Assembly: GCA_029378245.1 (NCBI GenBank)
Contig: JARKIF010000041.1
Span: forward strand, 62,001 to 126,000
Length of the DNA stretch: 64,000 nt
Reading direction: 5' to 3'
From: Roridomyces roridus
Taxonomy: Eukaryota; Basidiomycota; Agaricomycetes; Agaricales; Mycenaceae
In this document: in pieces, positions 1-64,000 of the stretch
How the letters are laid out: every line of letters begins with the position of its first letter
Numbering within the stretch: position 1 is the stretch's first letter
Notes under the pieces: generated by a model
What the model was told of the DNA's origin: nothing
Seen by the model: only the letters and a program-made list of their open reading frames with translations
Databases searched by the model: none
Program-made: the position numbers and the translations under genes

Positions 1-844
1 CTATTCCACAAGTGAAGTCGTAGACTCTGTCCATTTGAACAAGACAGTTCTCAACCTCCAGACGGAAACAGATGGCGAGGATTTCGAAGTCATTGATATT
101 TGACCAATCCTCTATGTGATCTGCCTCTGCACCCCAACACGGGAGATGAGGAATCTCTTTTCCCCACTGCTTGAATGCAGCTGCTGATTCTCCAAAGCGA
201 TATGTCATCATGTTCATGAGAGCATGATAATTTTCGCTCTTGAGTGTGTAGACCTGACGATCACTTTGACCCTGAACAGATGTTCTCTCAGCCTGAGTCA
301 AAGTTTCAGTAAGAGCTATCAATTCTCTTTTGAAAACTCCGTCATGTAGTCTGCGAGGTGCATGCTTTGCGGTGACAAGGAATTCTTTGTTCAAGATTCT
401 GCTGGCCGCTGCAACAGCTTGCATCCGTCTAGATGTGACCTCGTGATTAACTGAGGTTTTATACTCAGGCATCACAGTTGGGAGTTGGAATCGAACTTGG
501 TCCATCCATAATGGCTCCAAATGTACCTCACCTGAAGTGCGAGGCTGTTCCAAGGGTTGTAGAGTTGGAAAGGCCAGATGGCTGTCTGGACCAATGTCCA
601 ACGTCGGATCCTCCTGGACGGCAATCCACGCTGACCGGTTGTCAACCTCCTCATGGACTGAGGCAGGTTTGCTATTCGGCCGAGGTGGACTGTTCCGAGG
701 CGAATTCGGTGGAGCAGAACCCATGGTAGTAGCGGGTTCGGGACCAGCAGGTGTACTTGTGACAAGTGGTACCGAGATACGGCGAACGGCGGGGGTATTA
801 GAGGAACTAGCTTCCTCCGTGGGTTGTGCTAAAGTGTGAGACAT
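1..844 (-). CDS. Partial ORF of a retroelement (gag-like), runs off the left edge
   Basis: A continuous reading frame starts at an ATG (complement of 842-844, MSHTLAQPTEE...) and stays open to base 1, so the C-terminus lies outside the window. The first ~85 residues are Pro/Ser/Thr-rich and low in complexity; the rest looks globular and helical, with aromatic/acidic patches such as NYHALMNMMTYRFG and HIEDWSNINDFEIL. I see no zinc knuckle, protease or polymerase motif in the visible part. The call rests on position: the ATG lies about 60 bp inside a sequence that looks like an LTR (903-1577) in the same orientation, where gag of an LTR retrotransposon is expected. It could instead be an unrelated host gene with a repeat in its promoter. 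Confidence 0.45.
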   Translation of the reverse strand, partial: MSHTLAQPTEEASSSNTPAVRRISVPLVTSTPAGPEPATTMGSAPPNSPRNSPPRPNSKPASVHEEVDNRSAWIAVQEDPTLDIGPDSHLAFPTLQPLEQPRTSGEVHLEPLWMDQVRFQLPTVMPEYKTSVNHEVTSRRMQAVAAASRILNKEFLVTAKHAPRRLHDGVFKRELIALTETLTQAERTSVQGQSDRQVYTLKSENYHALMNMMTYRFGESAAAFKQWGKEIPHLPCWGAEADHIEDWSNINDFEILAICFRLEVENCLVQMDRVYDFTCGI

Positions 845-902
845 GATGTGGTACGTGATAAGGAGTGGTACTCAAGAGAAGATTTCCCAATGTGTCCACC
901 AA

Positions 903-1577
903 TGTTATGATTCTGCTTTCTGCGGGCGTATGTCAGCTGTCGTAAGCTGATGTCGAATATATTTAAATGTGTAGCTTGGGAAGTTGGCGTAAGTCGTAGA
1001 GACGACGGAGCGAGTTATGAGACGAAAGCGGAATTATAGTCGGTCGTTCAAGTCGTTGTAGACTTGAAATCTCAGAATTTAGGTTCAGGAAACCCTCAAT
1101 GCAAGTGACTCAACTTCAATCACACAAAGACGAGATATCTGCAATCACTTATCCTGACCCTGACCTCGAAGCGCGGAAGCTTCAGACCCAGGGCACTGTT
1201 CCTTTAGGCACGCAGCTAGGACGCAGGTCGAATTGGCTCTTGGCTATACAGCTAAGCCGCTTCTAGCGAGGAAAGTGGGAGTAGTTCTCCGAGTAGACGT
1301 TCTACGTAGTGGTATGAAAGTAAGTGTGTTCTTCATCACATGAGAGGGGGCTCTCATTATATAGTACCTACTACAGATCTTGCTAGAACATTCCAGAGTT
1401 GATGGGAATATTCCTGTAGTGTACTGGAAGATTCCTGGACTCATGGAATGTGCTAGAACATTCATGTAAAGACTGTGAGACAGAAAGGAAAGCCAGATGT
1501 TCTAAAATGTTCCAGGAGACTCCAATAGCATTCTGAACTCTGGGTGTACAGCTGGTTCCATACTAGTACTAACTACA
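903..1577 (-). repeat. Probable 5' LTR of the retroelement at the left edge
   Basis: On the minus strand this block starts TGTAGTTAGT and ends ATCATAACA, the usual TG...CA of an LTR. It is followed by TTGGTGGACACATTGG, which may be the primer-binding region, and then by the gag-like ORF. A TATA-like box (TATATAATG, about 1357-1365) lies inside. The partner LTR is off the window, so identity and target duplication cannot be tested. Short GAATGTTCTAGCA-type repeats in both orientations occur at 1380-1500. Confidence 0.45.
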
Positions 1578-3184
1578 ACGGCTGTGGTTCGACGAATGAA
1601 CCGAGTCCAAATGATGGCATCAAGTGATCTTGATGGCGGAGTCCAAGTCATTCGAAAGCTTAATGACAAGGTAGTTGAATTGAGCAGTGTGTCTGTACTT
1701 ATGATCGGGCGGAGTCCGAGTCACAAAATGAATTGCAAGAATAGTAATATACACAGATTTCCAAAATACACACAAAAATCTGATATACACAACAAGGGTG
1801 AAGTGTAATTGCGCGCAACAGAACCTAAATGTCACTGGCGCGGCTGCCCCGGATAGTTGGCTGAGCATGGATCAAAGATACTGTCCTTTTTCTTCAGGAC
1901 GTCACTATGCTTCGGACCAGACTCGCACGGGCTGAGGTTGACACCATACTGAGCTCAGCTACAGTTCGACACAGTATTCGGAACCAAGCGAGCAGTTACC
2001 AAAGCCAGGATCTCAGGGAGCAAGCAATGAAATTTACCAGTCGGCCCAATCCAAAAAATGGAAGGCGGTCGGTCTATCGCTCGACCCCGAATCGAACGGG
2101 TACAGGCCTGGCTTCCCGTCACTCTTCCACTCATCGGGGGGTAAGTGCGGGTCATCCGCAATCGAGGGTCCATCAACGTACATAGGTCCGCAACTGGACT
2201 GTTGAGTACCGGGCGCATCGAGGGGAGCCAGAGGAAGTGAGAGGCCAGGTCGCCAGGAAGGAAAACGGGTGGGCACGTAAGTTACGACTCGGCGGAATAA
2301 ATTGCGTTAGCCTATCAAAAGATTCGATCGACAATGGTTCGGGCGGGCTCACTTGCGAACTTGGCTTTATGTAAAACCATACTCGAGCAAGGATCACAAG
2401 GAGCGAGGGATCAAATTTGCCAGTCGGCTGAATGCAAACGAGGTACAAGTTGACACTATTTAGAAGAGATTACTCACATGAACAAAAAAGTAGGACTCAC
2501 TACTACATCTATCGCTCGACCCCGAATTGAACAGGTACAAGCATTGCTTTTCCGCTATCGAGCGTCAATGAACCTTTTGGATAGTCAGCAGGCACAGCTC
2601 AACTCTGGAAATCCTTCGTGCGCGTTCAAGGGGGAGGGTCAGAGGCAGGGGGACGGCGCCCGGTGGTCAGAGAAAGGAGCTGAGGATTCAAACGTGTGAA
2701 GTCTGCACCACGCGGGTAAAACCAACACGTCAAGACCCGACGACCCACACCGGAAGGAAGGAGATTGAACAAGGCGACGAATCAATTTTAGTAGCATTTG
2801 CATAAAAGATACACTTGCTCGACAATCCCACGGGCCAGAATCGAACGGGCTCACCAAAAGGACCATGACGATCAGAGCCTCACGTACAGAGGTACCAAAG
2901 ACTACCGTCGGTTTCAACATTTCCAGAGAATCCGGCCCCAACATCGAAGTTTAGTTTGTCCGTGCGGGCCGATCTGGAGGACGCATATTCAAAATGTTTG
3001 AAGCTCACATCCGAAGCCATTCTGAGAGCCAGCCAGGAAAGACCAAGCAAAAAAACCGGGGAGACAAACGAGCTACTATTGCTCAACTCGGAATCGAACG
3101 GGTTAGAACCTTGCTTTGACGAGCGCACAGCCTCATACGATATCGATTCTTCCGGTAGCAGATACAGAAGGCCACAAGAGCCCG
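1578..3184. other. Gene-poor stretch with tRNA T-arm-like motifs
   Basis: No ORF here resembles a known protein. On the minus strand the motif CCGTTCGATTC (the T-arm consensus of tRNAs) recurs near 2090, 2835 and 3090, with a degenerate copy near 2520, each next to partly similar sequence. None folds into a complete tRNA that I can draw. They may be decayed tRNA-derived (SINE-like) pieces. Confidence 0.4.
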
Positions 3185-3818
3185 TCACTGGATATCGCCG
3201 CTCTTGACGACGGTCGCGAATACGTCCCCGAGTTCTACCAGCACCATCTACCAAGACTATCAGCGAGGGAGCTAAGTTTCAACTGGCACGAACCTTGGTA
3301 ACCTCCTCCCCCGTCGCTCCCGGTATATCCCGATCCCCAATCGCATCTTCGACAACCAAAACCTCGTATCCCAGCTGATCGGCCTCGCGCGCCGTCGTAC
3401 TCACACAGACATGCGCCATATACCCTGTCAGCACAACCTTCTTGAGCCCTGTCTTGTCGATCTGAGCCCTAAGCGTCGTCTCCGCGAAACATCCCGGGAA
3501 TTGCTTGGGTACCACAAACTCGGTGGTGCTGCCCTCCGTCGGCCGGAGTTCGAGGAATTCCTCGGCGAGCGCAGTCTTGGGAGTGAAGACGGGCGCCCCT
3601 TCGGGAGTGATGTGCACGACATGGGCTACGGCACCCCCGGTGGCACGGTATTTCTCGAGGAGGGTGGCGATAGCCGGGCGCGAGGTGGAGATGTTGGTAA
3701 CTGCGAGCAAGCCGTCGGCGTATTCGCCTTGCGCGTCGATGATGACGAGGACGGAGTCTTTGGTCGTCGCTGTGGAAGGGGGAGCTCCGACCAGTTCGCG
3801 GAAGGATTTGGGAGACAT
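3185..3818 (-). CDS. Isochorismatase-like cysteine hydrolase
   Basis: Two exons, 3294-3818 and 3185-3247, joined across a 46-bp GT-AG intron (3248-3293), give a protein of about 195 residues, normal for the isochorismatase-like family. Without the intron the frame ends early at EEVTKVRAS; with it the tail becomes [18 protein letters not shown], which matches how the family ends. The family triad is visible: Asp28 (VIIDAQ), Lys105 (FVVPK) and Cys138 ([14 protein letters not shown]). No signal peptide is seen, so it is probably cytosolic. These enzymes hydrolyse isochorismate, N-carbamoyl amides or nicotinamide, and the sequence does not say which. The start is the ATG just before [10 protein letters not shown]. 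It is a stand-alone gene, next to the small SAM-like genes but with no visible link to them. Confidence 0.88.
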
Positions 3819-4142
3819 GGGTGATGGTGAGGAAGAGAGTCCTGTTTAAGTATAAGGCCGGTGCTGCCGGTGTGGGAATCATGGCACGTCACGGATCATG
3901 GTCATGCGACCCGAATTGGCCGGACACTTGCCATTTCGGGCTCATCCGTCTCAGCGGAGCGTGATGCCGAATGGGCCCGCTTCGGCATTGGTAATTGGAG
4001 GCAGTAAGCCCGCTCGGATCGCGTCCGCGGTCCGCCTGCCGAAAGACTTTTTTTTTTGTCAAGCCTTGATGTACCCTGGACCCGACTTCATTCAACCAAG
4101 ATTCCGAGAAAGTTTCAAACACCATCCGGCCTAGTTGGGTAT
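3819..4142. other. Intergenic, no gene seen
   Basis: Short spacer between two minus-strand genes. It contains a run of T at 4048-4056 and nothing else I can interpret. Confidence 0.6.
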
Positions 4143-4723
4143 CTACTTCGCCTCATTCTTCTTGGCCAGCTTCTTGAGCAACACCTTCATCGCCGTCTTC
4201 AACTCGTTGATGTGCCCGCCCTTCAGCCCACAATCATCCTTCAGCTCCTGCGGAGAGGCGTTCGCAACGGAGGAGAGCTTATTATATCCCTCGGCACGGA
4301 GCTTTTGATATATAGCCTTCTCGATGCCGTGCTCGGTGCAGAATTTCTTGAGGTCCATGTCGGGCAGCGAATACACTTCGTCCTCGGGAAGGAGCGGCTC
4401 AGCCATATCAGCGGTTTCGCCGTGTCCGCCCTGGCCGCCCATATTTCCTCCCTCGCCGCCGGCGCCCCCAATTCCACCTTGAGTGTCGAATTGAGTATAT
4501 ATGGACGTGGAAGTCGGCTAGTGCCATCGTACGTACCGGTAAGCTCCAAACTCTGGGTTACTTTGACCAGGGTAGCGTTGGGTCGGGGACCCCCACCACG
4601 GCCACCGTTCCCCCCTATCCTGGGGCTGGCTCCCCCTGGACCGCCTCTTCCTCCTACCACAGCCATAAGTCTATGATCACGCCGGAAGGAAGAGAGCGTG
4701 CCATTAATCTTGAGGGACAACAT
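4143..4723 (-). CDS. Small protein with GGxGG repeats and a SAM-like C-terminal domain (paralogue A)
   Basis: Exons 4537-4723 and 4143-4477 join across a 59-bp intron (4478-4536) and give 173 residues. There are two glycine tracts: GGRGGPGG...IGGNGGRGGG near the N-terminus and GGIGGAGGEGG...GGQGG just after the intron. The last ~80 residues (LPDMDLKKFCTEHGIEKAIY...) are helical and look like a SAM/death-fold-like domain; the match is by eye. The first ATG below a TATAAG box (4794-4799) is at 4723. A 48-bp GC-AG intron (complement of about 4653-4700) could also be removed in frame, fusing INGGRGG directly and copying the layout of paralogue B. No catalytic motif is seen. A role as a signalling partner of GG-tagged NLRs is inference. 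Confidence 0.72.
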
Positions 4724-4793
4724 CTCTGCTGGTACTCGCGAGCGGTAGTAGGTGGGTGTTCTGCTTCTTGAGGGTCCACTCTTAGTCCACCTA

Positions 4794-4799
4794 CTTATA
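4794..4799 (-). promoter_or_regulatory. TATA box of paralogue A
   Basis: TATAAG on the minus strand, 71 bp upstream of the ATG at 4723; the next ATG below it is that start codon. Confidence 0.45.
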
Positions 4800-5447
4800 T
4801 GTCAAGGATACGAAAACACGCGGTTGTTATGCTCGTCCCTCGACCCAGATACAAAGTGGGTCGGATGGCAGATCTAGATCGACGCCACCTTGCTATGCCT
4901 GCTCAACACCGGCTGTGCAGCATCGCAACACCATCGCCTTTTCCTGTACACCGTATATTTTAGCTTGCGTACTAAAATTCACGCTCATTGCATTCCCTGA
5001 CAGCCGTTATTTTCCCAGTAGGTTACATCTCACAGTTCATCCGCCGATCAGCAGCCCATTGCCACTTGAACGATAAATTACACTCACCTTTCTGCGCAAG
5101 TAGGTCGGACGGATCTGAATGCAATGCCGCCGATCGTCGACCGTCGGTCTGCTCCAAATGCAATTTAGAGCCAACTCCCTGCGGTCGGCGGTATCAGTGC
5201 GGCCATCAGGGTGAGAAGGAAGAACCCAAAAACGTCCCCATCATACAGCTTCAATCGGCATTCTCCGCCAGCGGAATGCTAAACGTGGGTCGATAGAGTA
5301 TGTATGACATCCGCGTTCACCGGCCAGGCATGAGCCTGCCTTGAGGCCGCGGATGCATCCCTCAGCACGCGAAAATGAACAAGAATTGTGTATTTGTTCG
5401 GCGATCACTATACCAATAATTCGCTGATCTCTGTTCTCAACCACAAA
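4800..5447. other. Intergenic, no gene seen
   Basis: This stretch separates the two SAM-like paralogues. No ORF with recognisable composition and no clear repeat ends were found. Confidence 0.5.
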
Positions 5448-6058
5448 CTAGCTGGAAACCTGCGACTGGGATGAGGATTGTTCCTCCACCTCGGCTTCCT
5501 CGATCAGCTCCTGCAAGACCTCCCTCAACTTGTCGAGGTTATCGGTCCGTAAACCGTGTCTGCGCAGATGGAGCTCGAATTTAGAGGCAACATCGGCGAC
5601 GTTGGCACATCCTGCTGCAAAGAGCCTCGAATACGTCGCGTCGTCGAGCGCATATTTCTGGCAAAACTTATCGAGGCTCATGTCGGGCAACAACGCCGCT
5701 TCTTCCGGGGACAACAGCGGCTCGTTGATACTGACCACCTCGCTGACTCCAGCCGCGCCGTCCTGAATGCCGCCTTGACCACCGGCGCCGCCTGTACCGC
5801 CTTGATTGCCATAGAATCAGTAAGTCCATTCAGCACTGTTGATTGCACGGCACGCACCGACAACACTGTCAAGACTGATTCCCTTTTGTGCGGCTAACTC
5901 TGGGTCAACCTGAGGCGCCGCACCGCGGCCGCCGTTGCCGCCGATTTTGCCGCCTTTGCCGCCTGCTCCACCCGTTCCTCCTGCAACCGAAATCAGATCC
6001 ATGATGAACGAACTTTTTTCAAAGACAAACCATGGATCTGAATTGACGCTGACATCAT
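5448..6058 (-). CDS. Small protein with GGxGG repeats and a SAM-like C-terminal domain (paralogue B)
   Basis: Three exons (6031-6058, 5858-5980, 5448-5800) with introns of 50 and 57 bp give 167 residues. Both introns are phase 1 and interrupt a glycine codon at the head of a GG tract: IHG|GTGGAGGKGG and VVG|GTGGAGGQGG. The C-terminal domain (LLPDMSLDKFCQKYALDDATY...LDKLREVLQELIEEA) is clearly related to that of paralogue A and ends in a Ser/Gln-rich tail. An alternative start at 6002 (MDLISVAGGTGG) reads through the first intron in frame. The shared gene structure and adjacency point to a tandem duplication. Function is unknown. Confidence 0.72.
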
Positions 6059-7585
6059 CGAATGTGGTACTCGTTTGTGTGAGGTGTTTCTTGGAGTTGT
6101 CTGGATTCTGTGTTCGTTCTGGCTTACAGTCCTCAATTCTAAGCGTATTTATGTATTCTGAACACAAAAGGGATCCTTGTGCTCAACAGTCCTTGTTCGC
6201 GCCACGCTAGAACAATAGTACAATGCATGGGCCCGGGCCTGCGCGTGTTGCGGTGTACTCTCATGCGATCGCCGTCCTTGTATTCGCCTTGTATTCGATG
6301 ACAAGCATTATTGTCCCTGTCCTCATGTATACGCCGAACATTCAACGGTGTGGGTCCAACAATCAGCCCCGGCATTCACGATAAAGCTGATCCGCTCGGT
6401 TTCCATTTTCAACCATACCATGTGGATGCCTGATAGAGTCGGTAGAGACATTGATTTTCTTGATTGGTCTGTAGGGTGAAATTCTCGAGCTTCCATTGCG
6501 AGTTGGAATCAAAGAAATGGAAAAAGACAGCTTCCGTACCTGTACAGCCTAAATGCTCCCCATGGGGCTACGGTCGCGGTGGAATGAACCAAGATTCCTC
6601 GGGCAAGGAGCTTATAACTAAGCCTGTAACAACCTGGCTCAAATGCCAGAGAGGAATGGGAATAGCAGAAGAAAAAATGGTCCTGGGGTGGAAATGGGGA
6701 CTGGACATCGACGGATTCGAACCGAGTATGACCTGAGAGGGCCGGTAGTTGTGCTGCTGAGGAAACATGGGCAGATTCCAGAACTCCGCTATGTCTAAAC
6801 CTCACCCGCGATATCACATTACCGTGGATGAACTCGTATGCCCAAGGCGCGTACTAGTGAAGATTGTTGCTGTTGCGTACTTGAAAGGTCACTCGTCAAC
6901 GGGCGATCTTGGCGGTTCAGGGAGAAAAGCGTCGGAATGCGCGCATTAACGGAGTGGCGATCGCGCGAGAACTGACGCAGGTAGTCTGAACTAATTAAGC
7001 GCTGTGGTAAACAGGTGTGTCAGACCGGTTCAGTTCGGCGAGAACAAGAAAACTCACCCTGTGGCTAACGGAGAGATCCACATGTATCGTCTATTATTTC
7101 TGACAGCGAACCAGAGTAAAAAGGAGTGGTGGAGGGGGAGGGGCAAGATATGACACGTGGGACAGTTGCATTCATCCTTGCCAGGGTATGTTCAAAGCCG
7201 TTGGGTGCTAATGGCTCTTTTGGCTCCTTTGGGATTCGAACCCACACGCCTAAGCAGCCTCTCAATCATGCTGACTGCCCTGGGCTCGGATCATTTTACC
7301 CGGGCACATCAGTGGATCAAGTGACCCGGACATCCCGATTCGGGCGTCGTCTTCAGACTTCGACTTTCATCACCACCGGTTCGACACAGAGACGGCGCCA
7401 AATTCACTCTGAGACACAACGAGAACTTGCCAACAAAAGTCGCGCAAGGCCTCCGCGACCCTCGGACTCACTTACGTGAGAGCACACGTCAACACTGCCT
7501 CGCTGTATTGTTTCGCCATCTGGCATCGCCTCGCTCAGAGTCTCCTCCGTGCTCGTCCATCTGGCTTTACTCCCTGCGCTCCTCC
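6059..7585. other. Intergenic with repeat fragments
   Basis: No convincing gene. It contains a block repeated at 20749-20866 and two T-arm-like motifs on the minus strand (near 6720 and 7233, GGTTCGAATCC). The second, with flanking GATTGAGAGGCTGC, looks like a decayed tRNA but lacks a matching acceptor stem. Confidence 0.45.
6709..6855. repeat. Dispersed repeat copy (pair at 20749-20866)
   Basis: Shares GACGGATTCGAACCGAGTA, CCAGAACTCCGC, TCTAAACCTCACCC and GAACTCGTATGCCCAAGGC in the same order with 20749-20866. The T-arm-like GGTTCGAATCC on the minus strand suggests a tRNA-related SINE, which I cannot confirm. Confidence 0.5.
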
Positions 7586-8314
7586 ATGTTCAGCAAGTGC
7601 ACCGACGTCACAATCCATGGAGGAAACTTTCAGAATGTCTCGCTGTCGGGGGATAACGGGTCCCGAGGTGCGCCTCATTGTAATTTGTCCAACTGCCCGA
7701 CGCAGCTAACCTCTTGGAAAGGCCTGGATATTCTCCATAGACATGCCGCACTGGAGGCTTTGTATGACTCGGCCGAAAGCTTTCCTCAACCACGATGCCA
7801 TCCGGAGACACGCATCGAGTTTCTGGCCAAGTTATCGCGCCAAATATGGGACCCAGCGACCCGCGTACTGTGGCTTCACGGACCTGCTGGGGCGGGAAAA
7901 TCTGCTGTGATGCAGACACTTTGCCAAAGCCTCAAGAACGCGGGGAAGCTGGGTGGAAGCTACTTCTTCAAACGAAACCACCCGAGCCGTGGCAGCGGGA
8001 GGGTTCTTTTCGCTACTCTTGCGTACCAACTCGCCATTTTCGACCGCGATCTGGGCATTCGGGTTTCGGGGATTCTGGAGACTAACCCTTCACTGGTCGC
8101 TGCTTCCATCGCTTCTCAATTGCAGGAACTCGTTGTGAAACCCTGCTCCTCGGCGGAACACTGTACGCCGCGGATCCTCCTGGTCGACGGACTCGACGAG
8201 TGCGACGGAATTGCAATTCAGCAGGAAATATTGCACTCCATTTTCCAGATCTTCTTTACACACGCTCATCCCCTCAAGATTGTCATCGCTAGCCGTCCCG
8301 AACCTGTGATATGA
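7586..8314 (+). pseudogene. 5' part of a NACHT (STAND/NLR-type) gene, cut off after the P-loop region
   Basis: An ORF of 242 residues from MFSKCTDVTIHGG carries the N-terminal half of a NACHT NTPase as found in large Agaricomycete families: Walker A GPAGAGKSAVMQTL at about residue 98, Walker B RILLVDGLDECDG at about 195, and the sensor stretch IVIASRPEPVI at the very end. In intact relatives the protein continues for several hundred residues; here a stop follows PEPVI at once and the sequence changes to repeat DNA. Matching downstream pieces are found at 14171-14565 and 19331-20166 on the same strand. About 150 residues between the halves (rest of NACHT and winged-helix region) were not found. 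A truncated product is possible, but it would lack the second half of the NTPase. Confidence 0.82.
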
Positions 8315-8892
8315 CCATTGCCGGTATTTATTTTCGACTGCTTGTACCCATTCATTAGCCTTCATGTATTCAACTACATGTACGCCGAGCAATCTAATCT
8401 GTTGATTGCTCGCCTCCTTGGTTTCATTCCTCTCACGGTTCAACCTCGGTTAAGTCTCGGATCTGCATCAGCTACAGCCTCCTTTGCTGTACTGCCCGGA
8501 CCCGTGATTTGATTCGAACTGAGTCGATACTTTACTCAGCATCGACTTAGATCTCTGACTCATTAATGTAGTTACAGGTATATAAGGGAGTCCCTCCCCA
8601 CTGTAGGGACAATCTAACTTTACTCCCATCTGCAATACAACTACTGTTGAACTCTCACTCTTCTGTGTGAACCTTGGTGTACTCAACGTACACTACAGTT
8701 GCACTTACCTTACTTGTACCACTCTCGACGCAAAGCTTTGAGATATTGCAAGAATCTAAGTGATTGCCTTTATCGACTAGTATTATAACGACGCAAAGCT
8801 TTGTTGTAATACTCTTTATCTCGTCTACGTTCACGACGCAAAGCTTTGTGAACTTACTCGTAGCAGGTGAAGGTCCCTCTTCGACTGATTAT
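8315..8892. other. Insert sequence with TATA box, no gene
   Basis: It interrupts the NACHT gene. It has a TATA-like GTATATAAGGG at about 8579-8589 and three copies of CGACGCAAAGCTTTG (about 8728, 8791, 8833). This may be an LTR or another promoter-bearing repeat; no bounding repeats could be fixed. Confidence 0.35.
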
Positions 8893-10000
8893 ACTTGGGG
8901 GTACGGGCCGCTGCAGAGCACGGCATACACGAGAACTTCCTTGTGTGAAAATGTACACGGTGTGTTGGGTGAAATCAACAAGAAATCAAGTTGAAATCAA
9001 GGCAAATGTGATTGTGTGGCTGTGTAGAGAACCCGGTTTGCAGTGACATGATGATTGTGACACCTTTGATCAACCTTTGATCCCTCCTTGCTCTGTCCAA
9101 ATATCCAACTGGCAGAGGATTGAAAATGCCCCATGGTGCCCTGGACAGCTCAAGGAAGAGTGTTTGTGTGCATTTTTGCAGTCAGTTTGCCTTACACTGC
9201 CAAGCCCTGGTCCTCATTCATTAGCTAATAGCAGAAGATTAAGTAGGCCATCTGACTTCCTTTGAACCTTCTGTGGCAACAGGACTGAGAGCTCACTACA
9301 TCTGGGTGTGACTGTGGTGAAAAAGGCAAGTACTCAATAGGCCTAGCAGCCCTGTGGAGTCACTTGGGGATCTATACCTAAGTATTACCCCTGTGCTCCA
9401 GCATCCAGGGTTTTGATGAGAATTGTGGGCTCTGCGCATACTTTCAGACAGAGATTCATCTTCAATCTACTCCAATATTTCACACAAAGGATGGAATCTC
9501 AGTGAGGACACGGGGAATCAGTGTTGATGCATATGAATATCCATCACAGAGTTTATGTTCTTTTGGCTGCAAAGATTTTTTGTAATTTCTGAGGAGGGTG
9601 TTCTAAGCAATAGTACACCTCCTTCTTCAGTCTGATTACATCCCAGAGATCCAGGGTCTCTGGTTAACTTGAAATGAGCTGATTGAAAATGTATGGCAGG
9701 TATACTGTAGCAAAACTGGATGTGATTTTGCCAAAAAGAACACCACTCTACACCGAGAAATTGACACAGGTGAGTCAAAAAGCACAACTTCAGATGGCAT
9801 TAAGAAAAAAGCACCACCTCTGCAACATGCACGACACAGGTGTCAGTGACATCGAAAAATGACACAACCTCACCTCGTGTTCAGAAAACAGCACAACCCT
9901 GTGGTTGGAAACAATTTTGCAGCAGGTATACACTGGCATGTCAAGAAACAACACAACCCATAATCAAATTCCAGGTCCTTGTTGGACGAGGCGTGACAGA

Positions 10001-10085
10001 GGCGGCATTGACAATGTCTGATGGATTGATGCTGTATGGTGCAGGCGGCATTGACAATGTCTGATGGATTGATGCTGTATGGTGC
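10001..10085. repeat. 43-bp tandem duplication
   Basis: A 43-base unit starting GGCGGCATTGACAATGTC occurs twice in a row inside the TATGG element (10001-10043 and 10044-10085). Confidence 0.85.
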
Positions 10086-10414
10086 CAGCCTTGAGAATGC
10101 CGATACATCAGATAATGAATCACCACCAATATGATCAACAATTAGGCTGAAGGCTCATATCATCCCCAGAAAGATTCAAAATGGCTCCAAGTCCGTATGA
10201 GAGACGTAGATGACCGAGGATTGTTAATGATTGATGATGAGGAGATAAGGCAAGAGAAAGGCAAGAGGAAGTGTGCTGAGCGCGTGATTATTCAATTGAA
10301 ATTGATCAGGATATCAATCAATCATGAAAGTTGTTTCCAGTGTTTGATTCTCTGATGATGATTTGATGGCCCGGCAGGGGTCACCTCCTAGTCACTATTT
10401 CTGTCTGGCATACT

Positions 10415-10673
10415 TACAGCGGTTTTCAAAACAGTATACGGGTTTTGATCCAGTGCTCCACCTTCGTTTGTGTTGACCTCTGTATGTCGGTGAGTCTGCT
10501 TCGACTCCACTCGCCTGCCCGGAATGGGAAATGCCGTCCAGCCACGGCATAGCTCTTGAATTTATTTGTGGAGTTGAGTGGAGCGGAAGCTCGACTCTCC
10601 GTCAAACAAAGGTCAGCAAAAACGTACGTGGAGCGAGGCTCCAAACCCGTATACTGTTTTGAAAACCGCTGTA
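10415..10673. mobile_element. Tc1/mariner-like MITE nested in the TATGG element
   Basis: Perfect inverted repeats of about 31 bp start TACAGCGGTTTTCAAAAC and end with their complement GTTTTGAAAACCGCTGTA, flanking about 200 bp without an ORF. Both ends begin with TA, the usual target of Tc1/mariner elements. Confidence 0.75.
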
Positions 10674-11279
10674 ATGTCCAACCTGTGTCATATATTCGAA
10701 GCATTTTGAACCTATGCCGTTTTCGCCACCGGACAGGAGGTTGTGTCATTTGGGGAAAACTGGGCCGTGTCGTTTCTGCGCCGACTGTGGGTTGTGTCAT
10801 TTTTGTACAACTGCGGGCGCAAAATTTTGAGTGACAAGCTGGTTGTGCTGATGCAGTACAGTGGTTGTGGTGATTTTTGTCTCATTTTCAAGCTGAGTCA
10901 TATTTCCTGTTGCATGAAGGAGGTTGTGCTTTTTATCACGCAAAATGCCTTAAGCTGGGTGTTTTACTTGCTGAAAACTGGGGGTTGCGTCGAAAAAGGG
11001 TTTTGCTACACTATACCTGCCATAAAAACGGCAGGTAAATCACAGATATCATATGTAATATCTAAAATGAGACCTCACCTTGGGGGAACAAAACTCGAGT
11101 CCAGTTACTAGGAGTGTGATTGCAAAATCTCAGGTCATTTCAGCCGAAATAGAATGCTCTGGAGAGAAAGGAAAAACTCACTGATGGCAGCTGTCAAAAT
11201 TACTGATTGTAGCCGCAAAAAGGAAACAGCACAGCCACCCTCATCAAAAGTCTGAATCCGTATAAAAAGTTGTCTGGAC

Positions 11280-13104
11280 GCATTTTGATCCTTCTCAGTA
11301 TTCCGCTCGCCGTGGGCTCAATTCTCAACGGATTGTCTTCGGACCTTCACCAATCGATTTCTACAGTCAATATACATGTCGTAGGGTACCCAATCAGATT
11401 CATTAGTGCATCCGAGGACCCGGGAATGCGTGATCTCTATTTGACAGTACTCCAGCTTGCACAACGCACGGGGTGCGCCTGAGCCTAGGATATTTTCATA
11501 GCACACTCAAATACACTTTCTGTATGGCGTTGATAACGCTGCCGCCGACTCAACACTCAAACACTACCCAAACAAAGGGCAGTGGGATTGCGTTAGGTAG
11601 ACGAAGTTGTTGTTGTGCGAGGGTGTCTTCTCAGTGACGGAACACTTTGAGTTTGACTGAGCGTTGAAACGGGAACTAAGCAGCGAGACGGTATAAAACC
11701 AAGCTCAAGCTGAACCAAGTTCGATTTGATAGGCCAAAACACAAGTCCAATCCAACCAACACAACCAATATCCGAACACAAGCTGCGTTGCCAACCAACG
11801 ATCACCAAGTTCAAATCCCAATCCAAACCAAATCCAACCAAGTCCAAAGTCCAACCAAAACAATCCAACAATAACAAGATCACACAAATCACAAGGACAG
11901 AGTCCAGGGGCGAGAGGTTTAGACAGTAAATGCCAATGAAATGGAGCTTCGCACACAGCTAGGCCTACCAATACAGTGGGGTTCCATTCTACATACTGGG
12001 CTTTTATACATGCTGGGTGCAAACAAAGAACAAATAGGAACTATATAATCCCAACCAATAGGAACAATCCTTTCCCTAATCTCCCTGTAAAATACTCTCT
12101 TGGCGCTGTCAATCACACTGGATTGATCCCATGTTGGCTTTATCACTCCGATCGCAAGCTGATTGTTCCACAATTGATCCACGTCCTCGGCATTCTCGGA
12201 GTCAACCATCCAGATCAAATCTTGGCAGAACTGATGGCAACTTTGACCCGAAGCTCGGCCCTCTGTGATTCCCACAATATTTGGTTTCGAGGCTGACTTG
12301 AAAGTAAACTGGCTGGATTGCGGCACTTGGTTTTCTAGCATTCGACAACCTCCCCGAGAAGAACATCCAACTAGTTTCGCTGAAATGTTAGACCGGTTCC
12401 AGCCAACCGACGCCCCTTCCAAACGACGACTTCCAACCATGAGAACCCAAAGAATCGGCTTTATCGGATGTTCGGATCAAATGCCCGGTCAAGTCTACAC
12501 GAAGTTTGACCGAGGTCAAAATCCTATCCCGGCCGCTGTCCGCACTCTGGTCGGCAGCTCTGATAGCTCCAACCCTCTAGGATTGACAATAAGCCTGTTT
12601 CGGACTACAGTGTTTGGTATAGGCATCAAAATGCTGAATTATGTTGTTTTGGACACCGAAAAGTCCTGCGGCTTATCAGCGTAGGGAACGTTTCCCTGTA
12701 ATAGAGCACCTGCAGCACCCCCGGTTTATCAGAATGGCTCACCAGCGCAAATCTCGCGCATATCGGCGTGTGGTATGCCTCCTTTTGCGAAGGTTTGGGT
12801 GGGCGCCATGCAGGGATGTCCACTGAAGATATTCCGATGGTTTCCGAGCCCAGGGATTGCGCTGAGCGTGTGCAAAGTCCTCGACGGAGGCAGATCACCG
12901 TTCCGTGATGCTTACTAAGCTGCGCAACTCACTGCTCTCGCCTCACTTAGCACACGCTCCGCGTAGTCCCTGTGCTCCAAAAGCGTCGGAATATATTCAG
13001 TGGGTATCCTTTCATGGCGCCCGACCCAAATCTTGCGAAAGGACACATACAACACACATGTATATGCAGCATTCACGGGAAAGTGATCAAAATCTCAACA
13101 TTTT
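11280..13104. other. Gene-poor stretch with a CCAA-rich tract
   Basis: 11738-11900 is a low-complexity CAA/CCAA-rich tract downstream of a TATA-like GGTATAAAACC (about 11690), which resembles an LTR or promoter with an unstructured leader. The minus ORF 11919-12440 has no recognisable motif. Nothing here was identified with confidence. Confidence 0.35.
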
Positions 13105-14170
13105 ACGAGAACTTGCTTGCTAAGTTCTCGTTCTTTTAAAATTCAGTCAGGCCAGAATCCGGACAACTTTTTATACGGATTCAGACTTTTGATGAAGGCG
13201 GCTGTGCTGTTTCCTTTTTGCGGCTACAATCAGCAATTTTGACAGCTGCCGTCAGTGAGTTTTTCCTTTCTCTCCAGAGCATTCAATTTCCGCTGAAATG
13301 ACCTGAAATTTTGCAAGCACACTCCTAGTACCTGGACTCGAGTTTTGTTCCCCCAAGGTGAGGTCTCATTTCGGATATTACATATGATATCTGTGATTTG
13401 CCTGTCGTTTGCAATCAGTCCCTTTTGAGTCAACCGGAGACCCTGGATCTCTGGGATGCGGTTAGGCTGAAGAAGGAGGTGTAATATTGCCTAGAACCCC
13501 CTCCTTGTAAATTACAAAAGATCCTCGCAGCCGAAAGAACATACATTCTGTGATGGATGTTCATATGCATCAGCACTGATTCCCCGTGTCCTCACTGAGA
13601 TTCCATCTTTTGTGTGAGATATTGGAGCAGATTGAGGACAAATCTCTGTCTGAAAGTGTGCACAGAGCCCACATTTCCCTCAAAACCCTGGATGGTCTAG
13701 ACTAGGTCACCAAGTGACTGCTCCACGGCCTACGGGCTGCTGGCCTGTTGAGTACTCGTCTTTTTCACCACAGTTACACCAAGATGTAGTGAGCTCTGGG
13801 TCCTGTTGAGACAGAAGGTTCAAATGACACCAGACAAACTACTTAATGTTGACTTAATGTTCTGCTATTAGCTACCCTGGGCTTGGCAGTGTAAGGCAAA
13901 CTGACTGCAAAAATGCATACATAGGCTCTTCCTTGAGTTGTCTAGGGCACTGTGGGGCATTTTCGATGCTCTTCCAGTTGGATATTTGGGACAGAGCAAT
14001 GAGGGATCAAAGATTGATCAAAGGTGTCACAATCATCACGTCACTGCAAGCCGGGTTCTCTACACAGCCACACATTCACATACATTTGATTTCACCCAAC
14101 ACACTGTACATCATTCACACAAGTAAGTTCTCGTCTATGCCGTGCTCTGCAACGGCCCGTACCCCCAAGT
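13105..14170 (+). mobile_element. Repeat family 'ACTTGGGGG' copy B
   Basis: Starts with a hairpin ACGAGAACTT-gcttgct-AAGTTCTCGT and ends AAGTTCTCGT...TGCTCTGCAACGG...ACCCCCAAGT. It is the inverted, uninterrupted counterpart of copy A and related to copy C. There is a hairpin at one end and only one arm, set about 35 bp inward, at the other. No target duplication is visible. This asymmetry recalls Helentron-type termini, but I see no Rep/helicase gene. Confidence 0.65.
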
Positions 14171-14565
14171 TTGATAAAAATCCGCGCGCGCCCTATGTTC
14201 CGCAAAGAGCTGTAACTCTCATTATCCAATTACGCCTTTCCACGCGTCGTTCGGCGACTTTTTACTCACTCAATCTCGGTCATCTATGTTCCATCTTAAT
14301 GCGCAAGAAAGGTTCAGTGTTGCACGTGCTTTACTGCGTGTCTATTCGCGTCCACGCAAGGATTATCCTTTCTGGTACGTGGCTGAATTTTTATTTCCAC
14401 TTGGCAAATCTCAAGGCATTCATGAAGGGACCAAAAAATCATTGCCCAGTTTTTCAAGTACCTGACATCACTGGAACCGTCACTGGCTCAATGCGCAGAA
14501 CTCCTTCCCCTTCTCCTTCAGTTCAATTGGGATTTCTTCTTTCTTCAAAACTATAGGATTGAGGG
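14171..14565 (+). pseudogene. Middle part of the split NACHT gene
   Basis: Conceptual splicing across a 53-bp intron (14375-14427) gives SHYPITPFHASFGDFLL...RALLRVYSRPRKDYPF, then DQKIIAQFFKYLTSLEPSLAQCAEL. The first block matches the conserved 'I.PYHASF.DFL' region that follows the NTPase in Agaricomycete NACHT proteins. The frame stays open to the copia insertion site at 14565 and continues in the same frame at 19331 after the element. Confidence 0.72.
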
Positions 14566-14745
14566 TATTGTTTGATGATGTTCGATGAGTGTGAACAAGA
14601 GAAGAATAATGCATTCCGTGGTTCAGCTACAGGCTTATATACTACGGATAATATCTAGAATATTCTACTATAGTGAAGAGAGACTTAGTAATAGCTGAGT
14701 AAATAGAATCGGGTAGAAGGTCGGGGAATAATGATTACTACAACA
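14566..14745 (-). repeat. 3' LTR of the copia element
   Basis: 180 bp, identical to 19151-19330; contains the TATATACTACGG-type sequence on the plus strand. Confidence 0.95.
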
Positions 14746-14752
14746 CTCCCCC

Positions 14753-17700
14753 TCAAGCGCGAGTCATTCCAAGTCGAGAGACGAAATACTCGTGCTTGGA
14801 CTTGTCGAGTGCTTTGGTAAACAAGTCCGCGGTGTTCTCCGAGGTAGGGCAGTAGGAAACTGATACTTCGTTAGAAGTGAGGTTCTCCCGAATGAAGTGG
14901 TGCCGAACGTCGATATGTTTGGAGCGGGCGTGGAAACCAGAGTTCTGCGCGAAGGAGATAGTGCCGTGATTGTCAACGGAGATGTGAGTGGGAAGATGGG
15001 GTGTGTAGCCGAGCTCAGAGAGCATACTACGAAGCCAGAGAGCTTCGCGGGTGGCTGATGCAAGAGCCATGTACTCTGCCTCCATGCTCGATAGCGCCGT
15101 GGTTGGTTGCTTCTTTGAGTTCCAAGTCACAACTCCCCCTGCAAGGGTTGAGAGGTAGCCGGTGACGGATCGGCGGTCGTCGGGCGAGTTAGCCCAGTCG
15201 GCATCAGAGAATAACTCGATGGTGGAGTGCTGATCCGACGTGTATTTGATACCGAGATTGACGGTGCCGCGAAGGTAGCGGAAAACTCGTTTGACGGCGG
15301 TGAGGTGAGCAGGGCCGGGATTCAGACTGAACTGGGAGAGAGTCTGAACGGCAAAGGAGATGTCGGGCCGCGTGGAAATGGCGGCGTACATGAGTGATCC
15401 AACCATGTGCTGATAGACACGTTTGATCTCAGGGTGAGACTCCGAGTCTGGCGTCTTGGTGAGTTTCACGTGGGGATCCATCGGTGTGGTGGAGGGGTTG
15501 GAGTTCTGCATCTGGAATCGCTCGAGAATCTTGGTGATGTACTGTGACTGGCTCACAAAGATAGAACCATCAGTGTCTCGAGTGATCTCCATTCCCAAAA
15601 GTTGGCGAATATCACCGAGTTTCTTGATATTGAACATCTGCTCAAGTTCGGATTCCGTGGCAACGATGAGCGCGGGCGATGATGCAAGGATGGTCATGTC
15701 ATCAACATGAACGGCTATGATCGTGATGTCGGTGCCGCTACGTTTGATGTAAACGCACTGGTCGGATAGAAGGCGTGAGTATCCGCGGGAGAGGAATGAT
15801 GAATTGAGCTCGATGTTCCAGACACGGCCGGACTGCTTAAGACCATAAATAGCCTTGTTGAGTCGTAGTGCAAGAGTTGTGCCGTCCTGATATAACTCGG
15901 GTTGTTGCATGTAAATCTCCTCGTCGAGCTTGCCATTGAGGTAAGCACCGATAACGTCAACCACATGTATGTCAAGGTTGTAACGGGCGGCGAGAGCGAG
16001 AAGTAGACGGATGGTTTCCATGCGAACGACGGGTGCAAAAGTTTCATCAAAGTCGATGCCGGGGATCTGAGAAAATCCTTTAGCAACGAGACGGGCCTTG
16101 TAGCGTGTGATAGAGCCGTTCTCGTCGCGCTTCACACGGAAAACCCATTTACAGGGAATGGCGGTGCGATCACAGGGTAAAGGTGCTGGGGAAAATGTAT
16201 TGAGGTTACGGAGCTGATCCATTTCCTCATCCATCGCTTTCTTCCACTCAAGCCAGTCGGGCCGTGACTTAGCCTCGTCAACTGTGAGTGGATCATTGGA
16301 GATGGGATCGGAATTTACGGCAGGCAGCGCAAAGCCGAGTAGTGCACTGTCAGGCTTAGCGTATTTCCGAGTGCGTGGGCCGAGAATGATGTTGTCCTCT
16401 GAGATGGCACTGCTAATGTCACGTGGTGCCTTCGGGCGGGGTGCGGTGGCCGGTGATGCGGAAACGGATGGGACAGGTGTCAGAGTGCTCGGAGTGGGAG
16501 CGATGGGAGACGGTGGAGTGATGGGGGTGGCTGTTGGCGTCGTTTGCGTAGCCTCAGGCTCAACCGTAGTGGATTTCAAAGTGGAATCCAACAAACTCTC
16601 CCCCTTGAGCGGAGGCGGAGCTGTGTCAGATGTGACAGGTTCCCGGATGAAAGTGATGTTCCGTGAGGTAAGTACCTTGTGCGTATGTGGGTTGTAGTAA
16701 CGCCAAGCACCGGATTCATCGGAAAGTCCAACAAATTTGCAAGATTTAGTCTTAACAAAGACTTTACCGTTCTTGCCATCCTGCTGCAAGACTTCGCAGG
16801 GATTGCCGAATTCCTCTAGAGCACTGACGTCAGGCTTCTTTCCTGTATAGGCCTCGTCCGGTGTAATCTTATCACCAAGAGCGCGCGAGGGTGACCTATT
16901 TTTCAGGTAAGTGGCGTAGGCAACAGCTTCGGGCCAGAGGGAAAGGGGTAAGCTGTGTGCGGCGAGCATAGCACGAGCATGCTCGATAAGCGTGCGATTG
17001 AGCCGCTCGGCAACACCGTTCTGCTGAGGTGAGTAAGGTGCCGTGAGCTCAAGACGGATGCCGCGGGAGCCGAGATAGTCGTGAACTGCCTTAGAAATGT
17101 ATTCCTTGGCGTTGTCACAATGAAAAGCTTTGACGTGTTTGCCGGTTTGCGTGGAAATGTATGCAACGTAGTGCTGCATTTTGTCTATGACCTCCGTGCG
17201 CTTCTTCATGAAGTAGAGGATAGTGCGGCGTGTCTTTGCGTCCGTGAAGCTGATGTAATAGCGCTCGCCTGAGATGCCGGTGACGCGCGATGGTCCCCAA
17301 ACATCTGTGAAAGTGTTGTCACCGATGTCAGAATATGTCCGTTCAGCCTCGGCTGGAAACGGAGTGACGTGTGACTTGGCTTTGATGCATGCCACACACT
17401 GTGCCGAGGGTGTGCTTGTGGGATCAACACTCATCCCGTTGACCATGTTATTGTTCTTCAACATCCGGACGGATGCTGGCGAGATATGGCCAAAGATACG
17501 ATGCCATTTGTCCCATGAGTGTGCGGGAGCAACGGCGGCAAAGGTTGGTACAGTGGAAACGGCGGGTGCAGTCGGAACGGGTGATGGGACTGATGGAACA
17601 GCGGGCATGGCGGCGGCAGCGGCCGTGATGCGGTTGGCAGGTTGAGTGATCTGGAGTAAGTAGAGGTTACCGATCTTTCTGCCATGCATGATTTCGCGTC

Positions 17701-18919
17701 GACTGGATCCCTTGGTGAATACGTGCATGTAATCACCGTCAAATTGGATCAGAAAGCCAGCATCAGCAATGCGGCTGATGGACAAGAGGTTGTATGGCGA
17801 GCTGGGGACGTGAAGGGAATTATTGAGTGTGATGTTGTATGCCGAACTCTTGACATGAGAGACAATGACAGCGGAGCCGGTGCCGTCACACTTCACACTG
17901 CCGAAACCAGTGATGGTTCGGTCACTGTGCGCGTAAGTGGTGAAGAATTCCCGCTTCTTGATGATGTGAGACGTGGCGCCGGAATCGGCGAGCCAGGTGT
18001 CAGGGGACAGAGCGGGTGCGGTGGAGTCCCGTGCCATAAAAGCAAAATCCGATGATTCGGGGCTAGGGATTGGTTCCGCGATGTGTGCGTGATTCTTATT
18101 GGCATAACGCTCCTTCGATTGGCGCGTGTTCTGCTCCTTCTGGGACTGTGTGAATGTTCTCCCAGCTTTCACGTCGCGGCAATCCGAAACCATGTGCCCA
18201 ATTCTGCCGCAGCCATAGCATGTGACTTTGGCGTTGAATTTGGCGGGCTTGCCGAATTTCTTGCCGTGTGCCGGGAGCGCTACCTCGTCGGATGAGGGTT
18301 TGGCTCGTCGCCGGCGGTCCTGCTCGAGAATACGAGCCACGAGTTTGGTGGAGTCCGTCAACGATGCCGTGTCGATGCCTGAGGTAAAAGTGTCCCAGGA
18401 ATCCGGCAGTGATGTGAGAAGGGTGATGGAGTATTCCTCCTCCGATAGTTTGGCGCCCTGTGCGGCCAACTTGGTGCGTAGATTTTTGAGAGCTCGAATG
18501 TGCTCTTCAACGTTCCCACCTTCCTCGCAGTGGAGGCGTGAGAGTTGCCGACGGAGAAGGACGATGGCGATCACACCTTTCGGCTGATAGGTGTCGGCAA
18601 GGGTGGTCCAGGCTGTGGATGACGATGTGGCGTCAGTAATGTACACCAACGGATCGTCGGAAACACGAAGACGGATCTGGGAGAGGGCCTGTCGGTCCTT
18701 ACGATCCCAATCAAGAATTTCCTTCGCCTTCGCGCCCTGTGGATCAACGATTTCTCCACTGGCGTTAAGGGTGTGGACGGGGCGTGGAATGGTACCGGTG
18801 ACATATTCGATCAGATTCTGATCGGTGAGAATGTCGGTTATTTTCACAGCCCATGTAGCGTAATTCTCCTCCCCAAGGAGATGCTGGATGCGGTAGGCGG
18901 ATGTCGATGATTCGGACAT
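14753..18919 (-). CDS. Copia Gag-Pol polyprotein, intact
   Basis: One uninterrupted frame of 1,388 residues. In order: an N-terminal copia Gag region (LLGEENYATWAVKITDIL...), a CCHC zinc knuckle CYGCGRIGHMVSDC near residue 235, an aspartic protease DTWLADSGATSHI near 310, a pre-integrase HIFGH-type segment with CVACIKAKSH near 500, an integrase core with DNAKEYISKAVHDYLG and SPQQNGVAERLNRTL near 600-650, a reverse transcriptase with KWVFRVKRDENGSI, DETFAPVVRMETIR and the VHVDDM active-site variant of YxDD, and RNase H with ADWANSPDDRRSVTGY and SSMEAEYMAL near 1,250-1,300. A Pro/Thr/Ser linker separates integrase from RT. No stop or frameshift is seen, so the element could be autonomous. Confidence 0.97.
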   Translation of the reverse strand: MSESSTSAYRIQHLLGEENYATWAVKITDILTDQNLIEYVTGTIPRPVHTLNASGEIVDPQGAKAKEILDWDRKDRQALSQIRLRVSDDPLVYITDATSSSTAWTTLADTYQPKGVIAIVLLRRQLSRLHCEEGGNVEEHIRALKNLRTKLAAQGAKLSEEEYSITLLTSLPDSWDTFTSGIDTASLTDSTKLVARILEQDRRRRAKPSSDEVALPAHGKKFGKPAKFNAKVTCYGCGRIGHMVSDCRDVKAGRTFTQSQKEQNTRQSKERYANKNHAHIAEPIPSPESSDFAFMARDSTAPALSPDTWLADSGATSHIIKKREFFTTYAHSDRTITGFGSVKCDGTGSAVIVSHVKSSAYNITLNNSLHVPSSPYNLLSISRIADAGFLIQFDGDYMHVFTKGSSRREIMHGRKIGNLYLLQITQPANRITAAAAAMPAVPSVPSPVPTAPAVSTVPTFAAVAPAHSWDKWHRIFGHISPASVRMLKNNNMVNGMSVDPTSTPSAQCVACIKAKSHVTPFPAEAERTYSDIGDNTFTDVWGPSRVTGISGERYYISFTDAKTRRTILYFMKKRTEVIDKMQHYVAYISTQTGKHVKAFHCDNAKEYISKAVHDYLGSRGIRLELTAPYSPQQNGVAERLNRTLIEHARAMLAAHSLPLSLWPEAVAYATYLKNRSPSRALGDKITPDEAYTGKKPDVSALEEFGNPCEVLQQDGKNGKVFVKTKSCKFVGLSDESGAWRYYNPHTHKVLTSRNITFIREPVTSDTAPPPLKGESLLDSTLKSTTVEPEATQTTPTATPITPPSPIAPTPSTLTPVPSVSASPATAPRPKAPRDISSAISEDNIILGPRTRKYAKPDSALLGFALPAVNSDPISNDPLTVDEAKSRPDWLEWKKAMDEEMDQLRNLNTFSPAPLPCDRTAIPCKWVFRVKRDENGSITRYKARLVAKGFSQIPGIDFDETFAPVVRMETIRLLLALAARYNLDIHVVDVIGAYLNGKLDEEIYMQQPELYQDGTTLALRLNKAIYGLKQSGRVWNIELNSSFLSRGYSRLLSDQCVYIKRSGTDITIIAVHVDDMTILASSPALIVATESELEQMFNIKKLGDIRQLLGMEITRDTDGSIFVSQSQYITKILERFQMQNSNPSTTPMDPHVKLTKTPDSESHPEIKRVYQHMVGSLMYAAISTRPDISFAVQTLSQFSLNPGPAHLTAVKRVFRYLRGTVNLGIKYTSDQHSTIELFSDADWANSPDDRRSVTGYLSTLAGGVVTWNSKKQPTTALSSMEAEYMALASATREALWLRSMLSELGYTPHLPTHISVDNHGTISFAQNSGFHARSKHIDVRHHFIRENLTSNEVSVSYCPTSENTADLFTKALDKSKHEYFVSRLGMTRA

Positions 18920-19150
18920 GATGATAATGTGGTGATGCTAGGTGTAGATCGAGAGGCGTCGAGTGTGCGTCGAAAAACGGTGATCAAGGCATGTGACGGT
19001 TTGAGCTGTCAAGCTGGCGTGTGATTATCGAGAGGCGTCGAGTGTGCGTCGAAAACCGGTGATTAACGTGTGTGACGGTTTGAGCGGTCAAGCTGGTGAT
19101 AGACGTGTGATTATTCGGGAGAAGTTCAGTTACGGCCGGGGCCCATAACC

Positions 19151-19330
19151 TATTGTTTGATGATGTTCGATGAGTGTGAACAAGAGAAGAATAATGCATT
19201 CCGTGGTTCAGCTACAGGCTTATATACTACGGATAATATCTAGAATATTCTACTATAGTGAAGAGAGACTTAGTAATAGCTGAGTAAATAGAATCGGGTA
19301 GAAGGTCGGGGAATAATGATTACTACAACA
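19151..19330 (-). repeat. 5' LTR of the copia element
   Basis: 180 bp, identical to 14566-14745; the element's promoter should lie here because transcription runs on the minus strand. Confidence 0.95.
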
Positions 19331-20166
19331 GAGGGTCAGATATCAAACATGCTAGATTGGCTGAAAGTGAGCATGGAACTTTCCTCATTTTGTTCATCTA
19401 TACAAACACATCAGATAGAAATTCCCTGCCAATTCGCCCGAGCTTGAAAATATCATACACCTCTGGAAATGTGCAGAATGGATGTGTCAGGCCATTGCTA
19501 TATCCAGCAAAGGCTTGGGCTGTCCTTCCGAGTTGCCTGATTTTTTGGCGCACACTCCTCAACTGCAACAAATCCTGGCAGTTATCTCATCCAGTGTGTC
19601 AGGACCCCATCGGTCGCCCTGCCATATTCTTCTCCAACCCCGGATCCTTTTGGATCTCTCTTGGGATGACATCTTCAGGTCATTAGCGCTATTGCGATCC
19701 ATCTACCCGGACGAAAACCGACTTCCTCAATTCCCTTGGACGCATCTACGAGGTGTTCTTGACCGCGATGCTGTAGCACACGGCTATGTTTCTCTGCTTC
19801 GGAAAATGACCGACGGAGAATTACCGTATAATGCCATCTGGTATGTCTGTACCTTCCAGTCATTAATGCGGCGGGTAACCAATTGAATATTCTAGGCCCA
19901 GTTTGCCGGATATCCGTGCATATTTGTCACACGAGGACCTATCTCTTGATGCAAAGCTAGTACAGGAGCTTGCTCTCATTACGGCTCCCAAAGACCTCCT
20001 CATCTCGACTCATCATAGTGTTTACCATATATTCGCCCGTTATCTGGAGCGCTTTCGCCATCCAACTGCGCAACAACCCCCCAGTGGTTGTGAAGTCTCA
20101 GAAGAGCTGATCTCACGATGGGAGGACTGGAGCAGGGGGGTCCATCAACTTGACCAGGACACATGA
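19331..20166 (+). pseudogene. 3' part of the split NACHT gene
   Basis: Continues the frame of 14171-14565 across the copia element. With introns at 19367-19418 and 19841-19895 it reads GQISNMLDWLK|KFPANSPELENIIHLW...DLSWDDIFRSLALLRSIYP...NAIW|PSLPDIRAYL...ISRWEDWSRGVHQLDQDT, ending at 20166. The 'LDWL...P.EL...W' element is typical of the C-terminal end of Agaricomycete NACHT proteins. No internal stop or frameshift is needed in the middle and C-terminal pieces once the copia element is removed, so that half decayed little before the copia jumped in. Confidence 0.75.
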
Positions 20167-20901
20167 CATTTTCTTACTATTTTCACATATGCATTGCGTA
20201 CATACTATGCACCTAAAATTCAAGTCGCCATGATTCGTGAAATCGATCTAGCCTCGCAGGTTTCTCGTGGTGAGGGTTGCCACAAGGAGTTTGCGCATAT
20301 TGGACGGATGGAACTAATGAATACCCACATTCAATGAATTTAAGTAATCCACAGGAAACTTGACAGCTCTGAACTCACCTCATAAACATTCGCAATGCAC
20401 CCAAGCGGAACAGAGGCGCAACGGATCTATTCGTTTTCAGGGCAGTGACTTCCCAACTTGCACAGCTGGAGTAGAAAAATAAAAATGCCAGGTCCAACTT
20501 GGGCCCCCGAATGGAATTGAACCGTACTCCTGTCAACTGTCGCGGTGAGCAGTGAGTGCCCGCAGGAAACTTGTGATGCCCTGGTTCAGATTCGAATACA
20601 GAAGTACTCGAGTCCTCCTCCCTTCATTGCAGAGGAGAATCAAAGCCACACTCTGGATCTGTCCATCCATTATCCCAACAGGGATACTCTATTGGCAAAC
20701 AATATGATTCTCTAATGAAAGTGGCCATTGGGCACCGACGGAATCGAACCGAGTATGACCCCGCTGAGAAAGCCTGTGAGTGATGGGTTCCATGAGCACA
20801 TTCCAGAACTCCGCAGTGTCTAAACCTCACCCACGATACCACACCTGAACTCGTATGCCCAAGGCACGGTATAATGATTGCTGATGAGATTGTTTCAAAT
20901 T
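20167..20901. other. Intergenic with repeat copy
   Basis: No gene seen. It contains the second copy of the T-arm-like repeat (20749-20866) and another T-arm-like motif near 20525. Confidence 0.45.
20749..20866. repeat. Dispersed repeat copy (pair at 6709-6855)
   Basis: Colinear with 6709-6855 over the ACCGAGTATGACC, CCAGAACTCCGC and GAACTCGTATGCCCAAGGC blocks. Confidence 0.5.
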
Positions 20902-21096
20902 ACGAGAACTTACTTGCTAAGTTCTCGTTCTTTTAAAATCTCGTCAGGCCAGAATCTGGACAACTTTTTCTGTCTGTTCCACTTTTGATGAGGGTGGCAG
21001 TGCTCTTTCCTTTTTCGCGGCTACAATCACTGATTTTGACAGCTGTGATCACCACAGATTTCCTTTCTCTCTGGGACCTACAGTCGCTCACGTATT

Positions 21097-21527
21097 AGAT
21101 GGGTTGTGAAAAAGCCGCGCGGCTTTTTATGGCATTGTGCAAAGCCGCGTGCGGCTTTGTGTCAGTGGCTATTTATCATGTACACGGCCTCCGATGCCGC
21201 ACGCCATGCCGAGAGAGTGCCGAACACGGCCTGTCTTCGTCCACGGCGAGTGTGGAGCCCATGTGAAGCAAGACTTGATGAATTGCGCTTGGACACCATG
21301 CTGAGGTCATGGTGGAGCTCTTCCCGATTGTCGTGAGAAGTGCTTCCTGTGGGCGGTCTCATTTGATCCGGCACTCGGCAAGATGGATAATCACTCGCGG
21401 GATGAGATAATTTGATCCGATGTCCATCACCAGTCCATCGGCAGTACATTTCTTGTGCGGCTTTGCACAATGCCAAAAAGCCGCACAGAGCCGCATGCGG
21501 TTCATGCGGCTTTTGCACAACCCACCT
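21097..21527. mobile_element. MITE with 3-bp target duplication
   Basis: Inverted ends AGATGGGTTGTGAAAAAGCC / complement of GGCTTTTGCACAACCCACCT, rich in AAAGCCGC stems, flanked by ATT on both sides (21094-21096, 21528-21530). A 3-bp duplication fits PIF/Harbinger-type elements; no transposase is present. Confidence 0.6.
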
Positions 21528-22312
21528 ATTGACCTGGAAATTTGCGAGGACACTCCTGGTAGCTCAACTTGGAGTTTGTTGACCAAGGTTGAGGCCTCAT
21601 TCCCACTATTGGATGTGACATCTCTGATTTACTTACTCTGTGTGATCAGCCCATTCTAGGCTCACTGAGCACCCGGGATCTTTGGTTTGTGGGTAGGCTT
21701 GAGTCGGGGATTATACTGTTACTCAGGGCACCTTCCACAAAAAAATAGAAAAATTACATGCATCCAACATGACACCCACTCTGTGTGGATGCATGTATAC
21801 ATCAACACTGATTTATTTGTGCTTCCCGACCACAGATTGGTTTTTTTTTCTGCCAGTTGTGGACTCAGTGGCTGCTCCCCATGCTGTTTATCCTGGCTGG
21901 GCTATTTCCTCACTGCTCACCACGGTAAGTATCATGAGATTCAGAACCTGGGGTCCCGTTGTCAGAGATCATCCACTTGCAATCTATGATCAGTGCCAGT
22001 CTGCTGATGAGCCGGCTTGGCAGTGTAAGAAACGCTGACTGCAGGAATGCATGCCCAAACTGTTAGTTGAACTGTCAAGGACCTTGTTGTGTACTTTCAA
22101 TGATCCAGTAACATATATCCAATGCTCTTCTGATCGATTCCGAGTCCTACTCAAGTATTGTCTTCCAATTCTGTTCAGTTTTTCAACCACTGCTGTGAAG
22201 CTGCAAAATGAACTTGAAGTTTGGAAGGGTCAAGGATATCAGAACAGATGGGTCACACTTGTCACATCACAGCGAGTCGGATTCTCTACACAGCCACAGA
22301 TCTACATTGCAC

Positions 22313-23340
22313 TAGTGTTGGGTGGGTCCGGTTCAAACAAACGGTTCGAACCTGAACCAAACTGAACCAAACACCTGTTCAGCGTTCAGGTTCAACAGAT
22401 TATTGAACATGAACGCGAGGTTCAGTTTGGCGTTCGGGCGGGAGTACACGCGAAATTGAGCCGAAAGCCGCCATCTTTCAGATTTTGACGGCAATTACAA
22501 GGTAAGAATCAGGTTGAGATTTGACAGAGTGGAGAGAAAACTCACACAGTGACCTTTCATTCAACAAGAACCCAGGTTAGAGACTGTGGTGGGTCGGCGC
22601 TAGCCGTGTGATCGGTCTTGATGGCACATCAGAGCGGCGCGACTCCTACTGTACAGGCGTTCAGTGTTGGCCCTAAGGCCTAAGGCCTAAGGCTTGTCCT
22701 AAGGTCTTAGGCCTTAATTAAGCCCTGAGGCTAAGCCTTAGCTTGGAGCCTCCTCCTCAACCTAAGGCCTGAGGCCTACTGATGGTATCACTTTTGATTG
22801 ATCAACATCCGGCCAACACCTGGCACTGCATGCCAAGTGTTGGAAAGTTGCTGTTCATGATATGTGCAGTGTCTATAGCCCCCAGAGGGCACAGTTGCTG
22901 AGTTTCAACTCACCAGTTGCCGCCCGGAAGGTTCCACTTGGTCTCTCTACTGATGAGAAATAATTTCCTTTTTTGGTGTCTAAGGGCTGAGGCTGCCTAA
23001 GGCCTCAGCCCTTAACCTAAGGCCTAAGGCCTTAGCTATTCTGGAGGTCGATAATTAAGGCCTTAGGGCCATCACTGCAGGCGTTGTGCACCTAAAAGTC
23101 GGCTGGGTGCTTAGTCTGGGTTATTCAATGCTTGGACTATTGCTGGGAAAATCCGGGGTTCAAACGTGTTCGAACGCCGAACTGAACAACGCGCGTTCAA
23201 GTTCGGTTCGAGGTGCCGAACTGAACAATGCGCGTTCACATTCGGCGTTCGAGGTTTTGCTGAACCGAACGCTAGGTACAGGTTCGGCGTTCAACGAAAA
23301 GTGCCCCGAACGCGAACCGAACTGAACCGACCCATCACTA
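22313..23340. mobile_element. hAT-like non-autonomous element
   Basis: Ends TAGTGTTGGGTGGGTCCGG and complement of CCGACCCATCACTA, with an exact 8-bp target duplication CATTGCAC (22305-22312 and 23341-23348), the hallmark of hAT elements. The subterminal regions are packed with GTTCGGTTC/GAACCGAAC repeats. No transposase frame. Confidence 0.85.
22662..23077. mobile_element. Second hAT-like MITE nested inside the first
   Basis: Ends CAGTGTTGGCCCTAAGGCC and complement of GGCCTTAGGGCCATCACTG with an exact 8-bp duplication CAGGCGTT (22654-22661 and 23078-23085). It is full of CCTAAGGCCT palindromes. Confidence 0.85.
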
Positions 23341-23633
23341 CATTGCACTGTTCAGCATCCACAAGTGCTTCATCCAAGTGCAATGTAAACCCAAGTAAGT
23401 TCTCGTCCATGCCATGCTCTGCAACGGCCCATAACCCCAAGCACGGCTTACTCGGTCAATCCGTGGGTATAGTGTGGTGTGTGTTCTCCTGGAGCAGTGC
23501 AACTTGCGTGTTTTTTTTCTCACAAGGTGTGTATTTTTTTGCACAAGGTGCATGTTTTTTCCTTTGAATTTTTTACTCTGGGCCATCGCTACTTGACAGG
23601 CAGGCAGGTGGTTACCAGATGCCGCCCTTGATT

Positions 23634-24244
23634 TATGGCAGGATACAGGTAGCAAAATTATTCTGTGAATCAAGAAGACACAAAAAATGAACCACTTTGG
23701 GTGTTCAGGAAAAAAAGATGCAACCTCCGGAGTTCAGAAGTTTGGGGGACATGACAGATGCCGACAGATGCCGACATATGCCGGGACATCAATCATTGAT
23801 GGCGTCCCCTAGACGGCAATGTTGCGGCAATGTCTCGGCTGGTACACCAAGGCTAAAAGATGTCAACCCATGGCAGGGTTTGTTCCATTCCTGATGCTCC
23901 ACTGCCACCGATACAAGATATCTATGTGGACCACAGTCACTTAACATTGAAGGCTAGGAGAGTGCCAATCAGTGGTAATGATGAACCTGCACAACCCCAT
24001 GGCCATCATGATCAGCCCCCTGGCTGATGGAGTGTTCTGCCGTTGATTTTGGTATCATTCGGCGGCGGCATCACATCAGTGTCCGTTGGCAAGAGGCTGC
24101 TTCCAAGTGGCTTCAAATTCCAAGTGGTAGGCACTTGTTTTTCAAGTGGTGCTTTTTTTCTCATCATTCAGCTAGGTGGTGCTTTTTTGGGTGTGAGTCC
24201 TTCGGTGGTGTCACAAATAATTTTGCTACATGTATCCTTCCATA
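23634..24244. mobile_element. TATGG...CCATA TIR element, copy 2
   Basis: Ends TATGGCAGGATACAGGTAGC / complement of GCTACATGTATCCTTCCATA, flanked by exact 6-bp repeats TTGATT (23628-23633 and 24245-24250). The right half carries GGTGGTGCTTTTTT repeats, the same subterminal motif as in copy 1. Confidence 0.75.
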
Positions 24245-24252
24245 TTGATTTG

Positions 24253-24617
24253 ATGGATGAAGGGTGCAGTGCGTCGTCGACCCGGCCTCAACGCGCAAGG
24301 GAGATGTAACGAGCAAGGAGCGGCTGCAGGTTGCACGCAAGGCGATTGCAGATGCCGATGCGCAATTGCAGCCTGTGAATGCCGCGTTCGAGAGCGATAA
24401 GCGTGGGGGAGATGGGATTGCAGCCGTGAGGCGGAAGATCGAGGAGACGAAGGCCAAGATCGAGGATGCTGAATGGAGGTTTGTCCTTCTCTCCCTTTCA
24501 TTCTACCCAGTGCTAACGCGCTCCTAGACACGAGTTACAGACCGCTAGTGGCATCAAATACTATGCGCTTTTGGACCTTCAAAATCGTTGGCAGCGTTTC
24601 GAAGAAAGAAATTGGAT
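24253..24617 (+). pseudogene. Fragment of an Hsp104/ClpB-type disaggregase (middle coiled-coil domain)
   Basis: Frame DPASTRKGDVTSKERLQ...ADAQLQPVNAAFES...VRRKIEETKAKIEDAEWR, then a likely 47-bp intron (about 24481-24527), then HELQTASGIKYYALLDLQ. This matches the M-domain of Hsp104 ('SKERL...ELKAKIEDAERRYDLATASDLRYYALPDL'), a coiled coil that wraps the AAA+ ring. Neither AAA+ module is present, so it is a dead fragment. A weak C-terminal echo (DFTAEEVAELVGQ, compare VTPEQIAEVVARW) appears if the solo LTR at 24800-25403 is removed; that part is uncertain. Confidence 0.62.
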
Positions 24618-24799
24618 AAGGTGGGACGCATGTTCCACCTGGTGGCATTGGTGGTGTGCGTCTGAGGATTAAAAAATTGACATATGTACTATTGACAGGG
24701 TAGACAAGTGGCAAATCAAGTGAGGACGCCGTCACTGAACCAATCCTCGTGGAGAAACCGGATGGGCTCGGAATGAAGATGCATCCCAGCGATTTCACT

Positions 24800-25403
24800 T
24801 GTTACGTCCCGTTCCATTCTCACCAACTCCGGACCAATCTTGACCCAACTCCGGTTCCGGCTCCAACAATCCGGATCAATCTTGACCGGACTCTGGTCCT
24901 CGTTCGGACTTTTGCCCTTCTTCGATTTCATTCCATCCTTCACCCACTCAACCTTACTCCGGTGTAGATATCCACTCCTTACACCCTCCGGTTTCTCCGG
25001 TATCTCCGGGGTACCCACCTCCACTCCGGGGTCCGAGTTTTTACCTTGTCACTTTCTCCATATTCATCTGGGTACACATCAGTGGGCATTTAGTATATAA
25101 ACCTCTGTACAACCGGCATGTAACTCAGTTGGAATCTATTCGACCTTGGCTGCTCCGAGCCCTTCCTCTTGCTCTCTTTCTTGCCCTCCTGTCGTCCTTT
25201 CTCGTCTCGTCTGGATTGCTTCCCTTGGAAGTAGCGTAGGGAACCCGGTCACCCTGGGTCTTTGTGGTGTCACCGGTTGGACTCCATCTCCCTCCTCCGA
25301 CTTTTCGTCCCTCTCCGGAGTCCTTCGTCCCGGAGTTCTGGTCATTCTCCGTCCGGTCATCCTTATCCGGGATTCCAGTCAGCCTCGGATCCGGCACCTA
25401 ACA
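24800..25403. mobile_element. Solo LTR with 5-bp target duplication
   Basis: Starts TGTTACGTCCCG and ends GGCACCTAACA, flanked by TCACT on both sides (24795-24799 and 25404-25408). A TATA box (AGTATATAAACC) lies at about 25091-25102. The shape is that of a solo LTR left by recombination of an LTR retrotransposon, probably Gypsy-type. Confidence 0.8.
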
Positions 25404-25408
25404 TCACT

Positions 25409-26463
25409 GCGGAAGAGGTGGCCGAGCTGGTGGGACAGAAGTCTCCCGTTGAAGTCGTAGGTGCATTGCATAAACCTTGCCCTGCTGCCAGAACTGATGC
25501 TGCTACCTAGACATCGCAAGTGAGCTGCTTCTGCCGGCTGGAATCCCGGAAAGTGGGCCGACTACATACAACTTGAACCTGAAGCCTGCGAAAACATACA
25601 CAATGTCAGAACTTAGTCCAATGGGCGCTAGGTAGTGAGCGGCACAAGTATACATTCGTGAGTCACGGCCGTCATGACGGGTCGAAGCAGTGACAGCCCC
25701 TGACAGCCCGTGCCTCCAGCTAAATCAACCATCAGATTGATGTCAACGTGATGCCGGCAAGTCAAAATTACGGATTGGACCGATTGGTACTCGGGAAGCC
25801 TGCAAAACCGCAGTAGTGGGCCATCAGCAAGATTGCCGATGACCCAGGTGCGCTACCCCTGGAGCATCAAGCGATGATGGCAGCTCGGCATGGCTAGTTA
25901 GCCGAAGACCCGTCACCACCCGTCATGGCCCGTCGACGGCCGGGAACGGGTACCCCGTCAGCCAAGGAACCGGACCCGGACCCGGCCGTCAAAATTCTGG
26001 CTTCAGAGGGCTGTACGGCCGGGCCGGCACCCGTCATGACGGCTCGTTGACCCGTCATTTTGACGGTCGGGTCGGAGCCCTACCACGGACACCTTGAATA
26101 AGTACTTTGATATCCCCCATCACAAAATAATTACGGTGTTCAGCAGGAATAAAGATGTGGACTCGCAAATCCACTCCATGGACAAATGCTGACGCTGGGT
26201 CGATTACTGGATACATGCTTCTGAAGTTTTGCCATGGGAATATTGCGGGCCATTATCCCCAGTCATTATGGATAAGTGAAAATTATGGAAGTCGTAGGGG
26301 GAGATCCAGTCTGTATTCCAGAAGATCAATGCTCTCTCTCTCCTCTCCTGGGCAATTTGGAACATTGACATAGGAAAGAATCAATACATCTTGGCAGAAG
26401 TTACTACGGAATGCCCCAGGATTATTCTTGCGGATATCTCTTGGATATCTCGCTGCTAGGCAC
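25409..26463. other. Repeat-rich intergenic stretch
   Basis: 25650-26090 has many copies of CCCGTCATGACGG-type words and ends GGGTCGGAGCCCTA, like one terminus of a hAT-type MITE, but the opposite end was not found. From about 26281 the sequence is the 3' flank of the NB-ARC-TPR gene and is duplicated at about 61030-61208. Confidence 0.4.
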
Positions 26464-29360
26464 CTACTTTTTGGAGGCAGGAAATTTGAATCTGGAAAAC
26501 AATTTGGAGAGCCTCTTGACACTGGTGTGTTTGGATTCTGTATCCTTGGCCTTCCCCAAAGCATCTCTTGTGATCATTAAGTCTTTGGTAGCCCGGAGAG
26601 TATCTGGATGGTCAGGGCCTAGGACATCCCTGCGTTTGGCAACAACTTTGAGTTGAAGATTTTCCGCTTCTTGGTGCCGGCCGGTCCTATAAAGTGTCAC
26701 GGCAAGATTGGCCATGGCTCTCAGGGTGTCAGGATGATCATCGTTGAGGAGTTTCTGACGCTGTTCAAGCACAATAGTTTCCAGCGGCTCTGCCTCTTGG
26801 TACCGTCCCAGTTTCCAGTATGTGAGTGCAAGGCTGGCCATGGCTCTCAAGGTGTCAGGATGGTGATCACCAAGGAGCTTCTGACGCTCTTTGAGGACAG
26901 AAATTTCGAGGGGCTCTGCTTCTCTGTACCGACCCAGTTGCCGGTATGTGGCTGCAAGGTTGGCCATGGCTCTCAGGGTGTCAGGATGGTCATAACCAAG
27001 GAGCTTCTGGCGCTCTTTGAGGACAGAAACTTTGAGGGGCTCTGCTTCTCTGTACCGACCCAGATGCCCGTATGTGGCTGCAAGGTTGGCCATAGCTCTC
27101 AGGGTGTCAGGATGGTCGTCACCAAGGAGCTTCTGACACTCTTTGAGGACAGAAATTTCGAGGGGCTCTGCCTCTCTGTACCGACCCAGTTGCCCATATG
27201 TGACTGCAAGGTTGGCCATGGCTCTCAGGGTGTCAGGATGGTCATCACCAAGGAGCTTCTGACGCTGTTTGAGGACAGAACCTTCAAGGTGCTCTGCTTC
27301 TCTGTACCGACCCAGTTGCCCGTATGTGGCTGCAAGGTTGGCCATGGCTAACAGCGTGTCAGGATGGTTATCACCAAGGAGCCTCTGACACTGTTGAAGC
27401 ACAGAAATTTCCAGGGGCTCTGCTTCTCTGTACCGACCCAGTTGCCCGTATGTGGCTGCAAGGTTGGCCATGGCTAACAGGGTGTCAGGATGGTTGTCAC
27501 CAAGGAGCTTCTGACGGTGTTTGAGGACAGAAATTTCGAGGGGCTCTGCTTCTCTGTACCGACCCAGTTGCCCATATGTGGCTGCAAGGTTGGCCATGGC
27601 TCTCAGGGTGTCAGGATGGTCATCACCAAGAAGCTTCTGACGCTGTTTGAGGACAGAACCCTCCGTCATAATATATCCGTGCATATTGGCTCCAGAACTG
27701 AGAATTCACAACAGTGAAATCTGGGACAAGCATATTGACATGTTCAATCATCCTGATCCTGTCCAAATATGTGTCAGGGCCAACATCTATTGACATCCCC
27801 ACCACATTTGCCATGCATGCCCGTGTTGTTACTGCATCAGGTAGGGTGCTTGAGCACCACAGATGCACAAGTGGATGCATATCTAGTGTCTCGCTGGCTT
27901 CCTGGCTCTGAATCAGTGAATATTCCTCAATCTCCGCCACAATTTTCCTGAAATATTGTCTTGACCAACTTCCTGAACCTGAGACAAAGTTTTGGAGAAA
28001 TTTCCTGGCTTCCCGCATTGACTCAGTTTCATCCCCCTCATTGTTTACCATCCACTCTGTGGCCTTGGCAAACATTGACTGGGGAACATTGCTGTGGTGC
28101 AATACAGCACAGAATTGGAGAAACTGGGCAGCTACTGGGCTGAGTTCCCCAAAGCTGATCTGCCAGGTTGTATAGACAGTCCATCCATAGTTATCAAGAG
28201 TTTGATCAGGGTGCTGTCGCAACAACTCTTCTTTGTTCTGCCTGTAGATTGACAGATAATCCCTGAGACATTTGAATTTGGCAATATAAGCCCCAGCTTG
28301 CACAATTGCAAGAGGCAGGCATGACAGCTCCTGCGCATCTTGATAAGTATGAAATCATTGTCCGAAGAACCTGGGACCTACCTGCACAATGCCCATCGCT
28401 AATGTATGGTCTTCATCTGTGTGCTCCTGGACCTTCAATGCTCTTGCAAGAAGCAGAAGAGTAGCATTTTCTTCATCCAAGTCTCTCACTTGTGAGTGAG
28501 AAGCAGGCCCATAAGCAGCAACTTGTGGGTTTCGGGAAGTGATGATAATATTTCCATGTGTGCACTGTGGCAAGAATGGCAATAACTTCAGTTTTGGATC
28601 ATCTGCATTGTCAAACAGCAGAGTCCACTCTTTGTATTCAGAAATAAGCCACTGGATGCCTGCTTCTGGTGTTTGGCCAAACCTCTGAGAAATTGCGATG
28701 TTCGTGAAGGAGTTATTCAGCGCTTCAGAGGAACTGGCATTCACAAAAAATTGCCTTGATACCCTGAAAAGGATGTCAATAATACGGAAATTACTCCTTT
28801 GCACACATACTCATCAGATGTTTCCTCAAGAAATCTCAACGCTATCTGAGTCTTCCCAGAGCCACCAAGACCATAGAGGACAAAAATCCTTCTCTTCTTG
28901 GGTTCTTGGGAGAAGTACTCTTGCATCTTGTCCAGAATTTCATTTCTTCCGTGAAAAATCTGAGATGCTGGAGGACATCGGACAAGTGCCAGAGCAGTGT
29001 GGCATTCTTCCTGAGCTGTGATTATTTGATTAGTGGGCCTCAGACATATTTATTTGGTACATACTGATGAGTTCAATTTGACCTTGCTGTCTTGGTTCTT
29101 GACCATGTGAATAAACACTGTGTACAGTGAGATCAAGCTCTTGCAGCAGCATTGGGAATTTACTTCAAGTTATTGATCTGACTTTGATAAAACAGGGCTC
29201 CCCCTTCACCGGGACCTCCTTCTCCCCCATGTTGGTCACCGCCTCCGCCAGAACCACCGGTGCCACCTGAAAGTCAGCCAAGTACTGCTCACTTTGATTT
29301 GTGCTCACCGTGTGCATGAAAATGTGTCCCCATCTGTGTTTCAGCAGTGGGCAAAGACAT
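26464..29360 (-). pseudogene. NB-ARC-TPR (NLR-type) gene, copy 1, frameshifted before the TPR array
   Basis: Exons: 29309-29360 (MSLPTAETQMGTHFHAHG), 29183-29266 (GG-rich tract), 28811-29015 (P-loop GLGGSGKTQIALRF), 28382-28763 (Walker B WTLLFDNADDP, IIITSRNP), then the winged-helix part from about 28330 downwards. The TPR array (26464-27684) has nine 42-residue repeats of the kinesin-light-chain type (LLGDDHPDTLRAMANLAATY). Compared with the copy at 61209, bases encoding KFEQAKGLDELNLQRQRE are missing at about 27665 and the frame shifts: the NB-ARC frame ends FCPQTASEASW, and the TPR frame runs alone. The break looks like unequal recombination within the repeats. The NB-ARC half and the TPR half may still be transcribed, but no single full-length product is possible. 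Confidence 0.8.
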
Positions 29361-29412
29361 TGACTAGCTTGTGGTGTGGGTACGAGGGTAAAGGGTGTTG
29401 ACGTGGCAGAAA

Positions 29413-29420
29413 TATTTATA
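29413..29420 (-). promoter_or_regulatory. TATA box of NB-ARC-TPR copy 1
   Basis: TATAAATA on the minus strand, about 53 bp upstream of the ATG at 29360. Confidence 0.5.
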
Positions 29421-30620
29421 TCTTGACAGGTACTACCCTACCCCACGCCTAGACCTTCATCTCCCCCATGACCAACCCTTTTTGGAAGTTGTGGCCTGTT
29501 GTGGCCTGTTATTTCAGCAGGCATACCTGCTTTTAGGGCCATTGCTTCCCATGCCACTCCGAGTCTGATGGGGCCATCGGTGCCAGTGAGGGAAGGGAGC
29601 CAGAGACCAGGAAACCAGGGAATTGAGACATGCCCGGTCAGCACAGACTGATTGAATTTGAATGACAATAAAATTGCAACACAAACCTCGGAGTGCACTG
29701 GAGTATATGTTGGAGGTGACAGACATAAATTTTTAGCCCAAGGTGCAAGCGTAAATAGGTGTTGAACGAGCAGTCATCCAAGGCCAATGTCAGATGCATG
29801 GTGGAAGCAAGAGGTGAGCCGTCGCCGAGCTGTCAAAGGAACGGACCTGTCATCGGCGGTCAAACCGATATCCGGTCCCCTTCCGCTCGAACTTCGATCA
29901 AATGTCGGCGGAGATGTTGACACTCAGGCCGGCGGAAGTGAGGCAAAGATAAATGTTCAGTGTGTAAAGCGTAGTCTCGGCAACCAGACCCTTATCACAT
30001 CCCAAAGGGAACCCTGTCATAAGGGTCTGGGGCGGGACATTGCGCTATCAATTTTGATGGCAAATTCCCACCATATGTAGGGCTGTAGCATAGCTTTGAT
30101 AACGATCCGATAACGATTACAATACATCGATAAGCCTTTCTCCTGCTCCCTCCACCATCCCGGGATATCTAGACACCCCAGACAGCCTTCCCAAGAAGAG
30201 CGAGCGAAAAGATTGTGAAAATTACCTCAAATGGAAATCATTCCACCACATGGCACTGACGTCATCGAAAAAGTGCGACCCCACTCTAGCGGGAAAACGG
30301 CTGATAAGACCGAGCTTAAAAATAAATTTTTAAGACTCGGAATCTGACACCTTGAATTTAACTAATTGGAACTTGATTGAAACTGGAAGTTTATGTAATG
30401 GGCAGACACCCTTGACAACTTGAGCCCTGCCATTTTTGATGGCAAAAGGGGTGGTTAAAAAGAACGATTCCTTTGAAAAGGGTTTAGGAATTGTAACCAA
30501 GGGACCCAACTATGGAAAGCGAGAGCACCACGCTCGTTTGATCGCCGTCGGCTACCCAATCAGGCAATTGGACCCAGGATACTCCGGCCGACGTGATCTC
30601 GCTTGTTGATTGCTTGTTCC
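29421..30620. other. Intergenic, no gene seen
   Basis: Contains a possible transposon end at about 30078 (TAGGGCTGTAGCATAGC followed by GATAACGATCCGATAACGAT), but no matching second end was found in the window. Confidence 0.4.
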
Positions 30621-32850
30621 CGTTGCAAGCACGGCATATACGAGAACTTATTTTTTAGACCTTTTCTATTGAACTAGCAGACACTGGTGAGGCACAATCT
30701 GTTGAACAACAAAGAATGTAAATCAAATGTGAATCCTCAGAATCTGAAATGATCAATAACAACAAGAAACACATGAGACTTAGCGGAGGCCCGGGTTACA
30801 GAGGGCGAAGGTCTGTAAGAGAGACTATGTGACAGTTGCCTTCCCAACACAATATTTGGGCAGACACATGAAAGTCATGTTGTCACATGTGACGTCGTCA
30901 CAGCGAAGGAACCGCACCGTGACATCAGTCATGCATGACCATTCATGGAAACCTTCAATTCTGCCAGAAACACCGCTTGGTCAATTGAAACAAATGACTT
31001 TCATTGGTGCACGCAGTCTCACTGGCAATCAGGGTGACATGACAAATGTGACATGTGCGATAACTGATCAACTCCGATCACAGTGCACAAAGGCTTCACA
31101 CTTTCTGCCACGGCCCACTAGTAGATGTAGCACTGCTAAAATTGCAGCCAGAGCTCACCAAAGTCTGTATCCTTGTCAAGAAATGACAATGCAAGGGATA
31201 TCTCACCCACATGGTTAGGAACCACTGCCAACCAGTGACTTGGTAATCAGATTGTGTGCTTGGCCCACAGAGCAGTTTCCCCCGCAACAGTCTGGGTGGT
31301 TCAGCAGACGTCTACAGGCCAAATTCCTGTCTGTCATGAAACCAGCGCTTGCTGACTGATCCGTTGATGCGCCATCACCACCATCACCGCCATCAGTTAC
31401 GGATCACAAGATCTATTATCATCAACAAATGTACATTCGGTCTACGCACGACAATCTTTCCCTGAGGATGGATGTCGCCCGCCCGAGTAAGGAGGACAGC
31501 TCAAGAGCTATCACTCGAACTAGGACAGCAGTACCTGTCCAGCACGGGAAGGGTTGCTAGGACAGAACCCGACGCGCCATGTCGGAACCCGACGAGGGGT
31601 TTAAACACAGGTCAACAACATCCTCGGCATGACGGAGTGATCATGCCAAGGAGGGGTTATCCACAGGGTTACAGGAGACGCTCCACTTAACTCTATTAAG
31701 AGAGGAGCAGCGCAGGCCCACAGGGGTAATTAAGGTTCAGGGACCGATCGTACAGGAGAACGCTCCTGAGGAGTTTGGTATTTATACCTAGGTAGAATCT
31801 CATGTACAGTAGATTCTACCTCATCTAATCTCCAGCGCTACTTTGGCTTACGGGTTACGTTCTCTCCCTTCACAGATACAACCCAACTCGCCTATTCGCC
31901 GAGACTCAACTCGTCTTGTTGTGCTCAACTCGTCTCCTCTCAACGTTCTCAAGCTCGTCGACCTTCTCGTCGTACCCGGCCGTGTCACCCACGCCGTTCC
32001 GCGTCTGATCCGATCACCCGGCAAGCCGGCCTAGACGCTGTCGTTGACACTGTCCAGGAATTCGACTATGTTGTCCATGGGTATGAGGACACAGATTTTG
32101 ATTGGCACCAGTATACATCACAGAGTTCAACTCATTTTGAATGCCACAAATTTTCCTAATTTTTCTTAGGGCTGCCATACATATTGATGGGCCCTAAGCT
32201 TCAAACAGACCTACATTGCAAAGACCCAGCACCTTTGGTGAACCTGGAATGAGCTGATCTCGAAAAGCAATAAAATTGAAGATATTATATATACCATTGG
32301 ATATGGGAGGCCATTCCTGCAGAGTGAAATTCAACTTCAACAACTGTAAGGGCAACTCCCCAGATCCTGAGTGCCTGGGACGACTCAAGGAGGACTGGCA
32401 GAGGGATCCAAAGTGGATTAGTGCTAGAATACATACACAGTGGTATAGAGGGGCATACCTGGCAGAGGGATCCAAAGATAACAAGTCTAAGGAGCTCTGA
32501 CAGGCTGTGATCCCTGATGTAACGCGTGTGACGTGACACATCGTCACAGTAACTCGGAATAAATAGGTTCAAAGAAGAGAGGATGAATGTGGCTAAAGAG
32601 ACCATGAATAAATATAGGAGAGAAATAGAAAAAGGGAAATGGTGGGTGGGAGAGTGAGAAAGAGACAATGTCCCCTTACAACAACCAGGAGTGTACCTGC
32701 AGAATCCCAGAGGGCTTGGTGCAAAATGGGACACTCCAGAGTGAAAAGAAAAAAGAGATGATACCAGCTGTCAAAATCAGTGATTGTGGCCGCAAAAAGG
32801 AAGTGCACAGCCGCTATAATCAAAAGTCTGAATTTAGTGAAAACTTGTCC
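30621..32850 (-). mobile_element. Repeat family 'ACTTGGGGG' copy D, diverged, with an LTR-like insert
   Basis: The left end (GTTGCAAGCACGGCATATAC, GAGAACTTA) matches the family terminus, and 32760-32845 (AGCTGTCAAAATCAGTGATT, GGCCGCAAAAAGGAA, ATCAAAAGTCTGAAT) matches the opposite part of copy A. The middle is poorly conserved. About 31390-32040 (TTACGGATCACAAG ... GTATTTATACCTAGG ... GGCCTAGACG) looks like a solo LTR with TATA box, but target duplications were not found. Confidence 0.45.
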
Positions 32851-33444
32851 TGAAATTTGGCCCACTGAAATTCTGGCAAGATCCTTCGTATTTACTCTGG
32901 ATACGTGATTCTCGGAGGAGGAGCTCTCCTGTTCGAAAAGTCCTTTGTGGGGTGACGAAATCAATATTTTTTGCCTGCGCACAGATACCGCTTGAAAAAA
33001 GGAAAGTGCACAGCCGGCTCAATCGAAAGTCCCATTTTCTGAAACCTCACTCAAATTTTGGCCCACTGTCCGGAACTTCTGCCTCCGGTGGCCTGGCAGA
33101 TCCTTTCGACAAACCTGATACATCATGCAGACTGGAGATGATCAATCACCCCTTGATTCCAAATGACTTGTCGAATAATTTATTCTTCTTCTACTGTAGC
33201 ATTATGACCACATGTTCAGGTGACAGGTGACGGACGCCCGCGAACTGAATTTATTTGGCCTCGGTGACGGTGACGGTTGAGATTTTGGTGCAAAAGCTCC
33301 GCTCCGGCCGCAATACCGTCTGATGCGAGTGATCGCCGATGTGCCAGACTTCCTGATATGCTATTTTGATCCGAATGCCGAGTGATTTTTGATCCGTGAA
33401 CATATTATCCAGTGAACATGTTGAGAGGACCCCTGATTACCTTA
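32851..33444. other. Intergenic, no gene seen
   Basis: Repeat-like pieces (GAAAAGTCCTTTGTGG, GGAAAGTGCACAGCCG) related to the copy D edge; no gene. Confidence 0.4.
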
Positions 33445-35073
33445 TGAGAGGTTACATCCGGAGTCCTGACAAAAGTCGGTGATCAGCCCCGAAAGGTATG
33501 CGCCGCAGTCCTGACAAATGGGCTCCGCCCGCCGTCAAGGCCTGATCCCTAGTCCTGACAACGGCCCGTGGCTCGGCTGAGGTCTGAGCCAGAGTCCTGA
33601 CATCCTTAAATAGCAACTGTCCTTTTACCTTTGCGCTCATAGCTACCACAGCACATAGTCAATTTCATTTCATTTCTTTGTCAGTCTGCTGATTATGGGG
33701 ACCCGCAACACCTGCGGTGTTGATGGCAATGTTACAGCCACTGATTCTTATCACTCACCTGATATGGATGGCAAATCTACTTTTTGGGCTGTTGCCTCTG
33801 TCCACAGCCATTGGGCTCTCTCCAAAGTCGAAATATCATGATAATAGAGTGATCGTATGGTCCCTGCATATTTGATTCTCGGAAATTGTTTGGAAATTCA
33901 CTCCGGAGAGCTTGATTTGAAAATCAGAGACTCAGCCAGTGGTTCTGCATGTGTTGAGAAATCATCAAATATGGGTCAAGAACTACCTAAAACAATGCCT
34001 TCAGTGTTTTCTGCATTAAGAATCACTGGATTGGCCCAAAACTGTCCAGAAATGCATCGAGAAAGTGTGGAGATCATCCATTTGGTGCCTATCTCCGGAG
34101 CTTGATCCTGCTTTCAACATTGCTCGGAGGACTCAGGACAAGCGCAGGCATCTCTTGAGAGACAATTTGCTGGGTATTCATATAGAAATTCTGTCCCGGA
34201 GACTCCGGGACAGAATTTCTATATGTAGATTCATTCTTGTGCCATGAGCAGTCCGATGTTTCTAGCTATGCTTAAAATGTTGGAAATAAGAATTCTGTCC
34301 CGAACAATACCCAGAGATTTGTATTACAATAAGTTTCTCTCACTGAAGCTTATGTCCATTGTCCTTGGATGAACCGTTATCGATGTTGCCAGTTTTTTGC
34401 CATGAAAACACTCTGAAACGTCACTTACGACACATCAATCACTGCCATCAACACCGCAGGCGTTGCGGGTCCCCACTGATTACGCACACACTCATGGACA
34501 GCATCGAAATTTTCGACGACGAACGAGTCCGTTTGTTTGCTGGATGGGAGCCAGACCAATGGATTTCTCAAGGCAAAATCTTCGTCGTTCGAGCATGAAA
34601 AACTACCTACCACCGTCCAGGCAGCACTCGCTGAGCTTCTAGCCATCCCAGCATCATTTGCAGCATACCTTCCGCCCACAACACTCCCCATCTCGGAGTT
34701 TATCGAGTTTCCCTTCCCACCAATGATGGAGGAGTCTGAGATGGACATTGATTCATATTGGATGAGCTCTTGAACGAGCAGGTGCAGTTGTCGAAGGCCG
34801 TAGCGAGCTTGAACATGGTGCAGAGGAAGGGACAGACCAATATTGATATCTCGGAGCTGTTTGAAGACGACTGTGTATAATAGGATTTTTGGCGATTTTT
34901 GGCGATTTTTTTTCTCCGATTTTTTCGATTTTTCGAGGTCTGATCCAAAGTCCTGACAAATCCCAGCCTGGGCCGAGGTCTGTACCGGAATCCTGACGAG
35001 ATTTGGGACGGCATTCGGACCAAAAGTCCTGACAAAATTTTTTGGAGGCCGAAAATCCGGATGTAACTTCTCA
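33445..35073. mobile_element. TIR element with repeated AGTCCTGACA motifs
   Basis: Inverted ends TGAGAGGTTACATCCGG / complement of CCGGATGTAACTTCTCA. The word AGTCCTGACA or a close variant occurs five times near the left end and three times near the right, always in the same orientation. A second inverted pair lies inside: TGGGGACCCGCAACACC at about 33695 and its complement at about 34460. No transposase and no clear target duplication. Confidence 0.5.
34179..34225. repeat. Perfect hairpin, 22-bp arms
   Basis: CATATAGAAATTCTGTCCCG-GA, loop GAC, then its exact complement; the core AATTCTGTCCCG recurs once more at about 34290. Confidence 0.85.
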
Positions 35074-35190
35074 TTGCTGAACCTTCAGGTTTGGCTACCC
35101 AAGGCATTGTTGTTTGTGTGCATCAGAACAAATGTGCACAAAGTGATGTATATCCTTCTTTTCCTCAACTTTTACTTCCAAGTTCCGGTG

Positions 35191-35542
35191 CATCAGACTT
35201 TTAACAGTTTGATTGTCAGGTCGTACGACCTGACAACCTCTGCCAAAACGCGACAGCCGGCAGAGTTCCGACAACCTGACAACCTCATGTCCGAAAGGCT
35301 ACAACCTCCCCTGTTCGATCCTTCATCAATGCATTTTATTTTATTCCAACATTGCTCTAGAGTTTTGACCCATTGAATAAAATGCAGGTACATGACTTTA
35401 AAGCTATTCTGAGCTCCTCCAGGGATCCGGTTTCATTTTCTAGCAAGGAAAAACCGGGTCTCGGTTTGGTCTCGGTGGTTGTGAGGTTGTCACAACCTGA
35501 CAACGGCAAATACCTGGCAATCAAAATGTTAAAACACTGATG
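35191..35542. mobile_element. MITE with CATCAG ends
   Basis: Imperfect inverted ends: CATCAGACTTTTAACAGTTT at the left and complement of AATGTTAAAACACTGATG at the right. It contains the 20-bp palindrome GTCAGGTCGTACGACCTGAC just inside the left end. No ORF. Confidence 0.55.
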
Positions 35543-36833
35543 TGTTGTCAAGGTGTTGTTCTATATGCAACCTCACCATGTGTTTGAACCCAGCATCTGA
35601 GGTGGTGGATGCCAGGTACCATGGTCATGTGTGGCACGATGGACATGGGAGGAGGGCGAATGAAAATCGTGATATGGGTCTCCGTCTGACTGTTTCCATC
35701 TCCATCTCCGAGTCCAGCTGCCTCGGCTCTCGACTACTCGTTCTTTTTTGTTGCCAGCGCAATACCAGCGGCGTTCACGGCCACGATGTTTGAATCCTTG
35801 AGCACGGTGCAAATTGGCGCAAAAACCAACTGGAATCAAATATTGATCCAACTGACAGATCATCATCACAGCCACCTGTCACTTGTCCACAATCGTCAAT
35901 GAGTCGCCTCCGTTGTGAGCAACCGTGTTCTGACGCATTCTTCTTCTCAACTTCTTGACTTGTTCTGCGAATCGATTCAATGGTTGCTTGCCTGTGTTCC
36001 TCTCGGCGTTTCTGTCTCTGGCAAGTCTCTGGTTATTGCGCTTGCATCTGCCTTCGGACGCCTTAGTCGTGACCGTCAAAGCCCGAGGGTGGTCACGGCG
36101 CCTCGCATTCCACTCAATACAGACCAGCCTGAGCACCTCCTTTCAACACCGCCGAATCTTCTTCCAAATCCTGCATGCCGCCGGCCATCTCAAATGACCT
36201 TCGAAATACAGCCGTGCAATACCTATGAATCGTCCAAGTACATGGCCAGTATCTCCCATGAAATTCCAGCCGGGATTCGGTTCCCCCCATTGTCTCGCCG
36301 AATTTTGTTCGCGACCGCCCTCCGACCAATTCCCACTCTATACATTCGGTTCCTCATCTTCAACTTGAGGCTTGAAGATTCCTCTTTCTCCCCGTCAAGA
36401 CGCGCCTAACATCCACTGTTCAAAGACGCACACGAAAGATACCAGACCCCAGAAGCAAAACCACCCACTTGTTCTTCTCGATTCTCAAGCTCACGAGATC
36501 TGTCGATTGGTGGGTGATCCCATCCAAGCTGAGCCACTGGACGCCGTCAGATGTACCAAAAGAGATCCGATAGCTTGTTCCCTCTACTCCGCCAAAGTGT
36601 CCTTGTTGTCCCCCAGCTCCGAGAGCGACGTCCAATGGAGCGCTTGTCGATTGCGGCTACGTGGCGTCCAACTCTGGGCCGCGTTCTGTGATTCCTTTGA
36701 GGCTGTTTGCCATTCCACAACCTGCGAGTTCCAGTTCTAATGCCAAACTCTGCAGTCCAACCTGCCCAATGAAACCAGATTGAATAGACGACATTTCTCG
36801 CCGAGATCTAGTTGACATTTGCACTTGCTCGTG
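35543..36833. other. Stretch with weak ORFs only
   Basis: The minus frame 36420-36635 (ALGAGGQQGHFGGVEGTSYR...) has protein-like composition and might be the last exon of a gene with upstream exon material near 36660-36872, but no family is recognised and no start is defined. The plus frame at 35915-36409 has the composition of chance translation. Confidence 0.3.
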
Positions 36834-37492
36834 TATGGGCAATATACTGTAAAATAATTGTTGCGGGAACATCCGCTGGGAGCCCAGCTTCTGGATCCCA
36901 ACTCAGTCCTGGCTCAGTAGTTTGGGTAGCATCTTGAGGCTGGCTTTTTGGGGAGCATCTGAAGAGAGTTCAACACTTTTCAGAGAAAGACTTTTCATTT
37001 CTCGACATTGACTGCCGATCTGCCGAGGATGCGGCCACCCATGCGACACTGATGGGCTATCATCCAGACCGGGATTGCGAAAAAATGCTCCGTGTCTTTG
37101 CCTTGTTCCGCTTGTGCTCTGCATGGGTTTGGCATTTGAGTAGTAAATCCATTGCTTCTGTCTGTCTACTCAGAGTATTATCTACGCTGCTCCAGCATTG
37201 TATTTGGGAAGAGTAAAGCACATTGATTTACTGTCATATAGTGATGAACTGATAAGATCTTGTGATTAACATCTACTGGATCGCTCAAGCCGGAAAATCA
37301 CCTATCAGCATTCCTAGATTATCACACCAGACCTGGCCGTGGAGACCGGAATCCAGGCAGTGACCAGCTCAAAGTACAAAATGTTGGGACCCAGATGTCT
37401 GCCAACCTGAAGTTGCGCTCCAAAACCAGATTACCACATGAACATGCAATCCAAATGAGTTCCAATAATTATTTTACAGTATATGTGCCATA
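36834..37492. mobile_element. TATGG...CCATA TIR element, copy 3
   Basis: Ends TATGGGCAATATACTGTAAA / complement of TTTACAGTATATGTGCCATA, flanked by exact 6-bp repeats CTCGTG (36828-36833 and 37493-37498). The TATACTGTA core is shared with copy 1; the interior is unrelated. Confidence 0.75.
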
Positions 37493-37498
37493 CTCGTG

Positions 37499-38845
37499 CG
37501 TCCATTCTGTGACTTGTCTGAATCTCGAGCCCGCCCTATTTCGACTTGAGGGGTTCTTCCTCTTAGAGTGGTAATCAGTCTGGGACTTCGCAGTCGACCA
37601 CCACAACGAGTCCCCCTCATGACCTATGACACGACCCATGTCTTGCTCCCGATCATATCTGGCCGAGACCGTTTGCTAAACCCAGCGAGCCCTCTTGCCC
37701 ATTTCATCCTCAAAGCTCCTTAAACCATGGTATCATTCGACTCTGATGTAAAGTAAAGCGTCAAGACTCAACGATCCCCCAGCGCGAGCTCAAGTGCAGT
37801 ACTGTGCCGGGAACATTAGCGATTTATGTTACCTTCCGGAAGTTCTGAATCCACGGTGGTGTTTGTCCCGAACTTGACCTCCCTCTCGATCAACCCGTGT
37901 CTCGGCGAAAGTTGAGATTCCCTTTGACGGGTTCGCAAGGGTGAATTGCTTGAGTCACGAAATTGACCTCCACTGCTTCCCTCCAGTCTATCCAGCCTAC
38001 CTACATCATTCCTTGCCTGCGACGATACCATCTACCGGGTTCATGCGTCATTTGCGTCCATTCCTCCATTCCTCCAACATCTTACATTAGACGTGGCACG
38101 CCACGCCATCCTTGGTTTTGCTCACAACATTCAGGTCGCCGACAGTTATTCAAAGCAGCGCCTCGCCTCTGACACCGGCTGGTGGCTTGCGCACTGTTTG
38201 CTCGCGCCACCACTTCAGCAAATATTCGTGATAGCCGATCGACTTCAGCCAACCTTCTCGCCTCTCATTGGCCTCGTGTATGTATCTGTCGAGGTAATGC
38301 ACCTCCGCTATCACTACGACGTTATGTAACCTGATAACCGCGTCGGATTCGTGTGCACCAAGTGTGCACAAAGTCAGCATAATTCCAGGGCCTGATATCG
38401 ATGTCTCGAGTGCATGGCAGCTGGGCTGCAATTTGTATTGCCCACAGTGAGCATGTCCATTCGATATTCTGCCGGTGAATTGCCTTGAACATTGGAAGAA
38501 TTGTCCATGAACAGGAAAGTGAAGTAACCGGGCCTAAAGGTTCAGCACCCGCCTCGCAGAGGCCTAATCCCAGGTCATAGGATAATCAGGGGTCCTATGT
38601 TGAGTGACGGGTGACACCCCGTGAACATATGGTCGTAATGCTACAGTACTAGATATTTATCCTATAGTAGAGCCCAATATATATATGTGTGTGTCTGTTG
38701 TGAGTCTAAGAAATAGATATAGCACGGCAGTAGGCCCGGATCAAGTGAGAGAGAGTAAATTATGGATTAGGACCTAGGTAAAGAAACGAAGGAGTGCGAG
38801 CTGGAATTTCCAAGGAATGGAGTTATGTTGTTCAAGACAGAACCA
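37499..38845. other. Intergenic, no gene identified
   Basis: Minus frame 38150-38431 (HYLDRYIHEANERREGWLKS...) is helix-like but unsupported by start or splice context. 38640-38760 has an AT-rich promoter-like patch. Nothing firm. Confidence 0.35.
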
Positions 38846-40350
38846 TCAAGCAGGGGGCAGGATACAGTCGGTGCCATTGTCATCACAAGAGCCCTGGGTC
38901 TTGGGGTCCTGCACACTGTATATTGTGGGTCAGATCCGAAATGTACGCAGAACGAGCGACTTACATCGACTGGATCGACTCGGCCGGGCCAGGCTTGGTC
39001 GGGAGATGCGGGAAGGGCGACTTGCACGCCTGTTGAACATCCTTGCTGGTCAATGTGGGCGGGAAGAACGCCTGTGCCTGTGCCGCGGAGAGCTTTGCAG
39101 CCGCAGGGATGACCTCAGAGCAATCCGTCATCTTGGCCACGTTCTGTCCGAGACTCTGCATCTTGTAGAACGACTTTTGGAACGCCTGGGCCATCTTTGC
39201 CTGGTTGTTCACGTTGCCCTGCCAGAGGCAAGCCGTGGCCGGATCACGGGCCAGTGCAAAGTCCGACTGAAGGCGCAGCTCGCCCTTGATGGGAGTGTCC
39301 TCCTCTCCCTTGTTTTGGCTACCGCCGAGCGTCTTGTTACCGATCAAGAGGGTTTCGAGGTAGAACTGAGTGTCGAAGAGGGATGGTGTCGAGTCGAACG
39401 GAACACCGGCGGCATCAGGATCAACATCGTCAGCGCCGGCGATGGAGTGACTGTTACGATGGTAAGTGAGGATAGAGTACATGATGAGACTGACTCACGA
39501 GGCAAGCAGGGCCACGGTATCCGCAGCGGTGAGACCAGCATCGGCCATTCGGGCAAGAATAGTCTGCGCACTCTCTGGAACCAGGTTCAAATATGATCAT
39601 GTTCGAATCAAAATACATACGGAAGGCCTCCGGCACGGTTCCATCGGGAGCGGGGAACTTGGCATCCACACGTCCGAGAAGGAAAGGAGGCTGCAGTACT
39701 CCCGGGCATTTAGTCAGGCCAACCGCGGCAGCGAACTGGATGCTATTCCGAGGTCAGCAGAAAAAATTAAGACTTGAAATATGACCATACAAGTCGCCAA
39801 CTCCGATGGCTCCGCGGTGCTTTTCGATGAAAGGCGCCTCGAGGTTGAACGCGTCGGCAATACCGAGGTTGGCATCGTAGCCAATTTCTGTCTCGCCAAA
39901 GATGAACATGGATCCGTCTGCACCGGTACTGCGGGTAAAGTCAGGCACAGTTCACATGGGCATCGGATCTGTCGCATACCCGAACTTTGGATTGTGTTGC
40001 GAGAAACCGATGGCGTCGTGGAAGGCCACACGAAGCTGCATTTGAAATGAGATTGACTTGTGAGTCACCTCAAAGGAATGCGTACAGTAGCGTGGGCAGC
40101 GTCACCGCACCCAGAGTCACCAAACATGTTGGCCTGTATATCCTCGAGAACGGGGAAAAGAGCGCAACATTTGGGATTCGAGGCCGAGTTCTTGCCGTCG
40201 GGGCACAGATGCTTGGCGGGGATGGTGGCCGCCGCTATGAGCTTGGGTAAGTCACCATAGACAGTGGCCCTGAGGGAATCACCCACCATTGGCAACACCG
40301 CTGATAGCAGCAGTCAGTGCGAGAGAGGCAACAAGAGAAGTCCAAGTCAT
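38846..40350 (-). CDS. Secreted class II haem peroxidase, generic type
   Basis: Eight exons (40287-40350, 40086-40234, 39980-40035, 39791-39928, 39621-39742, 39499-39574, 38965-39450, 38846-38915) with seven 46-52 bp introns give 386 residues, close to the family's usual length. The start MTWTSLVASLALTAAISGVAN is a signal peptide. Distal site: Arg73, Phe76, His77 in LRVAFHDAIGFS; calcium-site motif GTGADGSMF; proximal His203 in LLASHSIAGADDVDP, followed by PFDSTPSLFDTQFYLE. The C-terminus has a Cys pair (GSCDDNGTDC). By eye, the two Mn-binding glutamates of MnP are replaced (QANMFGDSGC, Ala and Ser) although the matching Asp209 is kept, and the exposed catalytic Trp of LiP/VP is Ala (TVALLAS). 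This predicts a generic, low-redox peroxidase using H2O2 on small phenols outside the cell. Confidence 0.93.
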
Positions 40351-40417
40351 TGAAGGAGAAGAAGAAGAAGAAGGATCCGGAATGTTTGAACTGAGGAATG
40401 TCGCTCAAGTTGGGCAG

Positions 40418-40425
40418 CTTTTATA
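40418..40425 (-). promoter_or_regulatory. TATA box of the peroxidase gene
   Basis: TATAAAAG on the minus strand, 68 bp upstream of the ATG at 40350. Confidence 0.6.
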
Positions 40426-42388
40426 CATGGCAGACCTCTGAATGCGCTCGTGTCGGCAACAGCATTCGCCGTCGAGTCAAAGGTGAAACTGTCCCGAGTG
40501 GCGACCATTGAGTGGCGGGAAAATGTTATAGCTACCCTGAACTCGACACGGTCCCGACGTCCGAACAGCATTCACCAGCGGCACCCACTGTCCCACTTCT
40601 GATCCGTGGTGAAATATTACCATGAATGGCAAGGTGACAAACCTGAACCCCAGGTAAGGCTGAGAATAGTTTGATTCTTATTCCCAAACGAACGTCGAGC
40701 TATGTGCGGCTGTCAAGTGGTCTTGACTTGCCGTGTGTTTGTGAATTCCTTCACGTTTTATTGCGACTCCCGAGGCCTTCGGAGTTGTGGCTTTGAATTT
40801 CGTGGGCGTATCTACGCTGTGAACACCGGCCGAGTGAATTCCAGGAGCTCTAGAATCAGATGTGTCGGCGACCCCAAGAGTCGGGCAACGGTAATCATCT
40901 ACCGGGGTAGGCGTCGCAATAAGTAGACACCCACCGGCGACGGGTTGATGCTGCGTTCAATGCATTCCTCGAAGCAGTGCAACGGGGGTGCTCAAACGTC
41001 GGCCTCGATCAAACCGTCGGTCTGGATCTACCGGTAAGAAAGTGCTCTATTTTGGCTGTGCTGAGATTCGGCCCCTAGTCCCCGAGTGCCAAGGTAGTGG
41101 TAAATGCAGTCGGGAACCACGCTAATTACACTGGCCTTTTGGGTTCAACCTGGAGTTCGAACTTCCATCTCAAGCTCTTTGACTCCTAACACAAACCGGT
41201 AAGTAGATCTCAAACTTTTGAGCTCCCGCGAGCAAAAAGTTTGCACGTCAAGGTATTCCACATGGTCAATGGATAAAAAAAAAGAGAAACGCGCGCCCAG
41301 TCGAACGAGTGCCTGGACTCGAATTGGACGAGGCCAATCTTGGATGTGACCGTGGTTAGGAATTTTCGGGACATTGCGCAGGGGCACAGAACCTAGTTAA
41401 GTTGAGCTTTGTGCATGCGCCTTGCCATGAGCAGCCTGTCATCGTCGGCACAGGAAGACGCCGGGGCGACTGATATTGATCTATGACTGATGACATCATC
41501 GCAGCCGCCTCCGACTCGGCTTATCCACGTCGGTCGTCGTCGGACGACTCCACCCTCCGCAGCGCGTTGGGCGCGTAAACTCAACTCGATGTATTCAAAG
41601 CACTCCTGCAAATCGCGCATGACAATCGAGAACCGACAGGGTTTGGTCAGGAAGCGGGCTGTCGACACGAGTCGGCTTGCTCTTCCCGGTGCTCCTCGTG
41701 GGCTTCTACAACCACCACTTCATCTTCATCCTCCTCCTCCCTCGTCCTCTGTGACGTCCGTGTCAGTTTCATGGTGCGTCTTGCGGTGGATGCGATGATA
41801 CTCTATACCAAGGAGCCGTACCGTTGGACCTGACACGTTGTACCAGGCAGATGAAAACGACCTTCAGGTACGCCCTCCAACCAACCCGACCACTGATATT
41901 CACGGCGTCCAGTTTTTATCGATCGTCGACATCTCCTTTTGAATCGCACGGGAAATGAATACAAAAACCGTCGTTCTCGTTTCCGGAAACGTGGTACGCC
42001 CTCGATTGTTCCGCCTGCCCCTGTTATCACCTCGGCCAGGAACTTTATTGTCTCGCGGGAGAACACGCGCTTCCGTATGTCTCCGTGCCACGTTTCCACC
42101 GCACTGAACTGTCTGGGGCGGCCCCTTTGATGTGTCTCGATCGGGGCGAGGGCGTCTCAGCACAGAACGACGTGTATTATGTTGCAGTTACATCGACTTT
42201 TTGGGCCACTCCGTACTCAACCCTGGCCTTGTTCATCCAGTTCTTCCAGCGACTTTTTCCTGTGCGATTGAAACCACTCGCCGACCTCGACGAGCAATAT
42301 GAATCAAATCTCCGAGCGGAAGAAGCACGTTGCCGCGGATTCATTTCTGTTTCCCATCTCACACCCGCCCAGTCTCACTTTCCACGAC
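40426..42388. other. Intergenic between the divergent peroxidase and poly-hydrophobin genes
   Basis: About 2 kb shared by two diverging promoters. No ORF is convincing; 41470-42370 has GC-rich, codon-like composition on the plus strand but stops in every frame, and may be a decayed gene. Confidence 0.45.
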
Positions 42389-42395
42389 TATAAAT
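42389..42395 (+). promoter_or_regulatory. TATA box of the poly-hydrophobin gene
   Basis: TATAAAT, 146 bp upstream of the ATG at 42541, followed by a CT-rich leader. Confidence 0.5.
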
Positions 42396-42540
42396 TCAAG
42401 GCTACTGCCCCTTCGGAATCTCAACGAACCCTCTCCGGGTTTGCTCTCACGCTTCTTCACGACCGCGACTCACGGCTCTAACGATTGACGAACGACTAAC
42501 GCTTCTAACGATTTTCAGGAAATAGAATCTTACAGCAACG

Positions 42541-45500
42541 ATGAAGGCGGCTATTGTGCTTGCCTTTGTGTTATCTTTAACGACTTTGGTGGTTGAAGCA
42601 GCGCCTCGGGATACCAATGCCCGGCGTCTTGCTCGCGGTCTTCCTCCCCTCCCACCTGTTCGTCGCAAGCCCGGTGCGCCTCTCCTTGTCTCATCCTCTG
42701 CTTGACACTAAGCTCTATCTATTCAGGTGCGAAACGCATCCAGGCGTCGTCGACTCCATTCCAATGCGCGGCCAAAAAGAATTTTTGCTGCGACAATATC
42801 GAGGCTTCGAGCAGCGCTGATGCCAGCCACTACCTCACCGGTCTCGGGATTCCGTCCAACAGTTATGGGGCGCAGATTGGTACCGGGTGCACTGTGTTGG
42901 CAGGGGATTCTTGGTGCGTCGCCTGTTATTTTCACCCTCGTATTGGATGCTTATTGGTGAACGAATAGCTCGTCGGATAGCCGTCCTGCGACTTGCTGTG
43001 GCAATATTATGGGCCCGGATCTCGTCGGTATTGATTGTGCTCCCGTCGTTGTTTCCTCGTCTTCGTCCTCGCATCCGGCTTCGTCGACTTCTGCTACTGC
43101 ACGCTCGAGTGCTAGCTCGTCTGCATCTTCTGTACGCTCCTCCTCCGTCTCTGTGTCTCATACATCCAGCGCCTCGTCGGTGGGACGCTCTAGCGCGTCG
43201 TCAGCGTCTGGTCATGCCAGCGGCTCGGCCTCGTCTGTGATCCGCTCGAGCTCTGCGCCTGGATCTTCTGCAGCGCGGTCGAGTGCTTCATCGGCGTCGA
43301 CTCGGAGTTCCTCGGCGGCTGCTTCCTATCACACCAGCAGCTCCTCGTCCGTGGCTCCCTCTTCCCATGCAAGCTCCGCCTCTTCTGCATCTCGTGCTTC
43401 CAGTAGTGCGAGTGCCTTGTCTGCCTCCTCAGTGCATTCAAGCGGTTCATCTGCGTCGGCGCGCCCTTCGAGTGGCTCGTACTCGGCGTCGGCATCGTCT
43501 GCGCGTGCTAGTAGCTCTGCGTCCTCTGCAGTTCACTCGAGCGTGTCCTCGGCGTCGGCTCCTTCCTCGAGTAGTGTGTCAGTCTCGCGTGCCAGCAGCG
43601 TCCATTCCAGTTCGGTATCCTCGGCATATCATTCCAGCGCCAGTGTTTCTGCTTCTCGGCAGAGTAGTATCTCCTCAAGTGGTAGCGCCTCGGCCTCGCG
43701 GGGTAGCAATTCCATGTCTATCTCTGCTTCGCGCGCAAGTAGCTCGGGCTCATCTACGGGTCACACCAGCGCTTCGTCAGTATCCCTCCGTCCGTCGATG
43801 AGCCCTTCGTCCTCGCGGGCCAGTAGCCTCAGCTTTGCTTCTTCCTCCCGCGTATCCTCCTCGGCCATCTCCGCCTCTCGTACGAGCAGCGTCTCTTCCG
43901 CACCCTCAGCATCGGCGACTGCATTCCAATGCGCGTCAAAGGACAAATTCTGCTGCTCCAACGTCGAGGCGGCCAACAGCGCCGACGGTCTTGGCGTCGT
44001 CAACGGAGTTGGGTTGAACCCTGACAGCTGCGGGGAGGAAATTGGGACTGGGTGTGTGCCGATGGTTGGGGGCTCTTGGTGCGTTGATTCTTTAATTTTT
44101 CGTTTCATGAGTAATTGATTTTGGATTCCAGCTCTCCGGGAACGACCCCCGCTGAATGTTGTGGTAATACGGTGGGATCAAATAAAGTGGCCATCGACTG
44201 CACGCGCGTACCTGTTTCTTCTTCAGCCTCGCGGACGGCTTCCTCGACTTCCACTTTGCCGACCGCCTCGTCCAGTGCGCGGAGTTCTGTATCCGCAGCC
44301 TCGGCATCATCGGCATCACTCCGCCCGTCGAGCAGCACCGTTTCGGCTTCTCGTGCAAGTGGCTCATCGTCGGCATCTGGTTCACAGGCTATCTCGGCAT
44401 CGGCATCTTCGGCTTCGATTCGCTCCAGCAGCCTGGCGTCTCACCCCAGCTCATCGGCATCTTCGGCGGGATCCGGGTCACATGCCAGCAGTGCTGTGTC
44501 ACCGTCGGCATCATCACGTGCAAGTGCCGCCTCTTCTTCTTCTGCGTTGTCGTCTCGTAGCTCCAGCGCGTCAAGCAGCGTCGCGTCGTCTCATGTCAGT
44601 GGTTCGGTTTCTTCTGCGTCTCGATCCGCATCAGTCTCTGCGAGCAGTGGGCGGAGCTCGGCTGCCGGTGAGTATCTTTCGTTTTTAGCTTTGGATCTGT
44701 TGAAGTAATTCTTCGTAGGCTCTTCCTCTGTGCAATCACGCTCGAGTGGTGTATCGTCGGCGTCCTCCCACGGATCAAGTACTAGTTCGGCGTCGTCGAA
44801 CCCGAGTAGCTCAATTCACAGCTCGGCTTCCTCGGCGTCTGCTGCTTCTCGTGGCTCTTCAGCGCGTGAGTGTCTCGTATTATTCCACATCCATTCTGTC
44901 ACTGAATAATTTGTGATTAGTATCGTCTTCTGCACGCCCAAGTGCCAATAGCGTCGCTTCCTCGGCACACGCTTCAAGTTCGTCTGCCTCTGCTTCGAGC
45001 TCCATCCGTATCTCCTCTGTTGGTACGTATAACACCCTTTTTGCCTCGGTCTTGACTGAAGTTTCGGTAGGATATTCTTCCTCGCAATCCAGGTCGAGCT
45101 CCGTTGCAAGCAGCGCAGCGGTGTCTTCTGCCTCGCATGTCTCTGGCTCCGTGTCCGCTAGTCGTTCGAGTTCTAGTGCCTCCTCTGCCAGCGCTCCGCG
45201 TTCCAGTGGCTCTGTATCCTCGGTATATTCCTCGGTGTCCCGCTCGTCGGTGATTTCGTCCAGTAGTGGACGAGGCTCGAGTTCCGCGGCTGGTGAGTGT
45301 TGCTTTTCCCCCTTGATTGAGTGGGATCATGCTAACCGTCTGTAGGATCTTCTGCATCGTCCCGTGCGACTAGTTCTGCGTCAGCCTCTCACTCAGGCAC
45401 GGCTTATTCGAGTAGCGCTCGGAGTTCCTCAGCTGCTGGTGAGCATCATTTTGTGTTGCCCATTTTCTCCGATTTGAACTGATGGATGTGTTTTAGGGTC

Positions 45501-48500
45501 GAGTGGCATGGCGAGTTCAACAATCCGTGAATCCTCGGCGTCGGCGCACCAGTCGAGTAGCAGTGCTCCGGCCTCGTCTCATGCCAGCAGTTCGGTGGCC
45601 CATTCGATTTCGGGTAACTCGGCTTCAGCTTCCGTCTCTCACTCTGCCTCTGTTTACTCGAGCTCCGCTGGTAAGATTTTTCGTTTTCCCTCCTTTCAAA
45701 TCGCGATATGAACGTATTTTCAGGATACTCCTCTCAATCCCGGCCTAGTTCCAGTCTTCGCTCGTCCTCGGCATCGTCAGCGTCTACTCGCCAGTCGAGT
45801 AGCAGCGCGTCTGCTTCATCTCGTGCACGCAGTTCTGCAGCGTCCGCCTCTCGGTCGACCCCGGCTTCCTCGAGCTCAGCGGCTGGTGAGTATCATTCAG
45901 AAATCTTCCTTGCAAACTCATTGTTGATTTAAACATCTCTTAGGCGCCTCTTCCCAATCACGGTCCAGCGGCGTCCCGAGTTCCAGCGGCGCATCGTCGG
46001 CGTCTACCCACCAGCCGAGTGGCAGTGGGTCTGTTTCATCTCGTACCAGCAGTTCCGTGCCTCGTTCGAGTAGTTCGGCGTCAGCTTCCGCCGCTGGATA
46101 TTCTAGCAGTGTTCGCAGCTCCTCGACCGGTGGGTATTAATCCTGACTTGGACCTCGTCTAATTTGTCTAAATTTGAACCTTGTAGGGTCTTTTGCCAGC
46201 GGAGTTTCCAGCAGTTCGAATTCAGCACGCCCGAGTAGCGGGTCTTCGGCATCAGGTGTCAGCAGCTCCGCTTCTGTTTACCAGTCAGGCAGCGTTTCGG
46301 CATCTCGTTCCAGTGGCTCCGCGTCTGCTTCCTCTGCTTCTCACTCGGCCATTTCTGGTGGGTTGAATTGCCCCTCCTATGTGGATTTATTGTTCAACTG
46401 TTTTTAGGTTACTCTTCATCCCAACATTCCGGCGGCGTAGCCAGCAGCAGTTCGGTGCATTCAAGTTCCATGCCCCACAGCTCGGCAGCTTCAATTTCCG
46501 CTAGCAGTGGCCCTAGCTCGACAGTCGGTGAGCAAACGATCTTTCTCGTTAGTTGAGTCGGCTGGAGTTGATCAAAACAATCTCAGCGTCGTCCTCCGCA
46601 CACCCGAGCAGCGTATCGAGCTCTGCATCGCATTCAAGCAGTGGCTCTGCATCTCAGGGTAGTAGTTCCGTCCCGCGTTCGAGTAGCGCTGCCTCATCGG
46701 CGTCTCGACCAACGTCCGTTTATTCGAGTGCGTATTTCGTTTATGTTCCCAACCGACATCCGATGGTAAATGTTCCGCAGGCTCTGGATCGCGTTCAAGC
46801 AGCCTATCAGGTTCCTCGAGCAGTGCGAGAAGTTCATCTGTTGGTGCGTAACCTTTCTATATCTCCGAGTGCGACTCAATTTTTGGGTGTAGGATCCTCG
46901 TCTGCAGTCTACAGCTCGGTTTCTCGACCGTCGTCCACGGGACGCGGCAGCAGTTCAGCTTTCTCGGCATCTTCGGCTTCGACGCGCCAGTCTAGCAGTT
47001 CGGTCCCGCATTTGAGTAGCCTGGCGTCTTCTTCGTCGGCCTCCTCATCGCGCTCGGTGGGGTATTCGAGCAGTGTGCATAGCTCGTCTGTTGGTCCGTA
47101 TATTTATTCGTTTCAATTCCATATTTGGTGTTGAGCTTTTGCTGTTAGGATCTTCCTCGGCATCTTCGGCGTCGACGCGTCAATCGAGTAGCGTTTCTGC
47201 GTCTCATGCAAGCTCGGGTAGCACAGTACATTCGTCGTCTTCGACTCGCCCGTCGAGTAGTAGTGCATCGGCGTCTTCCCATGCGAGCAGTTCCGTCTCG
47301 AGCTCGATGCCCACGCGTAGTTCCTCAATTGGTGAGCTACTCTTTCCAAAATCCCCATTGAATGCGTTGACTTGAGATCCTTTGTAGGATATTCTTCTGC
47401 TTCATCGCGCTCGAGCGGTGTGCCCAGTACTTCGGCCTCTGCGTCATCCCGCCAATCCAGTTCTGCATCTGCATCCTCACGTGCAACCAGTTCAAGCTCC
47501 GTTCCTGTTTCTTCGCGCAGTTCGTCGTCTGGTAAGTGGTCATAGTTCCCAAGCCTTTTCGATTCCAAATGATCTATTCGTCTGCAGCCTCTCGTTCCAG
47601 CGGTGTTCCCAGCAGCTCCGGCGTAATCTCTTCACACTCAGCTTCTGGGTACTTAAGCACTGTGCGTAGCTCTTCGACCGGTGCGTATTCCATTTATTAT
47701 TGCTATGTAATATTCCGAATGAGCTCAATCCTTCTAGGATCGTCAGCGTCGGCGCGACAGTCTAGCAGTGTATCCGTATCTCCTCACTCAAGTAGCTCTG
47801 CATACCACTCGGCATCTGTTTCCGCGAGCAGTGTGCGCATTTCGTCGTCTGGTGAGTTGTTTTTTGGAGTGGTTGGAGTGATACTGATTCCAACTTGTCT
47901 ACAGGCTATTCGTCGTCCGTCCAATCCCGCTCTAGTGGCGTTCCCAGCAGCGTGTCCTCCGCTTCTACGCGTCAACCCAGCAGTTCGGTTTCGCATACGA
48001 GTACAGTTCCATCCTCCTCGCGCTCTGTAGGGTCTTCGACCAGTGTGCGTAGTTCGGCTGGTGAGAATTTTATCTTGTGCTATTTGAATTTGGCTCACTC
48101 CTTCCAGGATCTTCCTCCGCATCGTCTGCATCGACACGCCAGTCAAGCAGTATCTCGGCCTCTCACTCTGTGTCGGCGTCACGCGCGAGTAGCTCGGGCT
48201 CCTCAGTGTCTGGCAGTGCTTCGTCCTTGCGTGGCAGTAGCTCCAGCTCTCCGTCCTCCTCCCACGCATCCTCCGCCTCTCGTGCAAGCAGCGTTTCTTC
48301 CGCACCCTCAGCATCTGCGACTGCATTCCAATGCACCTCAAAAGTGAAGTTCTGTTGCTCCAATATCGAGGCTGCGAAGAGTGCGGATGGCATTCGCGTA
48401 CTTGACGGAGTTGGATTAAGTCCCGACAGCTGTGGGGAGCAGATTGGTACTGGCTGTGTTGCGATGTCTGGGAGTTCCTGGTGCGTTGGTGCTTCATTTT

Positions 48501-51500
48501 TCTTTACATTCTTCTTTCTAACTTGGTGGCCATTTCAGCGCAACTGGAACGACGGCCGCTGAATGTTGTGGAAATACTGTTGGATCGAATAAAGTGGGCA
48601 TCGACTGTACGAGTGTGCCGCTTTCATCCTCGGCTTCGCGTACGGGTTCCGCGTCATCCACCGCCACCGCCTCGGCCTCGCGCTCCATTAACTCGGCGCA
48701 GTCATCCGCGTCATCAGTTCGGTCGGCATCGGCGAGTGCACGGAGCTCTGCATCCTCAGTATCGGCATCATCGGCATCACTTCGGCAGTCCTCGGTTTCG
48801 AGGGCGAGTAGTATCTCGCCGTCTGCATCTGCTTCTGTGTCGCGGAGTACCAGCCTGTCGGCATCCTCGGCATCGCTCCGCCAATCCAGCAGTGCGATTT
48901 CAGCCTCAGGTTCGAGGGCCAGTAGTATCTCGGCGTCTGCATCGCGGAGTTTCATTTCGTCTGCATCGGCATCTCTTTCACGTGCTAGCTCCGCCTCTTC
49001 AGCGATTAGTGGGGTATCAGCATCGCGTGGAAGTAGCTCCGCAGCTGGTAAGTCAACATTTTTAAATTTTCTTCTTTCAATGCTGCTTGGATGCTGATGG
49101 GTTCGAATTCTTAGTATCCTCCTCTGTGCATTCAAGTACCGCGTCAAGTTCGGTGTCGGCGCGCCAGTCGAGTGTTTCTGCCTCGCGTTCGAGCTCGGTT
49201 GGTTCCACGAGCACTGGGCGGAGTTCTTCGGTTCAAGGTCAGTCATTCAAATTCCAGAGTTGTTATTGGTTTCTCATTGAGTTCTGTGCAGGGTATTCGT
49301 CCTCGTCCCGCTCCAGCGGTGTACCAAGCAGCTCAGGTCGTCCGAGCAGCGCGTCCTCTGCATCTCGAGCATCTTCGATGTCGTCGGCCTCCATCCGCCC
49401 GTCAAGTAGCAGCGTCTCTTCAGCTTCAGCTCAATCTCGTGTGAGCAGCTCTAACAGTATGCCGCGTAGTTCTTCTGGTGAGTTATTCTTGAATTCAGGT
49501 TCGTTGAGGTGTTGTTGACTCGAAATTTCTTTAGGGTTCTCTTCAGCTGGACCTAGCAGCTCAGCGCACTCGGCGTCGTCCTCTGCGTCGGTTCATCAAT
49601 CGAGTAGTATCTCGGCTTCGCGTGCAAGCAGTATCGTGGCATCGTCGTCTGCTTATCGGTACGCGAGCTCATCTGCAGGTGCGTATACTTTATAATGTGC
49701 TCTCTCCGATGTTGACATGAAATTTAGGATACTCACACTCGAGCGCGTCCAGTGGAATTTCATCAAGCGCGTCTCGTGCGAGTAGCTCTGTGCCTCACTC
49801 GAGTAGCTCGTCGTTGGCGTCTGCAAGTTCTATTTCTATTTCGCGTTCGGCGTCGGCTGCTTCGAGCAGCGCGCGTGTTTCGTCTGGTAAGCGTTCTTAT
49901 CTTGATAGGATTTGTTTTTCTTATTGACTGTTTTGTAGGATATTCTTTTGCCCATGCTTCTAGCAGCGTTTCAGCATCAAGTTCACGTGCATCGAGCAGT
50001 GGTTCAGCATCTCGTGCCAGCAGCGCTAGTTCCTCCGCGTCTGCATCTCGCACTTCTTCGAGCAGTATCCATATCAGCAGCTCGGCGGCGTCGCGCACGA
50101 GCTCAGCAGTCGCGTCGTCATCCGCTGCTGTCTCTTGCAACGGGCAGTCGACTTTCTGCTGTGACTCAATCGACATTCCTACGAGCGCGCATGGAAGTAG
50201 CTGTCTCGCTAATGCGGGGATTTCGTCTGCTATGAATGTCGGGGCGAACATTGGCATTGGTTGTGTTTCCCCCTCGACTGTTGGTGGAGTGCAGACTTGG
50301 TGGGTGATTTTCTGGCTGGGACTCAGAGGTCGTAAAATTGACGGTGGATTAGCTCTGCGTACAAAACCCCACTGAAGTGCTGCAAGACGCTGTTTGACGC
50401 GCCTCTCTTTGGTGGAATTGGTATTGATTGCACGGCTGGTGAGTGTGTCGGGTCATCTTCCCAAAATTTATTGACACTTCGCCAAGGGACATTATCGAGC
50501 GCGTCAGCGTCCCATTCATCCACTCAGCCATCGACTTCATCCTCGTATAGTCGAACATCAAGTAGTAGCAGTTCGGCATCGACCTCCCGGACGTCATCAA
50601 TTTCCCACGTCACGTCATCGGCCGGCTCTGCGTCTTCCTCTCATGTTCCCTCGTCGAGTAGTGCAATTCGCTCCTCCAGCGCGTCGGTTGCGTCGCGCAG
50701 CAGTGTTTCTGGTGTGTCCTTGTACCTTTCTTGTTGTTTTCAAGACTTATGCCACCATCTACTAGCGTCATCTGCCTCGAGATCAAGTCTACCCTCGAGT
50801 GGTTCCGTAGGATCATCGTCTTTGCATGCCAGCAGCTCGGCAGCGTCGTCGCGTGCCAGTAGTATTTCCGCAGGTGTGTAAACGTGCGATGTCTGAGGGT
50901 ATACTTATCTGACCAAACTTTCAGCTGTATCGTCTTCATCCGTATCGTCGCATGCTGCATCATCATCCAGTGCCTCCCGCAGTGGATCGGCATCATCATC
51001 GCGTCCCAGCAGCTCTGCCTCCACGAGTAGGAGCGGGTACGGCTCGTCGATTTCTGCTCACTCGAGTGGAGCCGTTTCCTCGAGTGGTGGTGTCTCATCC
51101 CGGGCCAGTGTTACTTCGAGCCTGAGTAGCGCTCGGGGCATTTCGTCCAGCGCACCATCTGCATCAGCTTCTCTTCACTCGAGCGCGTCGGCTGCTTCCC
51201 AGTCCACCTCGTCTTCACATTCCGTATTGGCGTCTCGTACGAGTAGCTCTGCAGGTGGGTATTACTGGGACCCTTCAGACGAGAAACTTCTGACATATTT
51301 ATCAGCTGTTTCCCCACACTCCGCCTCCGCCCCTTCTGCCCAGTCCTCGCGCGCTGCGTCTTCATCGGGGCACCTTTCGTCCAGTAGCTCGGGATCAGTC
51401 TCAACGTCCTCGCATCCCAGCAGCTCTGCGTCTGCAAGCAGGAGTGGATATAGCTCCTCGACGTACACTTTCCATGCCAGCAGCGCCTCCAGCCATCCAA

Positions 51501-54500
51501 GCGAGTCGTCTACTGTGTCAAGGGCATCTTGGGCCTCGGCGTCGTCCCAACGCCCAAGTAGCTCTGCATCAGCGTCCGCTAGCAAGAGCTCGTCGACTTC
51601 TGCCCACTCAAGTAGCGCCATCTCGAGCGCCAGTGGAGCCCTCAGCTCAAGTGCTGTCTCCTCCCATCTCAGCAGCGCCTCTTCCAGCGCAGCATCAGTC
51701 TCCGTTCGCGCCAGCGCGTCGTCTGCTTCCTCACACGTTAGCAGCTCGGTGGGGCGTGGGTCATCATCCTCGGTTCCCTCGAGTGGTGGATCTTCCTCGG
51801 CTCGTGTTAGTAGCTCTGGCTACTCTTCCCATGCCAGTGGTGCTTCCAGCTCGGCCTTCCATTCGTCGAGTGCTGCTCCATCGTCAGCGCACTCTGCGAG
51901 CTCCTCTTCCCCTCGTTCGGGTAGCAGTAGCAGCTCCCCCTCCCCGCGTTCCAGCAGTGTACCGGCCAGCTCTGCCACGTCAGCTCACTCGAGCGGTGGC
52001 TCCTCGGCCTCTTCGGCTCGGGGTAGCAGCAGCGCATCTTACGCTCGCTCCAGTAGCGCATCCTCGTCAGCGAGGTCGAGTGGCGTATCCTCCGTTTCGG
52101 CGTCCATCCGGCCTAGCAGCAGTGTCTCGGCGCGTTCGAGCGTTTCCGCTTCATCAGCTTCTGCTCGTTCCTCTGCCCACCCCAGCAGCTCTGCCTCTAT
52201 ATCGGCATCCCACTCCTCATCTCGCGCCTCTTCAGCTTCTGCCAGTGCTTCGTCCACGCCGTTCCAATGCACTGCCAAGCAAACCTTCTGTTGCTCGACC
52301 TTTGAACGCGCCAAGAGCACGGAAGGACTGAGCATTTTGAGTGGCGTCGGTCTGTATCCCGATAGCTGTGGAGAGCAGATTGGAACTGGATGTGTGCCTG
52401 TTTCGGGTGGTTCCTGGTACGTGTCTTGTCCGTGTTCTTGTCAATTTGCTGATCCTTTTAGCAGCTCCTCGGACAAGATTGCCGCGCAATGCTGTGGCCA
52501 GACTGTCGGCTCCAATCTTGTCGGTATTGATTGCACGGAGGTCACGCTCTCGGCCGCGCACTCCTCGACCGTGGCTTCCTCGAGTTCACGGGGAGTCTCG
52601 GTTTCGTCCTCGGCGCGTTCTTCTAGCTCTGCGTCATCCGCCACCGGCAGCTCTGGTGTTCCCCGCAGTTCTTCGTCGTCGGCGCGTGCGAGCAGCTCGT
52701 CTTCTTCGGCTTCTCCTCGGAGCTCCTCCGCAGGTGTGTATCTTTTCTTTTGGTCTGAAATTCTGAAGATTGATTTCGCTCTTTAGGATACTCTTCCATT
52801 CATCTGAGCAGCAGCTCTGCTTCCTCTGTCCGCGCTTCCAGTAGTGCCGCGCCTTCGTCCTCGCATTCTTCTGCATCAATAGTGCGGTCCAGTAGTGTGG
52901 CGTCGAGCAGTGCGAGTGGAGCCCGTGGCTCGTCTTCGGCGGCTGCTTCCTCTCCTTCCTCGTCTTCTTCGCACGGAGTCAGCTCGGTGTCGGTCTCAAC
53001 GTCTGTAGCTCGTTCGAGCTCGGTGGGCTCTTCGAGCGCGCCTCGTTCCTCGAGCTCTGCCCCATCCTCGTCCGTGCGGGCTAGCTCCAGTGCTCAGGCC
53101 TCCTCGAGCGTGCACTATAGCTCTGCCGCGACTTCCTCATCAGTAGCGCATTCCAGCTCTGTTCCTTCCTCCTCTCCTCGCCCGAGTTCTAGCGTTGCAT
53201 CATCCTCCGGCGTGCATTACAGCTCGGTGGCGCCGTCTTCCTCTGCTGCGCGCTCTAGCTCTGCAGTACCTTCATCCTCGGCGGCTCGTTCGAGCTCTGC
53301 GGTGCCTTATTCCTCCGCCCATTCCAGTGCAGTGGCATCTTCGACGTCTCGTTCGAGCTCTTTCGCAGCCTCATCCTCCCCGGCTCGCTCCTCTGCAGCG
53401 CGTTCGAGCATCGTCTCCTCATCATCAGCTCATTCCAGCGATGCTGCATCATCCGTTCACTCGTTGTTAGCCCACCCGAGTAGCTCCATCGCGCGCTCGT
53501 CTTCAGCTTCTGCCAGTGCTTCGTCTACGCCCTTCCAGTGCGCCACCGCTCAAAACTTCTGTTGCTCGACTTTCGAGTCTGCCAAGAGCACTGAGGGACT
53601 TGGCATCCTGAACGGTCTGGGTCTACACCCCGACAGCTGTGGAGAGCAGATTGGGACGGGATGTGTACCCGTTTCCGGAGGTTCTTGGTGCGTCTTTCGT
53701 GTTACTGCAGGTTACTTTATACTGATCTCGTTCTTTGCAGCTCGTCGGATAAGATTGCTGCCAAGTGCTGTGGGAATACCGTCGGCTCTAACCTCGTCGG
53801 AATAGACTGCTCGTCTATTACGCTGCCGACTGCCGACTCGTCGACGGTGGTACCCTCGAGTTCGGCTACCCGCGGGTCTGGCTCGGCTTCGAGCCATCTT
53901 AGCAGCGCCTCGTCTGTCTTCCGCGCGTCTTCGGCTGCAGGTGTGTCTTTTTGGCGCTCTGCAAGTATGCATGACTGACCTTGCATTTCCAGTATACTCT
54001 TCTGTATCATCTGCGCGCGCCAGCAGTGCAATCTCGAGCAGCGGGCATGCCAGCAGCTCGGTGGTGCCGTTGGCATCTTCCTCCTCTCGGGGAGGTAGCT
54101 CTACGTCTTCGACGGCGCGTTCATCGTCAAGCGTGGCTGCTACGCGGTCGAGCTCGATACCTGCAGCGTCTTCAAGCGCCCCGCATTACTCCAGCTCGGC
54201 TTCCTCATCGAGCCAAGTGCGTTCAAGCTCAGCATCCTCCAGTGGGCATTCCAGCGCCGCTCCACCTTCGTCTTCCGCGGGACACTCCAGCTCTTCCGTC
54301 CCATCTTCCTCTGCCCACCCGAGTTCGAGTGCCCAGACCTCCTCGAGCATTCGCTATAGCTCTGTCGCGCCCTCCTCATCGGCAGCGCGTTCCAGCTCTG
54401 TTCCCTCCTCGTCTTCTCGCCCGAGTTCTAGCGCTGCAGCGTCCTCCACCGTGCATTTGAGCTCAGTGGCGCCGTCTTCATCAGCGGCGCGTTCTAGCTC

Positions 54501-55379
54501 CTCGTCTGCCCACCCGAGTTCTAGCGCTTCATCATCCTCCAGCGTGCATTTGAGCTCGGCGACGGCCACTTCCTCTGCTGCCCGCCCCAGCTCCAGTGCC
54601 CAGGCCTCCTCGAGCTCGCATTACAGCTCTGTAGCGTCTTCCTCGTCGGCAGCGCGTGCTAGTTCTGTGGCGCCTTCCGCCTCTCCCCGCCCGAGCTCTA
54701 GTTTCGCAGCGCCCTCTTCCTCTGCTGCTCGCTCGAGCTCTGCAGTGCCATCGTCGTCTTCCCACCCAAGCTCGAGCGCCCCGGCCTACTCGAGCTCGCA
54801 TTACACCTCCGTAGCGGCTTCTTCATCGGCACCGCGTTCTAGCTCTGTGGCTCCTTCCTCTGCCCGCCCGAGTTCTAGTGTCGCAGCGCCCTCTTCCTCT
54901 GCTGCTCGCTCGAGCAGTGCTGTGGCTCCGACGTCTTCTTCCGTCACGGTTGCGCACACGACGACCACATCCACAACGCAGACACATACCACCACCACCA
55001 CCACGACGACGACGCACACTTCGGCATCCGCATCCACTGGCGTGCCGCACTACAAGCGGGATTCGACTTGCACTTCCCGAACGTCGTATTGCTGCCAAAA
55101 CGTGTCGGATGACGGTGTCGGTGCCGAGTGTTCGGCGGCAGCAGTGATCCGGGGGATTGCCAGATGGTGAGTTTCCATTGCGAGTCGTTTCATGCGGTTG
55201 TGGTGATACGTCCATTTTAAAGCCCGTCCGACATGCAGCCCTTCTCGTGCTGCTCTGAGCTTGATGATGATGATTCGACGGGGCGTGAATGTGTGGCGGG
55301 TATGTGATCTTGATATTTCGACCTTGTCCAGTCATGCTCACGGTTTGTAGTAATGCCTCCGCGTAGCCGCTGGATCTAA
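42541..55379 (+). CDS. Giant secreted poly-hydrophobin: seven hydrophobin-like modules in Ser/Ala-rich linkers
   Basis: My splice model has 39 exons and 38 introns of mostly 45-67 bp and sums to 10,806 nt, 3,601 residues. MKAAIVLAFVLSLTTLVVEA is a signal peptide and AKR (46-48) a Kex2-type site. Seven modules carry the hydrophobin order C-CC-C-C-CC-C, first Cys at residues 58, 428, 1555, 2044, 2669, 3060 and 3535; all fall in frame in the one model. An intron sits exactly in the fifth-Cys codon (TG|C, phase 2) of every module. Linkers of hundreds of residues are Ser/Ala with regular Arg/His/Pro/Val (SSASSASxRxSS), likely heavily O-mannosylated; a Thr-rich tract (54958-55020) precedes the last module. 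Linker introns are phase 1. Exon 38 is entered at 55223. Hydrophobins are normally ~100 residues and coat aerial hyphae, so a wall or surface-coat role is inferred. Ordinary annotation might split this into several genes. Confidence 0.85.
42765..43038 (+). other. Hydrophobin module 1
   Basis: Cys spacing C-6-CC-32-C-7-C-8-CC-12-C. The extra Cys present in modules 2, 3, 5 and 6 (PDSCGE) is Tyr here (SNSYGA), leaving exactly eight. Confidence 0.85.
43930..44201 (+). other. Hydrophobin module 2
   Basis: Nine cysteines: the eight of the signature plus one in NPDSCGEEIGTGC. Intron 44079-44131 splits the fifth-Cys codon. Confidence 0.85.
44202..48331 (+). other. Intron-dense Ser-rich linker between modules 2 and 3
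   Basis: Exons 5 to 21 are 63-222 nt long, all a multiple of three and bounded by phase-1 introns. Most begin G|GATCTTC or G|GATATTC (Gly-Ser/Tyr-Ser) and many end GCTG|GTGAGT or TCTG|GTGAGT. They look like tandem duplicates of one small exon-intron unit. Confidence 0.75.
48332..48608 (+). other. Hydrophobin module 3
   Basis: Nine cysteines, close to module 2 (KVKFCCSNIEAAKSADG; CCGNTVGSNKVGIDC). Intron 48481-48538 at the fifth Cys. Confidence 0.85.
50136..50431 (+). other. Hydrophobin module 4, divergent
   Basis: CNGQSTFCCDSIDIPTSAHG...NIGIGCVSPSTVGGVQTC...LKCC...GGIGIDC. The extra Cys is at a different place (GSSCLANAG), and the loop before the fifth Cys is longer than in the other modules. 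Intron 50300-50352. Confidence 0.8.
52268..52534 (+). other. Hydrophobin module 5
   Basis: Nine cysteines (AKQTFCCSTFERAKSTEG; YPDSCGEQIGTGC; AAQCCGQTVGSNLVGIDC). Intron 52417-52461. Nearly the twin of module 6. Confidence 0.85.
53539..53810 (+). other. Hydrophobin module 6
   Basis: Nine cysteines (TAQNFCCSTFESAKSTEG; HPDSCGEQIGTGC; AAKCCGNTVGSNLVGIDC). Intron 53688-53740. Confidence 0.85.
55069..55291 (+). other. Hydrophobin module 7, C-terminal and compact
   Basis: Preceded by HYKR (Kex2-type site). Spacing C-6-CC-11-C-11-C-8-CC-12-C, shorter between the third and fourth Cys and without the extra Cys. Correct frame requires the acceptor at 55222 (TTTTAAAG) rather than the later CATGCAG. 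Confidence 0.75.
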
Positions 55380-55515
55380 GCTCCAAGCTCGAAATTCTGT
55401 ACGAATAGATTCCTGTGTGTATTATACTTGGATTTCCTGTATCACATTTATGCTTTTCAACGTCTTTTATCAATGGTGTGAATGGCAGAAAACTCAGTGT
55501 CCAAGAAGTTGGCAA

Positions 55516-55768
55516 TAGGGGAGGTCAGAGTGGACAGACCTCGAGCGAAACTGCCAGAATCGATTCTCGTCGATTCTCGGCTAATAACCGAGTTTCGTTC
55601 GAGTTTCGATTCAGTTTCGAATGGAGTTCCTCCTCCCGAGGAGGAACTGCTCGAGATTTCGAAACTCGCCACTTCGAAACTCGAACGAAACTGCCTCAGT
55701 TTCGAAATAGTTTCGAGAGTTGTTTCTTTGCTGTTTCCTTTGGGTTCCATCCACTCTGACCTCCCCTA
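55516..55768. mobile_element. MITE with TAGGGGAGGTCAGAGTGGA ends
   Basis: Inverted 19-bp ends flank a 253-bp body full of TTTCGAAACTCGAA palindromes. No target duplication could be fixed. Confidence 0.65.
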
Positions 55769-55901
55769 ATAGTACAAGCCCCAAGCGGGTGAAAAAATGA
55801 CAGAAATTTACCCTAAAGCTTTGGGGAGGAATCGAGCAAGGGGGCATCGGGATCGGAATTTCGGATATAGGGTCGAAAAGTTTTTTTCGACCCTGGCTGG
55901 A

Positions 55902-55919
55902 CCCCCCCCCCCCCCCCCC
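55902..55919. repeat. Homopolymer run of 18 C
   Basis: Follows TTTTTTTCGACCCTGGCTGGA; a similar T-run, TCGA, C-run arrangement recurs at 56221-56263. Confidence 0.85.
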
Positions 55920-56243
55920 TCCTCCCCTCCTATATAAGGCAGATCATTCCCACGATCATGTGATTTACCGGCGGTCCGAGCAATCCGCGGCTCCCAACCA
56001 TATGAAAAATATGTATTACAAACTTATTAGAGGACCCCAGTGTCAATTAGACCCATCTCATGTGTACTTGAGCAATGATACACTTGTTGTCTGTGGCAAT
56101 GTCTTGTGAGAGTCGATGAGACTGGCAGCTGTATTATGTAATATATCAGTCCCGATTTGGAAATTTCAATCAAGAGTGTCCAATATGCTCCAAAACACAT
56201 TTACTAATATACATATAGAATTTTTTTTCGAGCCCTCTCGGGA

Positions 56244-56263
56244 CCCCCCCCCCCCCCCCCCCC
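56244..56263. repeat. Homopolymer run of 20 C
   Basis: Second copy of the T-run/C-run arrangement, here after TTTTTTTTCGAGCCCTCTCGGGA; probably two copies of one repeat. Confidence 0.85.
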
Positions 56264-56469
56264 TCCCCCGGTACGAAATTTCGATCCCGGTACCCCCTTG
56301 GAATCGAGCCCCCGGTCCTTCAATTCAACCACCCAGGTAAAGCTCATGGACGATTGGTGCTCAAGTATGCTTTTCCGTCTGGACCATGATTCATGAAAAC
56401 ACGCGCCATCATCAATTTGCGGTGGTGGCGATTGCAGGGATAAACTCCTCTTGCTGCGCACCACCATCA

Positions 56470-58031
56470 TGCCGCACCGCTGTCTCTCGATCCAAGAAAT
56501 CGTCGGAGAAATATGCTCCCAGCTCAATCCCTATGACCCAGAGGATAGATACCGCAATGGGAGCTTGTTCAAGCCTTCGGAATACTACTCCCTGGCGCCG
56601 CTCGCGGCCATGGCGAGAACATGCAGATCTTTCAGCGAGCCAGCTCTGGATGAGTTGTGGTCGTCGGCCAAACTCGAATCCGTTCTCCTTCAGAGTTGCA
56701 TGCCAGACAATGCCTGGCATGTCTCGCAGCTTTACGGTTCCCATCGCGAATCACGCTATATGCTTGTGAGTGTAGTCTGGCGGTTACCACGCCCCCGGTG
56801 CAGGAGGGTTCCCTTATTATGTAATATCCCCGTTGGCAAACCACGTGCATTTGACAGCTATTACTTTTGCCAATGTCCCGACGCGTTCTGGCGCTACCAG
56901 GATGTGTTGGCTGGAACTTTAAATACTCTTGGGCTACTGGGTATATTTTTTGCATCATCCTTTGTTCTGCATAGCAAGGAATGGCCTCCGAGCCCATTGT
57001 TTGCATGTTGTTTGGGAATGAAACACAACTACCGGCACCAGCTCTTCCAAGGGCTCCGAGGATGAAAAATAGTCCAGAATTGCATTCCGAGGAGTGCAGT
57101 TATGCCTCAGTTGCATGCTCATTGGTGCCAGCCCAAAATTCACGTCGAAACACGCAGGAAACGCGCTCGCACATGACATGCTTATGTAACAACGGAACCC
57201 AACGGAACAAGGGGCGTGGTTACCAACAGACCCTCTTCGCGGAGCTTGCGGAGCGTCGAGGGTCTGTAAAAGAGACTATTGTGAGTGGGCATGGACCGCG
57301 ACTCCGTTTCACTGACGGTCCACCAGGAGCCCATCTACGAACTTGACGCTTCGCATGGCGAACGGCTTCGCCTTGCCGCGGCGCGTGTCCGACACCTCCT
57401 TGCTGAAGAGGAAATCGTGGATATGGCTCTCCTGTCTCAGCTGGTTGCGAATTTCGGCCGGCTGCAGAGTGTCCATTGGCGTCGCCCTGACACAGGCTTC
57501 GAGCAATTATATTCGACCTTTGTGGTCTCGTCGCTCGTCGCCATCCGCCTTTTGATTACATGGAAAGTTCCCCTCGCGACATTCGCAGTCCAGCAACCGC
57601 AGCTCAAGGAGATTCACATCAGCATCCCGACGCTCACGGATACGGGGCCCGATCATGGTCCCGCAATTGCCGCATTATTGGGTGGTCTCCGTCATCTCGA
57701 AAGGGTCACTGCGGCGCAGTTCAATTATGACGGTCTACTGCACCTCGCTTCGCTCCCAAATTTGCGCTATTTGGAAGCGGAACGAGGTAATCGCCGGAAC
57801 GCCATCCCCGACTGGCTTGCCCCACTGCCAGCCGACATCCGGGCGTTTCCGTCTCTCGAGCAGCTGGCGCTGGAAGCCTCAGTCCAGGGCATCACCCAAC
57901 TTCTTGGATGGTGCGCACAAGTCCCATTGCAGCACCTGGGCCTCGCCATCCGTGCCAACGACTCTTCTACGGAGGCCAAATTGGATGACCTATTCGGCAT
58001 TATTCCGATCGCTGTTTCCCATGCAACACCC
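56470..58031 (+). pseudogene. F-box/LRR-type gene, 5' and middle parts
   Basis: The N-terminus MPHRCLSIQEIVGEICSQL ... LAAMARTCRSFSEPALDELW is the F-box-like motif of the large Agaricomycete family. A likely donor follows at about 56766 (GTGAGTGTAG), and the reading frame resumes near 57297 (VHQEPIYELDASHGERLRLA...) with LRR-like text LPNLRYLEAERGN and FPSLEQLALEA. The intervening 0.5 kb contains a small TIR element, possibly inside an intron. The frame ends at VSHATP followed by a stop contributed by the insertion at 58032. F-box proteins of this type select targets for ubiquitin ligases; the substrate is unknown. Confidence 0.68.
56782..57224. mobile_element. Short TIR element in the F-box gene
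   Basis: Ends GGTTACCACGCCCC and complement of GGGGCGTGGTTACC (one mismatch). No ORF; target duplication not visible. Confidence 0.45.
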
Positions 58032-59896
58032 TAGTCCTATAGTAATCACGTCCTGTCAAAGGGCGTGCCGGACCTTAGGTCAGCACGTCACGTGCGACGT
58101 CCGTGATCTCTCTACACCTCGTCGTTTGGGCTCATTTCGCGCTCAGCAGACGCGTTACAAGCGACAATTAGACTATGGGATATCTCCCGAAGGTTCTCAG
58201 ACGTCGAGAGAAATATTTGAAGGGCACAAAATCAATTGGCAGCTATATACATTGTACAGTCTACTTAATATCCACCCAGTAAGTACACACTCGTTCCGAT
58301 CTCAGACGTTCGTATTGTGTTTGCATTCGGATCCCAGTGCAGTGGAACAATGAGACAGCACTCCATCCTTATTCCATGCCGCCGTCATATAGAGTAGTTT
58401 TCGCCGTGCTTGGGAATGAATGGGAATCGAATGTCAATGCATTTTGAATACAAACAAGCCATGGCCAAATCATACTCAGAATCTTCCTCCTCGACCCTAC
58501 GGCTTCACACCTCCGTGCCACGCGCCCTCCCCGATGGCCTAGGAGCCACAGAACACTGACGAGCTCCCACGTAATGTGACAGGTATACAGAGGACGTGGA
58601 TGGCCCACCAACGGCGGAGCGTTATCCCTTCACAGAACGGAGTGGGATGGCGCCGGTGGGACGAATACGAAGGGGAGAAGTGCGAGAGAAAGACATGGTG
58701 CACGGTGAAGGTGAATAGATGCGGCGAACATCATCAAGTATCTTCCATGTCGGTCCCGGCAACTGGGCAGTGCGGCTGCGGCTGGCGAGCGTGCGGGGTC
58801 GATGAATGCGGGAGCCCAGGTATGGCGGTGGGAGGGACGGTATGGCGGTGGCGGATACACGAAGGCTGAGGGGCGATGGACCTGAAAGAGGGCCACGGGG
58901 CCATTCCGGAAGTGGTCGAGTTCGTAGCAAAGAACGATCTTTCGCCAGTTTCTGTAGAGCAGCATGTGAAAGCAGAATGGGTGGCAGTGACTGCGACGCA
59001 CCAAGGCCCCCGAGCCACTCAAAATGTGCTCAAAAGATGCTCCCACTGCACCTTCCCGTCGTCCCGCAGAGACAGAGGTGCCTCCTGGTCGATAGCATGC
59101 ACGCGAGTCGTGCAAACGAGTGGTGCTGGTGCCATAGCGGGGACTGACAGGATGGTCGTTTCGAGGCCGGATTTTCGCGGGTGGGTGCTTTATAAGTGTA
59201 GTCAGATCGAACAGTAATCGTTTCAAGGTGGATTTCGTGGGCGAAACGGCTGGATTGAAGCGGGACGAGGAGGAGGAAGGAGGCCACGCACATATCATGT
59301 GATGTGCTGACATAAGGTCCGGCACGCCCTTTGGCATGCCGTGTTTACTACCAGACTCAAGGGGGAGGCATTGATGCCATCCCCCCGAACCTGGTGGTCG
59401 GTCGGTCCCCCTGGCGAGACCTTAAAATCTTTTCCGCGGTCAGCGTTGTGGAAGGTCTCAGAGCCTCAGTGAGGGTCCCCTGGGATCATTAATCAACCGG
59501 TGTGAGCTTGCCACAGTGTTGCTTCGGTGGTCGGCGGCATGTAGGGCTATCAAACAGCACGGTGGCCTATCTCAGCCTTGGCATTTGATCCTAACACCAT
59601 GATAATCAGAATATCGGTCTCGCTTGAACAGTGGGGGGCCCGGAAACCTCGGCACCGGGACCTCGGCGCGGGTGAGATCAGTTTTCGAAACCGCGGACGC
59701 GTGATGGGAATCACTGATCCTATCAAGCCGAAGCGGGCCTGGGAACCTTTTGCCCTATTTGGTCGGTCGGTCCCCCCTCCGAGGCCTTAAAAACTTTTCC
59801 GGGCAGGGTATAAGATTTTTTTTACCTGCCTCCCCCTTGACCAGACTATATACAACTACTTGTTCGTCAGTTGTATATAGTCTGGTCCCGAGACTA
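58032..59896. mobile_element. Insertion with 9-bp target duplication splitting the F-box gene
   Basis: GCAACACCC occurs at 58023-58031 and again at 59897-59905. The element between starts TAGTCC and ends GAGACTA. Removing it with one duplicate restores the F-box frame exactly (VSHATP joined to SSVFLDIDVEAG). A 9-bp duplication fits Mutator-like elements. An inner inverted pair (CAAAGGGCGTGCCGGACCTT at about 58057 and its complement ending at about 59331) suggests one element nested in another. A hairpin with 19-bp arms lies at 59839-59887. Confidence 0.65.
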
Positions 59897-60530
59897 GCAA
59901 CACCCTCAAGTGTTTTCCTGGACATCGACGTGGAAGCCGGCCGCTTGATTCTGAACAATTCCATCAGAGCTCTCAGCAGCTTCTCGAGCCTGACGGTCGA
60001 ACGCATTTACTCGGATGTCGGCGTTGATTTGGATGACACCGCGACTTTGGAATTGGCCCGCGGCTGTCCGCTGCTCAAGACACTCGATCTGGACGTCAAC
60101 TCTGCCTTCCCCGGTCGCCCTCGCGCCACGCTGCAGTGTCTTCGTTATTTTGCGAGACACTTCCGTATGTTGGTGGACGTCACTCTGAGCTTGGACGGCA
60201 GCACAATCCCGGACGACCTCGACGAGGAAGCTACGCCTCAGACGAGTCTTTCCTACTTCGATGTGCAGTCGTCCCTCATCTCGGATAGCACCCGTGTCGC
60301 ACGCTTGCTCTCCGTCTTCCCTAATCTTCGAACCCTCAAAACGCTGCAAGACTTTGACAGTCAGGATGCGGACAGGAAAGAGAGGGAATAAATTTTGGCC
60401 GCTGGAGGGGAGCTTTGGGATGAGGACCCGGACGCCGAAGAAGACGAGGTCGAGGCTCAGGCCAGGGTTTATCATGGCCTTTGGAAGGAAGTTGCCTCGT
60501 TGCTCCCGGGCTGCACCTGTGCGTTCTAGT
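59897..60530 (+). pseudogene. F-box/LRR-type gene, 3' part
   Basis: Continues as SSVFLDIDVEAGRLILNN...ARGCPLLKTLDLDVNSAF...LLSVFPNLRTLKTL to a stop at 60391. A different frame downstream (ELWDEDPDAEEDEVEAQARV...LWKEVASLLPGC, to about 60525) looks like the usual C-terminal tail of the family, so a frameshift or unspliced intron separates it. Confidence 0.62.
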
Positions 60531-61208
60531 CCTCTCACTCTCGACCTGCTTACTGAATAAAAGTAATCCCAGTGAGTGGTGAGTGGCCCGAAGGGAAAAA
60601 CAAGGTCTAGTGATTGTTCGTTCCGCGATTCCATATTCCTGTGACTATAAAATAGACGAGCTTTCGGATTTTTAGTTTGGCGAACAAAGGAACGAGACAC
60701 GTATGATGTTGAGCACTCCGCAGGAAACGAATGGTGATGAACTAGAAGTTCCAGATCAAGCAGAGGTGCTCACCCTAGGCCTGGCTACACGCGGGTGACA
60801 GATCGACCCATTCTCCCGGCGGCTTAATGGCAAAGATCCTGTGTGTCACGGTTTTAACATCTGTTACACATTTATTAGGGACCACTGGTGCATCTGGGCA
60901 GAGGATGATTCGGGGGAGGCAAAGGAGAAAATTAGGCCACGCTCGCATTTGAGCATGACTCGCGTGCCTGTGTTTTTTCGACTGATGTCTGAGAGAATCA
61001 GTAATTGGGTGGGCTACTATCCATACTGGTAAGTGGAAATTATGGAAGTCGTAGGGGGAGATTCAGTCTGTATTCCGGAAGCTCAATAATGTCTCTCCTC
61101 TCCTAGGGAAATTTGGAACATTGACATAGGAAAGAATCAGTACATCTTGGCAGAAGTTACTACGGAATGCCCCAGGATTATTCTTGCGGATATCTCGCTG
61201 CTAGGTAC
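60531..61208. other. Intergenic, then duplicated 3' flank of the NB-ARC-TPR gene
   Basis: From about 61030 the sequence parallels 26281-26463, the 3' flank of copy 1. No gene before that. Confidence 0.5.
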
Positions 61209-64000
61209 CTACTTTTTGGAGGCAGGAAATTTGAATCTGGAAAACAGTTTGGAGAACCTCTTGACGCTGGTGTGTTTAAATTCTGTATCCTTGGCCTTAC
61301 CCAAAGCATCTCTGGTGGTCATTAAGTCTTTGGTAGCCTGGAGAGTATCTGGATGGTCAGCGCCCAGGACATCCCTGCATTTGGCAACAACTTTGAGTTG
61401 AAGATTTTCTGCTTCTTGATGCCGGCCAGTGCTATAAAGTGTCATAGCAAGATTGGCCATGGCTCTCAGGGTGTCAGGATGGTCGTCACCAAGGAGCTTC
61501 TGACGCTCTTTGAGGACAGAAATTTCGAGGGGCTCTGCTTCTCTGTACCGACCCAGTTGCCTGTATGTGGCTGCAAGGTTGGCCATGGCTCTCAGGGTGT
61601 CAGGATGGTCGTCACCAAGGAGCTTCTGACGCTCTTTGAGGACAGAAATTTCGAGGGGCTCTGCTTCTCTGTACCGACCCAGCTGCCAGTATGTGACTGC
61701 AAGGGTGGCCATGGCTCTCAGGGTGTCAGGATGGTCGTCACCAAGGAGCTTCTGACGCTCTTTGAGGACAGAAATTTCGAGGGGCTCTGCTTCTCTGTAC
61801 CGACCCAGTTGCCTGTATGTGGCTGCAAGGTTGGCCATGGCTCTCAGGGTGTCAGGATGGTCGTCACCAAGGAGCTTCTGACGCTCTTTGAGGACAGAAA
61901 TTTCGAGGGGCTCTGCTTCTCTGTACCGACCCAGCTGCCAGTATGTGACTGCAAGGGTGGCCATGGCTCTCAGGGTGTCAGGATGGTCGTCACCAAGGAG
62001 CTTCTGACGCTCTTTGAGGACAGAAATTTCGAGGGGCTCTGCTTCTCTGTACCGACCCAGTTGCCTGTATGTGCCTGCAAGGTTGGCCATGGCTCTCAGG
62101 GTGTCAGGATGGTCGTCACCAAGGAGCTTCTGACGCTCTTTGAGGACAGAAATTTCGAGGGGCTCTGCTTCTCTGTACCGACCCAGTTGCCGGTATGTGG
62201 CTGCAAGGTTGGCCATGGCTAACAGGGTGTCAGGATGGTCATCACCAAGGAGCTCCCTTTGTCTCTGCAGATTCAGTTCATCCAAACCCTTTGCTTGCTC
62301 AAATTTACCTCCGTCATAATATATCTGTGCATATTGGCTCCAGAACTGAGAATTAACAACGGTGAAATCTGGGACAAGCATGTTGACATGTGCAATCATC
62401 CTGATCCTGTCCAAATATGTGTCACGGCCAAGATCCATTGACATCCCCACCACATTTGCCATGCACGCCCGTGTCGTTACCTCATCAGGTAGGGTGCTTG
62501 AGCACCACAGATGCACAAGTGGATGCATATCTAGTGTATCACTGGCTTCCTGACTCTGAATCAGTGAATATTCCTCAATCTCCGCCACAATTTTTCTGAA
62601 ATATTGTCTTGACCAACTTCCTGAACCTGAGACAAAGTTTTGAAGAAATTTCCTGGCTTCCCGCATTGACTCAGTTTCATCCCCCTCATTGTTTACCATC
62701 CACTCTGTGACCTTGGCAAATATTGACTGGGGAATATTGCTGTGGTGCAATACAGCACAGAATTGGAGAAACTGGGCAGCTACCGGCCTGAGTTCCTCAA
62801 AGCTGATCTGCCAGGTTGTATAGACAGTCCATCCATAGTTATCAAGAGTTTGATCAGGGTGCTGTCGCAACAACTCTTCTTTGTTCTGCCTATAGATTGA
62901 CAGATAATCCATGAGACATTTGAATTTGGCAATATAAGCCCCAGCTTGCACAATTGCAAGAGGCAGGTATGACAGCTCCTGCATATCTTGATTAAGTCTG
63001 ATATCATTGTCCAAAGAACCTGGGACCTACTTGCACAATGTTTGCAGCCAGTCTATAGTTTTCATCTGTGCACTCCTTCACTGCTCTTGTAAGAAGGAGA
63101 AGAGCAGCATTTTCTTGATCCAAGTCTCCCACCTGTGAGTGAGAAGCAGGCCCATAAACAGCAAGTTGTGGGTTTCGGGAAGTTATGATAATTTTTCCAT
63201 GTGTGCACTGTGGCAAAAATGGCAATAACTTCAGTTTGGGATCATCTGCATTGTCAAACAGCAGAGTCCACTCTTTGTGTTCAGAAATAAGCCACTGGAT
63301 GCCTGCTTCTGGTGTCCGGCCAAACTTCTGTGAAATTGCAATGTTCATGAAGGAGTTATTCAGAGCTTCTGAGGAACTGGCATTCACAAAGAATTGCCTT
63401 GTAAACCTGAAAAAAGGTTTTCAATCATGAAGAGGTTCCTCTTTCACAGACATACTCATCTGATGTACCCTCAAGAAATTTCAAAGCTATCTGAGTCTTC
63501 CCAGAGCCACCAAGACCATAGAGGACAAAAATCCTTCTCTTCTTGTTGTCTTGGGAAAAGTACCATTGCATCTTGTCAAGGATTTCCTTTCGTCCCTGAA
63601 AGATCTGAGATGCTGGAGGACATCGGACAAGTGCCAGAGCAGTGTGGCATTGTTCCTGAGCTGTGATGTTTGATTAGTGGGCCTCAGACATATTTACTTG
63701 GTACATACTGATGAGGTCAATTTGACCTTGCTGTCTTGGTTCTTGACCATGTGAATAAACACTGTGTACAGTGAGATCTGGCTCTTGCAGGAGCACTGGG
63801 AATTTACTTCAAGTTATTGATCCGACTTTGATAAAACAGGGCTCCCCCTTCACCGGGACCTCCTTCTCCCCCATGTTGGTCACCGCCTCCGCCAGAACCA
63901 CCGGTGCCACCTGAAAGTCAGCCAAGTACTGCTCATTTTGATTTGTGCTCACCATGGACATGAAAATGTGTCCCCATCTGTGTTTCAGCAGTGGGCAAAG
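61209..64000 (-). CDS. NB-ARC-TPR (NLR-type) protein, copy 2, intact apart from the edge
   Basis: Exons 63953-64000 (the start ATG lies about 4 bases beyond the window if it matches copy 1), 63827-63910, 63456-63660, 63031-63406 and 61209-62978, about 828 residues. The order is: a leader and GG-rich tract (GGTGGSGGGGDQHGGEGG), P-loop GLGGSGKTQIALKF, Walker B WTLLFDNADDP, IIITSRNP, winged-helix region with MHPLVHLWCSS, then eight 42-residue TPRs (LLGDDHPDTLRAMANLAATY). Frame continuity needs the non-standard donor GTCGGA after exon 2; the better GTAAAT donor 19 bases on gives the wrong phase. Fungal NB-ARC-TPR proteins are STAND switches thought to act in recognition and cell-death signalling. 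The partner may share the GG tract. The last repeats differ (GRHQEAENLQLKVVAK) and cap the array. Confidence 0.85.
61449..62265 (-). repeat. TPR-coding tandem repeat, 126-bp period
   Basis: Six to seven near-identical 126-bp units encode the 42-residue TPRs. Units alternate between ANLAATYRQ and ATLAVTYWQ types, so a 252-bp higher-order unit has been duplicated recently. The matching array in copy 1 is more diverged. Confidence 0.85.

Follow-up and report, generated by a model that had tools for sequence, protein, structure and literature searches.

The window, by which we mean the whole 64,000-nucleotide stretch of Roridomyces roridus DNA analysed here, contains on its forward strand a gene predicted to encode seven hydrophobin modules in a single polypeptide (Table 1). 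A hydrophobin is normally a protein of about 100 residues that makes fungi water-repellent. An independent splice model of the gene comprises 39 exons and 38 introns (45–67 nt, n = 38) and yields 3,601 amino acids plus the stop codon. It reproduced the original prediction of seven modules in a common frame downstream of a single signal peptide, including the sum of 3,602 codons and the absence of a stop between modules: the frame runs from the ATG at 42541 to the stop at 55377–55379 without an internal stop. The predicted product would have a mass of about 340 kDa and a computed pI of 11.3.

Table 1 Features of the predicted seven-module hydrophobin gene. Positions are those of the window.
Feature	Position	Strand	Remarks
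Whole gene	42541..55379	+	39 exons, 3,601 aa; splice model and colinear second copy
Signal peptide, residues 1–20	42541..42600	+	Predicted from hydropathy and paralog conservation; boundary set by eye
Lys-Arg, residues 47–48	42732..42737	+	Likely Kex2 propeptide site; conserved in C168; paralog models have VKR
Module 1, 8 Cys	42765..43038	+	Intron 42914–42968 splits Cys5 codon; above Pfam cut-off
Linker 1-2, Ser/Ala	43039..43929	+	One exon with second half of module 1 and first half of module 2
Module 2, 9 Cys	43930..44201	+	Below Pfam cut-off
Linker 2-3	44202..48331	+	1,044 residues by segment bounds; related short exons with 18 introns, all phase 1
Module 3, 9 Cys	48332..48608	+	Below Pfam cut-off
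Linker 3-4	48609..50135	+	Splice model
Module 4, 9 Cys	50136..50431	+	CNGQSTFCC type common to trimodular paralogs; below Pfam cut-off
Linker 4-5	50432..52267	+	Splice model
Module 5, 9 Cys	52268..52534	+	Above Pfam cut-off by 0.1 bit
Linker 5-6	52535..53538	+	Splice model
Module 6, 9 Cys	53539..53810	+	Above Pfam cut-off
Linker 6-7	53811..55068	+	Thr-rich run at its end
Lys-Arg, residues 3530–3531	55054..55059	+	Likely Kex2 site directly before module 7; same site in C168 copy
Module 7, short, C-terminal, 8 Cys	55069..55292	+	Intron 55167–55222 in Cys5 codon; no Pfam match

The first splice scoring, which was trained on Ser-rich codons, removed modules, and a milder scoring was used instead. 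The resulting model was supplemented by hand with five short introns from the first scoring and with the last intron. A GTGAGT...AG intron (50439–50486) was also added; the earlier full model without it encoded 3,617 amino acids. One acceptor is ambiguous (52461 or 52464), which amounts to one residue's difference. Seven of the 38 introns (357 nt in total) are optional in the sense that their retention would introduce neither a stop nor a frameshift, so that the protein might be up to about 120 residues longer, and the remaining 31 are obligatory. With respect to phase, seven introns are phase 2, each within the codon of the core fifth Cys of one module, and the other 31, including all linker introns, are phase 1. 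A search for tandem repeats revealed three short arrays, all in the 3' part of the gene, as well as a downstream array.

All seven modules show the core pattern C-CC-C-C-CC-C in one frame, and five of them (modules 2–6) carry a ninth Cys. Hydrophobin domains were recovered by profile search in modules 1–6, which matched Pfam family PF01185 with E values of 3e-7, 1e-3, 0.012, 3e-3, 1e-4 and 2e-6, respectively; module 7 gave no match to this family. The curated cut-off (23 bits) was exceeded by modules 1, 5 and 6, and modules 2, 3 and 4 scored 16.6–19.9 bits. A six-frame PF01185 search of the fungus' own genome yielded 21 matches from which the window was absent, probably as a result of the intron that interrupts each module. 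In a profile search against solved structures, the only matches at E up to 1 were five hydrophobin chains (E values of 6.3e-5 to 1.4e-3). The module is thus related by sequence profile to the solved single-module hydrophobins 7s7s, 6e98, 2nbh, 5w0y and 6e9m. These are proteins of 84–107 amino acids with one module and without long linkers, whereas the protein described here has seven modules and long linkers.

Class I hydrophobins have a long loop between Cys3 and Cys4 and variable spacing. The spacing of module 1 is C-X6-CC-X32-C-X7-C-X8-CC-X12-C, and module 7 has X11 at the position of X32. By its Cys spacing, the predicted protein appears class I-like. The modules do not fit class II spacing: the first loop is X6 in all seven modules, and module 7 matches X11 and X8 only. 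The class II consensus given for CmQHYD is CX9-CCX11-CX16-CX8-CCX10-C (PMC7827705).

The protein is predicted to be secreted, based on hydropathy and on paralog conservation of its N-terminus. The top hydrophobic 12-mer of the whole protein (Kyte-Doolittle value of 2.58) sits in the N-terminal signal peptide, and residues 1–46 show 70–71% identity at seven paralog loci. A second signal-like stretch was sought by hydropathy along the protein and none was found, in line with the earlier claim that the modules are not separated by further signal peptides.

As had also been claimed, the modules are separated by hundreds of residues. The six linkers are roughly 290–1,050 residues long and sum to 2,979 residues, with 54% Ser+Thr, four acidic residues and a net charge of +169. 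A colinear copy with the same layout (3,535 residues) was found on contig C168 and is probably the other haplotype. In this copy, 35 of the 38 introns have the same position and phase. The two proteins are 90.9% identical, with an overall dN/dS of 0.33, and identity is 92.9% in exons and 86.7% in introns. Indels between the copies are divisible by three in 36 of 43 exonic and 3 of 19 intronic cases. Four of the six linkers, those with high divergence, appear constrained between the copies (dN/dS of 0.30–0.39), a measure that rests on the alignment of repetitive sequence; linkers 1-2 and 3-4 have just 6 and 33 changes (0.81 and 0.90).

A flexible splice model can fuse genes, and the locus might hold several adjacent genes of one to three modules each that were joined wrongly. 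As a control for chance open frames, ten other 4.35-kb segments of the window were traversed on two strands and in three phases (60 traversals), using as splice thresholds the model's own weakest introns, a choice that favours the model. None of the 60 traversals was free of stops. The stretch from module 2 to module 3 could be crossed in its own phase with at least 14 introns, but a second of the three forward phases was passable as well (15 introns), and on the reverse strand none of the three phases was. Under stricter earlier thresholds, neither this stretch nor any of the 60 controls passed. The codon sum, which had been put forward as evidence for one gene, is therefore weak on its own, as the flexible splice model finds a path through the longest linker in one incorrect phase too. 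One gene is supported instead by shared exons, intron phases and the second copy. A module and the start of its linker share one exon at 11 of the 12 module–linker borders. The exception is the border on the 3' side of module 4, where an optional intron, whose removal or retention leaves the frame intact, lies two residues past the last Cys. Modules 1 and 2 are joined by one exon with an open frame. Together with the uniform phase of the linker introns, the single signal-like stretch, the conserved layout on C168 and the shorter version carried by paralogs, this makes a wrong fusion highly improbable, and a single predicted gene for all seven modules is well supported.

It is also very unlikely that the locus represents a non-functional hydrophobin gene that has expanded by repeats and is decaying. 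The linkers change fast, with 41 codon gaps between the copies, and a degraded, stop-containing fragment resembling the module 3 region is present at C79:248 kb. However, both copies are open despite a protein divergence of 9%, and dN/dS falls to 0.08–0.18 in modules 3–6. A different question is whether the product is a polyprotein, i.e. a precursor cut in its linkers into separate ordinary hydrophobins like fungal Kex2 precursors. One Lys-Arg site does follow the signal peptide and another precedes module 7, and PMC12375992 calls for an evaluation of whether polyhydrophobins are cleaved into monomers. However, neither copy contains a dibasic pair from residue 62 up to the Lys-Arg that precedes module 7. 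Residues 136–3520 have none compared to a mean of 10.7 in 2,000 shuffles, a result that concerns cleavage at dibasic sites; other proteases might still cut the linkers. Moreover, the linkers far exceed the length that spacers need, and four of them are constrained. We consider a polyprotein unlikely. Arg and His in the repeat pattern are mostly 7–16 residues apart, and the scarcity of dibasic pairs may follow from that spacing.

With dibasic sites only near the N-terminus and before module 7, modules 1–6 should stay joined. Module 7 may be cut off at the Lys-Arg conserved in both copies, so that the single product with seven modules, as originally predicted, may hold for six; no such Lys-Arg was seen in front of the paralogs' third module. 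It is likely that a single gene codes for a secreted, class I-like poly-hydrophobin whose modules 1–6 are tethered and would assemble at surfaces. Kex2 would cleave off the propeptide at the N-terminus and module 7 at the C-terminus, and O-mannosylation could turn the linkers into stiff, basic, hydrated arms. The modules might then insert together at the air–water or wall interface, where one molecule could pin a rodlet layer at several points and anchor it to neighbouring hyphae or the wall, and the ninth Cys of modules 2–6 could cross-link chains. The role of the protein would accordingly be that of a tethered, glycosylated surface coat. More tentatively, it may be a new surface polymer in which hydrophobin beads are strung on a long, basic Ser/Ala cable that carries O-glycans and in which five modules each offer an unpaired Cys for covalent cross-linking. 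Rather than forming a monolayer, such a polymer would act as a tether or net between rodlet layers and the wall or substrate. It would belong to a family that has members with three and with seven modules, has two-module relatives with long linkers, and grows by symmetric exon gain.

If a poly-hydrophobin has two or more modules per polypeptide, the predicted gene model and its second copy both encode one. The class II multi-domain hydrophobins tabulated in PMC7827705 comprise 264–1,187 amino acids with two to seven modules and have pI values of 4.06–7.67, mostly acidic; Gly, Asn and Pro are abundant in their linkers (PMC7827705, PMC2253510). These multi-hydrophobins are far smaller, as originally stated for known ones, but seven modules per chain have a class II precedent in a Torrubiella hemipterigena protein of 1,187 amino acids (PMC7827705). 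The class II proteins of Clavicipitaceae and Cordycipitaceae (CFTH1, CPPH1, CmQHYD and CEJ88606.1) likewise combine several modules, one signal peptide and hydrophilic linkers. They are ascomycete proteins of at most 1,187 amino acids with class II spacing, Gly/Asn/Pro linkers and pI values within the above range, whereas the present protein is from an Agaricomycete, class I-like, 3,601 residues long, rich in Ser/Ala in its linkers and basic. Class I modules repeated per chain are listed in survey PMC12375992 (12 sequences, 11 tri- and 1 pentahydrophobin, biased to Fusarium), and its consulted part contains no seven-module class I case. This survey started from the annotation words tri- and pentahydrophobin, with a manual check of sequences above 250 amino acids, and larger class I cases could be missed because of this starting set.

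The same genome contains paralogs with three modules of types 1, 4 and 7. All five automatic paralog models were faulty: C1_1125 starts at a wrong ATG, C246 and C1_1178 lack the second half of module 1 and stop short of the third module, and C312 and C458 run into an intron within module 2. Only the module order and the modelled length of the pair C312 and C458 (1,898 residues) were used. In the module tree, module 7 groups with the C-terminal module of a paralog, on long branches. The trimodular paralogs suggest that modules 2-3 and 5-6 are later additions. A trimodular ancestor (modules 1, 4 and 7) may thus have given rise to the gene as two modules were added to each linker and symmetric phase-1 exons were gained and lost.

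Hydrophobins are usually studied as small monolayer-forming proteins, and surveys restricted to short hydrophobins can overlook genes of this kind. A natural hydrophobin of about 340 kDa with long arms between its modules would test the effect of tethering on rodlet assembly and would offer a natural template for multivalent coatings. Phase-1 exon duplication in the Ser/Ala linkers is suggested as a route by which modular surface proteins grow.

The sequence of the giant hydrophobin gene was read directly and modelled with our own splice program. The final model comprises 39 exons, separated by 38 introns of 45-67 nt, and encodes 3,601 residues which, together with the stop codon, reproduce the 3,602 codons of the original prediction; the first full model, without intron 50439-50486, had 3,617 residues. 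Phase 1 accounts for 31 introns and phase 2 for seven, the latter interrupting, once per module and in module 7 as well, the codon of the core fifth cysteine (TG|C). Retention would cause a frameshift or stop in 31 of the 38 introns, which are therefore obligatory. The other seven (357 nt in total) are retainable, so that up to approximately 120 residues of the product are uncertain.

The cysteine order C-CC-C-C-CC-C is present in seven groups of the product. Matches to Pfam Hydrophobin scored above the curated cut-off for modules 1, 5 and 6 (module 5 by 0.1 bit) and below it for modules 2, 3 and 4 (19.9, 16.6 and 18.7 bits, respectively); module 7 was not matched by this family. The same search returned weak matches to two unrelated families, below their own cut-offs. 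With a profile built from all seven modules, the sole matches at E up to 1 were hydrophobin chains of solved structure, five in number (E 6.3e-5 to 1.4e-3). A six-frame family search of the genome placed none of its 21 listed hydrophobin matches inside the window, probably because introns split the modules; 14 of them lie on contig C279 in what looks like an ordinary hydrophobin cluster. Nine cysteines are found in modules 2-6 and eight in modules 1 and 7, both here and in a second gene copy on contig C168. If the four usual disulphides form, one cysteine would be unpaired in each of modules 2-6.

Several observations bear on whether this is one gene. No intron separates a module from the linker start at 11 of the 12 module-linker borders; at the 3' border of module 4, an optional intron two residues past the last cysteine is in frame whether spliced or retained. 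Exon 42969-44078, which is stop-free in the raw sequence, covers linker 1-2 together with the adjoining halves of modules 1 and 2. The single signal peptide that had been predicted is in agreement with hydrophobicity, as it contains the strongest hydrophobic 12-mer of the product (2.58), followed by one at the end of module 1 (1.93), while the other eleven internal methionines with a full window reach at most 1.28. None of 60 control traversals through other segments of the window was free of stops, with splice thresholds set to the weakest introns of the model and hence biased toward it. The stretch from module 2 to module 3 could be crossed in two of the three forward phases, its own among them, and in none of three on the reverse strand.

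The six linkers total 2,979 residues by our segment bounds, with 54.3% Ser+Thr, four acidic residues, a net charge of +169 and an Arg/His spacing of mostly 7-16 residues. The whole protein has 339.6 kDa and a pI of 11.27. Linkers 2-3 and 3-4 contain many short exons with phase 1 at both ends, whose Ser-rich products resemble one another. A comparison of 22 of these exons gave z above 4 (20 codon shuffles each) for 62 of 231 pairs, which indicates that some are probably duplicates.

Known multi-hydrophobins had been described as far smaller; PMC7827705 lists proteins of 264-1,187 aa with 2-7 class II domains, which its GenBank survey places in Cordycipitaceae and Clavicipitaceae only. According to three further sources, multidomain proteins among >7,000 hydrophobins number 12 of class I and 126 of class II, with three to five domains (PMC12375992), loops of the Claviceps proteins are rich in P, G and N (PMC2253510), and hydrophobins, polyhydrophobins included, can be >400 aa (PMC10820438). 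No giant basidiomycete hydrophobin appeared in titles or abstract beginnings among the open-access matches listed.

Head-to-head with the gene lies the end of a peroxidase gene (see table). Together with the NACHT and TPR proteins and the copia-type element, it suggests an assembly of both haplotypes of a white-rot Agaricomycete. Two poly-C runs are located just downstream of the gene, past the end of similarity to C168.

Coordinates of the features in the window and on other contigs of the genome
Feature	Contig	Position	Strand	Remarks
Seven-module hydrophobin gene	window	42541-55379	+	
Class II fungal peroxidase, C-terminal part	window	38964-39494	-	Peroxidase_ext, E 7e-23
Copia-type retrotransposon	window	14753-18937	-	open 1,394-residue frame; gag, integrase, reverse transcriptase domains
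TPR_10 repeat protein	window	26464-27705	-	very similar to the next; near-identical 42-residue repeats
TPR_10 repeat protein	window	61209-63026	-	as above
NACHT/NPHP3-type ATPase	window	7325-8314	+	
Long poly-C run	window	55902-55919		followed by CCTCCC tract
Long poly-C run	window	56244-56263		followed by similar CCTCCC tract
Repeated segment, ~500 bp	window	56772-57278		several genome places, 82-99% identity, e.g. C479:24016-24522
Two hydrophobin modules	C79	573973-578369		between them open Ser/Ala/Thr-rich frame, 1,241 codons without stop
Fragment like module 3 and its linkers	C79	248432-248683		Cys lost, stops nearby
Fragment match resembling module 3 and its linkers	C187	17987-18238		
Hydrophobin matches	C279	196-540 kb		

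Seven further loci (C312, C458, C246, C248 and three on C1) match the signal peptide and type-1 module and continue with a type-4 module and a third hydrophobin-type piece, which is intronless with seven cysteines where read (C246, C312, C458). All five paralog models contain some error; those of C312 and C458 have 1,898 residues each, with module 2 in error. In a FastTree phylogeny of 17 module sequences, the middle and last paralog modules were the partners of module 4 (support 0.95) and module 7 (0.96, on long branches), respectively; support was 0.95 for a group of modules 5 and 6 and just 0.52 for one of modules 2 and 3. Together with the paralog order, this makes the gene look like a trimodular gene into which modules 2-3 and 5-6 were inserted. 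A search with module 7 found only two full copies at E < 0.1, in the window and on C168. Contig C79 carries module pairs with Ser-rich frames between them. The tabulated pair may represent another type of long-linker multi-hydrophobin, and the module-3-like fragment on this contig seems to be a dispersed and decayed remnant of the giant gene.

The colinear copy on C168 (genome of 90.8 Mb in 501 contigs) was modelled with 37 exons and 3,535 residues, ending without the last intron, the GT of which is missing. Of 3,378 aligned residues, 3,070 are identical. A C168 partner (within 3 columns, equal phase) exists for 35 of the 38 introns; the other three lie in a 54-codon gap, at a 7-codon gap and at the last intron position, and one C168 intron has no partner. 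Of the gaps, 36 of 43 in exons and 3 of 19 in introns have lengths divisible by three; identity is 92.9% in exons and 86.7% in introns. The dN/dS ratio is 0.33 overall, 0.59, 0.42, 0.08, 0.08, 0.18, 0.13 and 0.22 for modules 1-7, and 0.39, 0.35, 0.35 and 0.30 in the four high-divergence linkers; linkers 1-2 and 3-4 gave 0.81 and 0.90, from just 6 and 33 changes.

Upstream DNA of both copies is 98% identical over ~3.4 kb, a block that includes the peroxidase end, and 97.1% and 92.6% identical over the last 2.27 kb and last 500 columns before the gene. Owing to this high identity, C168 probably carries the other haplotype. The copy could conceivably be a recent paralog instead, as no downstream match between the contigs was seen among the matches listed and with ~1 kb of C168 past the aligned part covered. 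Divergence is mosaic, with dS of 0.008 in linker 1-2 and 0.03 in linker 3-4 but 0.54 and 0.32 in modules 3 and 4, beside an upstream flank of 97-98% identity. Gene conversion or old allelic segments are suggested by this pattern.

The product has six dibasic pairs, at residues 28, 41, 42 and 47 (propeptide), at residue 61 within module 1 and at residue 3530 ahead of module 7; the C168 copy has the same six, and neither copy has any elsewhere. Residues 136-3520 contain none, compared to a mean of 10.7 in 2,000 shuffles. As dibasic pairs are absent between modules 1-6, Kex2-type cutting into monomers is unlikely, while release of module 7 at its dibasic site would be plausible. Judging from the sequence, the product may present hydrophobin modules tethered on glycosylated, basic arms and thereby form a thick or cross-linked coat, its expression, assembly, glycosylation and coat function being putative.
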